From NCBI RefSeq assembly GCF_923079645.1, contig NZ_CAKLPY010000001.1:868001-932000 (forward strand): a stretch of DNA of 64,000 bases, given 5' to 3'. Below, in pieces: positions 1-64,000 of the stretch. The DNA is from Emticicia aquatica (lineage in GTDB: Bacteria > Bacteroidota > Bacteroidia > Cytophagales > Spirosomataceae). The notes beneath the pieces are model-generated. The model was given only the letters and a program-made list of their open reading frames with translations, was not told the origin of the DNA and did no database searches. The translations under genes were made by a program, and so were the position numbers. The stretch's first letter is position 1. Each line of letters begins with the position of its first letter.

Positions 1-72
1 AATAATTATGAATTAATCGTTGATGAGGATGATAATGAATATCGAATTGTTTTAAAACTCAATTTATCCTAG
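1..72 (+). CDS. C-terminus of a LytS-type sensor histidine kinase (partial)
   Basis: An open frame enters from the left edge and ends at a TAG at 70-72, encoding 23 residues that finish in RIVLKLNLS. A short alternating beta-strand tail like this is how the HATPase domain of LytS/YehU-type kinases commonly ends. The gene stops 59 bases before a LytTR response regulator on the same strand, the usual kinase-regulator order in Bacteroidota. Assignment as the cognate kinase is inferred mainly from that position; the visible piece is too short for a motif. Confidence 0.5.
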   Translation, partial: NNYELIVDEDDNEYRIVLKLNLS

Positions 73-131
73 TGAATTATTGATTTTTCTTGCCTATTTA
101 TAATAGAATTTCCACCATTGATATTCAGAAA

Positions 132-869
132 ATGCTTACTTGTATCATTATCGAAGATGAGCCCTTAGCTCGAAATTTGATGGAAGCGTACGTTCAGAAA
201 GTGCCACATTTGCAATTGCTCAAGTCATTTTCGAGTTCGTTGGCAGCTTTAGATTTCTTGAGAGAAAATACAGTAGATATTCTATTTTCAGATATTCAAA
301 TGCCTGAAATTACAGGCATAACTTTGCTAAAAATTTTACAAAAAAAACCTTTAGTTATTCTTACCACAGCTTATTCAGAATATGCTTTGGAAGGATATGA
401 ACTAGAGGTTTTTGATTATTTATTGAAGCCAATTAGCTTAGAAAGATTCTTGAAAGCCGTTGAAAGAGCTACTATTCGACTCACACAAACTCAACCAGTG
501 ATTCATGAAAAAATTGTTCAAGAAATTAGCGTTAATTCTGAAGGAAGTCAAGCTTTTATTTTTGTGAAAGATGGTACAAAACTGGTTAAAATACGCTTAA
601 ATGAAATCTTGTATATTGAAGGTTTAAAAGATTACGTGAGTATTCATACCAAAGAAAAAAAGGTGGTTACACTCCAAACAATGAAAAGTTTAGAAAGTCA
701 ACTTCCTGATAGTCAATTTATTAGAATACATAATTCATTTATTATTGCCTTTGATGCTATTGATGCGATTGATAAAGAAAAAGTACAAATAGGCAAAAAT
801 TTTCTACCCATCAGTGATACCTATCGAAAAGTTTTCAAAGAATTTATTGAGAAGAAGCAGGTTTCGTAA
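132..869 (+). CDS. LytTR-family response regulator
   Basis: Two-component regulator of 245 residues. The receiver domain (about 1-115) has the acidic pair E8-D9, the phosphoacceptor D54 in FSDIQMP and the conserved lysine K99 in LLKP. A LytTR DNA-binding domain fills about 140-240 (KLVKIRLNEILYIEGLKDY, then IRIHNSFII). The start is the ATG at 132, just before the LTCIIIEDEP strand that normally opens this fold; an in-frame TTG at 90 would add 14 residues with no family support. It follows the partial kinase and very likely forms a two-component system with it. Its 3' end overlaps the convergent GDPD gene by 26 bases, so the two messages are antisense at their tails. Targets are unknown. Confidence 0.9.
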   Translation: MLTCIIIEDEPLARNLMEAYVQKVPHLQLLKSFSSSLAALDFLRENTVDILFSDIQMPEITGITLLKILQKKPLVILTTAYSEYALEGYELEVFDYLLKPISLERFLKAVERATIRLTQTQPVIHEKIVQEISVNSEGSQAFIFVKDGTKLVKIRLNEILYIEGLKDYVSIHTKEKKVVTLQTMKSLESQLPDSQFIRIHNSFIIAFDAIDAIDKEKVQIGKNFLPISDTYRKVFKEFIEKKQVS

Positions 870-1791
870 TTATCCGATGAATTTTATTTGTAGAATCGGT
901 TCGAGGTTTTAATGTATCAATTTTAAATTTTTGAGGGAAGTTGAGTTGTATCGCATCATCGGTTGCACTCAATGCCGAAACCAAATATTTTACTTTATCA
1001 GTTTGAATAAAATCAGGATTTTTTCTGATTGCTTCCAAATTATCTTGTTCGGTTTCAACATTCCAAACAGCTACTCTGAAACCTTTATTGTGAGCAATTA
1101 TAAGTTGTTCGGCACTAATATCATCATTTGAAATTGTAATTCCGTATAGATTTAGTTCAGTGGCGGTTGTTAAGCCTTCTTCAAAAGTCTGCGGATAAAT
1201 GAAAAGTTTGAATCTTTCGTTTTTTCTAGCCAAAATAGATAAAAAATTTTTGTCATTCGACTCAATAAAGACTTTTCTTTGAATATCGTATTTATTGACA
1301 ATTTTCACGATTGCATTGGCAAAAGTAGATAAATATTCATCGTTTCGAGTATCAGCATTGTATAATTTACAATCGAATGTAAATTTGAAAGTACCCAAAT
1401 CATTGATATTAGAAAACAACTGCTCTAATGAAATGATTGAATATGATTTGTAGGGCATTTGGTCATAATATCCATTCTGTATCTCGTCAAAATTATAGGC
1501 ACTAACCAAGCCATTAAGGTTAGTTTTGGTTGTCAAATCAGAATCGTGGAAAGCAACCAATATGCTATCTTTTGTCATCTGAACATCAATTTCACTGCCA
1601 TCTGTTCCAAGATTCAAACAATTAACGATTGATTCAAACGAATTAATCGGATAAATTGACGAAATACCCATTCCTGCATGACCCAAAACTGTGATATTAT
1701 TGCGATTAAGATTAACAATCGAAAAAATCTCAGATTCTTTTTCACACGAAGAAAGCAACAAAATGATTGTAATCAAAGTAGCATTTTTCAT
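844..1791 (-). CDS. Glycerophosphodiester phosphodiesterase-family lipoprotein (degenerate active site)
   Basis: Predicted periplasmic lipoprotein of 315 residues: hydrophobic N-terminus with a lipobox ending at C16 (LLSSC). The GDPD TIM-barrel landmarks are recognisable: H38 in LGHAG, the EIDVQMTKDSILVAFHD block, and late strands such as GFRVAVWNVETE and DFIQTDK. Two positions differ from the family pattern: the usual His-Arg-Gly is His-Ala-Gly and the usual Pro-Glu-Asn-Thr is Pro-Ile-Asn-Ser. The strand that normally carries a third metal-binding Glu reads TFDCKL, with Asp. Activity on glycerophosphodiesters is therefore doubtful although the fold seems certain. The start at 1791 is chosen for its signal peptide; an upstream ATG at 1812 would put seven residues before it and overlap the preceding gene. 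Confidence 0.78.
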   Translation of the reverse strand: MKNATLITIILLLSSCEKESEIFSIVNLNRNNITVLGHAGMGISSIYPINSFESIVNCLNLGTDGSEIDVQMTKDSILVAFHDSDLTTKTNLNGLVSAYNFDEIQNGYYDQMPYKSYSIISLEQLFSNINDLGTFKFTFDCKLYNADTRNDEYLSTFANAIVKIVNKYDIQRKVFIESNDKNFLSILARKNERFKLFIYPQTFEEGLTTATELNLYGITISNDDISAEQLIIAHNKGFRVAVWNVETEQDNLEAIRKNPDFIQTDKVKYLVSALSATDDAIQLNFPQKFKIDTLKPRTDSTNKIHRIITKPASSQ

Positions 1792-1801
1792 AGAAATGAC
1801 A

Positions 1802-2338
1802 TTAAAAACCATACCCTACTGATAGGCCAAACCAATTGTTATAAACTTTATTTGTAGAAATAATAGGAGAGTAGTTTAGCCGAAAAATTGGGCCACGTTT
1901 ATTTTTTTGATACCGATAGCCAACCGTAAAATTTGAACTAAGTGTAGTTTTTCGTTCGATTGTAAATGTACTTGTGTTGGTCTGTACTACGTTGGAAATG
2001 GTTTGTCCGAGACCTACTTCTAAATGGTGAATTTTGCCATAAAAAGCATTAATTGAGACAGGAAATATTAAATCGGGGTTAAATTTGCCCTCAAAATCTC
2101 TTAAATGTAATGTACTTACGCCAACTCGCAAACCAACATTTAACTTCGGATATTGTTTGTTCTTTTGGTGAAATAGCACTCGTTCATAATTAACAGAGCC
2201 ATAACCTCCCGTTCCAAAAGCTTCAAGATAAATCAAATTCTTAACCATTTTCTCGGTATTTATTTGTGAAAATGATTTATCTTGAAAGCCACAATATAAG
2301 ATTATCAATAATACTGCTTTTTGTTTTAACATTACCAA
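1802..2338 (-). CDS. Putative outer-membrane beta-barrel protein
   Basis: A 178-residue protein with an N-terminal signal peptide (cleavage likely after SFSQ, near residue 25). The rest is alternating polar/hydrophobic segments such as YLEAFGTGGYGSVNYERV and NFTVGYRY, ending in the aromatic WFGLSVGYGF typical of an outer-membrane barrel C-terminus. An ATG two codons downstream (2332) is an alternative start. It lies 9 bases after DUF3570 and 10 bases before the GDPD gene on the same strand, so it probably belongs to the tail of the redox-cluster transcript. No specific family recognised. Confidence 0.6.
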   Translation of the reverse strand: MVMLKQKAVLLIILYCGFQDKSFSQINTEKMVKNLIYLEAFGTGGYGSVNYERVLFHQKNKQYPKLNVGLRVGVSTLHLRDFEGKFNPDLIFPVSINAFYGKIHHLEVGLGQTISNVVQTNTSTFTIERKTTLSSNFTVGYRYQKNKRGPIFRLNYSPIISTNKVYNNWFGLSVGYGF

Positions 2339-2347
2339 AAGCAGTTT

Positions 2348-3628
2348 TTATTTAAACTTAGCGGTCAAAGTAATGATATTTGCCACCATTCCATTACTTC
2401 GATTATAATGTCCGTAACGCAGCTCGGCTGTATTCCAATGTTTAATTCCTAGTACACCATCTGGCGGAGCAATTCTGACACCAGCACCCCAAAATGCACT
2501 TCTGAAATCAGAAATATCGAAGTCAGAAGTATAATAGGTTTCATCTAATTTGTGGCTGTTTATAGGAGCAAAATATTTCACTGCTGTTTGTGTATTGTAG
2601 CGATAATGCGGTGTTATCGAAACAAATGAGGTGATTTTTATTGGTACTTCAAAGCTGAATGTATGAGCTTTCATGCCCCAATTATCTTGATAATAGCGAT
2701 AGAACGAACGAATAATAAATCGGTCTCCTAAAAAATAACTGGCACGTAAGCCAACAGGAAGTTTGGCTCGTGTTCCTGGTAATTTCTCTACTTTTAAAGT
2801 GCCATCCGTAAAATATACACGGTGGTATGGTGTACTCAATAACCCTTCTTGGTATGAAGGTTCAATAACCGCCATGATTTGCAAACGCTTATTGATTACC
2901 TGTGAAACGCCAATCGACATATTGTATGAATTTCGACGTTTAAAATCTATATTATTATCTCCTTCAGCACCAGAACCATAACCATCGGGGCGAAGTTCGT
3001 AAGGTAAAATCACAGACCAAGTATCAAAGAAAGCACCTAATTTTAGACTTAGTTCGGTATTATTATCTTTGGATGATTTGGCAAAGTTGATGTTTCCACC
3101 ATACGATTGGTAATCCCATTCTGTTGAATAAGAGAAACTTGAACCAAAAGTCGTATGTTTTTTATCGTCTTTTACACTCCAAGAAAGTGTAGGATAAAAG
3201 TGAACATCTGACATTGAAGCAGAAGAAACAGAGCGAGGGTCAATTTTGTCAGACGAGGCCGAAGAATAATAATCAATCGAAGCATCGGCTGTAATGGTGT
3301 GTTTACGCTCTTGTCTATCAATAAATGATAGTTTTAAATCCAAGGAGTTTGCAAAGTCAATAAGTTTTTCTGAACCAATGCCACCTGTTACCGCCGAGTG
3401 ATTTCCTTCTTGATTATAATAACTCGAAACAATATTTACTTCTTCTAATTTAAGTTTTCGAAATCCACCTTCAGTTGTTGGCTTTGAACTTAACTTATAT
3501 TCTTGGCTTGATAATGGTTTTGTGTTGGAATTCGCTTTTTTGAAAAGATATTGAGTACTGTTAATCTGAGCAAATGCACCAGTCAAAATATTGGCATATA
3601 AGCCGATTGTTATGATTGTTTTCTTCAT
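2348..3628 (-). CDS. DUF3570-family outer-membrane protein
   Basis: 426 residues with a signal peptide (about 1-20, ending GAFAQ). The DUF3570 signature region lies at about 60-100 (KLEEVNIVSSYYNQEGNHS, then SAVTGGIGSEKL). The rest is long amphipathic strands consistent with a beta-barrel, ending in ITLTAKFK. In Bacteroidota and several Proteobacteria, DUF3570 genes sit beside a small DUF4266 lipoprotein, an ApbE flavin transferase and a thioredoxin, and the same order is seen here. The biochemical role is not established; the context points to an outer-membrane component of a periplasmic redox or cofactor system. It lies 73 bases downstream of DUF4266, likely in the same operon. Confidence 0.85.
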   Translation of the reverse strand: MKKTIITIGLYANILTGAFAQINSTQYLFKKANSNTKPLSSQEYKLSSKPTTEGGFRKLKLEEVNIVSSYYNQEGNHSAVTGGIGSEKLIDFANSLDLKLSFIDRQERKHTITADASIDYYSSASSDKIDPRSVSSASMSDVHFYPTLSWSVKDDKKHTTFGSSFSYSTEWDYQSYGGNINFAKSSKDNNTELSLKLGAFFDTWSVILPYELRPDGYGSGAEGDNNIDFKRRNSYNMSIGVSQVINKRLQIMAVIEPSYQEGLLSTPYHRVYFTDGTLKVEKLPGTRAKLPVGLRASYFLGDRFIIRSFYRYYQDNWGMKAHTFSFEVPIKITSFVSITPHYRYNTQTAVKYFAPINSHKLDETYYTSDFDISDFRSAFWGAGVRIAPPDGVLGIKHWNTAELRYGHYNRSNGMVANIITLTAKFK

Positions 3629-3701
3629 GAAAAGGATTTGATTTAGTTAGCTAAAGTGCTAATTATCAATATTTTGTAATTTTGAAATAGATGATGACTT
3701 A

Positions 3702-3920
3702 TTAATTACAGCCACATCCACCTCCGCTTTTACCACCGTTTGCTCCTGAAGCACCTTCACGGTATAGATAAAAACTTGTTTCAAATTTTTCTGCTTTACG
3801 GGCAGCTAATTCCATTTCTGAGTCATTGATTCGGTTTTTTTGGTATTCTTTTACGGTTACGCAAGAAGCCATAGAACCAATTAAACATGCAAAAAGAACG
3901 AATATTTTAATTGATTTCAT
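3702..3920 (-). CDS. DUF4266-family small lipoprotein
   Basis: A 72-residue lipoprotein with a lipobox at SMASC (C20). A short middle region (KEYQKNRINDSEMELAARKAE) leads to the conserved tail REGASGANGGKSGGGCGCN, with Cys69 and Cys71 just before the end. The Gly-rich CGC tail is the family hallmark and could bind metal or carry a modification; that is inference. Its ATG overlaps the ApbE stop codon (ATGA type, 3917-3920), which implies translational coupling. The strict pairing with ApbE and DUF3570 suggests the three work together in the periplasm or outer membrane. Confidence 0.85.
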   Translation of the reverse strand: MKSIKIFVLFACLIGSMASCVTVKEYQKNRINDSEMELAARKAEKFETSFYLYREGASGANGGKSGGGCGCN

Positions 3921-4849
3921 GATATTTTGATGTTATTCGATGTGAAAATTTGATTGTCGTCATCAATAATAATACAGGCAATTTGCTGCATTTGATTGAT
4001 AAGACTGAGTCCCGCCGATACGCCCATTACTGTCACAGGAGTTGCCATTGCATCTGCTAATTCAGCATTTGGGCAAATGATAGTTACACTTTTGATTCCA
4101 GAAACTGGGAAACCTGTTTTTGGGTCAATGGTGTGTGAATATTTCTTGCCATCAATTATTACATATTTTTCGTAATTTCCCGAAGTTGCAACTGCCAAAC
4201 CACTAATATTAAGGTAAGAAAAAGCCACATTTTGCTTATCTGGGTCGGCAATAGCGATTGTCCAGGGTTTTCCATTTGGTTGATTTCCCCAAGTTGTTAA
4301 ATCACCAGCAGCATTTACGATACCGCTCTCAACGCCATTTTGAATCAAAATCTGTTTAGCTCGTTCGGCGGCATAGCCTTTGCCAATTCCACCAAAACCG
4401 ATTCTCATACCTTGTTTTTTCAAAAAAACTGTTTGATTATTTTCATCTAAAACCACATTTTGATAATCAATTAAATCAACACTTTGCTTAGCTGTTGCTG
4501 CATCTGGAAGTGATGTCATTGCTTTATCAAAATTCCAAAACCGCTTATCAAGCGACCCATAAGTAATATCAAACGCTCCATCAGTTAATGTTGAAATTCG
4601 TAACGAACGACTAATTAAATCAAAAACTTCTTTATCAACTTTTACTGGTTTTTTTCCTGCATTTTGGTTGATTTGGTTTGTTTGACTATCATCATTGAAT
4701 GTCGTCAGTAACTTTTCAATTCGACTTATTTCTATAATTGCATTATCAATCTGACTTTCTGCCCAACTTTTATTATCACTTACTACACTGATAGTAAAGC
4801 GATTACCCATTAGACGGAGCGTTTTGTGATGAATTTTATTTTCGTGCAT
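3917..4849 (-). CDS. apbE: FAD:protein FMN transferase, ApbE family
   Basis: ApbE transfers FMN from FAD to a Ser/Thr of an exported target protein. The 310-residue product has the core motifs: GGIGKGYAAERA (about 153-164), NAAGDLTTWG, ATSGNYEKY (221-229), SHTIDPKTG (238-246) and AELADAMAT (262-270), where D266 is the expected metal ligand. The start at 4849 gives MHENKIHHKTLRLMGNRF and a 14-base overlap with the thioredoxin gene; a start at 4909 would overlap by 74 bases. Neither start gives a signal peptide or lipobox, unlike most ApbE proteins, so the mature enzyme may act in the cytoplasm or the true start may be missed. It is translationally coupled to DUF4266 downstream. Confidence 0.92.
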   Translation of the reverse strand: MHENKIHHKTLRLMGNRFTISVVSDNKSWAESQIDNAIIEISRIEKLLTTFNDDSQTNQINQNAGKKPVKVDKEVFDLISRSLRISTLTDGAFDITYGSLDKRFWNFDKAMTSLPDAATAKQSVDLIDYQNVVLDENNQTVFLKKQGMRIGFGGIGKGYAAERAKQILIQNGVESGIVNAAGDLTTWGNQPNGKPWTIAIADPDKQNVAFSYLNISGLAVATSGNYEKYVIIDGKKYSHTIDPKTGFPVSGIKSVTIICPNAELADAMATPVTVMGVSAGLSLINQMQQIACIIIDDDNQIFTSNNIKIS

Positions 4850-5279
4850 TGAGAATTGTTTGAATTTCCTGCAAGAAGGATTCTGTGGTGATTCCAGCTG
4901 GATAGCCATCCCATTCTTTCAGTATTTTTCCTTCAGGGCTAACCAAAACTGTCAATGGAAACTTCCCTTCTTGATTATATTTATCTGCCAGAGCTTCATT
5001 GAGTGCAATTTGTTTTTTATCTAACTGATTTTTCTTTAATCTTGGGAAATCTGCTCTAACCAGAACCAGGTTTTGTGTAGCATAGTCTAAAAACTCAGGG
5101 CTATCCAAAATATCTCTTTTTAATTTGATACAAGGCCCGCACCAGTCTGACCCTGAAAAATTAATAACAATACATTTTTTATTTTGGACAGCTTCCGATT
5201 TAGCTTTGCCGAAGTCAGAACCCCATTGTGGCGAACCTTCAAGAAAAAATAATGTAAGAACGATGCTTAAAAATTTCAT
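4836..5279 (-). CDS. Exported thioredoxin-fold protein (WCGPC)
   Basis: A 147-residue protein with a short N-terminal hydrophobic export signal (about 1-15). The thioredoxin redox centre is W46-C47-G48-P49-C50 and the cis-proline loop is KFPLTVLV with P108. The length and the Asp-rich lead-in FSGSDWCGPC match thioredoxin_7-like periplasmic proteins. It lies 29 bases after the Rieske gene and overlaps ApbE by 14 bases, so the three are probably translated from one message. The upstream DsbD-like protein could supply its electrons; a natural client would be the Cys pair of DUF4266 (inference). Confidence 0.88.
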   Translation of the reverse strand: MKFLSIVLTLFFLEGSPQWGSDFGKAKSEAVQNKKCIVINFSGSDWCGPCIKLKRDILDSPEFLDYATQNLVLVRADFPRLKKNQLDKKQIALNEALADKYNQEGKFPLTVLVSPEGKILKEWDGYPAGITTESFLQEIQTILNARK

Positions 5280-5308
5280 TTTAGAATTAAATATTAGCGT
5301 GATTCAAA

Positions 5309-5848
5309 TTAATAAACTACCAATGTTTTTCCGTCAGTTGCAACCTTGTACACAGATAACCCTCCTCTACCATTGCCATTTAAACCAGAGCCAGTCAACG
5401 AAAATCTTGCTCCGTGAGCAGTGCAATACCATTCATTATTATAATAAATAACCTGTTTTTTAGGTTCATGCGAGCAAACCACTGTAGCCGCAATGTATGT
5501 ATTCGCTTTTGAAAGTGCCACCACTACACCACTTACAACAACGTAACCGCCAACTGTTTTCAACTTTGAGTAGGTCGAAGATGTTAAGTCAATTTTAAGC
5601 TTTGTATTGGTGATTTTATTTAGCTCTTCAGTTGTGATAACGCCTGTTGCATTGGTTGTCGTCGTTGTAGTTGTCCCAGTTGTGGTCGTTCCCGTTGTCT
5701 CAGTTGTAGTAGTTCCAGTTGTGCTTCCATCTGGTGAAACCGTTAAGGCATTAACATATTTATCATCTTCTCTAACACATGAAGTTAAAAGAGCCATTAA
5801 AGCAGCACCACTAAAACCCATTGATTTCAAAAATTCGTAACGTGTCAT
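5309..5848 (-). CDS. Rieske [2Fe-2S] lipoprotein with a Thr-rich stalk
   Basis: A 179-residue protein with a lipobox ending at C24 (ALLTSC). A low-complexity Thr/Gly segment (about 41-68, TTG/TTT repeats) looks like a flexible or glycosylated stalk. The Rieske cluster ligands are C125-x-H127 and C142-x-x-H145 with 14 residues between, near the usual spacing of soluble Rieske ferredoxin domains. It is probably a surface- or membrane-tethered one-electron carrier. It precedes the thioredoxin gene by 29 bases on the same strand and follows the DsbD-like gene after 144 bases. The repeats make the antisense strand open too, but that frame is an artefact of low complexity. Confidence 0.88.
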   Translation of the reverse strand: MTRYEFLKSMGFSGAALMALLTSCVREDDKYVNALTVSPDGSTTGTTTTETTGTTTTGTTTTTTTNATGVITTEELNKITNTKLKIDLTSSTYSKLKTVGGYVVVSGVVVALSKANTYIAATVVCSHEPKKQVIYYNNEWYCTAHGARFSLTGSGLNGNGRGGLSVYKVATDGKTLVVY

Positions 5849-5992
5849 AAAATTTAATGTTTTTTTAAATAATAGTTTGTACTTGTTAATACGTAATAAT
5901 ATATATAATAGTGGGTCGAAATTTTATTTCTTTTAAGTTAATTTTGTTTTAATTCAAAGACGAAGCCTGATTCAAAAAGGTTGATTGAAAAT

Positions 5993-7363
5993 CTATTTCT
6001 TTTTACCTTCATCCAAAAATTTTACAAAATCTTCCACATTTGAAAAGCCAATTGGATTGACGATAGTTTTGCCATTTGCGTCAACTACGGCGTAATAAGG
6101 TTGGGCGTTATTATTAAACCTTGTAATTTCTAAGTCCATGTTTTTATCACCAATGGTGGTTTTTAACTCATCATCATAATTCGATTTGTAGTGCTTGTTG
6201 ATAGGTAATTCCTTTTTGTCATCAACATAAAGCGAAGCAATTACGAAATCTTGTTTCAAGCGAGCCAAAACTTCGGGTTTTACCCAAACATTTTCTTCCA
6301 TTTTTCGGCAATTTGCACAAGCATAACCCGTAAAATCTAGTAAAAGCGGTTTATTTACTTGTTTTGCATAAGCTAGTGCATCATCATAATCGCTAAAACC
6401 TGATAAGCCATGAGGCATCGGGCGAAGTTTCTCAGTTGGAACGCCAACAATTGCTGTGTTATTATCTTGTGGAGGTAATATTCCTGAAAGCAACTCTAGT
6501 GATTTGCCTTGAATCACTCCAGGAAGTAAGTAAGCTGTAAATGCAAAGAATAAAACACTAAAAGTGATTCTAGTCCAATGGTAGGTTTTTACTTTGGTAT
6601 CTTTTGGTAAACGGATAAATCCTGAGATATAAAGTGCAATTAATCCAAAAATAATTATCCAAAATATTAGAAAAATATTGCGATGAAGCAGGTTGAAATG
6701 ATATGCTTGGTCGATATTACTTAAAAACTTCAATGCCAACGCAAATTCAGCAAAGCCCATTACGGCTTTCATTTCGTTCATCCAACCGCCCGATTTTGGC
6801 AGACTTTTGAGCCATTGTGGAAACATTGCCAAGAGAGTAAAAACTAAGCCAAAAGGTAGTCCAAAGGCTAACATTCCCCAAAGTGGTCGCCAAACTTCAC
6901 CTTGAGCAGCCAAAATTAGCAACGAACCTACAAATGGGGCTGTGCAAGAAAATGAAACGACAACGAGTGTGAGTGCCATGAAAAAAATACCTAACCAACC
7001 GCCACTTTCTGACATTCCATCAATGCGATTGACAAATTGATGCGGTAAAACAATCTCAAAAGCACCCAAAAGAGATACACCAAAAATGATAAAAATAACG
7101 AAGAAAAGAAGATTTGGCAGCCAATGAGTACTAATAAAATTGAGAAAAGGAGCTCCAAAAGCCATCGTAACGAAGCCTATCAACGCAAAAACAAACATGA
7201 TTGAAAAACCGTAAAACATCGCTTTTCGAGAACCGTCTGTTTGTTTGGTAAAAAAACTTACGGTCATTGGCATGATTGGGTAAATACAGGGCATAAACAA
7301 ATTGGCAATTCCCGCCAAAAAAGCCACAGAAAGAAAACCGAGCAAAGACTGTTGTTCTTGCAT
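5993..7363 (-). CDS. DsbD-like thiol:disulfide interchange protein (lacks N-terminal alpha domain)
   Basis: DsbD-type proteins move reducing power across the inner membrane to periplasmic thioredoxins. This 456-residue version starts directly in the CcdA-like membrane domain, with redox cysteines C26 (NLFMPCIYP) and C140 (VVSFSCTAP) in about eight membrane helices. It ends in a thioredoxin-fold gamma domain with C349-A-N-C352 and a final region containing PYYAVVDANGKTIVNPIGF. The periplasmic alpha domain of E. coli DsbD is absent, as is usual in Bacteroidota, so a separate periplasmic partner is needed; the WCGPC protein downstream is the obvious candidate. It is the first gene of the minus-strand redox cluster. 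Confidence 0.9.
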   Translation of the reverse strand: MQEQQSLLGFLSVAFLAGIANLFMPCIYPIMPMTVSFFTKQTDGSRKAMFYGFSIMFVFALIGFVTMAFGAPFLNFISTHWLPNLLFFVIFIIFGVSLLGAFEIVLPHQFVNRIDGMSESGGWLGIFFMALTLVVVSFSCTAPFVGSLLILAAQGEVWRPLWGMLAFGLPFGLVFTLLAMFPQWLKSLPKSGGWMNEMKAVMGFAEFALALKFLSNIDQAYHFNLLHRNIFLIFWIIIFGLIALYISGFIRLPKDTKVKTYHWTRITFSVLFFAFTAYLLPGVIQGKSLELLSGILPPQDNNTAIVGVPTEKLRPMPHGLSGFSDYDDALAYAKQVNKPLLLDFTGYACANCRKMEENVWVKPEVLARLKQDFVIASLYVDDKKELPINKHYKSNYDDELKTTIGDKNMDLEITRFNNNAQPYYAVVDANGKTIVNPIGFSNVEDFVKFLDEGKKK

Positions 7364-7555
7364 GAAAAAATGTGTTTAATAAAACTATAACTAATAATAC
7401 GTATGACCTAAAAAAACAGTGGGGTATTGAGAGGAGAATTTTATCAATAAATGTAGGTGTTTGATAGTCAATCTATTAAAGAAGAAAACAATTACTTGTA
7501 AATCTTTGAATCGAATATGATTTTGAAAATTAGAGTAATTCTCAAAATTTGATTG

Positions 7556-7592
7556 ACAATGCCTTCCTGAATATTTTACAGAAAGGCATTGT
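7556..7592 (-). terminator. Hairpin after the His-rich lipoprotein gene
   Basis: A perfect 10-bp inverted repeat (7556-7565 with 7583-7592) begins 8 bases after the stop of the minus-strand gene. The T-rich run (TTTTATTTT) lies on the right, which suits plus-strand read-through better; on the minus strand the downstream side is only moderately T-rich. It is called a probable, possibly bidirectional, terminator. The rest of 7364-7599 shows no supported gene. Confidence 0.5.
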
Positions 7593-7599
7593 TTTATTT

Positions 7600-7953
7600 T
7601 CAACCATGTTTATGACCTTTTGGTGGTTTTGATTGGTGCTTGGTCGAATCGCCTGAAGGTTTGTGACCTAGTGAATCAAGTTTAATATGAAGCGAATCAT
7701 GCGGTGGTCTGTGTCCTAAAGAATCACCAAGTATTCCATGTGGACGATGCCCTAAAGAATCTCCACTCACCCCGTGTGGGCCATGTCCTAAAGAATCAAC
7801 TCCGCCATGCTTCGGTTTATGTTTGGTCGAATCGGTTATAGCAGCTGAGGTAAGATTATTTACCGAAGAATCTGGACTTAGACTATCTTTATTACACGAA
7901 ATAAGTTGGATACTCGCAAGAGCAAAAATAGAAAATAACAATGTTTTTTTCAT
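7600..7953 (-). CDS. His-rich repeat lipoprotein
   Basis: A 117-residue predicted lipoprotein (lipobox LISC, C20). From about residue 40 it is built of imperfect repeats with the core Asp-Ser-Leu-Gly-His: four DSLGH copies, plus DSTKH twice and DSLHI once, separated by Pro/His/Gly spacers, ending in GHKHG. Regular histidines near aspartates suggest metal binding (Zn, Ni or Cu), but no family is recognised. It is a single gene flanked by a hairpin downstream and 140 bases upstream. The repeat number may vary between strains because the DNA repeats are similar. Function unknown. Confidence 0.75.
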   Translation of the reverse strand: MKKTLLFSIFALASIQLISCNKDSLSPDSSVNNLTSAAITDSTKHKPKHGGVDSLGHGPHGVSGDSLGHRPHGILGDSLGHRPPHDSLHIKLDSLGHKPSGDSTKHQSKPPKGHKHG

Positions 7954-8093
7954 TTCAATTTGATTGTTTTAATGGAGTGAAAAATAAATCCAATACTAAA
8001 ATTTCGATAATTTACTCAATAGTCTAGGCCTAAACTTATTTAGAATAAACGACGGATTTGCTTATAAAAAAGGTTGCATGAGGCTGATTAAAT

Positions 8094-8822
8094 TTATAAT
8101 TTATCAGTTTTTGCGGTTGATTTTTTACGTTTTAATGAATAATCAAAAAGGCCAATTTTAAAACCAGTATTTGCAGAAAACCCTTGATAATCAGTATTGT
8201 AACCATTTGAGTTAAAAGCTAGGCGATAATTAGCCCCGATGTGAAATTTTACAAAACGAGCCAAATTTGCTTCTGCAATAATACCAGGTTGAATAATTTT
8301 TGAAATATTTCCACTTTCATCATCATAATCAGTGTGAATCACATTTGGGTCAATTCCATCCGTTGGAAATACACCACCATCTCGGTCGCCTCTAAATGCG
8401 TGATGCTCTCCAAATTCGCCCAAACCATTCCCGCCAACGCCGATTACAAGAGGAAATGAAACATGAATAGCAGCATCAGGTTTTAATGTATATTCAAGTT
8501 TTAATCCAGCGAAAGAACCATTAATATTTGAACTTTGATTATTTCTAAAACTCCCAAATCCGGTAACCCCAACACCTAATTTTTTGTTAAACTGAAGCAT
8601 AAAAGAACCACCACCCAATGAAGTAAAACTGCCTCCTAATTGCCCATATTGATATTCTGGAGCAAAATAAATACCTAAATAATTTACTTTTAAGGAAGCT
8701 TTTTTTCCACCAAAAACAGTTCTAATCGAAGAAGTTTTTGTAGAATCCTGTCCTATTGCATTTGTCGAAATAACCAATGCCAAACTTGCTAAAAAAATAA
8801 TTAACCTGCTGAATCGTCCCAT
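8094..8822 (-). CDS. Putative outer-membrane beta-barrel protein
   Basis: 242 residues with a signal peptide (about 1-24, ending in NAIGQ). The mature part alternates short strands and Gly-rich turns (FAPEYQYGQLGGSF, KLEYTLKPDAAIHVSFPLVIGVGGNG) and resembles porin-family barrels of Bacteroidota. An acidic loop at about 135-165 (HAFRGDRDGGVF and neighbours) may face outside. It is transcribed divergently from the ECF sigma factor and separated from it by 196 bases. No specific function can be assigned. Confidence 0.6.
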   Translation of the reverse strand: MGRFSRLIIFLASLALVISTNAIGQDSTKTSSIRTVFGGKKASLKVNYLGIYFAPEYQYGQLGGSFTSLGGGSFMLQFNKKLGVGVTGFGSFRNNQSSNINGSFAGLKLEYTLKPDAAIHVSFPLVIGVGGNGLGEFGEHHAFRGDRDGGVFPTDGIDPNVIHTDYDDESGNISKIIQPGIIAEANLARFVKFHIGANYRLAFNSNGYNTDYQGFSANTGFKIGLFDYSLKRKKSTAKTDKL

Positions 8823-8851
8823 GTTATGTATATTTGTTTTATAAAATTGAT

Positions 8852-8975
8852 TTCACCCACCATTACGCTAGGCAGGCAAAAAAGGTGGGGTGAATTTTTT
8901 AAAATACTGTGGTTTAACTTATTTTTAAAAAGAGATTGAATTTTTATTCAATAATTACCCCACCATTTTTTTTTA
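8852..8975 (+). promoter_or_regulatory. Possible mutually exclusive hairpins upstream of the ECF sigma gene
   Basis: GGTGGGGT at 8884-8891 can pair exactly with ACCCCACC at 8957-8964, which is followed at once by a run of T. The same segment, extended to GGTGGGGTGAA, can instead pair with TTCACCCACC at 8852-8861. A terminator-like structure and a competing upstream pairing give an attenuator-like layout. The 65-base loop makes the long pairing weak. No transcription start is known, so this remains a hypothesis. Confidence 0.25.
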
Positions 8976-9018
8976 TTGTTCGTAATAGATTAACAAATAC
9001 CTAAAACCAATTATAATT

Positions 9019-9624
9019 TTGTTTTTTAAGAAAAAAACATTTTCAGAAGATAACCTTGAAAGCGTAATAAAGGCTTGTATTGACCAAAATAGTCAAGCCC
9101 AACGAACGCTTATCAAACTCTTTTTGGGCTATGCTAAAAGTATTTGTTCAAGGTACTCTAGCAATGAACAAGAAGTGGAGGAAATTATCAATGATGGTTT
9201 TTTGAAAATTTTCACGAATCTATCAAAATACGATACTACTCAGCCATTTAAGGCTTGGTTACGAACAATTATGGTCAATACGGCCATTGATTATTATCGA
9301 AGTAACCAAAAATATCATTTGCAAATAACGGTTGACGAAATTGAAATTACCGACTTTGATGACGACATTATAAGTCAGCTTTCGGTTGAAGAAATCATGG
9401 GGCTTGTACGTAAATTATCTCCAACTTATCGCATGGTATTTATTTTGTATGTAGTTGAAGGGTATAAACACCGAGAAATTGCCGAACGTTTGGGTATTCA
9501 AGAAGGTACTTCTAAATCGAATTTACAAGATGCACGAATAAAACTTCAAGAAATGATTAGAATACATTATCCTCATTTATTTGATATTTATGCGGTTAAA
9601 AAACATAAATTAAATGAAAACTGA
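9019..9624 (+). CDS. ECF RNA polymerase sigma factor
   Basis: A 201-residue sigma-70-family ECF factor. Region 2 (about 15-90) includes AKSICSRY, EVEEIINDGFLKIF and FKAWLRTIMVNTAIDYYR. Region 4 (about 125-180) includes LSPTYRMVFILYVVEGYKHREIAERLG and the helix-turn-helix that ends in GTSKSNLQDARIKLQ. No in-frame ATG is near the N-terminus; the first plausible start is TTG at 9019, just after in-frame stops at 8983-8988. Its stop overlaps the next gene by 11 bases, so the two are coupled. The downstream protein probably acts as its anti-sigma factor. Confidence 0.9.
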   Translation: MFFKKKTFSEDNLESVIKACIDQNSQAQRTLIKLFLGYAKSICSRYSSNEQEVEEIINDGFLKIFTNLSKYDTTQPFKAWLRTIMVNTAIDYYRSNQKYHLQITVDEIEITDFDDDIISQLSVEEIMGLVRKLSPTYRMVFILYVVEGYKHREIAERLGIQEGTSKSNLQDARIKLQEMIRIHYPHLFDIYAVKKHKLNEN

Positions 9625-11158
9625 CAAATTTGATGAAGAGTTTCGACGAAAAGTCGAGAGTTTTCACCCACCATTCCGAGATGATGAAATTGACCGAATT
9701 CAGGGTTATGTGAATCAGCACATCCCTCTGAGTATTTGGCAACGCTTTGGCCATGTATTTACTTATTCAGTAGCTACTGCCATTATCGTTTCTTTATTAA
9801 TCACCACTTTATATCAAGCGAATGAAAATAAAACTTTACTAAACAAAATTTCAAGTCTAAATAAACAATTGGAACAAAAACAAGTAATTGTAACAACTTC
9901 CAATAAGATAAATATGCCCGTAACTATCGAAAAAACGGATACAATTTATGTGCTAAAACATATAAAGAAAGAAGTCGAAGTCGCTAGCATATCTAACAAT
10001 TTTAGCGTTGAAATGACAGATATTGCTTCAACTGATGAGGCTAATTTAGTTTCAATCGAAGAGAAAAGTAGTAAAAATATCTTACCTAATTCAAAAAGAG
10101 TTTTTGCTGATAAAAATGCTTCGCCTGATACTAAATTGAAAACTGAGACACGTTCTTTAAACTTAATTGAAAATGAAAGGAAAGAAAAATTATCTTTGAA
10201 TTCTTTGAATAATACAAAAAATAAAAAATACAACGATCTGAAAAATAATAACAGAAATGTTGAAAAAACTGTACGAACAAGTAAAGCAAGTAAAAACGAT
10301 GTTACAACAGCGGATGTTTTCAAAAATGGCATTGAAAACTCAAATCAAACGGTTATTGTTTCAGAATCTCAATCCAATAAAACGCTTGAATTAGGAACAT
10401 CTGAAAATAGTAAAGTGTTGATTATAAGTGATTTGAAAAGCAAAGGTTTTGGTTTGTTCGACTTGAAATATCTCTTTGACTTATCAAATAGAAAAATCAA
10501 CTTACCTCAAGTTAGTTCATTACCAAAAAGCCGTTCGTCATTCAAATTTTCAAGTATTTCAGCTCCAAACTTAAAATATCGTGTTGGTTTAGGGGGAAAT
10601 GTTGATAATTCTCAAATAGGGTCGAGTATTCTAACAGATATTTTATTTGCAAAAAGATGGAGTTTAACAACAGGAGTAAATGTCTCTTTTCTTGGTTTTG
10701 AGCATTTTGGTGATGAGGATGATTTTAAACGAAAAACAGATAAGGATTTTAGAGAACAGCATACTGTTAATGTTCCAATTGGTAATTCGATTGAGAATAT
10801 TGAGGCACACCAAGTTTTGTTTCGAGTGCCAATTTATTTGAATTACCGTTTGCCATTCCAGAAAAATTATACAGGTTTGTTTGCAACAGGTACAGACCTA
10901 GATTTTAATCTAAAACAATTTACGTCGTATTCACATCGAAACTTTGCAATAGATGATGAACATGAAGGACTTATCGAAAAAATACCAGTTATTCCTTTTA
11001 ATAATTGGATGATTTCGACAGGAATTGAGAAAAGATGGAATCAATTTTCACTTCAAATGAGTCCTTATTTTGCTTATCAAATTAAACAAGTTTCGTACAG
11101 GAAAAATGATTTTACATTTGGTTTAAAACTAAATGGATTTTATAGAATCAGTCGATAG
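9614..11158 (+). CDS. Anti-sigma-like membrane protein with a long linker and barrel-like C-terminus
   Basis: 514 residues, with no family named confidently. It has a short cytoplasmic N-terminus (about 1-45), one membrane helix (about 49-67), a coiled-coil stretch (about 70-90, SSLNKQLEQKQ), then about 200 residues rich in Lys, Asn and Ser that look disordered. The last 200 residues (about 310-514) are strand-rich (YRVGLGGNVDNS, WSLTTGVNVSFLGF, FTFGLKLNGFYRISR) and resemble an outer-membrane barrel of the OMP_b-brl type. The overlap with the sigma factor and the N-terminal layout suggest anti-sigma function. An inner-membrane anchor joined to a barrel is topologically odd; the tail may instead be a periplasmic beta domain. 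Confidence 0.7.
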   Translation: MKTDKFDEEFRRKVESFHPPFRDDEIDRIQGYVNQHIPLSIWQRFGHVFTYSVATAIIVSLLITTLYQANENKTLLNKISSLNKQLEQKQVIVTTSNKINMPVTIEKTDTIYVLKHIKKEVEVASISNNFSVEMTDIASTDEANLVSIEEKSSKNILPNSKRVFADKNASPDTKLKTETRSLNLIENERKEKLSLNSLNNTKNKKYNDLKNNNRNVEKTVRTSKASKNDVTTADVFKNGIENSNQTVIVSESQSNKTLELGTSENSKVLIISDLKSKGFGLFDLKYLFDLSNRKINLPQVSSLPKSRSSFKFSSISAPNLKYRVGLGGNVDNSQIGSSILTDILFAKRWSLTTGVNVSFLGFEHFGDEDDFKRKTDKDFREQHTVNVPIGNSIENIEAHQVLFRVPIYLNYRLPFQKNYTGLFATGTDLDFNLKQFTSYSHRNFAIDDEHEGLIEKIPVIPFNNWMISTGIEKRWNQFSLQMSPYFAYQIKQVSYRKNDFTFGLKLNGFYRISR

Positions 11159-11292
11159 ATGCAAAAATTTTAAGCATAATAAAAGATAAACTTGAATATA
11201 GAGGAAATGAAGAATAGTTTTTAAAATCAGTATAAAATGTTAATTTTGAGCAATTTGATTTTCTAAACAAAACCTATTTCAAAATATTAACT

Positions 11293-11829
11293 ATGAAACA
11301 GAATCAAAATTTAGCTCAAACCACTTTTTTGTTTTTGTGCTTTTTGATTGGTACAATTTCAACATCATTTGCTCAATACGGTGGTTATGGCGGTGGATAT
11401 GGAGGATACGGTGGCTATGGCAGCGGTTATGGTCGTGGCTATGGTAATCAGTTTAATAATCCAAGCTTTGATAACGGAAAACCCAAACCTCCACCAGACC
11501 CTGATGAAGTTGCTAAAGAAGAGACTAGGATAATGGTAAAAAAGCTAAAATTGAATGAAGAACAAGAAATTATTATTTCTTCACTCAATGAAGATTATGC
11601 CTATCAACGTAAAGATTTATATGAGTTGATTAAAAAAGATTTTGGAAATTCACAGCCAACTCCTGCTCAAATTGATAATGCCAAAGAAAAAATGGCTGCT
11701 TTAGAAACTAAAAAAGATAAAGAGCTACAAAAAATTCTAACAGAAGAACAATTTGAAACATACCAGGAAATGAAAGCTAAAAATCAAAAAGGAGCAAAAG
11801 GCGGAAAAGGGAAAGAGGTTAAACAATAA
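11293..11829 (+). CDS. Spy/CpxP-like periplasmic protein with a Gly-Tyr-rich segment
   Basis: 178 residues with a signal peptide (about 1-28, ending SFAQ). A Gly-Tyr-rich tract of about 24 residues (YGGYGGGYGG type) comes next, then a Pro-rich spacer. The helical region (about 80-160) contains KLNEEQEIIISSLNEDY and LTEEQFETYQEM, reminiscent of the LTxxQ motifs of Spy/CpxP chaperone-like proteins. The C-terminus is very basic (Lys/Gly). It lies downstream of the sigma/anti-sigma pair and may be part of the envelope-stress regulon of that sigma factor (inference). Confidence 0.65.
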   Translation: MKQNQNLAQTTFLFLCFLIGTISTSFAQYGGYGGGYGGYGGYGSGYGRGYGNQFNNPSFDNGKPKPPPDPDEVAKEETRIMVKKLKLNEEQEIIISSLNEDYAYQRKDLYELIKKDFGNSQPTPAQIDNAKEKMAALETKKDKELQKILTEEQFETYQEMKAKNQKGAKGGKGKEVKQ

Positions 11830-11933
11830 AATTAAATCAAATGCTTAATCTTGCATATTAGAGTTTTACCTTGATTTCCTATTCGGTAAAATATCTAGTA
11901 CAATATAAGCGTTTATTTGTTTTATTTGTATTG

Positions 11934-12692
11934 GTGAAAAAAAAGCAATTTAACATAGCTATCATTTATAAATTTAAAAAAGCGGTCATCTACTGCTTTT
12001 TTTTGATGCTTTTATGTTCGGAAGTTTTCGCACAAATCAATGATTCTGTACTCGTCAAACAGCCTGATACACTTCGTGCTAGATTAAGTTATGCAATCAA
12101 TTGGGATGCTCGAAGCTCAATTATAAAAGCTAAAAATGTTAATATTTGGGGAGTGAATTCTGGAATAATTATCGGAAAAAAGCGTAACCAAATTACTTTA
12201 GGCTACTATTGGCTTAATCTGAATTCTTATTTGCGATTGCTAGATTTGCGAAAAAGTGCAGCCAAAAGAGTAAATATTGATTATTATACCAAAACTGATA
12301 TTTATTTCTTTAGTTTAATGTACTGGAAAAATTTTGTTAATAATCGAAATTGGCAATTGAGTGTACCGATTGAAGTGGGTATTGGAGCAACAAAAAACCA
12401 AGGAGTTGGATTATTCGACGAAATCCAAATCTGGAAACGCAAAGATTATTTTATCCCAATTCAAGTTGGTCTTTATGTTGGCTGGAAAGCAACTCGCTGG
12501 GGTGGGTTGTCAGTGCAAGGTGGTTATCGTTATGCTTTGTTAGAAAAAAATATCCCCGATAGTTATAATGGACTTTATTATAGTGTTGGATTAAATGTTC
12601 GTCTTGCATTAATAACTGACATCTATCATTGGGTATTCAATAATAAATCGCCAAAAAAAATTATTAACGAATGGCATTTACGAAAATTATAA
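11934..12692 (+). CDS. Putative exported outer-membrane protein
   Basis: About 252 residues from a GTG at 11934; the frame is open back to a TTG at 11871, and the first ATG is at 12006. The GTG start gives an unusually long signal peptide ending in SEVFAQ; the ATG would leave only a stub, so the start is uncertain. The mature part is strand-rich with many aromatic residues (NQITLGYYWLNLNSYL, YFIPIQVGLYVGWKATRW, GLYYSVGLNVRLAL), as in small outer-membrane barrels. It is 104 bases or fewer after the Spy-like gene and might be cotranscribed. No family recognised. Confidence 0.6.
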   Translation: MKKKQFNIAIIYKFKKAVIYCFFLMLLCSEVFAQINDSVLVKQPDTLRARLSYAINWDARSSIIKAKNVNIWGVNSGIIIGKKRNQITLGYYWLNLNSYLRLLDLRKSAAKRVNIDYYTKTDIYFFSLMYWKNFVNNRNWQLSVPIEVGIGATKNQGVGLFDEIQIWKRKDYFIPIQVGLYVGWKATRWGGLSVQGGYRYALLEKNIPDSYNGLYYSVGLNVRLALITDIYHWVFNNKSPKKIINEWHLRKL

Positions 12693-12698
12693 TATTAC

Positions 12699-12730
12699 TT
12701 GGTTTTAAAGTAAATTTATTTTTATATTTG
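12699..12730 (+). promoter_or_regulatory. Bacteroidota-type promoter P1
   Basis: TTG at 12699-12701 and TATATTTG at 12723-12730, separated by 21 bases, match the TTG-N17-23-TAnnTTTG consensus of Bacteroidota housekeeping promoters. The predicted start is near 12737, with no coding gene immediately downstream. Confidence 0.5.
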
Positions 12731-12762
12731 TCCATTCAATAACAAAAAAATAAAGAAAATAC

Positions 12763-12794
12763 TTGTAACAACATATAATTTTGTTTTATCTTTG
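12763..12794 (+). promoter_or_regulatory. Bacteroidota-type promoter P2
   Basis: TTG at 12763-12765 and TATCTTTG at 12787-12794 with a 21-base spacer match the same consensus exactly. The predicted start near 12801 would give an RNA of about 150 nt ending at the terminator at 12920-12952. Confidence 0.5.
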
Positions 12795-12888
12795 AACCAA
12801 AATTAAAAACGCAAAATTTTTAGCATTTCAATGCAACCTTTTGCAAATTTCAATCGTCATCTATCATAGAATATAAAAAATATTAAAG

Positions 12889-12952
12889 ATAAAAGTTGTG
12901 TGGATTTAGTAGCGGGAAAGGCTGGGGTTATTTACTCCAGTCCTTTTTTTTT
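12889..12952 (+). ncRNA. Candidate small RNA unit 1
   Basis: An 18-base word (ATAAAAGTTGTGTGGATT, 12889-12906) is followed after 13 bases by a GC-rich hairpin (12920-12927 with 12935-12942, two G-U pairs) and nine T residues. The same word plus hairpin recurs 134 bases downstream. The only overlapping open frame is short and has no protein-like features. It lies in a 477-base gap between coding genes, downstream of two consensus promoters. It is called a candidate RNA because word and terminator are conserved together. Confidence 0.4.
12920..12952 (+). terminator. Rho-independent terminator of unit 1
   Basis: An 8-bp stem with two G-U pairs (GGCTGGGG with CTCCAGTC), a 7-base loop, then C and nine T residues: a classic intrinsic terminator. 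Confidence 0.75.
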
Positions 12953-13022
12953 GTATTATTTTCAAATAAATCGTGAATTTAGAGCTAAATCTATTTTAGA
13001 GATAATATATTATAGTTTTTTC

Positions 13023-13080
13023 ATAAAAGTTGTGTGGATTCAATTAATAAAGGCTGGGCATTTTGACCCAGTCTTTTTTT
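13023..13080 (+). ncRNA. Candidate small RNA unit 2
   Basis: Second copy of the 18-base word (13023-13040) followed after 10 bases by an 8-bp hairpin (13051-13058 with 13067-13074) and a T run. I see no exact TAnnTTTG box just upstream, so it may be read through from unit 1 or use a weaker promoter. It ends 90 bases before the AraC start. Confidence 0.4.
13051..13080 (+). terminator. Rho-independent terminator of unit 2
   Basis: Stem AGGCTGGG with CCCAGTCT, loop of eight bases, followed by six further T residues. The stem differs from that of unit 1 by changes that keep pairing. Confidence 0.75.
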
Positions 13081-13099
13081 AATCAATGTTTTTCTTAAA

Positions 13100-13127
13100 T
13101 TTGTTGTTCAGTTGACTTATACTTTTG
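13100..13127 (+). promoter_or_regulatory. Probable promoter of the AraC gene
   Basis: TTTG at 13100-13103 and TACTTTTG at 13120-13127, with a 16-base spacer just below the usual range. The predicted start near 13134 gives a leader of about 36 bases to the TTG start codon at 13170. Confidence 0.4.
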
Positions 13128-13169
13128 CAAATTATTGCATAATTTGATTCATAAAACCGACTTTATTAA

Positions 13170-14048
13170 TTGTTTAAAATCTATCAAATAGCTGATTTTC
13201 TAGATACAACAAAGAAAAATATTCAGTTTCATATCAATAAACTGGAAGGAACTCCACCTGCAAAAAATATTATTAGACCTCATAAACATCAATTTTATGA
13301 GGTCTTCTTGGTAAAAAGAGGTTTGATTAAACAAAGTGTTGATTATAAAGAATTTGAGATAAAAGGCACTACTTTATTTTTTATTTCTCAAGGCCAACTT
13401 CATCAATGGGAACGAAATAATGAAGTTTTTGAAGGATATCGATTAATGTTTACCGAAGAGTTTTTGTTACTTGGGCAACCGAATAAAAACATTCTTTTTG
13501 AGTTAATTTATTTAGATAATCTGTATCACAATCCTTACCTTGAACTTACGGAAAAGAATGCAAGCCAAATCATTGCTTGTTTTGAATTATTATTAGAAGA
13601 GTTTCAGCTGCAAGATGCTCGTGAAGATGCGTTGAGTTCGCTCGTTTTTGTTCTTTTGGTGAAAATCCAACGTCTTTTTAATGCTTATGAATCAAACCAA
13701 TCTTCAAAACATCAAATTGTTGTTTATAAACAATTTATATATCTAATTGAAAAACATTTAACTGAAAATCTTTCGCCTAGTGATTATGCTGAAAAATTGT
13801 CTATTTCACCTCGACATTTGAACCGAATTGTTCAAAATGTTGCAAATCAAAGTGTTACAGATATTATTCAACAAAGAACAGTCTTAGAAGCGAAACGCCT
13901 TTTGAGTTATACAAATTTAACCATTGGCCAAATTACTGATCAATTGGGTTTTGAAGATACATCTTATTTCTCTAGGTATTTCCGAAAGATTACTCACTGC
14001 TCACCCTCTGATTTTCGGAACCAAATGACCGAAAAATACCTAAATTAG
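13170..14048 (+). CDS. AraC-family transcriptional regulator (aromatic operon)
   Basis: A 292-residue regulator with an N-terminal cupin-like sensor domain (about 20-120: RPHKHQFYEVFLVKRG, SQGQLHQWERN) and a C-terminal AraC double helix-turn-helix (about 190-288: LSPSDYAEKLSISPRHLNRI, then TIGQITDQLGFEDTSYFSRYFRK and CSPSDFRN). No ATG lies near the N-terminus; TTG at 13170 is the likely start. It lies 90 bases upstream of the transporter and catabolic genes on the same strand, so it probably activates them in response to the aromatic substrate or an intermediate (inference). Confidence 0.9.
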   Translation: MFKIYQIADFLDTTKKNIQFHINKLEGTPPAKNIIRPHKHQFYEVFLVKRGLIKQSVDYKEFEIKGTTLFFISQGQLHQWERNNEVFEGYRLMFTEEFLLLGQPNKNILFELIYLDNLYHNPYLELTEKNASQIIACFELLLEEFQLQDAREDALSSLVFVLLVKIQRLFNAYESNQSSKHQIVVYKQFIYLIEKHLTENLSPSDYAEKLSISPRHLNRIVQNVANQSVTDIIQQRTVLEAKRLLSYTNLTIGQITDQLGFEDTSYFSRYFRKITHCSPSDFRNQMTEKYLN

Positions 14049-14066
14049 CCTTAATTATCCTACCAA

Positions 14067-14092
14067 TTTGGATTGATAAATAAATAGATTTG
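14067..14092 (+). promoter_or_regulatory. Possible promoter of the gal-type operon
   Basis: TTTG at 14067-14070 and an exact TAGATTTG box at 14085-14092. The 14-base spacer is shorter than usual, which would suit an activator-dependent promoter. The predicted start is near 14099, 40 bases before the transporter ATG. Confidence 0.35.
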
Positions 14093-14138
14093 TAATTATC
14101 TAATCTAAACTTATTTATAACTGTCTATTCAATCAATA

Positions 14139-15428
14139 ATGATTAATAATCTACATTTGAGTAGTATTTTGAAAAACCATAATACTACTATATTCGTATG
14201 CTTCCTAATGAATATGCTCGACGGAATGGATGTGATGGTGATTTCTTATACTGCACCTTCGCTTGCAAAAGAATGGGATGTTAGCCCCGAAATGTTAGGT
14301 CTTATATTTAGTACTGGATTATTTGGAATGGCCATTGGAGGGATTTTTTTAGCTCCTTTTGCAGACCAAATTGGCCGACGACGCACAATTATTATTTCGG
14401 CATTAATTATGGGAATCAGTGTTTTTTTGACCTGTTTTTGCCAAATTGTTGAACATTTATTGATTTTACGTTTCATAAGTGGACTAGGAATAGGCAGTAT
14501 GCTGGCTAGTACAGCCACATTAACAGCCGAATTCGCACCCAAAAAAACCAAAGATTTTTGGGTTAGTTTTGTTATGGCTGGTTATCCATTAGGTGCTGTT
14601 TTTACAGGTCTGTTAACTGCGGCAATTATTCCGATTTATGGTTGGAAAATGGCTTTTACAATATCAGGAATCATTACTTTTTGTGCTTTGCCCTTAATAT
14701 ATTTTTTCTTAGCCGAGTCTGAAGATTACTTATCAAAAGTTGAGATTAAGAAGGTAATAAAAGAAGCAAAGGAGGTGCTAGAAAAACTGCCTCCTGAGGC
14801 CCATGAGCTTTTGCCTCCATTTCCCAAAGTAACAATTGTTAAAAACTCAGTTTCTTCAATTTTATCAAATTCGTTTAGAAAAAAAACAATTTTACTTTGG
14901 GCTGCCATTTTTATGGCTTTCGCTACGCTTTATTTCTTGACTAGCTGGATTCCAAAATTAGCTACGACTGCTGGCTTATCGGTTTCATTAGCAATCTATG
15001 CTGGAACTGTATTTAATGTAGGAGCTTTCTCAGGAATAATCGTACAAGGGTACTTATCTGCAAAATTTGGTTTACGAAAAATCATTTTTTTATTTCTCAT
15101 AACTACAGCCAGTTTAATGGCAATGTTTGGGTTTTTCAAAGGCTCAGATTTTATTTTAGTTCTTTTTGGATTGATAGGTTTTGGGATTCAGGGGGGATTT
15201 GTAGGCTTGTATTCGGTGGCTGTTCGCCTTTATCCGACAGAAGTGAGAGCAACGGGTGTGGGTTGGGCAGTTGGTTTGGGAAGAACGGGGGCAATCGTCG
15301 GGCCAATTATTGGAGGGATATTCATCGCAGCAGGGTATTCAATGGCTATCAATTTTTTTCTATTTTCAATACCACTCATTATTAGTGGATTAGCAACGCT
15401 TAATATTCAATTTTCCGATTCAAAATAA
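14139..15428 (+). CDS. MFS aromatic acid:H+ symporter (AAHS family)
   Basis: A 429-residue, 12-helix transporter. Helix 1 carries the DGMDVMV motif corresponding to the acidic DGxD of PcaK/GalT/BenK-type aromatic acid symporters. The loop after helix 2 has ADQIGRRRTIII, the MFS signature, and the second-half helices include VRLYPTEVRATGVGWAVGLGR (in two halves), also typical of the AAHS family. It is the first structural gene of the aromatic operon, 4 bases before the dioxygenase, as galT is linked to gallate catabolic genes in pseudomonads. The substrate is probably gallate, protocatechuate or a similar hydroxybenzoate; sequence alone does not decide. Confidence 0.88.
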   Translation: MINNLHLSSILKNHNTTIFVCFLMNMLDGMDVMVISYTAPSLAKEWDVSPEMLGLIFSTGLFGMAIGGIFLAPFADQIGRRRTIIISALIMGISVFLTCFCQIVEHLLILRFISGLGIGSMLASTATLTAEFAPKKTKDFWVSFVMAGYPLGAVFTGLLTAAIIPIYGWKMAFTISGIITFCALPLIYFFLAESEDYLSKVEIKKVIKEAKEVLEKLPPEAHELLPPFPKVTIVKNSVSSILSNSFRKKTILLWAAIFMAFATLYFLTSWIPKLATTAGLSVSLAIYAGTVFNVGAFSGIIVQGYLSAKFGLRKIIFLFLITTASLMAMFGFFKGSDFILVLFGLIGFGIQGGFVGLYSVAVRLYPTEVRATGVGWAVGLGRTGAIVGPIIGGIFIAAGYSMAINFFLFSIPLIISGLATLNIQFSDSK

Positions 15429-15432
15429 ACTT

Positions 15433-16401
15433 ATGCAAGCAACCATTTGGGATTTGGCTCATGTAGCCCATGTAGAATTATTTACGCCAAAATTAGAAGA
15501 AAGTACTCGTTTTTTTACTGAAATTATGGGTATGTCTATTAGCGACGTAAAGAATGATTCGGTTTATTTACGAGCGTACGACGATTACGAACATCATACA
15601 TTAAAGTTAACGGCTCATAAACACGCTGGAATGAAGCATTTTGCTTGGCGAGCCAAAAGTCAGGAAGCTTTGATGAGGAGAGTGGCTGCAATCGAAAAAT
15701 CTGGTTATGGAATTGGTTGGAATGATGGCGATTTGGGTCACGGGCCAGCTTACACTTTTCAATCGCCGAGTGGTCATTTGACCGAAATTTATTTTGAAAC
15801 TGAAAAATATAAAGCGGTTGGTAGTAATATTTCAGCCTTAAAAAATACGGCAAGCAAATTTCCTGCAAGAGGAATAAACGTTCGTCGTATTGATCATTTG
15901 AATCTTTTTGCTAAAGATGTTCGAGCTTTTAGGGATTTCCAGATGGAGAATTTAGGCGGAATTTTAACCGAAACAATAGTTGATAATGCTATTGATTTGA
16001 ATCCAAAAGCTGTTTGGTTTTTAGTGAATTCAAAATCTTATGATTTGGCAGTTACCGAAGACCATTTGGGAATGAATAACCGATTTCATCATGTAACTTA
16101 TGCGGTCAATAGCCGTGAAGAAGTATTAATTGCTGCCGATATTTGCCTCGAAAATGGGATTTTTATTGAAACGGGTCCTCATAAACATACAATTCAACAA
16201 ACGTTTTTTCTGTATGTGTATGAACCAGGAGGAAATCGGATTGAAATTGCTAATACTACCGCAAGATTAGTGCTTGACCCAGATTATGAAACCATCGTTT
16301 GGACACAAGAAGAACGCAAAAAAGGGCAGGCTTGGGGGTTGGCAACTGTTAGTAGTTTTCATACGAAAGGAACACCAATGCCAGAAGAATTGATAGATTA
16401 A
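15433..16401 (+). CDS. VOC-superfamily (type I) extradiol ring-cleavage dioxygenase
   Basis: A 322-residue two-domain VOC protein like catechol 2,3-dioxygenase. The catalytic C-terminal module has the metal triad H155 (RIDHLNLF), H219 or H220 (RFHHVTYAV) and E271 (GGNRIEIANT). H250 (TGPHKHT) and Y261 (FFLYVYEPGG) match second-sphere residues of the family. Where catechol 2,3-dioxygenases usually have the His of a KAHD motif, this protein has Y203 (SKSYDLAV). In the operon it takes the place of a ring-cleavage enzyme before GalB-, GalC- and GalD-like genes, which suggests a carboxylated trihydroxy- or dihydroxybenzene as substrate (inference). An Fe(II) extradiol dioxygenase is the best call; a non-cleaving VOC enzyme is possible. 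Confidence 0.82.
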   Translation: MQATIWDLAHVAHVELFTPKLEESTRFFTEIMGMSISDVKNDSVYLRAYDDYEHHTLKLTAHKHAGMKHFAWRAKSQEALMRRVAAIEKSGYGIGWNDGDLGHGPAYTFQSPSGHLTEIYFETEKYKAVGSNISALKNTASKFPARGINVRRIDHLNLFAKDVRAFRDFQMENLGGILTETIVDNAIDLNPKAVWFLVNSKSYDLAVTEDHLGMNNRFHHVTYAVNSREEVLIAADICLENGIFIETGPHKHTIQQTFFLYVYEPGGNRIEIANTTARLVLDPDYETIVWTQEERKKGQAWGLATVSSFHTKGTPMPEELID

Positions 16402-16416
16402 AAAAAGTAAAAAACT

Positions 16417-17136
16417 ATGAAAAAGAAACTTTTAGTTATTGGAGCCCATTCGGGAGATTTTGTTTGGCGTTCGGCTGGAACAATCGCCAAGGCGATAGAA
16501 GAAGGAGCGGAGACTTTAGTTATCGCAATGTCGTACGGCGAGCGTGGCGAGTCTGGTGAACTTTGGAAAGAAAATCCAAATCGGACAGAAGAAAGTGTCA
16601 AAATCATTCGCCATGAACAAGCTCAAAAAGCTGCTGATGTCATTGGTACACCGATTCGTTTTTTGGACTGGGGTGATTATCCAATGATTATTTCTGACCA
16701 AAGAATTGAACAATTAACCGAAATTATTGGTGATTTTGAGCCAACTGTTATTTTGACTCATTCCGAAAAAGACCCTTTTAATCCTGACCATCCATTGGCT
16801 TTTCAAGCTACTCAACGTGCAAGATTATTGTCAAGTGGTGCAGGTGTGCCAAGTGCTTTCAAAAATATCGACCCACCTGCATGGTATTCTTTCGAGCCTC
16901 ATCAGCCCGAATTATCTAGTTTTATTCCTGATACTTTTATTGATATCAGCTCTGTAATTGATAAAAAAATGGATGCAATGGCCTGTATGGGAGCTCAAAA
17001 TTATTTGAAAGATTATTATGCCGAATTAGCTTCCCGAAGAGCAAATCATGCAAGACGTATTTCGGGTAAAAAAAATATCAAATTTGCCGAAGCCTTTCAA
17101 AGTCAAGTGCCGAGGGTAACGAATACGATTTTTTAA
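16417..17136 (+). CDS. galB: 4-oxalomesaconate hydratase, GalB-like (PIG-L fold)
   Basis: 239 residues of the LmbE/PIG-L fold. The usual deacetylase motif AHPDD is replaced by GAHSGDFVWRSAGTI, which closely resembles the AHSADFVWR start of Pseudomonas GalB, the hydratase that converts 4-oxalomesaconate to 4-carboxy-4-hydroxy-2-oxoadipate. Other features are SYGERGESGELW (about 40-51) and THSEKDPFNPDHPLAF, with zinc-binding histidines. The adjacent GalC- and GalD-like genes support hydratase rather than deacetylase function. It follows the dioxygenase by 15 bases and precedes the aldolase by 9. Confidence 0.85.
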   Translation: MKKKLLVIGAHSGDFVWRSAGTIAKAIEEGAETLVIAMSYGERGESGELWKENPNRTEESVKIIRHEQAQKAADVIGTPIRFLDWGDYPMIISDQRIEQLTEIIGDFEPTVILTHSEKDPFNPDHPLAFQATQRARLLSSGAGVPSAFKNIDPPAWYSFEPHQPELSSFIPDTFIDISSVIDKKMDAMACMGAQNYLKDYYAELASRRANHARRISGKKNIKFAEAFQSQVPRVTNTIF

Positions 17137-17145
17137 TATAAAAAA

Positions 17146-17775
17146 ATGAATATAAGTAAAGAATTGATTGCAGAAATCAGTCGGTTTTCGACAGCGACAT
17201 TGCACGAGGCGATGGGTAAAACAGGAAATTTGCCTTCGGGAATAAAACCAATTAGTCCAAAAATGAAAGTTTGCGGACCAGCATACACCGTAAAAACGAT
17301 GCCTTGTGATAATATGCTGCTTCACAGAGCTTATGCTTACGCAAAATCAGGTGATGTTTTGGTTGTTAATTGTTCAAATTTTTACGAAGCTGGGTATTGG
17401 GGAGATTTGATGAGTTTAGGTGCAAAAACCAAAGGAATTGCTGGTTTAGTGATCGATGGTTGTGTGCGAGATGCTGATGATATTGAAACGATGGGTTTTC
17501 CTGTTTTTAGTCGTGGTTTGTGCATAAAAGGTACTGGAAATCAGGGAGAAGGAACACTTAACGAACCAATTATCATGGGTGAATATATCGTAAATCCAGG
17601 CGATATAATCGTTGGTGATAGAGATGGAGTAGTGGTGATTCCACAAAATAAAGTAGAAGGAACAATTGAAAAAGCCATTGCCAGAGAAGCAAAAGAGGAA
17701 CGTACTAGAGCAGAATTGAGAAAAGGAAGAAATTCTTTGCAAATCTATGGTTGGGACGAAAAATATGGTTACTAA
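17146..17775 (+). CDS. galC: 4-carboxy-4-hydroxy-2-oxoadipate aldolase, GalC/RraA-like
   Basis: A 209-residue class II pyruvate aldolase of the HMG/CHA (LigK/GalC) family, related to RraA. The substrate/metal motif GLVIDGCVRDADDI (about 101-114) has the conserved Arg-Asp pair, and VNPGDIIVGDRDGVVVI (about 149-165) is the aldolase signature. It would cleave CHA to pyruvate and oxaloacetate, the last step of the gallate and protocatechuate 4,5-cleavage routes. The neighbouring GalB/GalD homologues make this much more likely than the RNase E regulator RraA. 10 bases separate it from the chosen start of the next gene. Confidence 0.87.
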   Translation: MNISKELIAEISRFSTATLHEAMGKTGNLPSGIKPISPKMKVCGPAYTVKTMPCDNMLLHRAYAYAKSGDVLVVNCSNFYEAGYWGDLMSLGAKTKGIAGLVIDGCVRDADDIETMGFPVFSRGLCIKGTGNQGEGTLNEPIIMGEYIVNPGDIIVGDRDGVVVIPQNKVEGTIEKAIAREAKEERTRAELRKGRNSLQIYGWDEKYGY

Positions 17776-17785
17776 TTTCAAAAAT

Positions 17786-18556
17786 ATGAATGATAATTTA
17801 ACAATTGCCATTTTAGGTCTTGGCGAAGCAGGCTCACATTTTGCCAATGATTTGGCGGATTTGGGCGTGAAAATTATAGGTTTTGACCCAAATCCGAAAA
17901 GAGTTTTACATCCAACCATTGAGATGAAGTCGAGCAATTTGGAAGCCGCTCGAGAAGCAACTATTATTTTTAGTGTCAATCTTTCTTCAGTTTCAGAGGA
18001 AGTAGCTCGTGAAGTTTTTCCTGTTTTAGATGCGTCAAAGATTTATTTAGAAATGAATACGTCTTCTCCTGATAAGAAAATTGCGATTTTTGAAATGATA
18101 AAATCTACTTGTGTAAAATATGTTGATTTGGCCATCATGGCTCCAGTTCCACCAAAAGGCATTAAAACGCCCTTTTTGGCTTCTGGTAATGGAGCTAAAA
18201 CTTTTCAAGAAAAAGTAGCCGATTTAGGTTTGGATATCACAGTTTTGAGCGAAGAAGTTGGCGAAGCTTCTACCAGAAAATTGTTACGGTCAATCGTTTA
18301 TAAAGGTGTGGCAGCGGTTATCTGCGAAGCCATGGAAGCAGGTCGAAAATATGATTTAGAAAGCTACATTCGTGAACAAATTAGTTCAGTAATTGGTGGA
18401 AATGATGGTTTAATAGACCGTTTTGTTGAAGGAAGCAAAACGCATGCCCTTAGAAGAATGCACGAAATGGAAGCAGTTGTTGAAATGCTTGAAAATCAAG
18501 GAATCGACCCAATTGTATCAAAAGCTGCACGCCAAAATTTAGAAAAATTATTATAA
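17786..18556 (+). CDS. NAD(P)-binding 3-hydroxyacid-dehydrogenase-like protein (DUF1932 C-terminus)
   Basis: A 256-residue protein of the 6-phosphogluconate/3-hydroxyisobutyrate dehydrogenase superfamily. The Rossmann motif is AILGLGEAGSHFAND (about 7-21), and the C-terminal helical part resembles DUF1932. The catalytic region includes YVDLAIMAPVPPKG and, later, TRKLLRSIVYKGV, where a lysine of the family (K near 166) lies. The start at 17786 is preferred because the Rossmann strand follows at once; an ATG at 17747 would overlap the aldolase. No step of the gallate pathway needs this activity. It may process a side substrate or its product, or reduce or oxidise an intermediate of a variant route. 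It is 4 bases before the tautomerase gene. Confidence 0.8.
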   Translation: MNDNLTIAILGLGEAGSHFANDLADLGVKIIGFDPNPKRVLHPTIEMKSSNLEAAREATIIFSVNLSSVSEEVAREVFPVLDASKIYLEMNTSSPDKKIAIFEMIKSTCVKYVDLAIMAPVPPKGIKTPFLASGNGAKTFQEKVADLGLDITVLSEEVGEASTRKLLRSIVYKGVAAVICEAMEAGRKYDLESYIREQISSVIGGNDGLIDRFVEGSKTHALRRMHEMEAVVEMLENQGIDPIVSKAARQNLEKLL

Positions 18557-18560
18557 AAAA

Positions 18561-19649
18561 ATGCAAAAAGCTATTCCATTTATGCAAATTCGAGGAGGAA
18601 GCTCCAAAGGTTTGTTTTTCAATGCCTTAGATTTACCTATCGACGAAGATTTACGCAATAAAGTTATTTTAGCAGCAATGGAAGGCGTTGGTTTGGGTGA
18701 TAAACGCCAAATAGATGGTTTAGGTGGAGCGAATTCTTTGACGAGTAAAGTTGCTATTGTTAGCCGCTCAACTAATAAAAATGCTGACCTTGATTATTTA
18801 TTCATTCAGGTTGTACTCGGAAAAGGGGTTGTTTCGACGGTACAAAATTGTGGAAATATCCTTGCGGGGGTTTTGCCATTTGCCATAGAATCTGGTATGA
18901 TTAAAGCTAATAATCCAACTACGGCTGCCAGAATAAATATGATCAATACGGGTGGAATTTGTGAAGTAATTGTCCAAACGCCTGATTTTGAAGTAGAATA
19001 TGCAGGAAATGCCAGCGTTGACGGAGTTTTGGGAACGGCTGCCCCGATTGTCTGTAATTATCTTGATATTGAAGGCTCGACTTGTGGAGCATTATTGCCT
19101 ACTGGAAATATAATTGATATTGTTGATGGTATCGAATTGACTTGCATTGATAATGGAATGCCTTTGGTTGTGATGCGAGCAACTGATTTTGGAATAACGG
19201 GCTACGAATCTAAGGAAGAATTGGATAACAATGAAGAACTCAAAACTCGTATCGAAAATATTCGATTAGCAGTTGGTCAAAAGATGAATCTTGGTGATGT
19301 CAACAATCAAACAATACCCAAAATGTGTTTAATTTCACCTGCTAAAAATGGTGGTTCAATCAATACACGAATGTTTATTCCACACGTTTGTCACGAAGCA
19401 ATTGGCGTTTTGGCCGCCATTTCAGTGGCAACTTGTAGTTTATTGCCTCATTCGATTGCAAGCGGGATAGCTAATTTCTCTGATGAAAATAAATTACTAT
19501 CAATTGAACATCCAGCTGGAGAAATGTCTATTTCAATAAATTATTCATTTGAAAATGACAAATTAATTATTAAAAAATCAGGTTTAATTCGCACTGCAAG
19601 ATTATTAAGTAGAGGTGAAGTTTTTATCCCGAAATCAGTTTGGATTTAA
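18561..19649 (+). CDS. galD: 4-oxalomesaconate tautomerase, GalD-like (PrpF family)
   Basis: A 362-residue PrpF-family protein. N-terminal MQIRGGSSKGLFF (about 8-20) matches the MRGGTSKG signature of GalD/PrpF, and the second half has the NGGSINTRMFIPHVCH block (about 266-281). The fold is the diaminopimelate epimerase-like one. In gallate catabolism GalD isomerises the keto form of 4-oxalomesaconate to the enol used by GalB. A 2-methylaconitate isomerase role is less likely because no methylcitrate genes are nearby. It is the last gene of the operon. Confidence 0.85.
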   Translation: MQKAIPFMQIRGGSSKGLFFNALDLPIDEDLRNKVILAAMEGVGLGDKRQIDGLGGANSLTSKVAIVSRSTNKNADLDYLFIQVVLGKGVVSTVQNCGNILAGVLPFAIESGMIKANNPTTAARINMINTGGICEVIVQTPDFEVEYAGNASVDGVLGTAAPIVCNYLDIEGSTCGALLPTGNIIDIVDGIELTCIDNGMPLVVMRATDFGITGYESKEELDNNEELKTRIENIRLAVGQKMNLGDVNNQTIPKMCLISPAKNGGSINTRMFIPHVCHEAIGVLAAISVATCSLLPHSIASGIANFSDENKLLSIEHPAGEMSISINYSFENDKLIIKKSGLIRTARLLSRGEVFIPKSVWI

Positions 19650-19869
19650 ATGTTAATTGATATTTTTTTTGTCAAATTCATGCGAATCATCCTGATATAA
19701 ATCAAGTGAAAATAGTAAACTCAGGGCATTTTATTTTTTGGATATTATTTGTATTAAATTGTATTTTCAAGATTAATTGTTGAACGGTTTTCAAACAACT
19801 AGCAAATGACTTTGTAAACAACAGCATTTTTTATACCTTAGTGTTTGTAATTTCCATTCAAATAACTCA

Positions 19870-22800
19870 ATGAAAGTCTTCAATTTATCAGTAATTTTAT
19901 TTCTACTAATTGGTTGTAAAAATAATTCTGACACAATTTTTGAAAAGTTGGACGCCGATGATACAAATATCCATTTTATCAATAAAATCGAGGAAACAGA
20001 AACAGATAATGTACTTAGTTATGAATATTTTTATAACGGTGGAGGAGTTGCTGCTGCCGATTTTAACAATGATGGTTTAACAGATTTGTATTTTACGGCC
20101 AATCAAGGCGAAGATAAGTTGTATATCAATAAAGGAAATTTGGCATTTGAAGATGTTACCGAAAAATCTGGTATCAAATGGAATGGTGAATGGAAAACTG
20201 GCGTTACCATTGTTGATATTAATAATGATGGTTGGCAAGATATTTTTGTCTCTGTTTCAGCTAATATCGACAATGAAAATCTTAGACACAATAAACTGTA
20301 TATCAATAAAAAAAATAAAAATGGTTCTCCGCAGTTTACTGAAAATGCCGCTGAATATGGACTAAATCTTCATACATATACTACACAAACAGCTTTTTTT
20401 GATTACGATAAAGATGGAGATTTGGATGCCTACGTACTAAATCATAATGTAAAAGATTTTAAAAGATTTGATGTAGAAGCTGTCCATGCAATGAGAGATT
20501 CTTTAGCTGGAGACCGACTATTAGAAAATGTAAATGGGAAATTTGCTGATGTAAGTCAAAAAGCTGGAATCAAAGGAAATCCAATTGGTTTCGGTTTGGG
20601 GATTCACACGGCTGATATAAATGGCGATGGTTGGACAGATATTTATGTTTCAAATGATTATTTGGAAGAAGATTATCTTTATATCAATAATAAAAATGGG
20701 GCTAATGGTCATTTGGGTTTTACTGACGAAATAAAATCTATGACTAATCATGTAAGTTATTTTTCGATGGGTAACGATATTGGTGACATCAATAATGATT
20801 TGATTCCTGATATTATTACCGCAGATATGCTTCCTGAAGATAATAAACGACAAAAATTGCTATTTGGCCCTGATAAATACGAAGCCTATCTTTCGATGTT
20901 GAAAAATGGAATTCAGCCTTCGTTTATGCGAAATATGCTGCAATTAGGTAGTAGAAATGCCGCAGGGCAAACTTCTTTTTCCGAAATCGGACAATTTGCT
21001 GGCGTTTCAAATACTGATTGGACTTGGTCAGTGCTTTTGGCTGATTATGACAATGATGGTTACAAAGATTTGTTTATGACCAATGGGTATTTACGAGATT
21101 ATACCAACATGGATTTCATGAAATATTATGCCGATCAAGGAAGGCAAGGTGGGCAAAGTATCATGGAAGTGATTAAAAAAATGCCATCGACAAAAACACC
21201 GAATTATATATTTAAAAATGAACAGAATAATGGGTCTCCGCTGCAATTTTCTAATAAACAAAAAGATTGGGGATTTGAAACCCCAATGATTTCAAATGGT
21301 GCGGTTTATGCTGATTTAGATAATGATGGTGATTTGGAAATTATTACCAATAATATCAACGAAGAAGCATCAGTTTATAAGAATTTGAGCATCGAAAAAA
21401 AAGTCGGAAATTATATCAATATTCAACTTAGTCCAAAGCAAAATCAAAGTACTAATTTAAGTGCCAAAGTTTATCTTTTTGCTTCAAATCTTTCTCAGTA
21501 CCAGGAGTTTACGCCAACACACGGTTTCCAAAGTAGCATGATGACTCCTTTGCATTTTGGATTAGGAAAGAATGAGAAAATTGATAGTTTAGTAATCGTT
21601 TGGAACAACGGAGCAATTCAAAAAGAAACCAATATTAAAGCCAATCAGTTATTAAAAATAGCTTATTCTCCAAATACTACTTCGTTTAATTTGACTACCG
21701 AAAAACCATTATTCTCCGAAACAAATTCATTGAATTTTGAGCATAAACAAATACCATTTAATGATTTTAATCGCCAGATTTTATTGCCGCACATGTATTC
21801 TTTTCAAGGCCCAAGAATGGCAAAAGGAGATGTCAATAATGATGGTTTAGAAGATGTTTTTATTGGCGGCGGAAAAGGGCAATCGGGCGAAATGTTTATT
21901 CAGCAAAGTGATGCAAAATTCGTTAAAAAGGAACAAATTGCATTTAAACAAGATGAATTATCAACCGATACAGATGCTGTTTTTTTTGATGTAGAAGGTG
22001 ATGGTGATTTGGATTTGTACGTCACAAGTGGAGGTTATGAATATTTGCCTAATGATTTAGTATTACATAATCGCCTTTATTTGAATAATGGTAAAGGAAA
22101 TTTTACCAAAACTTTTGATGCTTTCGATGATGCTCCTTATGCCGATAGTAGCGTGAAAACGATTGATTTTGACCACGATGGCGACCTAGATTTGTTTGTT
22201 ACTGGGTCAATTATTCCGCTTAATTATCCAATTCATAATCCGAGTCGTTTGTATCGAAATGATAAAGATAAATTTACGAAAGTTGAAAATAATACATTCA
22301 ATGAATTAGGAATTTTGACCGACGCCCTTGTCATTGATTTTAATAATGATGGTTGGCAAGACCTGATGGTGGTAGGCGAATGGACGGGCATTATTTGTTT
22401 ACGAAATGATAATGGCGTTTTTAACAAGGTTGATAATGAATTGGAAAAAATGACTGGTTTATGGCAACGTATTTCGGCCGATGATTTTGACAAAGATGGT
22501 GATTTGGATATAATTGTTGGAAATTATGGACTCAATTCACAATACAAAGCATCTGTTGCTGAACCTATGACCTTAGATTTTCAGGATTTTGATGACAATG
22601 GACAAATTGACCCAGTTCAATCGTATTTTATACAAGGAAAACGTTATCCTACGTATAGTCGAGATGAGTTAACTGACCAAATTGTGGCTTTGAAGAAAAA
22701 ATACACTTCGCACGAACTGTATGCAAATGCCACAACCGATGAAGTTTTGGCCGAATTTAAAGAAAAACAACCCAAAAAGTATACAGCAACTACTTTACAA

Positions 22801-23145
22801 ACTGTATATTTAGAGAATAAAAATGGCAAATTTGGATTAAAAACATTGCCTATTGAAGCTCAATTTTCACCCATTTTTGCCATTGTTTCTGCCGATATTA
22901 ATAATGATGGATTCAAAGATTTGATTTTGGCTGGAAATCAATCAAAGGGTCGAGTCAGAATTGGAAATATTGATGCAAATTATGGACAAATTTTTCTGAA
23001 TGATAAAAAAGGAAATTTTAAGTTTTCCTCAAATCTCGGCTTAAAAGGAGATGTACGTGATTTAAAAATGGTTGGTAATCAGTTAATTATTTCAATAAAT
23101 AGTCAAAAAGTTAGAAGTTTTAGTAAAAATTCTAAAGCTTTATGA
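19870..23145 (+). CDS. FG-GAP/VCBS repeat lipoprotein with ASPIC/UnbV-type domain
   Basis: A 1091-residue lipoprotein (lipobox LLIGC, C16). It contains many seven-bladed-propeller type repeats with a calcium-binding DxNxDG core: ADFNNDGLTDLYF, VDINNDGWQDIFV, YDKDGDLDAYV, ADLDNDGDLEI and similar, spread over about 55-420 and 650-1060. A region near 520-600 (PTHGFQSSMMTPLHFGLG, DSLVIVWNNGAIQ) matches the ASPIC/UnbV domain found in CRTAC1-like proteins. Such large proteins in Bacteroidota are often encoded with SusCD transporters, but none is adjacent here. It is presumably surface-exposed, with unknown ligand. It begins 220 bases after galD and is probably a separate unit. Confidence 0.88.
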   Translation: MKVFNLSVILFLLIGCKNNSDTIFEKLDADDTNIHFINKIEETETDNVLSYEYFYNGGGVAAADFNNDGLTDLYFTANQGEDKLYINKGNLAFEDVTEKSGIKWNGEWKTGVTIVDINNDGWQDIFVSVSANIDNENLRHNKLYINKKNKNGSPQFTENAAEYGLNLHTYTTQTAFFDYDKDGDLDAYVLNHNVKDFKRFDVEAVHAMRDSLAGDRLLENVNGKFADVSQKAGIKGNPIGFGLGIHTADINGDGWTDIYVSNDYLEEDYLYINNKNGANGHLGFTDEIKSMTNHVSYFSMGNDIGDINNDLIPDIITADMLPEDNKRQKLLFGPDKYEAYLSMLKNGIQPSFMRNMLQLGSRNAAGQTSFSEIGQFAGVSNTDWTWSVLLADYDNDGYKDLFMTNGYLRDYTNMDFMKYYADQGRQGGQSIMEVIKKMPSTKTPNYIFKNEQNNGSPLQFSNKQKDWGFETPMISNGAVYADLDNDGDLEIITNNINEEASVYKNLSIEKKVGNYINIQLSPKQNQSTNLSAKVYLFASNLSQYQEFTPTHGFQSSMMTPLHFGLGKNEKIDSLVIVWNNGAIQKETNIKANQLLKIAYSPNTTSFNLTTEKPLFSETNSLNFEHKQIPFNDFNRQILLPHMYSFQGPRMAKGDVNNDGLEDVFIGGGKGQSGEMFIQQSDAKFVKKEQIAFKQDELSTDTDAVFFDVEGDGDLDLYVTSGGYEYLPNDLVLHNRLYLNNGKGNFTKTFDAFDDAPYADSSVKTIDFDHDGDLDLFVTGSIIPLNYPIHNPSRLYRNDKDKFTKVENNTFNELGILTDALVIDFNNDGWQDLMVVGEWTGIICLRNDNGVFNKVDNELEKMTGLWQRISADDFDKDGDLDIIVGNYGLNSQYKASVAEPMTLDFQDFDDNGQIDPVQSYFIQGKRYPTYSRDELTDQIVALKKKYTSHELYANATTDEVLAEFKEKQPKKYTATTLQTVYLENKNGKFGLKTLPIEAQFSPIFAIVSADINNDGFKDLILAGNQSKGRVRIGNIDANYGQIFLNDKKGNFKFSSNLGLKGDVRDLKMVGNQLIISINSQKVRSFSKNSKAL

Positions 23146-23213
23146 AAGCATTTTTTGCTGAGCATGGTTCGTAAATTACTTATTTTAAACATACCCTAAA
23201 CACTTTTTTAATA

Positions 23214-24032
23214 ATGAAAAAGAAGAACATTATTAGTCTTTCGGTGGCATTTGCATTTTTAGCTTTATCAATTACTGGAGTTTTGCTTTACATCAAGCAA
23301 AAAGCTCACGCTGTTGAAATGACGCACACAATCTTTGGCTTAATCTTCGTTGGTTTTGCTATTTTTCACATAGTTAACAACTGGTCTTCGATAACTGGCT
23401 ACTCAAAAGAGCGAAAAAGTGGTAAATTTCAAAAAGAATTTATTATCGCAGGAATTGCTTTTTTAGTGATTTTAGCTGGAGCTATAACCGAATTGCTAGA
23501 ACCAGTGGCAGAAGCGGGTCGAATTTTTGCTGGGAAAAGACCACCAAGACCAGAGCAATTAACTTTTAGTGAAGTTAAAACTAATAATGATGTAAAAGGA
23601 ACCGCTTTGACGATTTTGCTGGAAAAAACAAAAGAAACCGAACTGCCAGTTACAGCGATTTGGGTAGAAGATTCTGCACATAATTTTGTGGAAAACTTAT
23701 TTGTTCCTGCCAAAATTGCTGCGATACCAGCTGATGAAGAAGAAGCCCGTGAAGGTCATTTTGATATTTCTGATTTTAAAGCTGAAACATTAACGGTTTG
23801 GTCAGGGAAAGCAAAAGTAAAAACTGCTAATTTTGAGCAAGAAACACCACATGATAACTTCGTGTTAAAAACAAATACAACTTCAATAGGTCAGTTTTTT
23901 ATTCTTTTAGAAGTAAAAAGTGGCAATAAAACTGAAGTTTACGAAGCATCTGTTGACAAAGCAAAAGGTGATGTTTTTAAGTTGAAATCTAAGGAAAATG
24001 GTCTTATTGCTCGCGGTTTAGTTGAGTTATAA
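23214..24032 (+). CDS. DUF4405-like membrane protein with a DUF2271-like periplasmic tail
   Basis: 272 residues. The N-terminus has three membrane helices (about 5-27, 38-57 and 76-94), with histidines H38 and H54 (EMTHTIFGLIFV, IFHIVNNW) spaced as in DUF4405 haem-binding proteins. From about 115 a soluble part begins (TALTILLEKTKETELPVTAIW, then VEDSAHNFVENLFVP) that resembles DUF2271, a periplasmic domain often linked to flavin- or haem-based electron transfer. If correct, the protein is a natural fusion of an inner-membrane cytochrome-like anchor and a periplasmic domain. I see no clear DxxSGAT flavin-attachment motif. It lies 68 bases after the FG-GAP gene, same strand. Confidence 0.6.
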   Translation: MKKKNIISLSVAFAFLALSITGVLLYIKQKAHAVEMTHTIFGLIFVGFAIFHIVNNWSSITGYSKERKSGKFQKEFIIAGIAFLVILAGAITELLEPVAEAGRIFAGKRPPRPEQLTFSEVKTNNDVKGTALTILLEKTKETELPVTAIWVEDSAHNFVENLFVPAKIAAIPADEEEAREGHFDISDFKAETLTVWSGKAKVKTANFEQETPHDNFVLKTNTTSIGQFFILLEVKSGNKTEVYEASVDKAKGDVFKLKSKENGLIARGLVEL

Positions 24033-24140
24033 AATTTTGATTTTGCGATTTGAAATTTGATTTATTCATTTCAAATCGCAAAACTCATAAACAAGACTCA
24101 ATGTTTTTCCTTAATTTTGCCAAAAAACATCTTCATCATT

Positions 24141-25097
24141 ATGGAACAAACACTACTTGATTCAATTCCTTCGCTTGATTTGGCAGACTTTACTTCTGGC
24201 GATGACGCTCGTAAAAATAAATTTGTTGAAGAACTTGGCCATGCTTTCAATACTATCGGTTTTGTAGCAATTAAAAATCATGGACTTTCTGATGACTTGC
24301 GAGAACGATTATATGAGGCAGTTAAAAAGTTTTTTTATCAGCCAGACGAATTGAAAACCAAATATGAATTTCCTGAACTTTTGGGGCAACGTGGCTACAT
24401 TGGGAAAGGAAAAGAGACGGCAAAAGGCTTTACAAAACCTGATTTAAAAGAGTTTTTTCATGTTGGACAGCCTGTAGCTGATGGAAATATGCCTACAAAT
24501 ATTTTTCCTGTAGAAGTGCCTGAATTTGAACAGTTTACCACGGAAGTTTATCGAACTTTTGAAAAAACAGGCAAAACTTTACTCCGAGCAATTGCTTTGT
24601 ATTTGGCTCTTCCAGAAGATTTTTTTGAAGAAAAAGTACGAAATGGCGATAGTATTTTACGAGCATTGCATTATTTTCCTATCGAAAACCCCGATGCCCT
24701 GCCTGAAGGGGCAGTACGTGCCGCCGCTCACGGAGATATTAATTTAATAACGCTATTGATGGGGGCGTCGGCTGAAGGTTTGGAAGTTTTACGTTTGGAT
24801 GGAAAATGGATCGCTGTGACGGCTTTGCCTGAGCAAATCATTATTAATGTGGGAGATATGCTCGACCGTTTGACAAACCACAAACTAAAATCTACAATTC
24901 ATCGTGTGGTAAATCCACCTCGTGAAAAAATGAAAAGCTCACGTTTTTCAATACCTTTTTTTATGCATCCTCGTGGCAATATGGATTTGACTTGCCTAGA
25001 AAGTTGTATAGATGCTGAAAATCCACGGCTTTATGAAAACATGACAGCAGGCGAATTTTTGGCAGAAAGATTAAGGGAATTAGGCTTTAAAAAATAA
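24141..25097 (+). CDS. 2-oxoglutarate/Fe(II)-dependent dioxygenase, isopenicillin-N-synthase-like
   Basis: A 318-residue enzyme with the DIOX_N region (IPSLDLADFTSG, about 8-19; GFVAIKNHGLSD) and the double-stranded beta-helix core. The Fe ligands are the HxD of AAHGDINLITLL and the distal His of STIHRVVNP; the 2-oxoglutarate binder is the RxS of SSRFSIPFFMHP. The start at 24141 (MEQTLLDSIP) fits family N-termini; a frame open from 24057 adds 28 unlikely residues. It lies 15 bases before chrA, possibly cotranscribed. The substrate cannot be told from sequence. Confidence 0.88.
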   Translation: MEQTLLDSIPSLDLADFTSGDDARKNKFVEELGHAFNTIGFVAIKNHGLSDDLRERLYEAVKKFFYQPDELKTKYEFPELLGQRGYIGKGKETAKGFTKPDLKEFFHVGQPVADGNMPTNIFPVEVPEFEQFTTEVYRTFEKTGKTLLRAIALYLALPEDFFEEKVRNGDSILRALHYFPIENPDALPEGAVRAAAHGDINLITLLMGASAEGLEVLRLDGKWIAVTALPEQIIINVGDMLDRLTNHKLKSTIHRVVNPPREKMKSSRFSIPFFMHPRGNMDLTCLESCIDAENPRLYENMTAGEFLAERLRELGFKK

Positions 25098-25112
25098 ATT
25101 AGTTCTGAAAGC

Positions 25113-26294
25113 ATGGCAAAAACCCGTCAGATTCGTTATATCATTTTCTTGAAAGACGTACTGATACTTGCTCTCACTTGTTTTGGTGGGCCGCAAGTAC
25201 ACTTGACGATGTTTTTGGATAGGCTTGTAAAAAAACATAATTATATTACTGAAGCCGAAATTCTCGAACTTCAAGCTCTTTGTCAAGTATTACCTGGGCC
25301 AACATCTACCCAAACGATAACTGCAATTGGTTTTCGTTTGGGCGGGCCAAGTTTGGCTTATCTCACACTTTTTGTTTGGGTTTTGCCAGGGACATTACTG
25401 ATGACTTTGGCCGCACTTGGAGTGACTTATGTTGATAAAAATCAACTGACTAACCTAACTCGATTTATCAAACCAATGGGAGTGGCATTTATCTTTTTTG
25501 CTGCATATTCTATTGGCTTAAAAGTAATTAAGACAAAAACTAGCGTTGTTTTGATGGTTTTGTCGGCAATTGCAGCTTATCTTTTTCGCTCACCTTATAT
25601 TACACCCATTTGGATTTTATTGGGCGGACTTGCCACTTCATTTAAGTTTGATCAGCACGAAAAAATGGAAAAACAACCTATCAAAATTGAATGGGCAAAC
25701 TTCATTCTTTGGGTAGGTGTTTTGATTTTTTCAGTAGTTTTGGGGGCTGTTACCCATTCACTTCCAGTTAGGCTTTTTGAAAATTTTTATAGAAATGGAA
25801 GTTTGGCTTTTGGTGGTGGACATATATTAAAACCACTCCTTTATAACGAATTTGTTGAATTTAAACATTATTTGTCGGCGGATGAATTTTTGTCTGGTGT
25901 TGCAATTGTGGAAGTTGCCCCTGGTCCAGTTTTTTCAATTGCTGCTTTTGTGGGTTCGTTGTCAATGAGAGAATGGGGTACAATTGGTGAAATTTTAGGT
26001 AGTATTTCAGCCACCATGGGCATTTTTCTGCCAGGCACTTTTTTGATATTTTTTGTAATTCGATTTTGGAATGAATTAAAAAAATACCGTGGAATACGGG
26101 CTTCACTCGAAGGTATCAATGCTGCAAGTACAGGGCTTACAGGAGCGGCAGCCATATCATTATTTCAACCGATGTCAACAGATTTGGTTGCTGATTTAAC
26201 GATTATTTTGACCTTGATTTTGCTTCAAACTCGGCTTGTTCCTACTTATTTAATTATTTTCGGCGGTTTATTTTTAGGTTGGATAATAACGTAA
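25113..26294 (+). CDS. chrA: Chromate-type ion transporter (CHR family)
   Basis: A 393-residue full-length (two-domain) CHR transporter with about ten membrane helices. The family signatures are in both halves: LTCFGGPQVHLTMF, the LCQVLPGPTSTQTITAIGFR block (about 57-76) in the first half, and SLAFGGGHILKPLL and EVAPGPVFSIAAFVGS in the second. It is likely an inner-membrane exporter of chromate or another oxyanion; chromate itself is not proven, since many CHR proteins have unknown ions. No chrB-like regulator is nearby. Confidence 0.9.
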   Translation: MAKTRQIRYIIFLKDVLILALTCFGGPQVHLTMFLDRLVKKHNYITEAEILELQALCQVLPGPTSTQTITAIGFRLGGPSLAYLTLFVWVLPGTLLMTLAALGVTYVDKNQLTNLTRFIKPMGVAFIFFAAYSIGLKVIKTKTSVVLMVLSAIAAYLFRSPYITPIWILLGGLATSFKFDQHEKMEKQPIKIEWANFILWVGVLIFSVVLGAVTHSLPVRLFENFYRNGSLAFGGGHILKPLLYNEFVEFKHYLSADEFLSGVAIVEVAPGPVFSIAAFVGSLSMREWGTIGEILGSISATMGIFLPGTFLIFFVIRFWNELKKYRGIRASLEGINAASTGLTGAAAISLFQPMSTDLVADLTIILTLILLQTRLVPTYLIIFGGLFLGWIIT

Positions 26295-26438
26295 CTACAA
26301 CTTCTTAACAACAATTAACGATTCGTATTTCAAAGATTTGCCGTAAATTGCGTTAATATTACGAAGCGAGCTATTTGCCTGTTTTTTGTTATGGATGGAA
26401 AAACCAATTAAACTAAATTTGACTTTGTTCAGAATCAA

Positions 26439-28301
26439 ATGAATCAAAAAAAAATATTTATAACTTTTTTATTATCAATGATTTATGGGCTTTCAATAGC
26501 CCAAATTCTTGACGACTCCACCAAACTTGTTTATGGAACAAAGACCGTTCGGTACATTCTCGAAGATGATATTTTGAATAATGGAAAGACTTTTTATAAT
26601 CCAGATACAACACTCAACGACTTTCATTTATTTGATTTTAATTACAGAAATGGGCTACTTTATCAAGATTTAGGTAATATCGGTACAGCGATTAAACCAT
26701 TATTTTTTCAACCTTCTGACGAAATTGGCAAACAATTAGGGTTTTCTACTTACGGAGCTTATGCTTTAGATGCTCGAAAAACCAAATATTATAATACAAA
26801 ATCGCCTTATACTAATGTCTATTATGTGCAGTCGGGTGGAGGAACAGGGCGAATGCAATTTACACATTCTCAAAACATCCAGCCCCGCCTCAATGCTACG
26901 CTAGATATGGTTCGCTTATCTTCATCGAAGCAATATGGAGCTCCTAAAACTCGTGAAGACCGATTGGTTGATAGTTGGGCGGTCATGTTTCACACAAATT
27001 ATGAATCAAAAGATGGGAAATATATTATTTTAGCTAATTATAACCATTTTAATCACGCTCCAATTGAACAAGGGGGGATAAAACCACTTGCAGATACAAC
27101 TCAGTTTATTGACGTAAATAATTTAGGAAATTACCGAGATTATCTTTCAAAACTCACCAGTGCGGCTTCAAGAGATTGGCGAAATAGTGTGCATATTTAT
27201 CATCAATATATGCTTTCAAATGGATTTCAGGTATATCATATTTTAGATTATCAAAAACGTAGAGATTTATATACAGATGTAACTTTTGGTTCGGATTCGG
27301 CAGCAAAAGCGGAATATTACTTTGTTTCACCTAAAAATTCGTTGGATACGCTTTCGATGGATTTACGCTATCGGTTACTAGAAAATAAATTTGGTATTAA
27401 GGGTATTTATCGAGGATTTGCTTACCGATTAAATTTGCGTCAACGTTTGTATAACTTAAAATCAGATTTTGGAGATGATTTTAGATTGAAACTCAAATCC
27501 GAAACCCTCGTTGGCGGTTGGGCAAATTATTTTTTTCCTGATAGTGTTCGTCGTGCTTATGCTGAAGCTGAAATTGGTTCAAATGGAAATTTCAGGTTAC
27601 AAGCCGAATATTTGAGCCCCAAAATAAAAGTAGGTTTTTCACAGTTATCAGTTCCTGCCACAATTTTGGATGAAAAATTTGTAAGTGCTGCTTATAATTG
27701 GGAAAAAGGGCTAAAAAATACCTTTTCAAACAACCTTTATGCGTCAACTGATTTTCACAAAGGTAGATTTTCACTCTTCCCAAGTGCCAATTATTCACTG
27801 ATAAAAAACTACATTTATTACAATCAAAAAGCTCAAGTTTCGCAAACTTCTGTACCAATTAGTATTTTTAAAGTAGGACTTGGAGCAGAATATCGTTGGC
27901 GTAGGTTATTGATTTCCAATCAAATGTATTTTATTGCAAACTCTCAGGAACAATACATTAGAATGCCAAAATTGGCAAATAACACTAAAATTGCCTACGA
28001 ATTTGTTTACGCAAAAGTACTGCATATCAATACTGGTGTCGAAATTTATTATCGTTCTGCTTACAAGGCTGATAATTATATGCCATTGACTAGGCAATTC
28101 TTTTTGCAAGACCAACAATCAGTTTGGGGAACACCCGTTGCTGATGTTTTTGCCGATTTAAAAATCAGTAAAGTCCGCCTTTTCTTTAAATTTGCTCATG
28201 TAAATCAAGGTTTTCCAGCCAATGGATATTACGTAAGCTCAACTTATCCTGGTTTAAGACGTACCTTTTTTATGGGCTTTAATTGGCCACTTTTTGATTA
28301 A
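26439..28301 (+). CDS. Putative outer-membrane porin (Porin_10 family)
   Basis: 620 residues with a signal peptide (about 1-21, ending SIAQ). The N-terminal part (RYILEDDILNNGKTFYNPD; DFHLFDFNYRNGLLYQDLGN) matches the start of the Bacteroidota putative porin family PF14121. The rest alternates strands and long loops consistent with a large barrel, ending in LRRTFFMGFNWPLFD with a terminal aromatic/acidic pair. It is 145 bases after chrA and overlaps the extended frame of the next gene by 8 bases, though the real next start is at 28330. Cargo unknown. Confidence 0.85.
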   Translation: MNQKKIFITFLLSMIYGLSIAQILDDSTKLVYGTKTVRYILEDDILNNGKTFYNPDTTLNDFHLFDFNYRNGLLYQDLGNIGTAIKPLFFQPSDEIGKQLGFSTYGAYALDARKTKYYNTKSPYTNVYYVQSGGGTGRMQFTHSQNIQPRLNATLDMVRLSSSKQYGAPKTREDRLVDSWAVMFHTNYESKDGKYIILANYNHFNHAPIEQGGIKPLADTTQFIDVNNLGNYRDYLSKLTSAASRDWRNSVHIYHQYMLSNGFQVYHILDYQKRRDLYTDVTFGSDSAAKAEYYFVSPKNSLDTLSMDLRYRLLENKFGIKGIYRGFAYRLNLRQRLYNLKSDFGDDFRLKLKSETLVGGWANYFFPDSVRRAYAEAEIGSNGNFRLQAEYLSPKIKVGFSQLSVPATILDEKFVSAAYNWEKGLKNTFSNNLYASTDFHKGRFSLFPSANYSLIKNYIYYNQKAQVSQTSVPISIFKVGLGAEYRWRRLLISNQMYFIANSQEQYIRMPKLANNTKIAYEFVYAKVLHINTGVEIYYRSAYKADNYMPLTRQFFLQDQQSVWGTPVADVFADLKISKVRLFFKFAHVNQGFPANGYYVSSTYPGLRRTFFMGFNWPLFD

Positions 28302-28329
28302 TTTTTACTATTTGAATGCATTTTCAAAA

Positions 28330-29271
28330 ATGAAAAATCATCATCTTTTGTTTATTTTCTTGCTTTTTTTTAGCTGTAAATCAGAAGAAAAGAAAGAAAT
28401 AGACTACTATGTTTTTTCTCCAAATGTGAAAATTTTAAAGGATGCTCCCAAAACTTATACCAAGCCTGTAACACCCAAAAATATCATTATTCCAAAAGGA
28501 ATGGTTTATGTGCCAGGAGGTTTTACCCAAATCGGGACGACTGATGGAATGCCACACGAAAGACCAATGTTTTGGGCTGAAATTAAACCTTTTTTTATGG
28601 ACATTTCTCCTGTAACGGTAGTTCAATTTCGTGAATTTGTTGAAAAAACGCATTATAAAACGTATGCCGAAAATTTTGGAGATGGTGGTTTTTTTGACTA
28701 CAAAACCCAAAAATGGATATTGAAAAAAGGAGCTAATTGGCAATATCCACTAGGAAAAGACCAACCAAAAGCCATTGATAATCATCCTGTTACGCAAGTT
28801 TCTTGGTATGATGCTATTGCTTATGCCAAGTGGGCTGGCAAAAGGCTTCCCTCTGAAATCGAATGGGAACATGCTGCTCGGAATGCTACCAACAACCGTA
28901 ATCTTTATCCATTTGGCAACGAAATTGTGGTAAATGGAAAAGCTTTGGCAAATACATGGAATGGCGTTTTTCCTCAATTTAATAAAAATACTGACGGTTT
29001 CCTTTATACTTCCCCAGTAGGATATTTTGGAAAAACCAAGCTCGGTTTAACCGATATGACAGGAAATGTTTGGCAATGGTGCGATAATTGGAAAATCAAT
29101 TATGACGAAATTACTAATGGAATGATGCCAAAAGATACGATTGAGAAAGTTGAAAAAGGTGGCTCATTTCTCTGTGAACCAGGTTGGTGCCATGGCTATC
29201 GAGTTTCAGGCCGTTCTTTTACGACTCCCGAAACATCACTCATGCATGTCGGATTTAGATGTGTAAAGTAG
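28330..29271 (+). CDS. Formylglycine-generating-enzyme (SUMF1)-family lipoprotein
   Basis: 313 residues with a lipobox (LLFFSC, C15 region) after the chosen ATG at 28330. FGE-sulfatase domain landmarks are GMVYVPGGFTQIGTTDG, RPMFWAEIKPFFMDISPVTV, HPVTQVSWYDAIAYAKWAGKR, LPSEIEWEHAAR and LTDMTGNVWQW. Near the end, GGSFLCEPGWCHGYRVSGRS has C282 and C287 spaced exactly like the copper-binding active-site pair of authentic FGE (CxxxxC). So it may be catalytically competent rather than a mere structural homologue. No sulfatase gene is in the window. As a lipoprotein it would act in the periplasm. Confidence 0.88.
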   Translation: MKNHHLLFIFLLFFSCKSEEKKEIDYYVFSPNVKILKDAPKTYTKPVTPKNIIIPKGMVYVPGGFTQIGTTDGMPHERPMFWAEIKPFFMDISPVTVVQFREFVEKTHYKTYAENFGDGGFFDYKTQKWILKKGANWQYPLGKDQPKAIDNHPVTQVSWYDAIAYAKWAGKRLPSEIEWEHAARNATNNRNLYPFGNEIVVNGKALANTWNGVFPQFNKNTDGFLYTSPVGYFGKTKLGLTDMTGNVWQWCDNWKINYDEITNGMMPKDTIEKVEKGGSFLCEPGWCHGYRVSGRSFTTPETSLMHVGFRCVK

Positions 29272-29329
29272 ATTTAGTCTATCAGATTTAAGGGATATGG
29301 TTTTTTCTTTCACAAAATTCGGCTTCATT

Positions 29330-29361
29330 TTTGCATTATCGCTTTTAAGGTTGGATATTTG
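29330..29361 (+). promoter_or_regulatory. Possible promoter of nuoLMN
   Basis: TTTG at 29330-29333 and GATATTTG at 29354-29361 with a 20-base spacer; the latter departs from TAnnTTTG only at its first base. The predicted start lies about 14 bases before the nuoL ATG. Confidence 0.4.
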
Positions 29362-29381
29362 CAAAAAAAGACCGCTATTGG

Positions 29382-31457
29382 ATGTCTGCTGAAAGAGTCA
29401 TTTTAATCAATTTACTACTATATTTATTCGGTTTTTCGTTTTTATTATACAAACGAAATAAACTGAGTGAACAATCCATTGCCCTGCTTTCAATCACTTT
29501 TAATTTTATTGGCGTACTTTTCTCAATGGGCATTCGCCTGAGTGACATTTACGGCGATGTCATTACCTATCCGTGGTTTAGTGTTGGCGACAAAGCTTTC
29601 ACGATTGATATTCTGCTCAATGATCTCACTTTTTTGATGTATTTTCTAGTGCAGTTTATTGCTCTTTGGGTACAAGTTTTTTCAATGCAATATATGAAAG
29701 GCGACCCAAGTTTTGGGCGGTATTATGCGTACATCAATCTATTTATACTGGCAATGATTGGAATCATCATTTCGGGAAACCTTCTGATGATTTTTATGTT
29801 TTGGGAGCTTGTTGGACTTTGTTCGTATTTATTAGTAGGTTTTTGGTATGAAAAAAAATCAGCGACAAATGCGGCTATTAAAGCTTTTTTAGTAAATAGA
29901 GTAGGAGATATTGGCTTTTTTATTGCTATTTTATTGATTTACCGTTTTTTTGGAACACTTGATATTTCATTAATTATTGAAAAAGCCCAAAAACTTTCTC
30001 CCGAAATTGCGAATAGTCCAATTTTAACTACAATGGGGCTTTTGCTTTTTTGTGGTTGCATGGCAAAATCTGCTCAATTACCTTTACAAGTTTGGTTGCC
30101 TGATGCGATGGAAGGGCCAACGCCTGTTTCAGCATTGATTCATGCGGCCACAATGGTTGCGGCAGGTATTTTTCTGATGGCAAGAGTTTATCCCATTTTA
30201 TCTCTTGATACACTTTTAGTGATGGCAATTGTTGGAATGCTTACCATGCTTTTTGGAGCTTGTTCGGCATTAATACAATACGATATAAAGAAACTATTGG
30301 CATTTTCAACCATTTCTCAATTAGGTTTGATGGTGGTCGGAATAGGTGTTGGAGCAGTAAATACTGCATTGTTTCATTTGGTTACTCATGCCTTTTTCAA
30401 AGCAGGTTTATTTTTATCTGCGGGTGCTGTTATTCATCACTTGCACCATGAACAAGATATGAGAAAAATGGGTAATCTCCGTAAAGAAATTCCTATCATT
30501 TATTATACTTATACCATTTGTGCGGCTGCGTTAGCTGGAATTCCATTTTTTTCTGGTTTTTTGTCAAAAGATGCTATTTTAGTTGCTGCTTTTGAATGGG
30601 CTTCTCATCAACCAAAGCAAGTGTATTTTATAATACCTGCGGTATGTTTGGTTGTCTCAGGAATGAGTGCTTATTATATGATGCGACAAGTCTTTTTAGT
30701 GTTTTTGGAGCGTGAAGATAATCCTCTAGAATTGATTTCGTCGAGTGCTGTGAGTATTTATAAAAACGTTGCCAAACGAATCGAAGGAATTGTAAATGTA
30801 GAAGATGACGAAGAACGAAGAGTGGCAGAAAAAGAACATGCTGACGAAATTTCTCTAATAGATTTTCTCTCAACAGTCGGCCCAATGGAGCTTGCATCAA
30901 TTGTGATGGCGGTTGCTTCAATTGGATTTGTGTTTTCATTGAATCCATTTTCGGCGGAGAGTAGTTGGTTTTTTGGCATTTTTCACCATGAGCCCAAAAG
31001 TTACCAATGGGTAGCTTACATCGCAATTTTAGTATCATTAAATGGTATTTTATTGGGATATATTTTTACAAAAGAAGAAACTTATCGAATTGATAATAAA
31101 CAAGTTGAGCCAAAAGGTGAGATTTCAAAGTTGATTTTTCATAATTTTTATTTGAATGAATTGTACCAAACGGTTTTTGTGAAACCATTGTTATGGATTG
31201 GGCCAAAAATCAATTATTTTGATAGAAAAATAATTGATGCTGCAGTAAATATGGTTGCTAATTTGACGGTCATATTTTCCTCAATGAATAGTTGGTTTGA
31301 AAAAGCAGTAATTGATAATTTTATCAATTATACTGCAACTACAACTGGAAAAATAGGCTCATATACTCGCCAAATACAAAATGGTAAGGCACAATCGTAT
31401 CTCATTACTATTTTTGTTTGTTTAGTATTAATAATGATTCTTTTAATGCTCAAGTAA
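29382..31457 (+). CDS. nuoL: NADH-quinone oxidoreductase subunit L
   Basis: A 691-residue antiporter-like membrane subunit of respiratory complex I. It has the conserved core: FWELVGLCSYLLVGFWYEKK with the key glutamate, MAKSAQLPLQVWLPDAMEGP, PVSALIHAATMVAAGIFLMA and STISQLGLMVVGIG with the proton-channel Lys and His residues. An insertion after helix 12 (about 470-500, EDDEERRVAEKEHADE) is highly charged. The C-terminal amphipathic helix region typical of NuoL follows. It is the first gene of a nuoL-M-N set; the other nuo genes are not in the window. Confidence 0.95.
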   Translation: MSAERVILINLLLYLFGFSFLLYKRNKLSEQSIALLSITFNFIGVLFSMGIRLSDIYGDVITYPWFSVGDKAFTIDILLNDLTFLMYFLVQFIALWVQVFSMQYMKGDPSFGRYYAYINLFILAMIGIIISGNLLMIFMFWELVGLCSYLLVGFWYEKKSATNAAIKAFLVNRVGDIGFFIAILLIYRFFGTLDISLIIEKAQKLSPEIANSPILTTMGLLLFCGCMAKSAQLPLQVWLPDAMEGPTPVSALIHAATMVAAGIFLMARVYPILSLDTLLVMAIVGMLTMLFGACSALIQYDIKKLLAFSTISQLGLMVVGIGVGAVNTALFHLVTHAFFKAGLFLSAGAVIHHLHHEQDMRKMGNLRKEIPIIYYTYTICAAALAGIPFFSGFLSKDAILVAAFEWASHQPKQVYFIIPAVCLVVSGMSAYYMMRQVFLVFLEREDNPLELISSSAVSIYKNVAKRIEGIVNVEDDEERRVAEKEHADEISLIDFLSTVGPMELASIVMAVASIGFVFSLNPFSAESSWFFGIFHHEPKSYQWVAYIAILVSLNGILLGYIFTKEETYRIDNKQVEPKGEISKLIFHNFYLNELYQTVFVKPLLWIGPKINYFDRKIIDAAVNMVANLTVIFSSMNSWFEKAVIDNFINYTATTTGKIGSYTRQIQNGKAQSYLITIFVCLVLIMILLMLK

Positions 31458-31536
31458 GTCAATGAAAACATTGATTTTTTAATAGTATAAAAAAACAGGC
31501 ATTTACTGAAAATAGATGTTTGACACATATTAAAAT

Positions 31537-33114
31537 ATGAACAATTTTTTACTTTCAACACTCATTTTTTTGCCGATTGCAGGTTCTGTAATGGTGTTGT
31601 TTTTGCCAATTACTTACCGAGACTCTTTCAAATGGATTTCGTTGATAATTAGTATCATCAATTTGCTCAATATATTCTCAATTTATAACCTATTTAATAG
31701 GCATATTACAGAATATCAATTTGTTGAACAACACGAATGGATTAGAATGAGCTTGGGTAATCTTGGAGTGCTTTCAATCGACTATTTATTAGGGCTTGAT
31801 GGCATCAATATGCCCATGATTTTGTTGTCAGGAATTGTCTTATTAATTGGTTCTATTTCTTCGTTTACAATTGAACATCGTCCGAAAGCTTACCATTCTT
31901 TATATTTATTGCTTTCAGGTAGTATCATTGGTTGTTTTGCTGCTCTTGATTTCTTTTTGTTTTTCTTGTTTTTTGAATTCATGTTATTGCCAATGTATTT
32001 TTTGATTGGAATTTGGGGAGGAGAACGAAGAGAATATGCTGCCATCAAATTTTTTATTTATACGCTTGTAGGTTCAATATTGATTTTGGTTGTAATGATT
32101 GGCCTTGCTATGTCAGTTCAGGATACGTTTTTTTCGCAGGAAATGGGAGGAATTGTGCATACTTTTGATTTTAGACAATTAGCTGACTTTAAGAATTATA
32201 TTCCAAATAGTTTGTTGCATCCATTACAAAAACAAGAGATTTTTGGTATTTCAGCTAGATTTTTTGCATTTATCTTATTAATAATCGGTTTCGGAATAAA
32301 GCTTCCATCGGTGCCTTTTCATACTTGGCTACCCGATGCCCACGTAGAAGCTCCAACCCCAGTATCGGTTGTATTGGCTGGTATTCTATTGAAAGTAGGA
32401 GCTTATGGTTTCATTCGGATTGCTTATGGATTTTTCCCTGACGTTGCCTATCAGTTTACCTATATTGTGGCAGGAGCGGGCGTAATTTCAATAATTTACG
32501 GAGCTTTTAACGCTTTGGCTCAAGAAGATTTAAAGAAAATGATTGCTTATTCTTCTATTTCACACATGGGTTTTGTGCTGTTAGGTTTGGCTTCAATGAC
32601 TGTTGAAGGTGTGAATGGTGCAATTTATCAAATGTTCGGTCATGGGATTTTATCAGCGATGCTTTTTTTGGTTGCTGGGGTTATTTATGATAGAACACAT
32701 AATCGTTTGATTGAAAATTTTAGAGGATTATCAAGCGTCATGCCGCTATTTACTTTAGCAGTTACAATTGCTTTTTTTGGAGCGTTGGGTCTTCCAACAC
32801 TCCCTGGATTTATGGGTGAGTTTTTTACCATTATGGGAGGTTTTCAATCAAAGGTGTTGCCTGATTGGGTCTCAATGATTGCAATGATAGGTATCGTATT
32901 ATCAGCAGGATATTTTCTTTGGACTTTGCAAAAAATGTTTTTTGGAACCTTTTGGGCGAATCGAAACCAAGAAGCAAATCTCAAAGATTTAGATTTGCGT
33001 GAAATCACAATGCTCTATTCATTAGCTGCTTTGGCGATTATTTTTGGTGTTTTTCCAAGCCTCATTTTTGATATTTCTGGCGAATCTGTGAAACTTTTTT
33101 TAGAAAGATTTTAG
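31537..33114 (+). CDS. nuoM: NADH-quinone oxidoreductase subunit M
   Basis: A 525-residue complex I subunit with 14 predicted helices. The signature block FFEFMLLPMYFLIGIWGG contains the conserved Glu of the M/N family. LPSVPFHTWLPDAHVEAPTP with SVVLAGILLKVGAYGF carries the conserved Lys, and IAYSSISHMGFVLLG the conserved His. It is 79 bases after nuoL and 80 bases before nuoN, same strand, with small repeats of GCTAAAAGC in the second gap. Confidence 0.95.
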   Translation: MNNFLLSTLIFLPIAGSVMVLFLPITYRDSFKWISLIISIINLLNIFSIYNLFNRHITEYQFVEQHEWIRMSLGNLGVLSIDYLLGLDGINMPMILLSGIVLLIGSISSFTIEHRPKAYHSLYLLLSGSIIGCFAALDFFLFFLFFEFMLLPMYFLIGIWGGERREYAAIKFFIYTLVGSILILVVMIGLAMSVQDTFFSQEMGGIVHTFDFRQLADFKNYIPNSLLHPLQKQEIFGISARFFAFILLIIGFGIKLPSVPFHTWLPDAHVEAPTPVSVVLAGILLKVGAYGFIRIAYGFFPDVAYQFTYIVAGAGVISIIYGAFNALAQEDLKKMIAYSSISHMGFVLLGLASMTVEGVNGAIYQMFGHGILSAMLFLVAGVIYDRTHNRLIENFRGLSSVMPLFTLAVTIAFFGALGLPTLPGFMGEFFTIMGGFQSKVLPDWVSMIAMIGIVLSAGYFLWTLQKMFFGTFWANRNQEANLKDLDLREITMLYSLAALAIIFGVFPSLIFDISGESVKLFLERF

Positions 33115-33194
33115 CTAGGAATTAGCTAAAAGCATTTTTACAAAACCCTATTTTTATGCTAAAAGCTCAATGCTAATAGCCAAAGCAAAGTTCA

Positions 33195-34664
33195 ATGCTC
33201 GAAAAATTACTACATATTTTATTTAGTTCTCGTGTATTATTACCTGATATACTTTTTGGAGTAGCATTTTTGGTAATTGTAGCGACAATCACTTTTTCAA
33301 AAAAAATAAATACCGAACGGTCGTATATACTCATTAATGTATTGATAATCAGTGCATTAATAAGTGTTGGATTTCTTTTTTATGCTCTTTTTGGTTTTTA
33401 TCAGCAATATTTTGAATCGGGAAGTACTTTATTTGGTGAATTAATTTATTTGGATAGTAAAAGTTTATTTTTCAAAATACTCATTACAATCTCAGCAGTT
33501 GCAGTTTTGATTCATCTTTGGGTGGTTGGTTATAAAGTTGTTGGCGAATTTTATGCAATATTTGTAGCTCTCGTTTGGGGATTGTTTATTATGACAATGA
33601 CAACAAACTGGCTCATGCTATATGTTTCACTAGAAATGGTGTCAATTTGCTCTTATATTTTGGTTGTTTTCAATAAAGGAAAAACGAATAGCGAAGCAGG
33701 AATAAAGTATTTGCTTTTTGGAGCAACGAGTTCGGCGGTGATGCTTTACGGCATTTCACTGCTTTATGGAATGACTGGAACGCTAAATTTCGTTGGTCAA
33801 GAATTTGCTGCTTTTTTAGGGCAAAACCCATCTTGGATTGCTAATATTGCTATATTTATGGCTATTGGCGGACTCTTATTTAAACTTTCAGCAGTGCCGT
33901 TTCACGCTTGGACACCTGATGTTTATGAAGCAACGCCAACACCAATTGTTGCTTTTTTATCAATTGCTCCCAAAGTAGCTGTATTATTAGTTCTGATTAG
34001 ATTATTTGGTTCATTAAGTATCGATTTCCGAATGATGACCGCTATTGTTATTTTAGCCTCAATTACGATTGGTAATTTATCAGCTTTATGGCAAACAAAT
34101 ACGAAGCGAATGCTCGGATATTCGACAATTGCTCATGGTGGATTTATGCTTGTGGGTTTGTTAGCTACCAATACTATTGGCGTTCAGTCGGCAATTTTTT
34201 ATATAACTACCTATTTATTTATTACTTTGGCGGCTTTTTTACTGATTGATTTCCTTGCACTTAAAACTGAAAGTTACGAGTTAGAAAGTTTAAGAGGCCT
34301 CGGTCAAGAAAATATCTTTCTTGGTTTAGCTGCTGTCATAATCATGGTTGCATTGGTTGGTTTACCGCCAACAGTTGGTTTTACAGGGAAATTACTCGTT
34401 TTTACAGCTTTATGGGAAGCTTACCAAACTTCTCATAGCAACTTGTTGCTGATAGTTTTACTATTTGGACTATTAAATACTGCGATTTCAATTTTCTATT
34501 ACTTGAAAATTCCTTTTTACATGATTTTCAAAGAACCGAAAATTGGCGTTAGATTCTTCCATGTGGGTTTGTTGAGAAAAGCATTTTTATTGTTTTTTTT
34601 ATTCCTAATTATCTATTTATTCCTCAAACCAAGTGATTTGATGAGTCTCATTGGACATTTGTAA
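33195..34664 (+). CDS. nuoN: NADH-quinone oxidoreductase subunit N
   Basis: A 489-residue complex I subunit. Family hallmarks are YVSLEMVSICSYILVVF (conserved Glu), GIKYLLFGATSSAVMLYG, LFKLSAVPFHAWTPDVYE with the Lys of the proton channel, TPTPIVAFLSIAPKVA, and YSTIAHGGFMLVGL. A conserved VGLPPTVGFTGKL motif is near 395-407. It is the last gene of the nuoLMN block. Confidence 0.95.
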   Translation: MLEKLLHILFSSRVLLPDILFGVAFLVIVATITFSKKINTERSYILINVLIISALISVGFLFYALFGFYQQYFESGSTLFGELIYLDSKSLFFKILITISAVAVLIHLWVVGYKVVGEFYAIFVALVWGLFIMTMTTNWLMLYVSLEMVSICSYILVVFNKGKTNSEAGIKYLLFGATSSAVMLYGISLLYGMTGTLNFVGQEFAAFLGQNPSWIANIAIFMAIGGLLFKLSAVPFHAWTPDVYEATPTPIVAFLSIAPKVAVLLVLIRLFGSLSIDFRMMTAIVILASITIGNLSALWQTNTKRMLGYSTIAHGGFMLVGLLATNTIGVQSAIFYITTYLFITLAAFLLIDFLALKTESYELESLRGLGQENIFLGLAAVIIMVALVGLPPTVGFTGKLLVFTALWEAYQTSHSNLLLIVLLFGLLNTAISIFYYLKIPFYMIFKEPKIGVRFFHVGLLRKAFLLFFLFLIIYLFLKPSDLMSLIGHL

Positions 34665-34914
34665 ATACTCAAGTGGTAATAAATTCTAATCTTTTCATTC
34701 AAAAATATTAGTTGACTAATTGACATTTTAATTGACTTATTGACGCTGTTTTATACCTTTTCAAAGAAAAAATTTACATAATTCAATAGGTTTAGTTACA
34801 TTAAATGACAGTCGAGCATTTTCAAAAATGTTCCCACAAACAAATCGAACTTTTTCTTTGCAAGCGACGTATATTCTTTAGAACTTTGCATAACCAATCT
34901 CCAAAAATTCTTAA

Positions 34915-36807
34915 ATGAGCGACGCAATTAAACACGAATGTGGCATTGCCCTTGTTCGTCTTCGCAAACCACTCCAATATTATATCGACAAATACGGTAC
35001 GCCTCTTTATGGCATCCAACGATTGTATGTTTTGATGGAAAAACAGTCTAATCGGGGGCAAGATGGGGCTGGTGTAGGTAATGTCAAGCTGGATGTTTCA
35101 CCAGGCCATCGTTATATTAGTCGTTATCGTTCTGTTGAAAATCGACCAATTGTTGATATTTTCAATAAAATTAACGAGAAATATAAGGATGTTCTTCGCA
35201 ATAATCCTGATAAATTTAAAGATGCAAATTGGTTACAAGAAAACGTTGCCTATTCTGGTGAGGTTTGGTTGGGTCATTTGCGTTATGGAACACACGGTAA
35301 AAACGAAATTGAAAACTGTCATCCAATGCTTCGTCAGAGCAATTGGCGTAGCCGAAATATGTTGGTTGCAGGTAATTTCAATATGACTAATGCCGAAGAA
35401 CTTTTCCATAAATTAGTTAAGCTCGGTCAGCATCCAAAAGATTTGGGTGATACCGTAACTGTCATGGAAAAAATTGGTCATTTTCTTGATGAAGAGAACC
35501 AAAGAGTTTTCGACCGATTTAAAGGAATTTATGAAAATCCTGCTTTATCCGATATTATTGAAGATAACATGGACTTGCCACGTGTACTTCACCGTGCTTG
35601 CCGAGATTTTGATGGTGGATATGCAATGGCAGGTGTGACAGGTTTTGGAGCATCATTTGTAGTTCGAGACCCAGCAGGTATTCGTCCAGCGTATTATTGG
35701 GCGAATGATGAAGTTGTTATTGTTGCATCTGAAAAAACAGCGATTAAAGCTGCTTTCAATGCAAATTATGATGATATAAAGGAAGTTCAGCCAGGAAATG
35801 CCTTGATTATTGATAAACATGGCGAATATAATGAGTTTCAGATTATGAAACCATTAGAGAAAAAATCGTGCAGTTTTGAGCGAATTTATTTCTCACGTGG
35901 TTCTGACCCTCAAATATACGAAGAGCGAAAAAAATTAGGTCAATTATTGATTCCTCAGATTTTAGAAGAAATTAATTATGACCTTGAAAATACCGTTTTT
36001 TCATACATTCCGAATACAGCCGAAAGTGCTTTTTTTGGAATGGTAGAAGGACTGGAACAATATTTGGCAGATTGGCGTTTGAAACGAATTACAGAGGGAA
36101 ATATGTCCCCAGAAGAAATCAAAAAAGTTTTATCGTTTCGCCCAAGAATCGAAAAATTGGTTTCTAAAGATGTAAAACTGAGAACATTTATTACCAACGA
36201 TGACGAACGTGACGAAATGGTTTCGCACGTGTATGAAATGACTTACGAAGTGATTCGCAAAGGAATTGATACCGTTGTTTTGATTGATGATTCTATCGTG
36301 CGAGGTACTACGCTCGAAAAAAGTATCTTGAAAATGATTGACCGTTTAGGGCCAAAGAAAGTAATTATTGTTTCTTCTGCTCCACAAATTCGTTATCCCG
36401 ACTGTTATGGAATTGATATGTCGAAAATGAAAGAATTTGTGGCTTTCAGAGCTATGCTTGACTTGCTCAAACAAAACGGTATTGAGTATATGAAGCACGA
36501 AGTTTATGCTCAAAGTGTTGGAGCTTTGCAAACAGATAATGCTTATGATGAAAATTTTGTAAAACAACTTTATAGTAAATTTACAGACGAGGAACTTTCG
36601 CAGAAAATAGCTCAAATTGTTACACCAGAAAATATGAAAGCTGAGGTTTCAATGATATACCAAACTGTCGAAAATTTACACAAAGCATGTCCAAACCACC
36701 TTGGCGATTGGTATTTCACAGGAAATTACCCAACTCGAGGAGGAAATAGAGTCGTTAATCGTGCATTTGTAAATTTTATGGAAGGGAAATTAGTGAGAGC
36801 GTACTAA
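34915..36807 (+). CDS. purF: Amidophosphoribosyltransferase-type protein (long PurF)
   Basis: A 630-residue class II glutamine amidotransferase/phosphoribosyltransferase, about 130 residues longer than E. coli PurF. The N-terminal nucleophile is C9 after an eight-residue propeptide (MSDAIKHE); the glutaminase domain has RGQDGAGV, LGHLRYGTHGK and GNFNMTNAEEL. The PRPP-binding loop VLIDDSIVRGTT (about 454-465) is intact. Extra segments near 170-210 and at about 375-435 (QYLADWRLKRITEGNMSPEE) are features of the long Bacteroidota type. It presumably catalyses phosphoribosylamine formation in purine synthesis; whether a second, standard PurF is encoded elsewhere is unknown. A hairpin follows. Confidence 0.85.
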   Translation: MSDAIKHECGIALVRLRKPLQYYIDKYGTPLYGIQRLYVLMEKQSNRGQDGAGVGNVKLDVSPGHRYISRYRSVENRPIVDIFNKINEKYKDVLRNNPDKFKDANWLQENVAYSGEVWLGHLRYGTHGKNEIENCHPMLRQSNWRSRNMLVAGNFNMTNAEELFHKLVKLGQHPKDLGDTVTVMEKIGHFLDEENQRVFDRFKGIYENPALSDIIEDNMDLPRVLHRACRDFDGGYAMAGVTGFGASFVVRDPAGIRPAYYWANDEVVIVASEKTAIKAAFNANYDDIKEVQPGNALIIDKHGEYNEFQIMKPLEKKSCSFERIYFSRGSDPQIYEERKKLGQLLIPQILEEINYDLENTVFSYIPNTAESAFFGMVEGLEQYLADWRLKRITEGNMSPEEIKKVLSFRPRIEKLVSKDVKLRTFITNDDERDEMVSHVYEMTYEVIRKGIDTVVLIDDSIVRGTTLEKSILKMIDRLGPKKVIIVSSAPQIRYPDCYGIDMSKMKEFVAFRAMLDLLKQNGIEYMKHEVYAQSVGALQTDNAYDENFVKQLYSKFTDEELSQKIAQIVTPENMKAEVSMIYQTVENLHKACPNHLGDWYFTGNYPTRGGNRVVNRAFVNFMEGKLVRAY

Positions 36808-36816
36808 AAACTATTC

Positions 36817-36880
36817 AAAGAATGACGATTTTAGGGATGACGATTTTGATAAGTGCAAACTTTAGAAATCGTCATTCTTT
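36817..36880 (+). terminator. Hairpin after purF
   Basis: A perfect 15-bp inverted repeat (36817-36831 with 36866-36880) with a 34-base loop, beginning 10 bases after the purF stop and followed by GTTT. It also lies just past the end of the small minus-strand gene that stops at 36891, so it may serve both. Confidence 0.6.
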
Positions 36881-36890
36881 GTTTACGGTA

Positions 36891-37031
36891 TTATTTTTTT
36901 TTCTTCTTAGGCAGGGTAAAAACATTATTAGTAACTTCTTGCATACCAATGACTCTTAACAAATCAATGATGTTTACAGTTTCGTTTGAAATTGGCATTG
37001 AAGCGGTAGATAAAATTGTAGATGTTTTCAT
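36891..37031 (-). CDS. Small 46-residue protein, unknown function
   Basis: An ATG frame of 46 codons from 37031 to a TAA at 36891-36893, encoding a protein that starts MKTSTILSTASMPISNETVN and ends in LPKKKKK. It has no signal peptide or membrane helix. The Ser/Thr-rich start is followed by a short helix (NIIDLLRVIGMQEV) and a basic tail. Support is upstream: AGGA seven bases before the ATG, and a consensus promoter (TTTTG, 20 bases, TAACTTTG) placing transcription start about 24 bases before the ATG. It occupies most of a 425-base gap between plus-strand genes and ends next to a hairpin. The family is not recognised. Confidence 0.55.
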   Translation of the reverse strand: MKTSTILSTASMPISNETVNIIDLLRVIGMQEVTNNVFTLPKKKKK

Positions 37032-37060
37032 GTTTTCCTGATTATTTTATGTTGACACAG

Positions 37061-37093
37061 CAAAGTTAAGTCAAAAAGCGAATATTCGCAAAA
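37061..37093 (-). promoter_or_regulatory. Consensus promoter of the small protein gene
   Basis: Read on the minus strand: TTTTG (37093-37089), a 20-base spacer, and TAACTTTG (37068-37061), an exact TAnnTTTG box. This is among the best promoters in the window and points into the 46-codon gene. The remainder of the gap to 37232 is AT-rich without further signal. Confidence 0.6.
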
Positions 37094-37232
37094 TGATTTT
37101 AAATTATTTATTGTACGGTTACATTTAGTAGAAAAACGTCCCAAATGACTTATTTTTAGTAATAAATTATAGTTTTTCATCAATAAAGTTTAGTCTAATA
37201 CGAATTATCAACCCTTTTAAAATAATTTATCT

Positions 37233-38000
37233 ATGAAGAAACTAATTTTTTGCTTCGTTTTAGCAATTTTAACACAGGCAGTTAATGCTCAAGAACCATC
37301 AGACCCAAAAGCTATTGAAATTGCTGATAAAGTATTGCAAGCAATGGGAGGCGAAAAAGCTTGGAATGAGACTAGGCATATTACATGGAATTTTTTTGGT
37401 GCAAGAAGATTGACTTGGGACAAATGGACAGGTAATGTTAGAGTTGATAATTTGCGAGATAACTCGGTTATTCTCTTAAATATCAATACCGAAACTGGAA
37501 AAGTTTTTAAATGGGGAACTGAGCAAACAAATGTGGATTCGCTAAAAAAATACATAAAATCAGGTAAAGGAGCTTGGATTAATGATTCGTATTGGTTGAC
37601 AATGCCGTTTAAATTGAGAGATAATGGCGTGACACTAAAATATTTGGGTGATAGCCAAACTGAAACAGGCAAAGATGCGTATTTATTACAGATGACTTTC
37701 AAAGAAGTTGGTAATACTCCAAACAATATGTACAAAATCTTAGTTGAAAAAGAAACTAATTTAATGACACAATGGTCATATTTTGCCAAATCAACAGATG
37801 AAAAACCAACATTTACTCGTCCTTGGACTGAATATAAGCCTTATGGTAAAATTATCCTTTCGGGCGAACGTGGCGATCGTGATTTGACAGAAATTAAAGT
37901 TTTTGAAACTTTACCCGAATCAATTTATACAGATTTTAAAAAACCTGATTATAGTAAAGCAAAAGACTTTAATAAGAAAAAAGATAAGCTTGAATTGTAA
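37233..38000 (+). CDS. Exported LolA-like hypothetical protein
   Basis: 255 residues with a signal peptide (about 1-19, ending AVNAQ). The mature part begins KAIEIADKVLQAMGGEKAWNETRHITWNF, a pattern seen in Bacteroidota outer-membrane-lipoprotein-sorting (LolA-like) proteins of the DUF6503 type. Central strands include YWLTMPFKLRDNGVTLKYLG and LLQMTFKEVG. A role in lipid or lipoprotein handling is a guess from the fold. The C-terminus is Lys/Asp-rich. A hairpin separates it from hemH. Confidence 0.65.
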   Translation: MKKLIFCFVLAILTQAVNAQEPSDPKAIEIADKVLQAMGGEKAWNETRHITWNFFGARRLTWDKWTGNVRVDNLRDNSVILLNINTETGKVFKWGTEQTNVDSLKKYIKSGKGAWINDSYWLTMPFKLRDNGVTLKYLGDSQTETGKDAYLLQMTFKEVGNTPNNMYKILVEKETNLMTQWSYFAKSTDEKPTFTRPWTEYKPYGKIILSGERGDRDLTEIKVFETLPESIYTDFKKPDYSKAKDFNKKKDKLEL

Positions 38001-38010
38001 GTTTGTATTG

Positions 38011-38048
38011 AAGCCAAATGAGTTATAATTTCTTACCTCATTTGGCTT
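38011..38048 (+). terminator. Hairpin between the LolA-like gene and hemH
   Basis: A perfect 12-bp inverted repeat (38011-38022 with 38037-38048), 14-base loop, 10 bases after the stop at 38000. The T-run is short. It covers a possible upstream ATG of hemH (38018), which supports the downstream start at 38072. Confidence 0.55.
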
Positions 38049-38071
38049 ATATCCCATATATTAAAAAAGTA

Positions 38072-39088
38072 ATGATTGGAAAAACTGGTGTTTTGATTGT
38101 AAACTTAGGTACGCCCGATAGTCCGAGCGTGCCAGACGTAAGAAAATATTTACGTGAATTTTTGATGGATGGACGTGTAATTGATATTGCGGCCATTCCT
38201 CGTTGGTTATTGGTCAATTTAATAATTGCTCCGTTTCGTTCACCAAAATCTGCCAAAGTTTACAAAGAACTTTGGACTGAAAAAGGGTCTCCACTAAAAA
38301 TCTATGGAGAAGCGAACGAAAAACAACTACAAAAATCTTTAGGTGACGAGTATGTTGTAAAATTGGCAATGCGTTATCAAAGTCCAAGTATTGAAAATGG
38401 TTTAAAGGCATTTCAAGAAATGGGTTTGAAAAATATCATCGTTATTCCATTTTTTCCACAATATGCTTCTGCTTCTACGGGTTCTGTTTATGAAGAAGTG
38501 ATGAGAATTGTTACTAAATGGCAGATAATTCCAGAAATTACTTTCAAAAATAATTTTTATCATTATCCAAAATTCATCAATGCTTTTGCCAATAATGGAC
38601 GTAAACATCTTGAAAATGATGAATACGACCATGTTGTATTTAGTTATCATGGGTTACCCGCTCGTCAGATTTTAAAAGGAGATTGTACAGGAAAAACTTG
38701 TCAATTAGGAAGTTGCTGTGATACCGTTCATGCACTTAATCAGCATTGTTATAGAGCTCAATGTTTTGAAACGACCCGCCTTTTAGTTAAAGAGTTAGGT
38801 TTAAAAGAGGGTACATATACCACTTGTTTTCAGTCAAGACTAGGACGTGACCCATGGGTGCAACCATATACGGATGATATTGTAAATGAATTAGCTGCGA
38901 AAGGAATAAAACGAGTGTTAGCTTTTTCACCAGCATTTGTAGCTGATTGTTTGGAAACGACAATCGAAGTGGCCGAAGAGTATCGAGAAATATTTGAAGA
39001 AAAAGGTGGTGAACATTGGAAACTTGTTGAAAGTTTGAATGATTCGGAGGCTTGGATTGATTTGTTAGTAGAATTGGTGAAAGAATAA
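38072..39088 (+). CDS. hemH: Ferrochelatase
   Basis: A 338-residue ferrochelatase inserting Fe(II) into protoporphyrin IX. Landmarks are GVLIVNLGTPDSP (about 5-17), FPQYASASTGSV, VVFSYHGLP with the catalytic His, CFQSRLGRDPWVQPYTDD, and FSPAFVADCLETTIEVAEEY with the conserved Glu. A Cys-rich stretch (KGDCTGKTCQLGSCCDT, about 204-220, then further Cys) sits after the HGLP motif; similar clusters hold an iron-sulfur centre in some ferrochelatases, but this is unproven here. The start at 38072 is preferred over 38018 because the latter lies inside a hairpin. 8 bases precede the next gene. Confidence 0.93.
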   Translation: MIGKTGVLIVNLGTPDSPSVPDVRKYLREFLMDGRVIDIAAIPRWLLVNLIIAPFRSPKSAKVYKELWTEKGSPLKIYGEANEKQLQKSLGDEYVVKLAMRYQSPSIENGLKAFQEMGLKNIIVIPFFPQYASASTGSVYEEVMRIVTKWQIIPEITFKNNFYHYPKFINAFANNGRKHLENDEYDHVVFSYHGLPARQILKGDCTGKTCQLGSCCDTVHALNQHCYRAQCFETTRLLVKELGLKEGTYTTCFQSRLGRDPWVQPYTDDIVNELAAKGIKRVLAFSPAFVADCLETTIEVAEEYREIFEEKGGEHWKLVESLNDSEAWIDLLVELVKE

Positions 39089-39096
39089 GACAAACC

Positions 39097-40131
39097 ATGG
39101 AAATAGGAATAGATAGCTTTGCGGCCGTAATGGCTAATAACAAAGGACAAACAATAAGTAGCGTGCAGGCAATTGCCGAATTGTTGGAACGGATTGAAAA
39201 AGCTGATGAAGTTGGTCTTGATTTATTTGGTATTGGAGAGCATCATCGCAAAGAGTTTCTCGATTCTGCACCGACAATGATTTTAGCAGCAGCGGCAGCT
39301 CGAACAAAACGGATTAAACTTACAAGTGCAGTAACAGTTTTGAGTGCAATTGACCCTGTGCGAGCATTCCAAAGTTTTGCCACACTTGACTTAATTTCTC
39401 AGGGTCGAGCTGAAATGGTCGTTGGTCGTGGTTCATTTACGGATGCTTTTCCTCTATTTGGGTTAAATCTTGAAGATTACGATGAACTTTTCACCGAAAA
39501 ATTAGGTCTATTACTCAAAATCAGAGAAAATGAGGTTGTAAATTGGTCAGGAAAATTTCGAGCAAGATTGAGCAATCAGTCTATTTATCCAAGACCATTA
39601 CAACAAAAACTACCAATTTGGATAGGTGTAGGCGGTACTCCTCAATCTTTTGTTCGAGCAGGTATATTGGGTTTGCCTTTAATGGTAGCAGTTATTGGCG
39701 GAGAAACACATCGTTTCAGGCCATTAATTGACCTCTATCGAAATGCAGGTTTGAAAGCAGGGCATTCGCCCGAACAATTGCAAGTGGGTTTGCATTCGTT
39801 GGGTTATGTGGCAGAAACAACAGAAGAAGCTGTTGAAGAGTTTTATCCTGGATATGCCGAAATGTTTACCAATATTGGTAAAGAACGTGGTTGGCCACCC
39901 GTTAGACGCTCGCACTTTGATTCTCAAACCACCGAATTAGGGGCATTTTTGATAGGAAATCCCGAAGAAGTTGCTCAAAAAATATTGAGACATAGTGAGG
40001 CTCTTGGCGGAATTTCTAGAGTTACTTTTCAAATGGATAATGCGGGAATGTCTCACGAAAAATTGATGAAAGCCATTGAATTAATTGGAACACGGGTATC
40101 TCCGATAGTGAATAATTCAAAAGTTTTTTGA
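39097..40131 (+). CDS. Luciferase-like (LLM class) flavin-dependent oxidoreductase
   Basis: A 344-residue TIM-barrel flavoprotein. Bacterial-luciferase-family motifs are EVGLDLFGIGEHHRKEFLDS (about 38-57), SAVTVLSAIDPVRAFQ, RAEMVVGRGSFTDAFPLFG, and LPIWIGVGGTPQSFVRAG. It would use reduced FMN supplied by a separate reductase; the substrate is unknown. Spacing of 8 bases from hemH suggests cotranscription, although a functional link is not obvious. It ends at a strong palindromic terminator. Confidence 0.88.
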   Translation: MEIGIDSFAAVMANNKGQTISSVQAIAELLERIEKADEVGLDLFGIGEHHRKEFLDSAPTMILAAAAARTKRIKLTSAVTVLSAIDPVRAFQSFATLDLISQGRAEMVVGRGSFTDAFPLFGLNLEDYDELFTEKLGLLLKIRENEVVNWSGKFRARLSNQSIYPRPLQQKLPIWIGVGGTPQSFVRAGILGLPLMVAVIGGETHRFRPLIDLYRNAGLKAGHSPEQLQVGLHSLGYVAETTEEAVEEFYPGYAEMFTNIGKERGWPPVRRSHFDSQTTELGAFLIGNPEEVAQKILRHSEALGGISRVTFQMDNAGMSHEKLMKAIELIGTRVSPIVNNSKVF

Positions 40132-40176
40132 AAAAGAAGAAGGCACATTTTAGCTAAAATGTGCCTTCTTCTTTTT
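40131..40176. terminator. Perfect 46-bp palindrome, bidirectional terminator
   Basis: A perfect palindrome with centre AGCT between 40153 and 40154, starting with AAAAA and ending with TTTTT, placed exactly between convergent genes. The first base is the last base of the LLM stop codon. It can terminate transcripts from both sides. Confidence 0.85.
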
Positions 40177-40230
40177 AATTAATACAATTTTTTTAAAGTA
40201 TGTTTTTAAGAAATATCGTTTTCTTTAGCT

Positions 40231-41397
40231 TTAAAAACTCCCCTTTAAAACTTCAACCAAAGCCCATAAATCATCTTCAACATTATAAATATTTTGAGAG
40301 ACCCGAATCGCTACACCTCGATTAGAAATTACAATTTTGTTTTGCATTAATTTGTCGGTAAATGATTGATTATCAATGCTTATTGGGAGTGAAACTCCTA
40401 ATAAATGATTCGCACGATAAGCCTCATCTTCTAGCCAACATCCCAATTCTTGAAGCTCTTTTATTGGATTCTCAATAATTGATTTGGTATAATTTTGAAT
40501 GTTATTTACTCCCCAACTTAACAATTGTGTGAGTGCATCTTCCAGCATTGGCATTTGAATAAACTGTGAATGCTCACCCATGTTATATCTTTGTGCCTTT
40601 GGGCGATAAGCTCTTTCATACCTAATCAATTTAGCGAAATTGTCACTTTCAACGCGGTGCATCCAAGATTCTTCTATGGGAATACCGTCGTCAAAAAAAT
40701 CGCTAAAATAGGCTAACCCAATACTATATGGACCTAAAAGCCATTTGTAGCCTGCACAAATCAAAGCATCAGGTTGAATTTTTTCTATATCGAAATCTAA
40801 TGCACCAACCGACTGAGTTCCATCAATAATAAGTAATGCACCAACTTCTTTACACCGCTTTGAAATGTTTTCCAAATCGAATTTTACCCCATAAATCCAG
40901 TGGATATGCGGCATAACAACCATAGCAGTTTCTGTCGTGATTCCCTCCAAAATATGTTGATTCCAAAGTTTTCCACGATTTTCAAAAACATCTGGTTTTA
41001 CTATGGTTTTATACGTTAAATGATGATTTTGACAAACCCTATCAAACGCATAAACGTTATTTGGAAACTCATCTTGAATCTGAATAATGTGCTTTTTCTC
41101 AGAAATATTAGGTAAACGATGAAAATTATTGGCTACAGTTGCCATTCCGTAAGCAACTGATGGAATAATGGCAACTCGTTGATAATCAGGTATATTTACA
41201 AGTTTAGAAAAAAGTTTTTGTACTTTTTCGGGAAGTATAAAATGGTCTTTACCACTTATTTGATGCGTATGTACGGCTTTCAAATTGATGCCTTCAATGC
41301 CACGCTCAACCGAACTTTTTAGGGTAGGAGAGTAAGCCGCACCATTGAGATAATGCAAACCTTCTTCAATTGAAAATAAGTGCTTTTGATTAGTCAT
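40231..41397 (-). CDS. Class V aminotransferase-fold PLP enzyme
   Basis: A 388-residue PLP enzyme of the cysteine desulfurase/isopenicillin-N-epimerase type. LLIIDGTQSVGALDFD holds the PLP-pyridine Asp, and ICAGYKWLLGPYSIGLAYF the Schiff-base Lys with the usual Gly-rich context. N-terminal YLNGAAYSPTL is the substrate loop. The start at 41397 (MTNQKHLFSIE) overlaps the dehydrogenase gene by 8 bases, suggesting coupling; the frame extends to 41448 but with an unlikely N-terminus. Its role in the hydroxyproline cluster is not obvious; no known step requires it. Confidence 0.85.
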   Translation of the reverse strand: MTNQKHLFSIEEGLHYLNGAAYSPTLKSSVERGIEGINLKAVHTHQISGKDHFILPEKVQKLFSKLVNIPDYQRVAIIPSVAYGMATVANNFHRLPNISEKKHIIQIQDEFPNNVYAFDRVCQNHHLTYKTIVKPDVFENRGKLWNQHILEGITTETAMVVMPHIHWIYGVKFDLENISKRCKEVGALLIIDGTQSVGALDFDIEKIQPDALICAGYKWLLGPYSIGLAYFSDFFDDGIPIEESWMHRVESDNFAKLIRYERAYRPKAQRYNMGEHSQFIQMPMLEDALTQLLSWGVNNIQNYTKSIIENPIKELQELGCWLEDEAYRANHLLGVSLPISIDNQSFTDKLMQNKIVISNRGVAIRVSQNIYNVEDDLWALVEVLKGSF

Positions 41398-42664
41398 ATC
41401 TTTCGGGCTTATAAAGCTCAATATCGATTGTAGTTTGTTGATTATCAATAATTTGCTGAACTAATTTGCCTGTTGCTGGTGCAAGACTCAAGCCCATCAT
41501 GGCATGACCAGAAGCAACTACAAGGTTTTTGTATTTGTTGGTTCGTCCAATGTACGGCAAACCATCGGGAGAACACGGACGTAAACCATACCAAACCTGT
41601 TCTTGTTTTGGCATATCTATTTGATATTCAGGGAAATAATTTGGAACGGCCTTGATAATACCACGTACACGATTCATATTGATATCATCGTTCAAACCAC
41701 CAATTTCCATTGTTCCACCAAAACGAATCAATTTATCAGACATAGGAGTAATAGCAACTCTGGCTTCTAATAAAATAGATGGAATATTAAGGTTTTTACC
41801 CACATTTTGTTGATAAGTTACGCTATATCCTTTGCCTGCTTGCATTGGTAAACCGATGTTTAGCATTTCAGCCAAAATTGGTGACCACGAGCCAGTGGCA
41901 ATGATTAAATGCTGAATATTGATTGTAGAAAGATGACAGTTATCGTTATCTTTTTGTTGAATCTTAATTGATTTTACTTGGTCTTTTTCAAATTCAAAAC
42001 CAGTCACTTCTGTGTTATACAAAAACTTTACACCTTGCTTTTCGAGATATGCTTTCAGATTTTTTACTAATTGATTTGGGTATAAATGAGCGTCTCCTTC
42101 ATAAAAAACAGCTCCTACAACGTCGGGTTTTACTTCAGGTTCGAGTTTATGTAACTCATTGGTATTCAATATTTTAGTTTTTAATCCAAGCTCATTGGCT
42201 TGTTTCGCTACTGCTATTTCTTCTTCAAATGTGTGGTCGGTTTTACACAACATCATTAAACCTTTTTCTTCAAAAGCAAAGTCGAAATTAGGTGTTTTTG
42301 CTAAATCTTGATAAAGCGATTTACTCAACAAACTAATGTCCCTTAAAGCGGGCATGGCACGTTCAACTTGTTTTTTATTGGCAGCTTGATAAAATTTTAT
42401 TCCCCATGAAAGCAAGTCTAAATTGAGGCGTGGTTTTACATAAAATGGACTTTCCGAATTAAACATCCAACGGATACCTTTTTCAATCATTCCCGGTACT
42501 GCTAAAGGGATAAAATGACTAGGAACAATCATTCCTGCATTGCCCATTGAGCAACCATCATCGCCATTTGTTCGTTCGATAATTGTAACTTTGTGTCCTT
42601 GTTGAGTGAGGTAATATGCTGAAAATAAGCCAATTACACCACTGCCAATGATGGTTGTTTTCAT
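41390..42664 (-). CDS. FAD-dependent D-amino acid dehydrogenase (DadA-like), likely D-hydroxyproline dehydrogenase
   Basis: A 424-residue DAO-family flavoprotein. The Rossmann motif IIGSGVIGLFSAYYL is at about 4-18, with the acidic end of the second strand at E30. GCSMGNAGMIVPSHF and the C-terminal WYGLRPCSPDGLPYIGR and VVASGHAMMGLSLAPATG are typical of DadA-like enzymes. Linkage to a 4-hydroxyproline epimerase and a DapA-family gene suggests oxidation of cis-4-hydroxy-D-proline to pyrroline-4-hydroxy-2-carboxylate. It is separated from the epimerase by the OLD-like ATPase gene, which starts 4 bases upstream. Confidence 0.87.
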   Translation of the reverse strand: MKTTIIGSGVIGLFSAYYLTQQGHKVTIIERTNGDDGCSMGNAGMIVPSHFIPLAVPGMIEKGIRWMFNSESPFYVKPRLNLDLLSWGIKFYQAANKKQVERAMPALRDISLLSKSLYQDLAKTPNFDFAFEEKGLMMLCKTDHTFEEEIAVAKQANELGLKTKILNTNELHKLEPEVKPDVVGAVFYEGDAHLYPNQLVKNLKAYLEKQGVKFLYNTEVTGFEFEKDQVKSIKIQQKDNDNCHLSTINIQHLIIATGSWSPILAEMLNIGLPMQAGKGYSVTYQQNVGKNLNIPSILLEARVAITPMSDKLIRFGGTMEIGGLNDDINMNRVRGIIKAVPNYFPEYQIDMPKQEQVWYGLRPCSPDGLPYIGRTNKYKNLVVASGHAMMGLSLAPATGKLVQQIIDNQQTTIDIELYKPERYD

Positions 42665-42667
42665 TTT

Positions 42668-44287
42668 TTAGTCTATGATTTCTTGAATCTTATTTTTAAA
42701 CCATTGGGTTGTAACTAATTTTTCTTTGCTTAAATTTAGTTTTGCTATTGAACTTTTATTAAACTGTTCTTTCATATCAAAGAATTTGTAGAATCTTTCT
42801 AACTCATTACTCTCTAAATCTTTTCCAATTGAATTTATATCGTTTGATTTCAGTTTGTCGTTTGTTTTAAATTCCTCATAGGTTTGTCTTGAAGAAACGA
42901 CTGTCATTAAAATACTGTTACGTTTTTTATTTTTCTGTTCAGTGATTTCTTTAATATATGTTTCTATATCAAAACCCTCCGGTGAAAGTTCTGCAATATT
43001 ATCTGGATGATAAATATAGTTTTCAAAGTCATAATATTTGAGAATATGATAAGTTGGGTATTCTTTTTTTATGGCTTCTATTTCTTCATCAGTCAGAAAG
43101 TCTCTGTCTCTTAGTGCATGATTATTGGAATCTCTTTTAATATGTAAAAAAACTTCTCTTGATGCTTTCCCACCTACAAAAATGGTGTTTTCAAGACCCA
43201 AAAGATTGTACCATTCATCATTTTTGTTTTCACAGAAAATAATCTTTTTACCTTTAAAAAGCTGTGAAAGCATGCTTTTAGGTACAGCTATATCAAAAAC
43301 ATCAAGTATTTCCTTAGATTGAGGCAAAAGAGTTTGAGCAATATCAAAATTGAGAGAATCAAAGTCAATAATAACTGCATCATCACTTTTACGTGCATAA
43401 TCAATAAAGCCCAAAGCATGAGAAGCTGTCCAGAGTTGTGAGTTATCAGGAATCCAATTTTCTGTAATTTCCTTTAATAAATTATATTGAATGGCAGTGT
43501 TTAGATGCAAATCCATTTCATCAAAAAACAAAATAGCATCTTGCAGTAAATCCTTTCTACTCAATAAATTGAATAAAATATTAATTACTTCCTTTTCGCC
43601 AGCACTAAGCAAATTATAGTGAATTTCAGAATCGCCTTTTTTGAAATTAATCTCTGCTGTTTTACCTTCTAATGGTGGAATAATTTCAAGTAGTTCAATC
43701 CCTATATTATGGTCGTTGTTAAATATTCTATGTAATGCTTGATTGATAGGGTAGATATACTTTTCTCTTATATACTTACTTGAATCAACGCTTGAAAAGA
43801 CATTTTTTAGAATATCCCTAAGCATATTTTCAATGTCATTCTCAAAACGCTCATCTCGGTCAATATAAATTTTGGGGCGGTCTGCATCATTTTGAGTGGT
43901 TAATTCACTACCCAAAACGGTTTTTGTCAACCTTGATATTTGTCTGAAACTTGTTCTTCCGTAAAAAGAATTGATTGGTAATTCTCCTACTGTGCTACCG
44001 CTATTGGTTTCAGACCATGTTTGACAATGAAAAAATCCTTTATTTGAGGTAATATCAATCAAGAAAGCATCATCCTTTTTTTGATAATATTTTTCAACTA
44101 ATGCTGTTACTGAAGGCAAAAGTTTTCTTGAATAGACATTTAAGACCTCAAAAGCATCAAAAATGGAAGATTTTCCCGAACCATTCGCACCAATCAATAG
44201 CACGAGTTTAGTGTTTTCGGGAATATCTTCAATTATTAAATCGGTAAAACGTTTGAAGTTTTGAAGTCGTATTTTCTGAATTTGCAT
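42668..44287 (-). CDS. OLD-type AAA ATPase with C-terminal TOPRIM-like domain
   Basis: 539 residues. N-terminal SMC/RecF-like ATPase: IRLQNFKRFTDLII, Walker A GANGSGKSS (33-41), the ABC signature LLSAGEKEVINILF, and Walker B ILFFDEMDLHLN. The C-terminal half (from about 345) looks like an OLD-family TOPRIM nuclease: KKIIFCENKNDEW with an acidic residue after the first strand, and ALRDRDFLTDEEI with the DxD-like pair. OLD-type proteins occur in phage defence (single-gene, or with helicases or reverse transcriptases), but no partner is adjacent. It sits inside the hydroxyproline operon, between the epimerase and dehydrogenase genes, which looks like a late insertion. Confidence 0.8.
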   Translation of the reverse strand: MQIQKIRLQNFKRFTDLIIEDIPENTKLVLLIGANGSGKSSIFDAFEVLNVYSRKLLPSVTALVEKYYQKKDDAFLIDITSNKGFFHCQTWSETNSGSTVGELPINSFYGRTSFRQISRLTKTVLGSELTTQNDADRPKIYIDRDERFENDIENMLRDILKNVFSSVDSSKYIREKYIYPINQALHRIFNNDHNIGIELLEIIPPLEGKTAEINFKKGDSEIHYNLLSAGEKEVINILFNLLSRKDLLQDAILFFDEMDLHLNTAIQYNLLKEITENWIPDNSQLWTASHALGFIDYARKSDDAVIIDFDSLNFDIAQTLLPQSKEILDVFDIAVPKSMLSQLFKGKKIIFCENKNDEWYNLLGLENTIFVGGKASREVFLHIKRDSNNHALRDRDFLTDEEIEAIKKEYPTYHILKYYDFENYIYHPDNIAELSPEGFDIETYIKEITEQKNKKRNSILMTVVSSRQTYEEFKTNDKLKSNDINSIGKDLESNELERFYKFFDMKEQFNKSSIAKLNLSKEKLVTTQWFKNKIQEIID

Positions 44288-44369
44288 TTTCTGAAATAGC
44301 TATTTTAAACAAATTTAAACATTAATTACATAAAATTATCTAAAATAACTCCCCTTTAGGTATAGAGGG

Positions 44370-45371
44370 CTAAATTACCTGAAAACCAAACGCATAAGGG
44401 TCGTCTTGGTCATCAATTGTGATAGTATTGTTACCGTAAATTCTAGCCCAACCTTCAATGCTTGGATAGATTGCATCTATTTCTCCAACTTTAGTCGTTC
44501 CTTCAATTCTACCAATAAATTTACTGCCAATGATACTTTCATGAATAAATTCCTCGCCTTGTTTGAGTTTATCTTTAGCAGCCCATTGTGCCATTCGAGC
44601 CGAAGTGCCAGTACCACAAGGTGAGCGGTCGATGGCTTTGTCTCCGTAAAAAACAGCGTTTCGAGCGGTTGATGTTGGGTCAATCACTTTGCCTGTCCAT
44701 TCAATATGACTAAGACCATTAATTGTTGGGTTTTCGGGATGAATGAAAGTGTGTTTTTCATTGATTCTTTCACGCAAAACTTTAGCCCAAGTAATGAGTT
44801 GGTCGGCTCTATAATTCTCTAAGCCGGAGAAATTTTCCTGCACATCAACGATGGCATAAAAATTTCCACCATAAGCTACATCAACTTTTAAAATTCCTAA
44901 ATCAGGGCATTCAACTTCGATATTTTCAGCCGCTAAAAACGAAGCAACATTAGTCAATTTTACGGATTTAACCTTGTTGCCTTCTTGCTTATATTCAATC
45001 AAAACTAAACCTGCTGGAGCTTCCATTCGGACAAAACCTGGCTTTTTTGGCTGAATTAGGCCATGTTCGATAGCAATCGTAATTGTACCAATTGTTCCAT
45101 GTCCGCACATCGGTAAACAGCCTGATGTTTCGATAAATAAGACTGCTACATCGTTTTCGGGGTTGTGGGGTGGGTACAAAATACTGCCCGACATCATGTC
45201 GTGTCCACGTGGTTCGAACATCAATCCTTTACGAATCCAGTCATATTCACGAAGAAAATGTTGGCGTTTTTCGGACATATTTTTACCTTCCAAATTGGGT
45301 CCACCACCAGCTACGAGCCGAACAGGGTTTCCGCAAGTATGGGCATCTATGCAAAAGAATGATTTTGTCAT
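44370..45371 (-). CDS. 4-hydroxyproline 2-epimerase (proline racemase family)
   Basis: A 333-residue proline-racemase-family enzyme. Both catalytic cysteines are present: C89 (GCLPMCGHGTIG) and C252 (DRSPCGTGTSA), which fits an epimerase rather than the 3-hydroxyproline dehydratase variant, where one is replaced. FFCIDAHTCGNPVRLV (about 5-20) is the family N-terminus. It would interconvert trans-4-hydroxy-L-proline and cis-4-hydroxy-D-proline. It is 2 bases after the DapA-like gene, so both lie on one message. Confidence 0.9.
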   Translation of the reverse strand: MTKSFFCIDAHTCGNPVRLVAGGGPNLEGKNMSEKRQHFLREYDWIRKGLMFEPRGHDMMSGSILYPPHNPENDVAVLFIETSGCLPMCGHGTIGTITIAIEHGLIQPKKPGFVRMEAPAGLVLIEYKQEGNKVKSVKLTNVASFLAAENIEVECPDLGILKVDVAYGGNFYAIVDVQENFSGLENYRADQLITWAKVLRERINEKHTFIHPENPTINGLSHIEWTGKVIDPTSTARNAVFYGDKAIDRSPCGTGTSARMAQWAAKDKLKQGEEFIHESIIGSKFIGRIEGTTKVGEIDAIYPSIEGWARIYGNNTITIDDQDDPYAFGFQVI

Positions 45372-45373
45372 AA

Positions 45374-46279
45374 TTAAATCTGAGGTAAAACTGGTCTCGT
45401 TGCCAAAGAATCATTGATAATTTTCAAAATACGCTCTCTTTCTTCGCCTGCCAACGGTAAACGTGGTTCGCGAACCCATTCGGTACCAAGGCCAGTTGCA
45501 ACTTGTGCGAGTTTGATATTTTGTATAAATTTAGTCGAAACATCCAAGTGCATCAAGGGAAAGTGCCAACGATAAATAGCACGGGCTTCTTCGTAGCGGC
45601 CTTGTTTTACTAATTCATAAATCACAACTGTCTCACGAGGAAACGCATCAACCAAACCTGCAACCCAGCCATCAGCACCCATCACAAGGCTTTCGTAAGC
45701 TAAATCATCCACACCCGAAAGAATTTTGAAGCGTCCTCCAAACTCATTGATAATATCTGTCATATAACGAATATCGCCAGTTGACTCTTTCATTGCCTCG
45801 AAATGTGGGTTCGCCGCCAAATCATGGAACATAGGAATCGAGATAAAATTTTTGTACGCCAACGGATTATTATACGCCAATACTGGCAAGTCAGTCGAAT
45901 CGGCTACACGGTGTAAATAGTGAAGTATTTCACGGTCATCGGCCGAATAACGCATCGGTGGCAACAACATAAAACCTTCAGCACCAGCTTGTTCACAAGT
46001 TTTAGCAAAAGTAACTGCCTCACGAGTGATACACTCTGCAATACAAATAACCAACGGAACACGTCCTGCAATTGTTTTTTTAGCCGATTCAAGCAAAATG
46101 AGCTTTTCGTCGGTTGTCAGCGTTCCGTTTTCACCTAACGAACCACAAATAATTATTCCATGCACTCCTGCTTCGATTTGTTTTTCGATGTTGAAGTTAA
46201 ACATATCTAAATCAAGGCTTTCGTCTTGAAAAAAGGGAGTCGTTACGGCAGGATAAACGCCAATCCAAGATGGTTTCAT
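45374..46279 (-). CDS. DapA-family enzyme, likely pyrroline-4-hydroxy-2-carboxylate deaminase
   Basis: A 301-residue class I aldolase-fold enzyme. The Schiff-base lysine is K164 (HFEAMKESTGDI), Y136 (VLAYNNPL) the conserved tyrosine, and GSLGENGTLT (about 46-55) the substrate loop in place of the GTTGE of true DapA. In hydroxyproline clusters this family member deaminates pyrroline-4-hydroxy-2-carboxylate to 2-oxoglutarate semialdehyde. The following dehydrogenase for that semialdehyde is not in this window. It is the first gene of the minus-strand cluster and lies opposite an AraC regulator. Confidence 0.85.
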   Translation of the reverse strand: MKPSWIGVYPAVTTPFFQDESLDLDMFNFNIEKQIEAGVHGIIICGSLGENGTLTTDEKLILLESAKKTIAGRVPLVICIAECITREAVTFAKTCEQAGAEGFMLLPPMRYSADDREILHYLHRVADSTDLPVLAYNNPLAYKNFISIPMFHDLAANPHFEAMKESTGDIRYMTDIINEFGGRFKILSGVDDLAYESLVMGADGWVAGLVDAFPRETVVIYELVKQGRYEEARAIYRWHFPLMHLDVSTKFIQNIKLAQVATGLGTEWVREPRLPLAGEERERILKIINDSLATRPVLPQI

Positions 46280-46325
46280 TTGCTAATTTTAAATAATATG
46301 ATGAGTAAATATTTGAAATATATTG

Positions 46326-46352
46326 CAAAAGTACGGCATACAAAAATCAAAA
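46326..46352 (-). promoter_or_regulatory. Possible promoter of the hydroxyproline cluster
   Basis: On the minus strand a TTTTG element lies 14 bases upstream of an exact TACTTTTG box (46333-46326). The spacer is short, as at the gal-type operon, which suits activation by the adjacent AraC protein. The predicted start leaves a leader of about 40 bases. Confidence 0.35.
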
Positions 46353-46475
46353 ACTTATCTTTAGTTGGCTAATAGTTATACTATATTATTCAAAATTTAA
46401 AATAAATTAATAATATTGGGGTAAATTAGTATTTAATTATTTGTTTTGTTTGTAGAAATCTTTATTAAATTAATC

Positions 46476-47330
46476 TTGAAACCACTTTTATTTCGCATAC
46501 CAAAAACTGAAACTGAGTCTTTCAGGGTGCAAGTTGATGATTTGCCATATTTTTATGATACCTTACATTTTCATCCTGAATGGCAAATTACGTTGGTAAT
46601 TGAAAGTACAGGTACCCAATTTGTAGGTGATAATGTAGAGCGTTTTCAGCCATTTGATGTCTATTTTTTGGGAAGTAATCTGCCACATGTTTTCCGAAAT
46701 GATGCCGAATATTATGCCGAGAATCTGCGAGCATACTCGGTTTCGGTATATTTTAGGGGAGATTTATTGGGAGAAAATTTCTTTGATATTCCTGAAACAC
46801 AACATTTGCAGGCATTACTAACGGAAGCTTCGAGAGGAATCCGAATCCGAAATAATGAACCCAATGCCCTCACGGATTTGATAAAATCAATAGCAAATAA
46901 ACAAGGTTTTGATAAATTATTGACTTTTTTACAGATTTTGAATGAAATTGATATTTCGACAAAAAAAGAGTTTTTATCTAGTATAACGTATCAAGCTCCG
47001 CAAAAAGAACTTGATAATCAGCGAATTAATGCTACGTTTGAGTTTTTAATGAAAAACTTTGAGCGAGAAATTTCGTTAGAAGAAGTGGCCGAAATTGCTA
47101 ACATGACTCCGAATGCTTTTTGTAGATTTTTTAAACTTCGCACTCGAAAAACTTTCTCTGATTTTTTGAATGATGTACGTGTCGGTCACGCCTGCCGAAT
47201 GTTGCAAAACAATGAAAAAAGTGTGCTAGAAATTTGTTTTGCGAGTGGTTTTAATAATGTTTCTAATTTCAATCGTCAATTTAAGCGGCGTATGAAAATG
47301 TCGCCAAGTACATATTTGAGGCAGTTTTAG
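46476..47330 (+). CDS. AraC-family regulator of the hydroxyproline cluster
   Basis: A regulator of about 285 residues. The N-terminal cupin-like sensor has DTLHFHPEWQITLVIE and NLPHVFRND; the C-terminal AraC domain (from about 190) has ISLEEVAEIANMTPNAFCRFFK and SVLEICFASGFNNVSNFNRQFK with MSPSTYLR. No ATG is available; the TTG at 46476 gives MKPLLFRIPKTE, a good family start, while a TTG at 46446 adds ten residues. It is divergent from the dapA-like gene across 196 bases, the usual arrangement for a pathway activator. The inducer is probably hydroxyproline or a derivative (inference). Confidence 0.88.
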   Translation: MKPLLFRIPKTETESFRVQVDDLPYFYDTLHFHPEWQITLVIESTGTQFVGDNVERFQPFDVYFLGSNLPHVFRNDAEYYAENLRAYSVSVYFRGDLLGENFFDIPETQHLQALLTEASRGIRIRNNEPNALTDLIKSIANKQGFDKLLTFLQILNEIDISTKKEFLSSITYQAPQKELDNQRINATFEFLMKNFEREISLEEVAEIANMTPNAFCRFFKLRTRKTFSDFLNDVRVGHACRMLQNNEKSVLEICFASGFNNVSNFNRQFKRRMKMSPSTYLRQF

Positions 47331-47346
47331 CACGAGATAACTAAAA

Positions 47347-48471
47347 TTATTGAAGCCACCCATCAGGTTTGATAGGAGTTCGAGTGGGTCCTAAAAGGCA
47401 TTTAATTAACGGCGGACGACCAGCTTCTCCAGAAACGCCAGGTTCTTGATTATAAGTATGGTCTCTCAAGCCAATGGGTTTTATTTGCAACTTAAATGGT
47501 TCTGTTCTATCTATCCAATATCTTTTATTTTTGATACTTTTAATCATAAAAAAGCCAGCAATAGGTTCATAAGAATTATTGATATTTTTAATGTTTCCGA
47601 TTATTGCTGCTGGTGGAGTATCAACCAAAGTACCATTATTTTGAGTTTGATCTGCAAGAAGTTTTAAATATTGATAGGCTTCAGTCGAGATAGATTGCTG
47701 ACTAATTTCAATCAAAGCACCATTAATAGTATAATAAGGTATTTTAGCCACTAATTTATTTGTAATGATTTTACCATTTGATGTAAAATCGTTTAAGATA
47801 TTTAGGTCTGAGCTTTTAAAAATTTCCCAGCAGTCGCCTTCACAATAGTAATCAAAAAAAAGACCTTGGTATTCGATTTGTTGTTTACAACCTATACCAG
47901 TATAATATCGGCCTCCTTCACAAGTTTCACAAACATCTTGTCGTTCCCAAAGCTGCCAAGTCCAGAGATAATTATTCTTTTCGTCGGTTGGGTCTTTAGT
48001 ATCAATAAACACATAGTTGGCAGGAATATACTTTTCATTTTTCAAAATACCATCTTTGTAGAATTTATCGTGAATGTCAAGTATTTCAGGTACTTCAACA
48101 AGTTTTTCAATGGCAGATTGATAACTATTTCCATCCGTTTTCTTAAAAAATAATTGATAATTTGTAGCCTTTTTTAACTTAAAATTTGAAGGTAGGGCAT
48201 ATATTCCATCACCTTTTTCGATAAATTTTATAATTTCCTTTCCATTAACTAATAATTCTACTGACGCATTTAAAACAGGCGAGCTAAAAGCTGTTCCTTT
48301 TGCATTGAATGACTCTGTTATTGAGATTTGTTGTACTTGTGAAATATCAATAAGGGTAGCATCTACGGTTAAAATTCGTACATCACTTACAACTCCTAAT
48401 TGAAAAGGTTCTACACAGGCAGAAACCCACAGTAATAGTGTTACAAAAAGGGTTGTAATTTTAGCATTCAT
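47347..48471 (-). CDS. DUF4249-family lipoprotein
   Basis: A 374-residue lipoprotein (lipobox VSACVEPF, C19). The N-terminal half (LTVDATLID, ISITESFNAKG, LLVNGKEIIKF) is the DUF4249 beta-sandwich. Six cysteines at about 180-215 (CETCEGG, GIGCKQQIEY, YYCEGDCW) are typical of these proteins and may form disulfides. DUF4249 genes normally follow a TonB-dependent receptor, but here no receptor is adjacent, so it stands alone. Its end is 16 bases from the AraC gene end (convergent). Function unknown. Confidence 0.85.
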   Translation of the reverse strand: MNAKITTLFVTLLLWVSACVEPFQLGVVSDVRILTVDATLIDISQVQQISITESFNAKGTAFSSPVLNASVELLVNGKEIIKFIEKGDGIYALPSNFKLKKATNYQLFFKKTDGNSYQSAIEKLVEVPEILDIHDKFYKDGILKNEKYIPANYVFIDTKDPTDEKNNYLWTWQLWERQDVCETCEGGRYYTGIGCKQQIEYQGLFFDYYCEGDCWEIFKSSDLNILNDFTSNGKIITNKLVAKIPYYTINGALIEISQQSISTEAYQYLKLLADQTQNNGTLVDTPPAAIIGNIKNINNSYEPIAGFFMIKSIKNKRYWIDRTEPFKLQIKPIGLRDHTYNQEPGVSGEAGRPPLIKCLLGPTRTPIKPDGWLQ

Positions 48472-48648
48472 TTTGGGGTTAATTTTCTCTGTTAGACCGA
48501 AAATTTTGTAAATTTAGTTATTTTTATAAATTACATTTTGATTGATTCAAAAAAGTATTAAAAGAAACAGTTTCATCGGCGTGGGAGATACTTAGAAAAC
48601 TAAAGGAGTAAATAGAAGAAAAAAACAGGAAACTTAAACCAATTAAAC

Positions 48649-48686
48649 CAAAAACCACAGAGCCCCTGAAAAGGGAGACTCTGTGG
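48649..48686 (-). terminator. Terminator of the NDH-2 gene
   Basis: On the minus strand CCACAGAG pairs with CTCTGTGG (8 bp; 48679-48686 with 48655-48662) around a smaller CCC/GGG stem, then a T-rich run. It begins 12 bases after the ndh stop codon. Confidence 0.75.
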
Positions 48687-48698
48687 AGGACGAAAAAA

Positions 48699-49979
48699 CT
48701 ACTGCTTTACCTTCGGCTTAATAATCAATCTTAGTGATTGGTCATAAGTGACGTAATTCCAAAGCCAGTTGATAAATACCATTACTTTATTTTTTACGCC
48801 CAAAATTGCCATTAAATGCACAAACATCCACACATACCACGCAAAAGCCCCTTGAAATTTCCAGAAAGGTAAATCAACAACCGCCAAATGCCTTCCAACC
48901 GTTGCCATTGAGCCTAAATCTTTATATTCAAAGCCGACAGGCTCTTCTTTACGAATGATTTTTATTAAATTTTTAGCTAATAATTCACCTTGTTGAATGG
49001 CAGGTTGAGCTACTTGCGGATGACCGTTCGGAAATTTCGGGTCACCACTCATTAATGCAATATCGCCAACAGCAAAGATATTTGGCAAACCATCGACTTG
49101 ATTGAATGCATTGACTTTCAAGCGATTACCAGCAGCATAAATCTCTTTCGGAAAACCTTCAATCGAATTTCCTTTAATTCCTGCTGCCCACACTACATTA
49201 TTTGTTCTAATTTTTTCGCCCGATTGTGTATAAGCATATTTCCCATCAAAATCGGTAATTCTAACCCCATTTCTTACAATTACACCCAACCGTTCCAGAT
49301 ACTCTTTACTTTTTTTAGAAGCATCTTCCGACATCACTTCCAAAACTTCGGCAGAAGAACCAAATAGATAGATTTTCATCAAATTGAAGTCTAATTCTGG
49401 GTAATCTTTGGGCAAAATAAGGCGTTTCATTTCTGCTAAAGTTCCCGAAACTTCAACACCTGTTGGGCCAGTTCCGACCACAACCATATTCATTAAACCT
49501 TCACGAGTATCAGCATCCGGTGCGGTTAATGCATCTTCTAAATTTTGTAAAACCTTGTTTCTCAAATAGATAGCTTCTGAAACTGATTTCATTGGCATGG
49601 CATTTTCGATAATATTTTTCATGCCAAAGAAATTAGTATCTGCTCCCATCGCCATTATCAAATAATCATAATGTAGCTCACCCAAATCTGTTTCGATTCT
49701 GTTTTCTTCAGTAACTACTTTCAAAACTTTTGTGATACGAATATGAACATTTTTTTTGTTCTGAAAAATCTTGCGTAATGGAAATGAAATCGAACTTGGT
49801 TCAAGTCCTGCCATCGCAACTTGATAAAAAAGTGGTTGAAATTGGTGGTAATTATTTTTATCAATCAAAACAATTTGAACATCGTGTTTGGCTAATTTTT
49901 GAGCAAGTGCCAATCCTCCAAAACCTGCACCGACAATAACGATGCGTTTTTGGGAAGTTTCAGGAATATTTGGAGTCAT
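48699..49979 (-). CDS. ndh: Type II NADH dehydrogenase (NDH-2)
   Basis: A 426-residue flavoprotein. The first dinucleotide motif IVGAGFGGLALAQKL is at about 14-28 for FAD; the second, VVGTGPTGVEVSGTLAEMKR, lies near 168-187 for NADH. VWAAGIKGN, NIFAVGDIALM and HPQVAQPAIQQGELLAKN are typical of NDH-2, and the C-terminus (about 370-426) has an amphipathic membrane-binding region (FAWYVWMFVHLMAILGVKNK). It transfers electrons from NADH to the quinone pool without proton pumping and is an alternative to the complex I encoded nearby. Confidence 0.92.
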   Translation of the reverse strand: MTPNIPETSQKRIVIVGAGFGGLALAQKLAKHDVQIVLIDKNNYHQFQPLFYQVAMAGLEPSSISFPLRKIFQNKKNVHIRITKVLKVVTEENRIETDLGELHYDYLIMAMGADTNFFGMKNIIENAMPMKSVSEAIYLRNKVLQNLEDALTAPDADTREGLMNMVVVGTGPTGVEVSGTLAEMKRLILPKDYPELDFNLMKIYLFGSSAEVLEVMSEDASKKSKEYLERLGVIVRNGVRITDFDGKYAYTQSGEKIRTNNVVWAAGIKGNSIEGFPKEIYAAGNRLKVNAFNQVDGLPNIFAVGDIALMSGDPKFPNGHPQVAQPAIQQGELLAKNLIKIIRKEEPVGFEYKDLGSMATVGRHLAVVDLPFWKFQGAFAWYVWMFVHLMAILGVKNKVMVFINWLWNYVTYDQSLRLIIKPKVKQ

Positions 49980-50120
49980 TATTTTATGAATAAACAGTGG
50001 TAATAGTCGCAGAAATGTATCTCACGCTGTTAAATTATAAGATTTGTATCGTATTTTGATAAGCCAAAATTAAGCCTTTTCATTTGTTTTTTTTACATTT
50101 CTTCAATATTCTTTGAGCAA

Positions 50121-50151
50121 TTGCTTAGGTCTTCAATCCTTTGTATCTTTG
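50121..50151 (+). promoter_or_regulatory. Consensus promoter upstream of cca
   Basis: TTG at 50121-50123, a 20-base spacer and an exact TATCTTTG box at 50144-50151. The predicted start near 50158 gives a leader of about 84 bases. The rest of 49980-50241 has no other feature. Confidence 0.55.
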
Positions 50152-50241
50152 TGAATGAAAGATATAAATTTATCAATATCTTGTTATAAAAACACCTAGA
50201 TAACGGCAAAACGTTGTCGATTTACTTTTAGCCTAATTGCC

Positions 50242-51741
50242 TTGAATTTCAAAGAAAACCTACAAAACGAACCCATTTTTGAACTAATTGCACGTTCGGC
50301 AGCAGAATTGAATGTTGATACTTATGTGATTGGTGGTTACGTACGTGACCTTATCTTGCATCGCCCAAATAAAGATATTGATGTTGTTTGTGTGGGAAGT
50401 GGCATTACTTTGGCCGAAAAAGTTGCTAAAAATTTAGAAATTTTGAAAGGGCAGGAGCATGTCCATGTAAGTTTCTTTAAAAATTTTGGTACAGCACAAA
50501 TTAAATCAGTCGATGCGGAAAACTGCCCAATTGAAATTGAATTTGTAGGAGCGAGGCGAGAGTCTTATCGCCACGATTCTCGTAAACCTTTGGTCGAAGA
50601 TGGAACGCTTGAAGATGACCAAAATCGCAGAGATTTTACAATAAATGCTCTTGGAGTTTCGCTTAATAAAGCCAATTTTGGCGACTTAATCGACCCTTTC
50701 GGTGGCGTTGAAGATATTAAGCGAAAATTGATTCGTACTCCACTAGAACCTGCAATCACTTTTTCTGATGACCCACTTCGCATGATGCGTGCAGTGAGGT
50801 TTGCGTCCCAATTAGGTTTTGATATTGATGGAAATACATTTGATGCCATTTCGGCTATGAAAGACCGTATCAGTATTGTTTCGCAGGAACGAATTACGGA
50901 TGAATTAAATAAAATTGTACTCTCAAAAGTACCTTCTTATGGCTTTAAATTACTTTACTATACAGGGCTCTTACAAATCATTTTCCCTGAGTTTTGTGAA
51001 CTTCAAGGCGTAGAAACGATGGATGGTAAAGGGCATAAAGATAATTTCTATCATACCTTGCAAGTGCTTGATAATGTGGCTCTTAGGTCAAACGATTTAT
51101 GGTTAAGATGGGCTGCAATTTTACACGATATTGCCAAACCTGCCACCAAACGGTTTCATCCAAAAGTGGGTTGGTCTTTTCATGGACATGAAGAATTAGG
51201 TGGGAAAATGACCCCAACGATTTTTCGAAAATTAAAATTGCCATTGGATGGAAAAATGAGAATGGTCAAAAAGTTGGTTCGTTTGCATCTTCGCCCGATT
51301 GCTTTGGCGAAAGAAAGTATTACAGATTCAGCATTGCGACGATTGTTGTTTGAAGCAGGTGAAGATTTAGAATATTTGATGATTTTATGTCGTGCCGATA
51401 TTACTTCAAAAGACCCAAATAAAGTAAGAAAATATTTGGCCAACTTCGATAAAGTTGAAGAAATGCTTGTAGAATTGGAAGAAAAGGATAAACTTCGTAA
51501 TTTTCAGCCAGTAATTACAGGTGAAATAATTATGGAGGTTTTCGATTTGAAACCTTCAAAAGAAGTGGGCATCATTAAACTTGCTTTGCGAGAAGCAGTT
51601 TTAGAAGGCATCATTCCTAATGAATTTGAGCCTTCGTTTGATTTTGTGGTAAATGAAGGCAAAAAAATGAATTTTAAACCAATAAAAAATAAAGAAGAAA
51701 TTAGAATAATTTTAGAAAAACCTAAACTCGAAAACACGTAA
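50242..51741 (+). CDS. cca: CCA-adding tRNA nucleotidyltransferase with HD domain
   Basis: A 499-residue class II nucleotidyltransferase. The head has VIGGYVRD (about 30-37) and the metal-binding DIDVV (46-50); the neck has RRDFTINALGV and DPLRMMRAVRFASQLGF, which bind the incoming nucleotide and tRNA. An HD domain follows (ILHDIAKPATKRF), with phosphohydrolase-type motifs. It adds or repairs the 3' CCA end of tRNAs. No ATG is available after an upstream in-frame stop; the TTG at 50242 is the likely start. It is 4 bases before the small membrane protein gene. Confidence 0.92.
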   Translation: MNFKENLQNEPIFELIARSAAELNVDTYVIGGYVRDLILHRPNKDIDVVCVGSGITLAEKVAKNLEILKGQEHVHVSFFKNFGTAQIKSVDAENCPIEIEFVGARRESYRHDSRKPLVEDGTLEDDQNRRDFTINALGVSLNKANFGDLIDPFGGVEDIKRKLIRTPLEPAITFSDDPLRMMRAVRFASQLGFDIDGNTFDAISAMKDRISIVSQERITDELNKIVLSKVPSYGFKLLYYTGLLQIIFPEFCELQGVETMDGKGHKDNFYHTLQVLDNVALRSNDLWLRWAAILHDIAKPATKRFHPKVGWSFHGHEELGGKMTPTIFRKLKLPLDGKMRMVKKLVRLHLRPIALAKESITDSALRRLLFEAGEDLEYLMILCRADITSKDPNKVRKYLANFDKVEEMLVELEEKDKLRNFQPVITGEIIMEVFDLKPSKEVGIIKLALREAVLEGIIPNEFEPSFDFVVNEGKKMNFKPIKNKEEIRIILEKPKLENT

Positions 51742-51745
51742 ATTT

Positions 51746-51952
51746 ATGAATGACGGAACAAAGTTCAAAAGAATGCTTGGTGGAATTTTAGCAGGAATAG
51801 GCTTATTATTATTGTTATTTGCCTGTATTGCATTTATGTCTGCCGATGATAACGTAATGGGTTTGGCTGTAAAAGGTGCAAGAAAAATAGCACCTGCGGT
51901 GCTTGGCCTTATTTTATTGATTTCGGGCATTTCGATGGTAAATCGTACATAG
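51746..51952 (+). CDS. Small two-helix membrane protein
   Basis: 68 residues with two predicted membrane helices (about 10-32 and 47-64) joined by a short acidic/basic loop (SADDNVMGLAVKGARK). No family recognised. It is 4 bases after the cca stop and probably translated from the same message. A strong palindromic terminator follows directly. Confidence 0.65.
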   Translation: MNDGTKFKRMLGGILAGIGLLLLLFACIAFMSADDNVMGLAVKGARKIAPAVLGLILLISGISMVNRT

Positions 51953-51960
51953 TTTTTTGA

Positions 51961-51992
51961 TTTTCGAGACGCAATTTTTTGCGTCTCGAAAA
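51961..51992. terminator. Bidirectional terminator between convergent genes
   Basis: A perfect 14-bp inverted repeat (51961-51974 with 51979-51992), GC-rich in the middle, flanked by T on the right and A on the left. It lies between the small membrane protein and DUF2851, one base from the latter's stop. Confidence 0.85.
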
Positions 51993-51993
51993 T

Positions 51994-53265
51994 TTATTTT
52001 TTCAAAATCTCAATTCCTACATTACATTGCAAACATCGTTTTTGCATGCAGAAATTATTATAAAGTTCGATGCTCGCCTGCGAATCGAACGAAGATTTTA
52101 TAGTTAATCCTAAACTTTCCCAAATATCTGTAATATGATTTTTCTCTGCGGGAATAGTCTCCAAAAATCGAATGCATTTATCCATAATGTATTGATTGTC
52201 AGTCTTTTGTGAATACAAAGCCAGTAGTGGAATAACCGTATTTATCAAAATATTATTAGTAGAATCTTTCCCTAATCCAACTAATTTTTTGTTGGCTTTT
52301 TTTCCAAAATTATAATGTTCTTGCCAATAAACTGATTGTTCAACTTTTAGTGCTTTTTGTATGTTTTCAAGTGAATCGGTTTGAGTAAATAGTGAAAAAA
52401 AACTTTGTTGCTGTGTCAGTAAATTAGCAAATTGAGCCAAGCGGATGGTTGGGAAATTGGCTGGTCGAGTGCGAAGAAACTTCCATTGTTTGGCACTTAA
52501 AGCAGATGATTTTAGTGAAAATTTTGTAGAAAAAAAATCATATTCTTGTTTTAGTTTAGCAGAATAATCATCAACAGAATCTAATAAACCCGCTTGCCCG
52601 AAAAGCATAGCTTCGATTTGGAAAAGATTATTACGATGTTTTTGTAAAACCTTCAAAGGTAAATTTTGAGCAAGACTTAAAAAAGCTTCAGAATTGAGTT
52701 TAAAACCAAAGTTTTTTGCCAAAAAATGGTAAGTTGTTTCTTCCCAATCTCCATTGTTTTTATTGTATAGTTCTTCAACTACTTGAGCTTTTTGTTCCAA
52801 TCTTTTTGCCAAAACTTTATCTAAAATTGCTATTTTTGATAGATTTGATGCTTCTGAAAAAAGCTCTTTACATGGAATAATAGCCTGATTATCAAGAAGA
52901 TTTTGATATTTATACAATAAACCAATGTCAGTTATTTTTTTCAACTCTAAGGTTGCTATGAGGCTTTTATCTTGTCGAACAATTGGTTGGTCATTTTCCC
53001 AAACTACGTGTAAAATAACATTATTATACGCTTCATCTTGCTGGTGCTTATGTAGTTTCCAATCCGAAGAACGTAGGTGTATTTCTACATTTCCAGCCCA
53101 CTCAATTGTTCCGATTTGTATGCGGGCATTTGTAAAATCAGGACCAGCATTAGTGTTCAGAAAACCAGTTTTGAAGACAGAAATTTTTTCTCCAGAAATG
53201 GTTTGCAAATTAGATTGGTCAAATTGCTGAAATTGCCATAAATAATGAATGAAAGCTTCAGTCAT
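51994..53265 (-). CDS. DUF2851-family protein
   Basis: A 423-residue protein found widely in Bacteroidota. The N-terminus (MTEAFIHYLWQFQQFD) and the block NTNAGPDFTNARIQIG (about 35-50) followed by VEIHLRSSDWKLHKHQ are the family signature; the His and Asp residues suggest a nuclease-like or metal site, but no activity is established. The C-terminus has CMQKRCLQCNVG, a Cys cluster that may bind zinc. The start at 53265 fits the conserved N-terminus; the frame runs to 53310. Function unknown. Confidence 0.83.
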   Translation of the reverse strand: MTEAFIHYLWQFQQFDQSNLQTISGEKISVFKTGFLNTNAGPDFTNARIQIGTIEWAGNVEIHLRSSDWKLHKHQQDEAYNNVILHVVWENDQPIVRQDKSLIATLELKKITDIGLLYKYQNLLDNQAIIPCKELFSEASNLSKIAILDKVLAKRLEQKAQVVEELYNKNNGDWEETTYHFLAKNFGFKLNSEAFLSLAQNLPLKVLQKHRNNLFQIEAMLFGQAGLLDSVDDYSAKLKQEYDFFSTKFSLKSSALSAKQWKFLRTRPANFPTIRLAQFANLLTQQQSFFSLFTQTDSLENIQKALKVEQSVYWQEHYNFGKKANKKLVGLGKDSTNNILINTVIPLLALYSQKTDNQYIMDKCIRFLETIPAEKNHITDIWESLGLTIKSSFDSQASIELYNNFCMQKRCLQCNVGIEILKK

Positions 53266-53351
53266 GGGATTTTTTCTTATAAAAGTTGTGAATGAGTGGC
53301 ATACGCTCAATGTTTTACAAGAGCGTATGCGTATGGAATATGGATTGAAAT

Positions 53352-54176
53352 TTACAGATATTCTGCCAAATATTTGCTCATCTCTTGTTGTACTTTTTGT
53401 GCTTCTATTTTAGCTTTTTGAGCAAAATCTTCACCTGATGAGGCATAAATAATTGCCCTAGAAGAGTTTACAAGTAAGCCACAATGTTTGTTCATGCCGT
53501 ATCGAGAAACTTCTTCTAAACTACCACCTTGAGCTCCAACTCCAGGAACAAGTAAAAAGTTGTCTGGTGCTAATTCTCTAATTTTCAGTAATTTATCTGC
53601 TTTTGTTGCACCTACAACATACATCATTCGTTCGCTATCAGCCCATTTTTGAGAAGTTAAAATTACTTGTTCAAATAGAAATTTATCTCCAATAGATAAT
53701 TGTTGAAAATCTTCGCTTCCTGCATTTGAAGTTAGAGCTAATAAAATTACCCATTTATCATCAAATTCGAGAAAAGGGTCAACCGAATCACGCCCCATAT
53801 ATGGAGCAACCGTTACTGAGTCAAAATCCAAACCAGATGATGATTTATCAAAAAAAGTACGGGCATAAAGGCCTGATGTATTACCAATGTCGCCACGTTT
53901 TGCATCAGCAATTGTGAAACAGTTTTTTGGTATATACTCAATGGTTTTTTGTAAGCTTTCCCAACCTTTAGCTCCCAAAGCTTCATAAAAAGCGATATTT
54001 GGTTTGTAAGCAACTGTGTAGTCTATGGTTGCGTCAATGATTTGGCGGTTGAATTCAAAGATTGGGTCTTTTTCTTTCAGCAAATGTGTAGGAATTTTTT
54101 TTATATCAGTATCTAGGCCTACACACAAATAAGAGTTTTTTTGAGAAATTTGCTCAAAAAGTTGTTGTTTTGTCAT
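53352..54176 (-). CDS. pyrF: Orotidine 5'-phosphate decarboxylase (type 2)
   Basis: A 274-residue OMP decarboxylase of the long, type 2 group. [13 protein letters not shown] (about 17-29) contains the first substrate Asp, [18 protein letters not shown] (about 88-105) the catalytic Asp-Lys-x-x-Asp, and [17 protein letters not shown] the phosphate loop. It makes UMP in the last step of de novo pyrimidine synthesis. 87 bases separate it from the DUF2851 start, on the same strand. Confidence 0.93.
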
Positions 54177-54351
54177 TATATATTGATTTTAGGGGCAAAT
54201 TTCCGTAAATAATATCATTTAATTAGAAAAATAGCGGTAATTTATTTAGGATACACTACTTTTGTGTTTAATTGATAGCTAGATAATTATTAGGCTATTG
54301 CGGTCAAAGTTTTAAAAAATAGAACTTACTAAATTATAATATCAAACCAGA

Positions 54352-54888
54352 ATGGAGTTCAAACCAACAAGTATTGAAGGATTAATTGAAATATATCCTA
54401 GAGTTTTTAGTGATGCAAGAGGGTTTTTCTTTGAGTCATATCGAAAAGAGGTTTTTGCAAATAACGGTATTCCGTTTGAATTTGTTCAAGACAACCAATC
54501 GTTCTCAACAGCAGGTGTTTTGCGTGGGATTCATTACCAAAACGAACCTTTTGCTCAAGGAAAATTAGTAAGAGTTATTACAGGAAAAGTAATTGATGTA
54601 GCAGTTGATTTGCGTCCTGATTCTCCAACTTTTGGCCAGCATCATAAATTTGTGCTTGATGCAAATTTACAAAATATGGTTTATATTCCAGCTGGATTTG
54701 GTCATGGTTTTGCTGCTCTCGAAGACTCGATTTTTTCATATAAATGTACCAATAATTATAATAAAGCAGCTGAAGGTGGTATCATTTGGAACGATGAAGA
54801 GTTAAAAATTGATTGGGGAATTGAAAATCCAAATGTTTCAGAAAAAGATTTAGAATTACCTACTTTCCGTAGTTTATTTGGAAAATAA
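54352..54888 (+). CDS. rfbC: dTDP-4-dehydrorhamnose 3,5-epimerase
   Basis: A 178-residue cupin-fold epimerase. The catalytic His is in GVLRGIHYQNEPFAQGK and the conserved tyrosine in SYKCTNNYNKAAEGG; RVITGKVIDVAVDLR and VYIPAGFGHGFAALED are core strands. It acts in dTDP-L-rhamnose synthesis, but the other rfb genes are not nearby. A T-rich promoter-like box (TACTTTTG, 54257-54264) lies upstream without a clear -33 element. Confidence 0.9.
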   Translation: MEFKPTSIEGLIEIYPRVFSDARGFFFESYRKEVFANNGIPFEFVQDNQSFSTAGVLRGIHYQNEPFAQGKLVRVITGKVIDVAVDLRPDSPTFGQHHKFVLDANLQNMVYIPAGFGHGFAALEDSIFSYKCTNNYNKAAEGGIIWNDEELKIDWGIENPNVSEKDLELPTFRSLFGK

Positions 54889-54958
54889 TTCCTTTTCTGG
54901 ATTGTCATAAATTGTACCAATTTAGATTCTTGTAAGAATTATATTTTTAATCATATTG

Positions 54959-54992
54959 ATAGCAAGCGTTTACTACCGCTTGCTATTTTTTT
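54959..54992 (+). terminator. Terminator after rfbC
   Basis: A 10-bp perfect stem (54959-54968 with 54977-54986), 8-base loop and a run of T. Confidence 0.8.
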
Positions 54993-55105
54993 GTTTAATA
55001 CTAGGCTGTTTGGCATGGTCTTGGAATAGTAGGCTTTCAAGAAACACTAATTTTTGGTGTTAAATGACTGAATCCTACTATATGACAGTAAACCTAATTT
55101 TTTCA

Positions 55106-55879
55106 ATGTTTGACTCAATATTTAAAAAGCGTGTTTCGGAAAGTCCCAAGGTTTTTCCAAATCATTGTTTGTCGGTTGATGTTCATGCACATTTACTTCC
55201 ACAACTTGATGATGGTCCTGCTGATATCGAAAAAAGCGTTGAGATTATCAAAGAAATGTACGTCATGGGCTATCGCAAAATTATACTTACTCCGCATGTG
55301 ATGAGTGGGTATTATAATAATGCACCTGAAGATATTTTACAATCGTTGCATGTACTACGAAGTGTTTTAAAAAGACGAAATATTGCCATTGAATTGGAAG
55401 CTGCTGCCGAATATTATTTGGAGGAAGAATTATTTAATCTCATTGAAAAAAGAGAAATTCTTACTTTTGGCGGAGAAAAAAAATACTTACTTTTTGAAGC
55501 ATCTTTTATCACTAGACCTTCATATCTATTAGAATCAGCCATAAGAATCAAACAAGCGGGTTATACCCCAGTTTTGGCTCATCCCGAACGTTATGTAAAC
55601 CTAAACGATTTAGAAGTTATTAATCGTTTGGCATTCAATGGTGTACTTTTTCAAGTAAATATTGGTTCATTAACGGGCTATTATTCAAAACCAGCCCAAG
55701 ATTTAGCAGAATTGCTGATTAATAAACAATTAGTAGCATTTTTAGGAACTGATTGTCATAGTTTTGCTCAATTGCATAGTATAAAATCTGCTTTTAAGCT
55801 GAATATTTTTAAAGATATTGAAAAACTCAATTTGCTTAATAATTCTCTTTTAGAGAAGAAAAAAAGCATTTTTGCATAA
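55106..55879 (+). CDS. CpsB/YwqE-type PHP-fold tyrosine phosphatase
   Basis: A 257-residue PHP-domain protein. SVDVHAHLLPQLDDGPADIE (about 22-41) has the first metal histidines, ILTPHVMSGYY the next, LAHPERY the third and FLGTDCHSF the last, as in CpsB/CapC/YwqE manganese-dependent protein-tyrosine phosphatases, which usually control capsule or exopolysaccharide export. The start at 55106 (MFDSIFKKR) suits family members; the frame is open from 55064. Linkage to rfbC fits a surface-polysaccharide role. Confidence 0.85.
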   Translation: MFDSIFKKRVSESPKVFPNHCLSVDVHAHLLPQLDDGPADIEKSVEIIKEMYVMGYRKIILTPHVMSGYYNNAPEDILQSLHVLRSVLKRRNIAIELEAAAEYYLEEELFNLIEKREILTFGGEKKYLLFEASFITRPSYLLESAIRIKQAGYTPVLAHPERYVNLNDLEVINRLAFNGVLFQVNIGSLTGYYSKPAQDLAELLINKQLVAFLGTDCHSFAQLHSIKSAFKLNIFKDIEKLNLLNNSLLEKKKSIFA

Positions 55880-55901
55880 AATAACTAACCAAATTTGGTT
55901 T

Positions 55902-55937
55902 AAAAAAGGTGTAATCGAATAGGATTACACCTTTTTT
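55902..55937. terminator. Bidirectional terminator overlapping the lpxH stop codon
   Basis: A perfect 15-bp inverted repeat (55902-55916 with 55923-55937) with six A on the left and six T on the right, loop GAATAG. The last two bases belong to the stop codon of the minus-strand gene ending at 55936. Confidence 0.85.
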
Positions 55938-56697
55938 AGGTATAAGATAGTAGTTCTAATTTTTGGCCATCAAAAACAGCGTAACTATTGTACCAAATCC
56001 AGTCTCCAAGATTGATGTATCTTGCCGTTGGTGAAATATCCATATCGACCATTGTATGGCGATGCCCAAAAATATAAAAATCGTGGTGAGTTTTGGCTTC
56101 CACTTTTTTGGAATATTGCACCAAATGTTCTTTTTTTTCACCCAAGAATTTTTCAGCAGTACGTTTTTTATACCAACTGTGTTTTGTCCATATTTGCCCA
56201 ATAAGTAAACCTAAATTGGGGTGCATAATGCGGCCAAAAAGAAATCTTGGTAGTTTACCTTCAAAAATTACTTTCAAAAATTTATAACCAAAATCGTCTG
56301 CTCCGAGGCCGTCTCCATGTCCAACGTAGAAAGTTTTATCATTAAAAGTAAAAACTCTTGGTCTGCGAATAGTTTTGATATTCATTTCTTTTTCAAAATA
56401 ATCGGTCATCCACATATCTCGATTACCTAAAAAGACAATTATTTCAATTCCTGCATCTGATAATTCAGCTAATTTTCCGAAAAATCTAACAAATCCTTTG
56501 GGTACTACGTTTTTATATTCGTACCAGAAATCAAATAAATCGCCGACTAAAAAAATAATTTCGGCATCGTGACGAATAGATTCTAGCCAATTAATAATTC
56601 GGCGTTCACGGATAAGACTTTGGTCATGGTCGGGAGCACCCAAGTGAAAATCCGAAGCAAAATAAATTTTTTTTCCTGCGGGAATAATTCGATTCAT
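55936..56697 (-). CDS. lpxH: UDP-2,3-diacylglucosamine diphosphatase-type metallophosphoesterase
   Basis: A 253-residue calcineurin-like phosphoesterase. Metal motifs in order: DFHLG (about 16-20), GDLFDFW (51-57), GNRDMW (91-96), GHGDGLG and GHRHT. LpxH removes UMP from UDP-2,3-diacylglucosamine in lipid A synthesis at the inner membrane face. The sequence is typical of the Bacteroidota LpxH group. The gene is convergent with the CpsB-like gene and shares a hairpin with it. Confidence 0.87.
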   Translation of the reverse strand: MNRIIPAGKKIYFASDFHLGAPDHDQSLIRERRIINWLESIRHDAEIIFLVGDLFDFWYEYKNVVPKGFVRFFGKLAELSDAGIEIIVFLGNRDMWMTDYFEKEMNIKTIRRPRVFTFNDKTFYVGHGDGLGADDFGYKFLKVIFEGKLPRFLFGRIMHPNLGLLIGQIWTKHSWYKKRTAEKFLGEKKEHLVQYSKKVEAKTHHDFYIFGHRHTMVDMDISPTARYINLGDWIWYNSYAVFDGQKLELLSYT

Positions 56698-56921
56698 TGA
56701 AAAAGGAACAAAACTGAAAAAATAAAATTATAATACGAATGACGTAAAATTTTACGAATATTTTAAAATAAAGTACAAATTTTGTTAAAATAATAACTGT
56801 TTTGATACTTATTATGCGTATATTTGAAATAATACAAAATTTTGATTTTGTTGAAAACCTTCTTTCCTTATATTTACGTCAAAATCTTTAAGACCATTTT
56901 ATTAAACAATATTATTCTCTA

Positions 56922-57290
56922 ATGAAACGAGTATTAATTGCCGAAGATAGCTCTGTAATTCAGAACTTAGCCAAGAAGATTTTGGAATTCCAAAATTTTG
57001 AAATTACTGCCGTTAAAAATGGCGAACAAGTGATGCAATTGCTCGACAAAGAAGATTTTGATATCTTGTTGCTTGACATTAATATGCCGATTATGGATGG
57101 TATGGAATGTGTGAAGGCAATTCGTGAATTGAAAGACAAAGCAAAAGCAAAATTGCCAGTGGTTGCCATTACTGGAAATGCAAAAAATTATTCTGATACT
57201 GATTTCAAAGAAGCGGGCTTCAATGATGCTTTAATGAAACCATTAAATTTTGATAAATTAGTCGAAGTTGTAAAAGGATTAACAGAGTAA
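56922..57290 (+). CDS. Single-domain CheY-like response regulator
   Basis: A 122-residue receiver domain and nothing else. The acidic pocket is E8-D9, the phosphoacceptor D54-type Asp is in LLLDINMP, the switch threonine in AITGN, and the conserved Lys in LMKPLNF. With no output domain it must act by protein contact, for example in a phosphorelay or on a motility or kinase partner. No kinase is adjacent. A TATATTTG box (56819-56826) lies upstream but its -33 spacing is short (14). Confidence 0.9.
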   Translation: MKRVLIAEDSSVIQNLAKKILEFQNFEITAVKNGEQVMQLLDKEDFDILLLDINMPIMDGMECVKAIRELKDKAKAKLPVVAITGNAKNYSDTDFKEAGFNDALMKPLNFDKLVEVVKGLTE

Positions 57291-57307
57291 GAATTCTCAA
57301 TGGTTGA

Positions 57308-57370
57308 ATGAGTGAATGATTGAATAGGTAACGATTTTTGAATCATTCTATCATAATATCATTCACTCAT
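57308..57370 (+). terminator. Inverted repeat between the CheY-like and MBL genes
   Basis: A perfect 13-bp inverted repeat (57308-57320 with 57358-57370) with related TGAATGATT/AATCATTC words inside. It could form a long hairpin ending just before the MBL gene; the T-run is poor, so a terminator call is tentative. Confidence 0.4.
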
Positions 57371-57384
57371 ACAATCATAACAAA

Positions 57385-58149
57385 ATGCAAGTAACTTTTC
57401 TTGGAACAGGTACTTCGGGCGGAATTCCAGTACTGACATGTGGATGTGAAATTTGTAATTCATTAGATTATAGAGATAAACGCCTAAGAGTGTCGGTTTG
57501 GATTGAAGTTGATAATATGAGTTTTGTTATTGATACTGGTCCTGATTTTAGGCAGCAAGCTCTCAGAGAACGAATTCCTAGAATTGATGGCGTTCTATAC
57601 ACGCACGAACACAAAGACCATACTGCCGGTCTTGACGATATTCGTCCCTACAATTATCTTCATGGTATTCAGCATTTAGACCTTTACGCACATCCACGAG
57701 TTTTAAGCCAACTCAAACGTGAATTTGCCTACGCTTTTGAAGAACAAAAATACCCAGGCGTGCCATTGCTAAATTTGCATAAGATTGATAATCAAGCATT
57801 TAATATTGAAAATGTGTTATTCACACCAATCGAAGTGCTACATCATCAACTACCAGTATTTGGGTTCAGAATCAAAGATTTTACTTATATTACGGATGTG
57901 AATTTTATTGCTGAATCAGAATTAGAAAAAGTTTATGGTACGAAAATCTTGGTTTTAGGAGCTTTGCAACGCAATAAACATATTTCACATTTTACGCTTG
58001 ATGAGGCCATTGAAGTTGCTCAAAAAGTAAATGCCGAAATGACATATTTGACACATATTAGCCACAAAATGGGGCTGCACAGTGATGTAGAAAAAGAACT
58101 TCCGCCTAATATAAGATTGGCTTATGACGGTCTAAAAATTAAGTTGTAA
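57385..58149 (+). CDS. MBL-fold phosphodiesterase (PhnP-like)
   Basis: A 254-residue metallo-beta-lactamase-fold hydrolase. It begins MQVTFLGTGTSGGIPVLTCG, with a Cys-rich loop (CGCEICNS) as in PhnP zinc-binding members, then THEHKDHTAGLDD (the HxHxDH motif), and TYITDVNF. The C-terminal HISH motif supplies a further ligand. It is likely a cyclic phosphodiesterase; PhnP acts on phosphoribosyl cyclic phosphate, but no phn genes are near. 94 bases after the CheY-like gene. Confidence 0.85.
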   Translation: MQVTFLGTGTSGGIPVLTCGCEICNSLDYRDKRLRVSVWIEVDNMSFVIDTGPDFRQQALRERIPRIDGVLYTHEHKDHTAGLDDIRPYNYLHGIQHLDLYAHPRVLSQLKREFAYAFEEQKYPGVPLLNLHKIDNQAFNIENVLFTPIEVLHHQLPVFGFRIKDFTYITDVNFIAESELEKVYGTKILVLGALQRNKHISHFTLDEAIEVAQKVNAEMTYLTHISHKMGLHSDVEKELPPNIRLAYDGLKIKL

Positions 58150-58191
58150 ATTAGTCAAGATAATCTACTTAACTTATCTTCCATTAAATAA

Positions 58192-59904
58192 GTGGCTCAA
58201 AACGACCTTCCTCCAAAATATTATCTCGAATATTTTAATTATGTATTGGATTTTGTTCAAGAAAAATACCGCCATATTTTGAATGAAAAAGAGTGGCGTT
58301 TCTTGAGAAAATACTATTGTTTGAGTGAAGATGCTCAATGCCTTTTTATTCGTTTTTCAAATAGAAGAGGACTTTTTTTTAGAGTTAATAAGTTGTCATA
58401 CAGTGAGTTATCAGATATTCCAGCATTGCTTAATGAATTATTGGAACGAGAGTTTATTGAGGCCATCAACGAAGAAAAACACCAAACTTTTGGAAAAGAA
58501 ATTTTGAATGTTTTGAATGGAAAAGAAATCGTTGACTTGTTTTCAGGGTTACAAAAAAAAGAAAAAGTTCCATACAAAAAACTCAAAAAAGAAGGATTGG
58601 TAGAAGCAATTCTACAAGATTTTAGCTTGAATGAAATTGTTGAAAAACTCAATGACTTTGAACCTATTATCAAGGTTTGTTTTGAGTTTGAGGTGACATT
58701 TATGAAGTTTTTGTTTTTCGGGAATCGTTACCTTGACATGACAGAATTTGTGATGCGAGATATGGGTTTAGTACAATTTGAAAATCATGATGATGATAAA
58801 CTTGTAGCCCGATTTAATACCCGAAAAGATGCAGAAGACAAATGGCTAATTACCGACCAGAATGATTTGTTTCTTCAATTAAAAGATTCCTCTCCGCCGC
58901 TCGAAATTTATGATTGGTTCATGAACTTTGCTGATTCGGTTGATGAATTAAGCGAAGTCGCAAAACCTGCTTATGAACGATTAATTATTAAAATTGCTAC
59001 TTTTCTAGAAAAAAACAGGCAATTAGATGAAGCATTATTGGTGTTTCGTCTAACCGAGCAAGTTCCTTCTCGTGAACGACAAGTGAGAACTTTGCAAAAA
59101 CTTAATTACATTGATGAGGCTTTTTCGCTTTGTCAACAAATGATTGAATTTCCTAAAAATGCCGATGAAAAATTCTTTGCTATTGATTTCTTAAATAGAC
59201 TAAGCACTAAAAAGAAAACTAAAAAAAGTACAACATCGTGGCTTCATCAAGCAGAGTCAATTACAATTTCAATCAGTTTTCGTCACCAAGTTGAAATGGG
59301 AGTAGTTGATTATTATCACAATGAGGGTAAGTTAGCTGTTTTTGCTGAAAATCATCTTTGGCGAGCTATTTTTGGCTTAGTTTTTTGGGACATTGTTTTT
59401 GACCCAAGTTTGGTGGCATTTCATCATCCATTTCAACGTCGTCCTTCAGATTTGTATTTGCCTGATTTTTATGAAAAACGTAAAGATTTGATTATTAGTC
59501 ATTTAGATGGATTTGCTGATGTTCAAGATTTGCTTATTTACATGGGAGAGCGTTATGAATCCAAATTTGGTATTGCTAATCCATTCGTGGTTTGGTTGGA
59601 GGAGATTTGGATGATTGTCAGAAAAGCCGTTGAAGTGGTAGAATTTGAAGCGATGAAAAAAATCCTGCACGAAATGTCGAAAAACTTGGTCGAAAACCTG
59701 CGTGGCTTTCCAGACCTTTTTATGTGGGATGATGTAGCTGGTGAATATTGTTTTGTAGAAGTAAAATCTCCAACCGATAATTTGTCTAATCAACAATTAT
59801 CATGGCTTCAATATTTTGAAGAAATTGGTGTAAATGCAAAGGTTTTGCGGGTTTATTGGCGAGAAGATGATAGTTTAGAAGAAGAAATAGAGGTAACTTC
59901 TTGA
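58192..59904 (+). CDS. FAN1-like VRR-NUC-domain nuclease
   Basis: A 570-residue protein with a C-terminal VRR-NUC domain (about 470-560): GFPDLFMWDD and FVEVKSPTDNLSNQQLSWLQ hold the PD-(D/E)xK residues (Asp, then Glu and Lys of EVK). The N-terminal and middle parts (KYYLEYFNYVLDFV, KVPYKKLKKEGLVEAILQ) match the SAP-like/TPR-like organisation of FAN1, a structure-specific nuclease that unhooks DNA crosslinks in eukaryotes and some bacteria. The start is GTG at 58192. No repair gene is adjacent. FAN1-like architecture is convincing; in vivo role is inferred. Confidence 0.83.
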   Translation: MAQNDLPPKYYLEYFNYVLDFVQEKYRHILNEKEWRFLRKYYCLSEDAQCLFIRFSNRRGLFFRVNKLSYSELSDIPALLNELLEREFIEAINEEKHQTFGKEILNVLNGKEIVDLFSGLQKKEKVPYKKLKKEGLVEAILQDFSLNEIVEKLNDFEPIIKVCFEFEVTFMKFLFFGNRYLDMTEFVMRDMGLVQFENHDDDKLVARFNTRKDAEDKWLITDQNDLFLQLKDSSPPLEIYDWFMNFADSVDELSEVAKPAYERLIIKIATFLEKNRQLDEALLVFRLTEQVPSRERQVRTLQKLNYIDEAFSLCQQMIEFPKNADEKFFAIDFLNRLSTKKKTKKSTTSWLHQAESITISISFRHQVEMGVVDYYHNEGKLAVFAENHLWRAIFGLVFWDIVFDPSLVAFHHPFQRRPSDLYLPDFYEKRKDLIISHLDGFADVQDLLIYMGERYESKFGIANPFVVWLEEIWMIVRKAVEVVEFEAMKKILHEMSKNLVENLRGFPDLFMWDDVAGEYCFVEVKSPTDNLSNQQLSWLQYFEEIGVNAKVLRVYWREDDSLEEEIEVTS

Positions 59905-59915
59905 TAAAAATGCAA

Positions 59916-59952
59916 TTTTCTACTCGTTTATTCTAAATAAACGAGTAGAAAA
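59916..59952. terminator. Bidirectional terminator between convergent genes
   Basis: A perfect 15-bp inverted repeat (59916-59930 with 59938-59952) with a 7-base loop, located between the FAN1-like gene and the TPR-membrane gene. Confidence 0.8.
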
Positions 59953-59958
59953 GCTAAT

Positions 59959-61194
59959 TTATCTTGAACGAAAAGCAAAAAACCAAGTTGTTAAAATAGA
60001 ACCAATTGAGAAAATATCCCAAACGGAATTGAAAAGCTCGATATTTGGGTTTAGATTAACATAGTCAGAAAGCATGATAAGTACAGCGAAAATCCCGCAG
60101 ACGGGAAGACCAAATCCGATGATTTTTATCCACCAAAGTTTATAATTGCTTTCAGAAGAAGTTAATCCTGCAATAGGAAGTGAGGCAAAAACACCAAATA
60201 AACCAATAATTGTTGTAATATCAGGCAAATTGAATAAAAGTCCAACTGTCACTCCAAGAATAGAAATTCCAATTAAAGTTCCTATTATCGTTGCACCAAT
60301 TCGTTGAAGATTTGTAAGAAGGAATTTGCCATTTTTATAAAATATCAAGATAAAATTAGATAGTGGAGTAATAAGCCAAGATGTTAGAACTATAATCATT
60401 ACAATTGTGCTGAATGGGGGAGGGAGCGTCCGTTGTGCAAAATACACTCCTAAAATCACCGCCCATTGTACTAAAGATTGCTGTTTGCCAATCCAAAATG
60501 AATAATTGAGAAACAAACGATAAATTGGATTTCTCGCTTTTATGGTCTCTTTCATACCTTCTTTGGCATAATCATTATTTGGGTCAATACGTAATGCTTC
60601 TTTGAAATGCTCTTCGGCGTCGTTATTTTGATTTTTTTCTAATTTTGACCACCCAACATTTGTATGTGTATAAGAGTTGTACGGATTGGCGTTTAGTGCA
60701 TCAATGATGCTATCATTCAATTCGTCTTTTCTATCAAGTTTAGTTAAGCAGAGGGTTCGATGATTGAGGCAAAGCGTATTCTCAGGCTCTATTTCTAATC
60801 CTTTTTCAGCATATTCGAGGGCTTTTTCCCATTCTTTCTTATCAATGTAGATAGCTGTAAGAAATGCCCAAAAATCAGCATCATAAGGTTCTAAATGAAT
60901 AGCTTCCCAAATTGCTTCTTCAGCTTCTTTTTCTTTGTCAAACTTATCCAAAATTATGGCATGGTAATAATGAGTCAAGCCAATATTTGGAGTCAATTGT
61001 ACAAGTTTTTGCCAATAAATATCTGCTTTTTCTGTATCACCAATTTCAATCAAACAAGGTACAATAATATATAAAGCATCTATATTATCAGGGTCAGTTT
61101 CTAATAATTTTGTTAGTTCCTCAATGGCTTGTTCTTTTCTATTGATTTGATAGAGGTGTCTGGCTCGTTGAAGTTGCGTGTCAGAATTTTGCAT
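59959..61194 (-). CDS. TPR protein with a C-terminal membrane domain
   Basis: 411 residues. The first 200 form about five TPR repeats (RARHLYQINRKEQAIEELTK, ALEYAEKGLEIEPENTLCLN, AEEHFKEALRIDPNNDYAKE). The rest has about five membrane helices (from about 235 to 405). It is likely an inner-membrane protein with a cytoplasmic TPR module. It lies 31 bases after the AAA/TPR gene, so the two may form a unit, possibly an assembly platform that binds the AAA protein (inference). Function unknown. Confidence 0.7.
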   Translation of the reverse strand: MQNSDTQLQRARHLYQINRKEQAIEELTKLLETDPDNIDALYIIVPCLIEIGDTEKADIYWQKLVQLTPNIGLTHYYHAIILDKFDKEKEAEEAIWEAIHLEPYDADFWAFLTAIYIDKKEWEKALEYAEKGLEIEPENTLCLNHRTLCLTKLDRKDELNDSIIDALNANPYNSYTHTNVGWSKLEKNQNNDAEEHFKEALRIDPNNDYAKEGMKETIKARNPIYRLFLNYSFWIGKQQSLVQWAVILGVYFAQRTLPPPFSTIVMIIVLTSWLITPLSNFILIFYKNGKFLLTNLQRIGATIIGTLIGISILGVTVGLLFNLPDITTIIGLFGVFASLPIAGLTSSESNYKLWWIKIIGFGLPVCGIFAVLIMLSDYVNLNPNIELFNSVWDIFSIGSILTTWFFAFRSR

Positions 61195-61225
61195 AAAAAA
61201 TATAGCTGATTAAGGTAAATAATAG

Positions 61226-62557
61226 TTATTTCAATTTCAAATACTTCAAAATATCATCATAAAGACCACTTTCGTTTGAGTAAAGAGCGTAGTTTTTGGC
61301 CGTTGCAAACCATTCTTTTGTGGTAGCTTTATGCTTACTGATGGCATTTTTTAAATCTGAATTTGTAATCGGAATGACTCGCCCTTGTTTGAGTGATTCG
61401 GGTAATTTTAATTCAACAGCAATATCGATGGTTGCTTTTAAATCAGCTCCTGAATAATCTTGTGTTTGTTTCGCAATTGATTGAATATCAACATTTTCGA
61501 CTGGTTTTTCGGCCAATTGTATTTTTAAAATTTCTTCTCGAGCTTTTTGGTCGGGCGGTTGAACAAAAATAATTCTGTCGAATCGTCCTGGCCTACGGAA
61601 TGCAGCATCCAAATACCAAGGGCAATTGGTTGCTCCCAAAATCAAAACACCTTCATTAGAATATTTTACGCCATCCATTTCGTCTAAAAACTGGTTGATG
61701 ATAAATCTACCAGCTGCTTGCCTCATATCGCTTCGGCTCGCACCAAGAGCATCAACTTCATCAAAAAACAATACACATGGAGCATTCAATCGAGCTTCTT
61801 GGAAAATATTATGCAAGTTTTTTTCTGAACTTCCAATCCACATATCAAGTACATCATTCAAACCAACTGAAATAAAATTAGCATTAATTTCGCCCGCAGT
61901 TGCTCTTGCCAACAACGTTTTTCCACAACCTGGAGGTCCATAAAGTAAAATCCCACCACCTATTTTTTTGCCAAATGCCTTATAAATATCTGGATTTGTC
62001 ATCGGATGAATTACTTTTAGAGCAATCTCTTCTTTTACTGCGTCCATTCCGCCAACATCCTTGAAAGCAATTTTAGGCTTTTCAAGGTCAGTATCAATAA
62101 ACATTTGTTCAATTTCATCTACCCAATCATTGCTCAAAGCCAAACCTGATTCACGAATTTTCTTATTAAGAATATCTTCAAAATCAGCATCGTATAGATT
62201 TGGATTTTCGTCCACAGCATTATCAAAAACTTGTTTTGCTTCTTTTAATTCATTGGTTTCTAATAAAACTTTAGCAAGAATGAGTGCTGCGTGAGCTTGA
62301 TTGGGTTGATTGTCGAGTATTTCTTCGAGCAAAAATCTGGCAGTTGAGTAGTTTTTCAGGTGAAAAAAAGTATCTGCGAGGGAAATTTTTAACGCTATAT
62401 TATCAGGTGAAAGTCGAATCGTTTCTTTGTATTCAGGTAAAGCTTCTTCGTAGCGAGCTAAATTAAATAATGAATCCGCAAGGAGTTTTCGTAGTGGTAA
62501 ATTGTCAGGAGAAAATTTTAATGCCTCTCTAAAAGCATCAATTTGTTGTTGATTCAT
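61226..62557 (-). CDS. TPR-AAA ATPase (Cdc48/FtsH-like AAA module)
   Basis: 443 residues. TPR repeats (about 1-120, LPEYKETIRLSPDNIALKIS and similar) precede a classical AAA+ module: Walker A GPPGCGKT (207-214), Walker B VLFFDEVDALG (about 262-272), the sensor 1 ILGATNCPW and arginine-finger region FRRPGRFDRI. It has one AAA domain, unlike Cdc48, and no protease domain, unlike FtsH. It likely remodels or unfolds proteins recruited through its TPRs. A TATCTTTG box lies just upstream (62587-62580, minus) without a clear -33. Confidence 0.85.
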   Translation of the reverse strand: MNQQQIDAFREALKFSPDNLPLRKLLADSLFNLARYEEALPEYKETIRLSPDNIALKISLADTFFHLKNYSTARFLLEEILDNQPNQAHAALILAKVLLETNELKEAKQVFDNAVDENPNLYDADFEDILNKKIRESGLALSNDWVDEIEQMFIDTDLEKPKIAFKDVGGMDAVKEEIALKVIHPMTNPDIYKAFGKKIGGGILLYGPPGCGKTLLARATAGEINANFISVGLNDVLDMWIGSSEKNLHNIFQEARLNAPCVLFFDEVDALGASRSDMRQAAGRFIINQFLDEMDGVKYSNEGVLILGATNCPWYLDAAFRRPGRFDRIIFVQPPDQKAREEILKIQLAEKPVENVDIQSIAKQTQDYSGADLKATIDIAVELKLPESLKQGRVIPITNSDLKNAISKHKATTKEWFATAKNYALYSNESGLYDDILKYLKLK

Positions 62558-62627
62558 TTTTTCGTTTTTGGATTTTTTTCAAAGATAAAAAAACGATTCA
62601 TTAATGATTAGTTTTTTTGAATAAAAT

Positions 62628-62666
62628 AAAGGCGTTCAAAATAAATCATTTATTTTGAACGCCTTT
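62628..62666 (-). terminator. Strong terminator of the SDR gene
   Basis: A perfect 18-bp inverted repeat (62628-62645 with 62649-62666) with a 3-base loop, 20 bases past the SDR stop on the minus strand, followed by a T-rich stretch (TTTATTTTATTC). Confidence 0.85.
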
Positions 62667-62686
62667 GCAAGAATAACTAAGTGATT

Positions 62687-63448
62687 CTATAAATTTATTC
62701 CGCCAGATACTTCGATTCTTTGGCCGTTTACCCATCGACTTTGGTCAGAACATAAAAATGCAACAACACTTCCAATATCTTCGGCTTTGCCAACCCTTCC
62801 CAACGCCGTTACAGAAGCTAAATAACCTTTTAGTTGAGCGTTATTTTTGATTCCTGCATTGTTAAAATCTGTTTCAATTGGGCCTGGAGCAACCACATTG
62901 GCTCGAATTCCTCTTGGCCCCAACTCTTTGGCAATGTAACGAGTTAATGTTTCAACTGCACTTTTCATTGAGGCATAAATACTGTATCCAGGGTTTGCAA
63001 AACGCGTTGTCCCTGACGAAATATTGACTATCCCTCCACCATCATTCAGTAATGACAGCAGTTTTTGAGTTAGAAAATATACTCCCTTAAAATGTACATT
63101 AGTAAAATTATCAAAGTCAGCTTCGGTTGCATTGGCAAAGGAAATTGTAGCTCCCATTCCTGCATTATTGACTAAATAATCAATTTTTCTACCTTCAAAT
63201 GAGTTTAAAAGTGTTTCTGAAAGAGAGCTAACAAAATCATCAATACTACTAAAAATAGATAAATTTAGTTGAATTGCAACGGCTTTTCGCCCCATTGTTA
63301 CGATTTGAGCTACCACATCTTCGGCGTCAGAACTATTGTTGTTATAAGTAAGAATAATGTCTTTTCCTTGTTCGGCTAAACGTAAAACCATGTCTTTTCC
63401 TAATCCACGACTTCCGCCTGTAACTAATGCAATTTTTGTTATATCCAT
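62687..63448 (-). CDS. Short-chain dehydrogenase/reductase
   Basis: A 253-residue classical SDR. Cofactor motif TGGSRGLG (10-17), NNAG at about 94-97, catalytic Ser144/145, Y158 and K162 (YSIYASMK), and VAPGPIETDF for the adenine end. The substrate cannot be told. It is a single gene with its own terminator. Confidence 0.9.
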   Translation of the reverse strand: MDITKIALVTGGSRGLGKDMVLRLAEQGKDIILTYNNNSSDAEDVVAQIVTMGRKAVAIQLNLSIFSSIDDFVSSLSETLLNSFEGRKIDYLVNNAGMGATISFANATEADFDNFTNVHFKGVYFLTQKLLSLLNDGGGIVNISSGTTRFANPGYSIYASMKSAVETLTRYIAKELGPRGIRANVVAPGPIETDFNNAGIKNNAQLKGYLASVTALGRVGKAEDIGSVVAFLCSDQSRWVNGQRIEVSGGINL

Positions 63449-63522
63449 TGAATGTTTTGTTGAAAAATTTTCTTGGTTGAAATCTTTATCAAGAGAACTA
63501 CAATAAGTGTCTCTTAGTTTTT

Positions 63523-64000
63523 TTATAATTTGATTCGTTCAGAAATTTTACAAATATCATACGCTACTTTTTGGATATTCATAAATTGTTCGGGAATAAT
63601 AATCATATTTTCTTCGCTTTGTTCTTGGTTATTTTTATGCTTCAAAATCTGAATATTTTCTTTTGATATAAATGCACTTTTTTCAATAATTTTAATGCCT
63701 TCTTTGAGTAAATTTTCAGTATTCTGTGCTATATCTTGTAAGTTTTCAAAATCTGAAAGTTCTTCAAAATGCTCTCGCGAATACAAAGCAAGTGTAGCAA
63801 CATAAGAGGATAAAAGGTGATTCAAGACCGAAAATTTGTGTACTTCGTTGATACTTATTTGTTTATGTTTTGGTTCGGAAAACATCCTTTGAAAACTAGA
63901 AGCCAAGTTGGCACTTCTCACAAATACTTCTTTCCTAACTATTTTATAGGGAATTCGTTGATAATTTTCACCAAAATACATCTGAGAAACTTGATGATAA
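63523..64000 (-). CDS. C-terminus of a FUSC/YccS-type membrane protein (partial)
   Basis: A minus-strand frame that is open through the right edge (frame continues past 64000 with no stop) and ends at 63523, giving about 159 visible residues. The stretch VRKEVFVRSANLASSFQRMF followed by SEPKHKQ matches the cytoplasmic region of YccS/YhfK-like FUSC-family inner-membrane proteins. The rest is helical and charged, without membrane helices, as expected for the C-terminal cytoplasmic part. The ATG at 63981 is internal. Confidence 0.75.
   Translation of the reverse strand, partial: YHQVSQMYFGENYQRIPYKIVRKEVFVRSANLASSFQRMFSEPKHKQISINEVHKFSVLNHLLSSYVATLALYSREHFEELSDFENLQDIAQNTENLLKEGIKIIEKSAFISKENIQILKHKNNQEQSEENMIIIPEQFMNIQKVAYDICKISERIKL

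Follow-up and report, generated by a model that had tools for sequence, protein, structure and literature searches.

Gallate is a breakdown product of tannin and lignin. Its degradation in Pseudomonas putida KT2440 (GalT, GalA, GalB, GalC, and GalD) follows the 4-oxalomesaconate (OMA) route, and the transporter, hydratase, aldolase, and tautomerase of that system belong to the same families as those encoded by the Emticicia aquatica locus described here. Ring opening in KT2440 is carried out by the LigB-type GalA, whereas the ring opener here would be a VOC (type I) protein; the regulator is of the AraC family instead of GalR, and a DUF1932 dehydrogenase is additional. The gallate ring-cleaving enzymes described in PMC4250580 and PMC12314914 have the LigB fold. 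The E. aquatica locus is probably an operon for the import and degradation of gallate, in which a VOC enzyme replaces the LigB-type GalA/DesB non-homologously.

Gene content of the operon

The window, a stretch of 64,000 nucleotides, contains seven genes between positions 13170 and 19649, all on the + strand and in the order listed below, preceded by two putative signals.

13050..13079, + strand: terminator-like hairpin and T run before the operon (sequence inspection, no statistics)
13100..13127, + strand: candidate promoter of Bacteroidota type, TTTG-N16-TACTTTTG, ahead of the AraC gene (sequence inspection)
13170..14048, + strand: AraC-family regulator, distantly HpaA-like, TTG start (PF12833, 84.9 bits)
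14139..15428, + strand: AAHS (aromatic acid/H+ symport) MFS transporter, proposed gallate importer (TIGR00895)
15433..16401, + strand: two-domain VOC (type I extradiol) dioxygenase, proposed gallate dioxygenase
16417..17136, + strand: GalB-like 4-oxalomesaconate/CHM hydratase, PIG-L family (PF02585, 5cgz)
17146..17775, + strand: GalC/LigK-like 4-carboxy-4-hydroxy-2-oxoadipate aldolase, RraA family (NF006731)
17765..18556, + strand: DUF1932 NAD-binding protein, beta-hydroxyacid-dehydrogenase fold (PF09130, PF03446)
18561..19649, + strand: GalD 4-oxalomesaconate tautomerase, PrpF family (NF033377)

Coordinates, strand, and families of all seven genes agree with the preliminary description. The gaps of 4-15 bases that it gave for the structural genes hold for AAHS-VOC, VOC-GalB, GalB-GalC, and DUF1932-GalD with 4, 15, 9, and 4 bases, respectively. 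The start of the DUF1932 gene is ambiguous (17747, 17765, or 17789), and its distance from GalC is 13 bases with the start at 17789, while the two genes overlap with a start at 17747 or 17765. The AraC and AAHS genes are 90 bases apart. The promoter is a candidate only, since its spacing is shorter than that of the pattern scanned, and the spaced Bacteroidota promoter pattern did not occur more often than by chance in the window.

The AraC protein scored 123.9 bits against HpaA (TIGR02297), below the cut-off of 274.65, and regulators 44-49% identical to it occur in the L014 and L015 clusters. The transporter reached 348.9 bits against TIGR00895, where the cut-off is 418.55. Transporters 47-59% identical to it immediately precede the VOC gene in L004-L011 and L015, and one lies at another position of the L014 cluster.

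The lower pathway genes were assigned as described earlier. The GalB-like protein matched the 4-oxalomesaconate hydratase 5cgz best among PDB entries, with 209.8 bits (E 3.5e-61) over nearly its full length; no model with a curated cut-off is among the matches of this PIG-L type protein. GalC and GalD both pass curated cut-offs for the OMA pathway, with 202.5 bits for NF006731 (cut-off 179) and 489.8 bits for NF033377 (cut-off 440), respectively. GalC is below the stricter TIGR02798 (ligK_PcmE) with 188.3 bits against 304.5. No LigI or LigC gene was recognised in the operon, as had been noted from its gene content, and the VOC gene is the only ring-cleaving gene in it.

Family and active site of the VOC protein

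Two PF00903 matches (window 15463-15789 and 15886-16248) confirm the two-domain VOC assignment, and PF02900 (LigB domain) did not match the protein. The best fold matches were 3lm4, AphC, XylE, and homoprotocatechuate 2,3-dioxygenase (HPCD) with Z of 39.2, 38.4, 35.6, and 32.6, respectively. The score for catechol 2,3-dioxygenase (TIGR03211) was 309 bits, under but near the cut-off of 320.2, while that for the homoprotocatechuate 2,3-dioxygenase HpaD (TIGR02295) was 195.6 bits with a cut-off of 321.4. The following active-site positions were located by alignment with HPCD.

15895..15897, + strand: metal ligand His155 (HPCD His155)
16039..16041, + strand: Tyr203, aligned with the second-sphere His200 of HPCD
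16090..16092, + strand: metal ligand His220 (HPCD His214)
16186..16188, + strand: His252 (HPCD His248), second sphere, kept
16213..16215, + strand: Tyr261 (HPCD Tyr257), second sphere, kept
16243..16245, + strand: metal ligand Glu271 (HPCD Glu267)

The 2-His-1-carboxylate metal site of the C-terminal domain is intact, with His155, His220, and Glu271 invariant in the alignment. All 37 clade members and PDB 9wgj have Tyr at the position of HPCD His200, where 8 of the 9 outgroup rows have His. This second-sphere His is usual in type I extradiol dioxygenases and is not a requirement for the fold family; Tyr in its place weakens the case for a standard extradiol mechanism and leaves the type I fold assignment unaffected. 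In HPCD numbering, the signature of the clade is Tyr200, Gln/Asn251, Thr253, and Thr/Ser243.

By sequence comparison, the VOC enzyme and its relatives group in a clade separate from the catechol and homoprotocatechuate dioxygenases that are known. In the phylogeny against known type I enzymes that the preliminary description had proposed as a check, clade members fall on one side of a tree branch. Support for the clade without 9wgj is only 80/73, and 9wgj, whose deposited name of catechol 1,2-dioxygenase counts against the gallate reading, groups with the clade at 100/99.

In gallate, the bond that is broken lies between two hydroxylated carbons, so that its cleavage counts as extradiol with respect to one pair of hydroxyls and as intradiol with respect to the other pair. 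The VOC clade may exploit this duality to open the ring by a different mechanism. That its members are type I gallate dioxygenases which have lost the acid-base histidine in favor of tyrosine, with a ring-opening mechanism unlike that of known type I enzymes and an origin separate from the LigB enzymes, is a tentative proposal that we hold to be doubtful as a whole.

Linkage, co-occurrence, and substrate

The VOC clade is linked to OMA genes in Bacteroidota, Actinomycetota, Proteobacteria, and Thermus. GalB, GalC/LigK, or GalD occurred nearby in 32 of 36 clade loci and all three in 22, in several gene orders, while the remaining four loci (L016, L020, L031, and L037) lacked a close OMA gene within 8 kb. 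The gene set and its linkage recur across three or more phyla in differing gene orders, which indicates more than chance. Among 194 genomes of the host order, VOC and GalD were both found in the same five; among 197 genomes of the Arthrobacter family, a strong GalD occurred in 31 of the 32 with VOC and in none of the other 165. A type I enzyme as ring opener of a gallate-type pathway, as put forward earlier, has strong comparative support.

The near-threshold TIGR03211 score and the name catechol 2,3-dioxygenase, which RefSeq gives to some of the relatives, would suit an ordinary catechol 2,3-dioxygenase standing among gallate genes by accident. This is very improbable given the recurrent linkage and the near-perfect co-occurrence with GalD. 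Moreover, enzymes of the catechol, alkylcatechol, and homoprotocatechuate types cluster apart and have His200 in nearly all cases, and most of the loci sampled for them contain hpa genes or dmpG with acetaldehyde dehydrogenase.

No LigB-type gallate dioxygenase, which would have spoken against the VOC protein as ring opener, was found in the rest of the genome. The only PF02900 protein of the host is a 4,5-DOPA-extradiol dioxygenase (DODA; NF007914, 273 bits, cut-off 233). Likewise, 12 of 25 genomes with a clade VOC enzyme had no LigB protein at all.

The preliminary description left open whether gallate cleavage had been recruited to another fold or the substrate differed. Neighboring genes of relatives and the host's own protocatechuate 3,4-dioxygenase (TIGR02422, 303.7 bits, cut-off 296.4) favor the former. 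In a walnut Agrobacterium, a tannase (PF07519, 437.9 bits) adjoins VOC-GalC-GalD, while in Arthrobacter two LigM vanillate/3-O-methylgallate O-demethylases (909.5 and 853.5 bits, cut-off 580) are located by the VOC gene together with an MTHFR-like gene and an aldehyde dehydrogenase. LigM is also present in L083 and L089. Both the tannase and LigM next to relatives are hints of gallate as the substrate. Esterase genes near the Bacteroidota clusters belong to generic families, and PF07519 gave no match in the host genome in a search run without a positive control.

With LigM in the Arthrobacter-family clusters, methylated gallates are evidently around, and the substrate could be 3-O-methylgallate or another O-methylated trihydroxybenzoate that enters the OMA route through a methyl ester or pyrone, with gallate secondary. 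We regard this as improbable, however, as LigM would convert 3-O-methylgallate to gallate ahead of cleavage, the operon has neither a CHMOD methylesterase nor a pyrone hydrolase, and no O-demethylase is in view in the Bacteroidota and Agrobacterium clusters. The VOC enzyme may still act on 3-O-methylgallate or have dual specificity.

With respect to LigC, the DUF1932 protein of the operon is itself a dehydrogenase. Its fold matched 3qsg (Z 28.0), and the fold search returned only uncharacterised relatives and generic beta-hydroxyacid dehydrogenases. A role as VOC-specific partner was ruled out, as the protein also occurs in a GalBCD cluster of Sodalis with no VOC gene in the region viewed, and a more distant relative is found in a Sphingobium LigAB cluster.

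The dehydrogenase is retained in the operon and in most relatives' loci, which would fit 4,5-cleavage of protocatechuate, alone or with gallate, where DUF1932 acts as LigC on the semialdehyde and another hydrolase opens the pyrone before GalD, GalB, and GalC. The neighbors of some relatives, namely a 4-hydroxybenzoate 3-monooxygenase in Thermus oshimai and Amidohydro_2 proteins (the LigI superfamily) in Roseomonas and Methylobacterium, suggest that some clade members may act on protocatechuate. For E. aquatica this is unlikely because the host has its own protocatechuate 3,4-dioxygenase. The operon also lacks an amidohydrolase, a search without positive control returned no homologue of the LigI-like Roseomonas protein in the host genome, and a DUF1932-like protein is found in a LigAB-type cluster (L077) that already has a Gfo/Idh oxidoreductase.

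Proposed route and known systems

A type I gallate dioxygenase is the best reading of the VOC protein, with substrate, regiochemistry, product, and metal all predicted. Under the control of the AraC protein as putative operon regulator, the AAHS transporter would import gallate. The VOC enzyme would coordinate Fe(II) or Mn(II) through His155, His220, and Glu271, bind O2 and two neighboring gallate hydroxyls, and break the bond that leads to the carbon bearing the third hydroxyl (4,5-cleavage). This would yield 4-oxalomesaconate directly, making both a semialdehyde dehydrogenase and a pyrone hydrolase dispensable. GalD would then tautomerise 4-oxalomesaconate, GalB would hydrate the tautomer, and GalC would cleave the resulting product to pyruvate and oxaloacetate. 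A route for gallate alone has no step for the DUF1932 dehydrogenase and leaves it unexplained.

No publication on a VOC or type I gallate dioxygenase was found, although this is weak evidence as subscription journals were mostly outside the search. The same search returned nothing relevant on OMA with VOC, syringate in Arthrobacter or Microbacterium, gallate in walnut Agrobacterium, DUF1932, or 9wgj, and PMC12343579 (Kocuria) does not cover gallate cleavage. If true, the gallate route would represent a clear non-homologous replacement in a central pathway of tannin and lignin degradation, require correction of the label catechol 2,3-dioxygenase on relatives in several phyla, and account for the ring-opening step that has been missing from the use of gallate and syringate in Bacteroidota and Arthrobacter relatives. 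The clade also offers a natural His200-to-Tyr family for probing the role of that residue in extradiol catalysis.

The proposed reaction, gallate to 4-oxalomesaconate, is the same as for DesB, LigAB, and DesZ of Sphingobium sp. SYK-6. These belong to the LigB superfamily, whereas the VOC enzyme is of a different superfamily and fold, in a genome in which no LigB gallate dioxygenase was found. By fold and sequence, the named type I enzymes closest to the VOC protein are AphC (7q2a, 3lm4; 36% identity over the fold alignment) and the catechol 2,3-dioxygenase of Thermus thermophilus (42.5% with strain HB8). Both have His200 and sampled loci with dmpG and acetaldehyde dehydrogenase, in contrast to Tyr200 and OMA genes in the VOC clade. 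HPCD has the fold, metal ligands, His248, and Tyr257 in common with the VOC protein at about 27% identity, while the VOC protein has Tyr, Thr, and Gly in place of its His200, Arg243, and Arg293, respectively. The nearest solved chain (313 bits) is PDB 9wgj, deposited as 'catechol 1,2-dioxygenase', which has Tyr200 and Thr253 in common with the VOC protein.

Gene content of the operon

Seven genes on the + strand make up the operon, which bears out the gallate-type, one-strand gene set of the preliminary description.

Genes of the operon (window coordinates, strand, assignment)
13170-14048, +, AraC regulator
14139-15428, +, AAHS transporter
15433-16401, +, two-domain VOC protein, just under the catechol 2,3-dioxygenase model
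16417-17136, +, PIG-L protein (GalB-like), best solved relative 5cgz
17146-17775, +, RraA-type aldolase (GalC-like), passes NF006731
about 17765-18556, +, DUF1932 NAD-binding protein
18561-19649, +, PrpF-type tautomerase (GalD), passes the NCBIfam cut-off

The structural genes are spaced by 4 to 15 bases, and GalC and DUF1932 may overlap depending on the start chosen. GalD and GalC scored above curated cut-offs, with 489.8 bits against 440 for the NCBIfam 4-oxalomesaconate (OMA) tautomerase and 202.5 against 179 for NF006731 (4-carboxy-4-hydroxy-2-oxoadipate aldolase), respectively; the cut-off of the stricter aldolase model TIGR02798 was not reached. The best match of the PIG-L protein among solved structures was the OMA hydratase 5cgz, while the VOC protein (309 bits) fell slightly below the catechol 2,3-dioxygenase cut-off of 320.

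Elsewhere in the window, proline-racemase-like, DapA-like, D-amino-acid-oxidase-like, and class V aminotransferase-like genes (40231-46279, - strand) resemble, by eye, a hydroxyproline catabolic cluster. A membrane protein gene 3' of the operon (23214-24032) has a counterpart in Flavobacterium sp. SUN052 (L004 5991-6698) that immediately precedes the AAHS gene there, the proteins being 45% identical over 123 residues.

The VOC clade and its active site

Relatives of the VOC protein were sought in 84,980 species genomes and in plasmid records. The genomes yielded 27, with identities of 72-88% in Bacteroidota, 59% in Pararhizobium, and 52-54% in Actinomycetota (Arthrobacter, Microbacterium, Agromyces, and Tersicoccus among others). 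Plasmid members at 55-62% came from Thermus oshimai, Methylobacterium, Roseomonas, Pantoea, Chimaeribacter, Agrobacterium, Pararhizobium, and Thioclava. The next step in identity was Thermus thermophilus (about 43%) and a Rhodococcus alkylcatechol enzyme (40%), followed by HpaD and XylE types. In a maximum-likelihood tree against known type I enzymes, the 37 clade members were set apart on one side of a branch (support 80/73; 100/99 with PDB 9wgj added) from nine catechol, alkylcatechol, and homoprotocatechuate-type outgroup rows.

The AlphaFold model (pLDDT 80) matched type I enzymes over its full length (3lm4, Z 39.2; AphC, 38.4; XylE, 35.6; HPCD, the homoprotocatechuate 2,3-dioxygenase, 32.6). 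An alignment with HPCD shows that His155, His214, and Glu267, which bind the metal, and also His248 and Tyr257 are conserved throughout the clade, whereas His200 and Arg243 of HPCD are replaced by Tyr and by Thr or Ser, respectively. The second-sphere Tyr200 occurred in 37/37 members and in 9wgj; eight of the nine outgroup rows carried His and one Ile. Clade members have Gln or Asn at position 251 and Thr at 253. In HPCD, O2 activation and acid-base catalysis involve His200, and the carboxylate group of the substrate is bound by Arg243 and Arg293. A naturally occurring Tyr at position 200 is, to our knowledge, unusual; structures of His200 variants made in HPCD have been solved (4z6l and others).

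Linkage to 4-oxalomesaconate genes

GalB, GalC/LigK, or GalD lay close to the VOC gene in 32 of 36 clade loci, and all three in 22. The order was VOC-GalB-GalC-DUF1932-GalD in Bacteroidota, GalB-GalC-GalD-VOC in Arthrobacter relatives, and GalB-VOC-GalC-GalD in Agrobacterium, Pararhizobium, and Thioclava, while Pantoea carried GalB-GalC-GalD-DUF1932 with VOC standing apart. The differing orders across phyla indicate that the tie was re-established on several occasions, an argument for a functional link. Sampled outgroup loci mostly held dmpG with acetaldehyde dehydrogenase, or hpa genes.

Among the 194 genomes from the host's order, five, belonging to three genera, encode VOC (E below 1e-60), and GalD occurs in exactly these five. 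The VOC enzyme occurred in 32 of 197 genomes in the family of Arthrobacter sp. B6; in 31 of these a GalD homologue scored 269 bits or more, whereas no score above 210 bits was seen in the other 165 genomes, the threshold having been set after the gap was visible. The chance of the first coincidence is 4.6e-10, assuming independent genomes, and Fisher P of the second is 2e-35, both inflated by shared ancestry. The same pattern is seen in two phyla.

The Arthrobacter family holds VOC groups about 90% and 61-76% identical to the B6 protein (G329, G366, G272, and other genomes; loci L082-L089), whose substrates may vary; in some genomes GalD sits far from VOC. In a Saprospiraceae cluster (L014 3682-7561), the genes near VOC include homologues of three window genes (AraC, a sigma-factor-like gene at 9019, and a gene at 8094), hinting at a larger block common to L014 and window 8094-14048.

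The DUF1932 protein (window 17765-18556) has a beta-hydroxyacid dehydrogenase fold (pLDDT 91; 3qsg, Z 28.0). Conversion of gallate to pyruvate and oxaloacetate requires no redox step, and the OMA genes have none known, yet the protein is their steady companion across phyla. As it also accompanies them in clusters with LigAB or with no VOC in view, it belongs to OMA pathways generally and is a candidate missing piece of them. Oxidation of the semialdehyde from protocatechuate cleavage and repair of a side product are guesses at its role.

Substrate and comparison with known gallate routes

Independent genomic contexts point to gallate as the substrate. On the plasmid pAt of a walnut Agrobacterium, a tannase gene (PF07519, 438 bits) comes after GalB-VOC-GalC-GalD. 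The Arthrobacter cluster holds two LigM vanillate/3-O-methylgallate O-demethylases (909 and 853 bits, cut-off 580) together with an aldehyde dehydrogenase and an MTHFR-like protein, as expected for syringate-to-gallate conversion; LigM also adjoins VOC clusters L083 and L089. Several Bacteroidota carry a COesterase or BD-FAE hydrolase within or adjoining the cluster, generic families that are only suggestive of gallate. A host COesterase 73% identical to that inside the Runella gallate cluster lies away from the operon (G000:C2:320522-322171, L066) and is a candidate galloyl esterase; its neighbours include further esterase-like genes. Thermus, Roseomonas, and Methylobacterium members have gene settings unlike the others and may use other or broader substrates.

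Cleavage of protocatechuate by the VOC enzyme is counted against, since the host already has a protocatechuate 3,4-dioxygenase adjoining its own AraC gene, and the pyrone hydrolase required by the 4,5 route is missing from the operon, in line with the earlier claim that no LigI type was present. The protocatechuate 3,4-dioxygenase gene of the host, of the beta type (G000:C1:588218-588763, L072), is accompanied by another intradiol-like gene as well as by the AraC-type regulator. Gallate cleavage yields the acid 4-oxalomesaconate directly because the cleaved carbon bears a hydroxyl (PMC8431788, PMC12314914).

The proposal that VOC stands in place of a LigB gallate dioxygenase held when a hidden LigB enzyme was sought. 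NCBIfam assigns the host's only LigB-family protein to the 4,5-DOPA-extradiol dioxygenases (273 bits, cut-off 233), and its gene lies in a neighbourhood unrelated to the operon; with an assembly 94% complete, the absence of another is by itself no proof. No LigB-family protein whatever occurred in 12 of 25 VOC-carrying genomes, some of which are identical or nearly identical assemblies that entered the set by two routes. In the remainder, most LigB proteins have open reading frames of roughly 300 residues and resemble, by length only, the host DOPA dioxygenase.

No publication describing a VOC gallate dioxygenase turned up in a literature search with little coverage of subscription journals, and the structure of a relative (9wgj) has already been solved by others. 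AromaDeg places gallate dioxygenases in the LigB superfamily and gallate is absent from its type I substrates (PMC4250580); in a 2025 article dealing with syringate and gallate catabolism, the gallate dioxygenases named are DesB and GalA (PMC12314914). We rate the predicted VOC gallate dioxygenase as a swap of the known pathway's ring-opening enzyme for a non-homologous one: ring opening belongs to the LigB superfamily in the known route (DesB, GalA), whereas the host operon carries a VOC (type I) enzyme.
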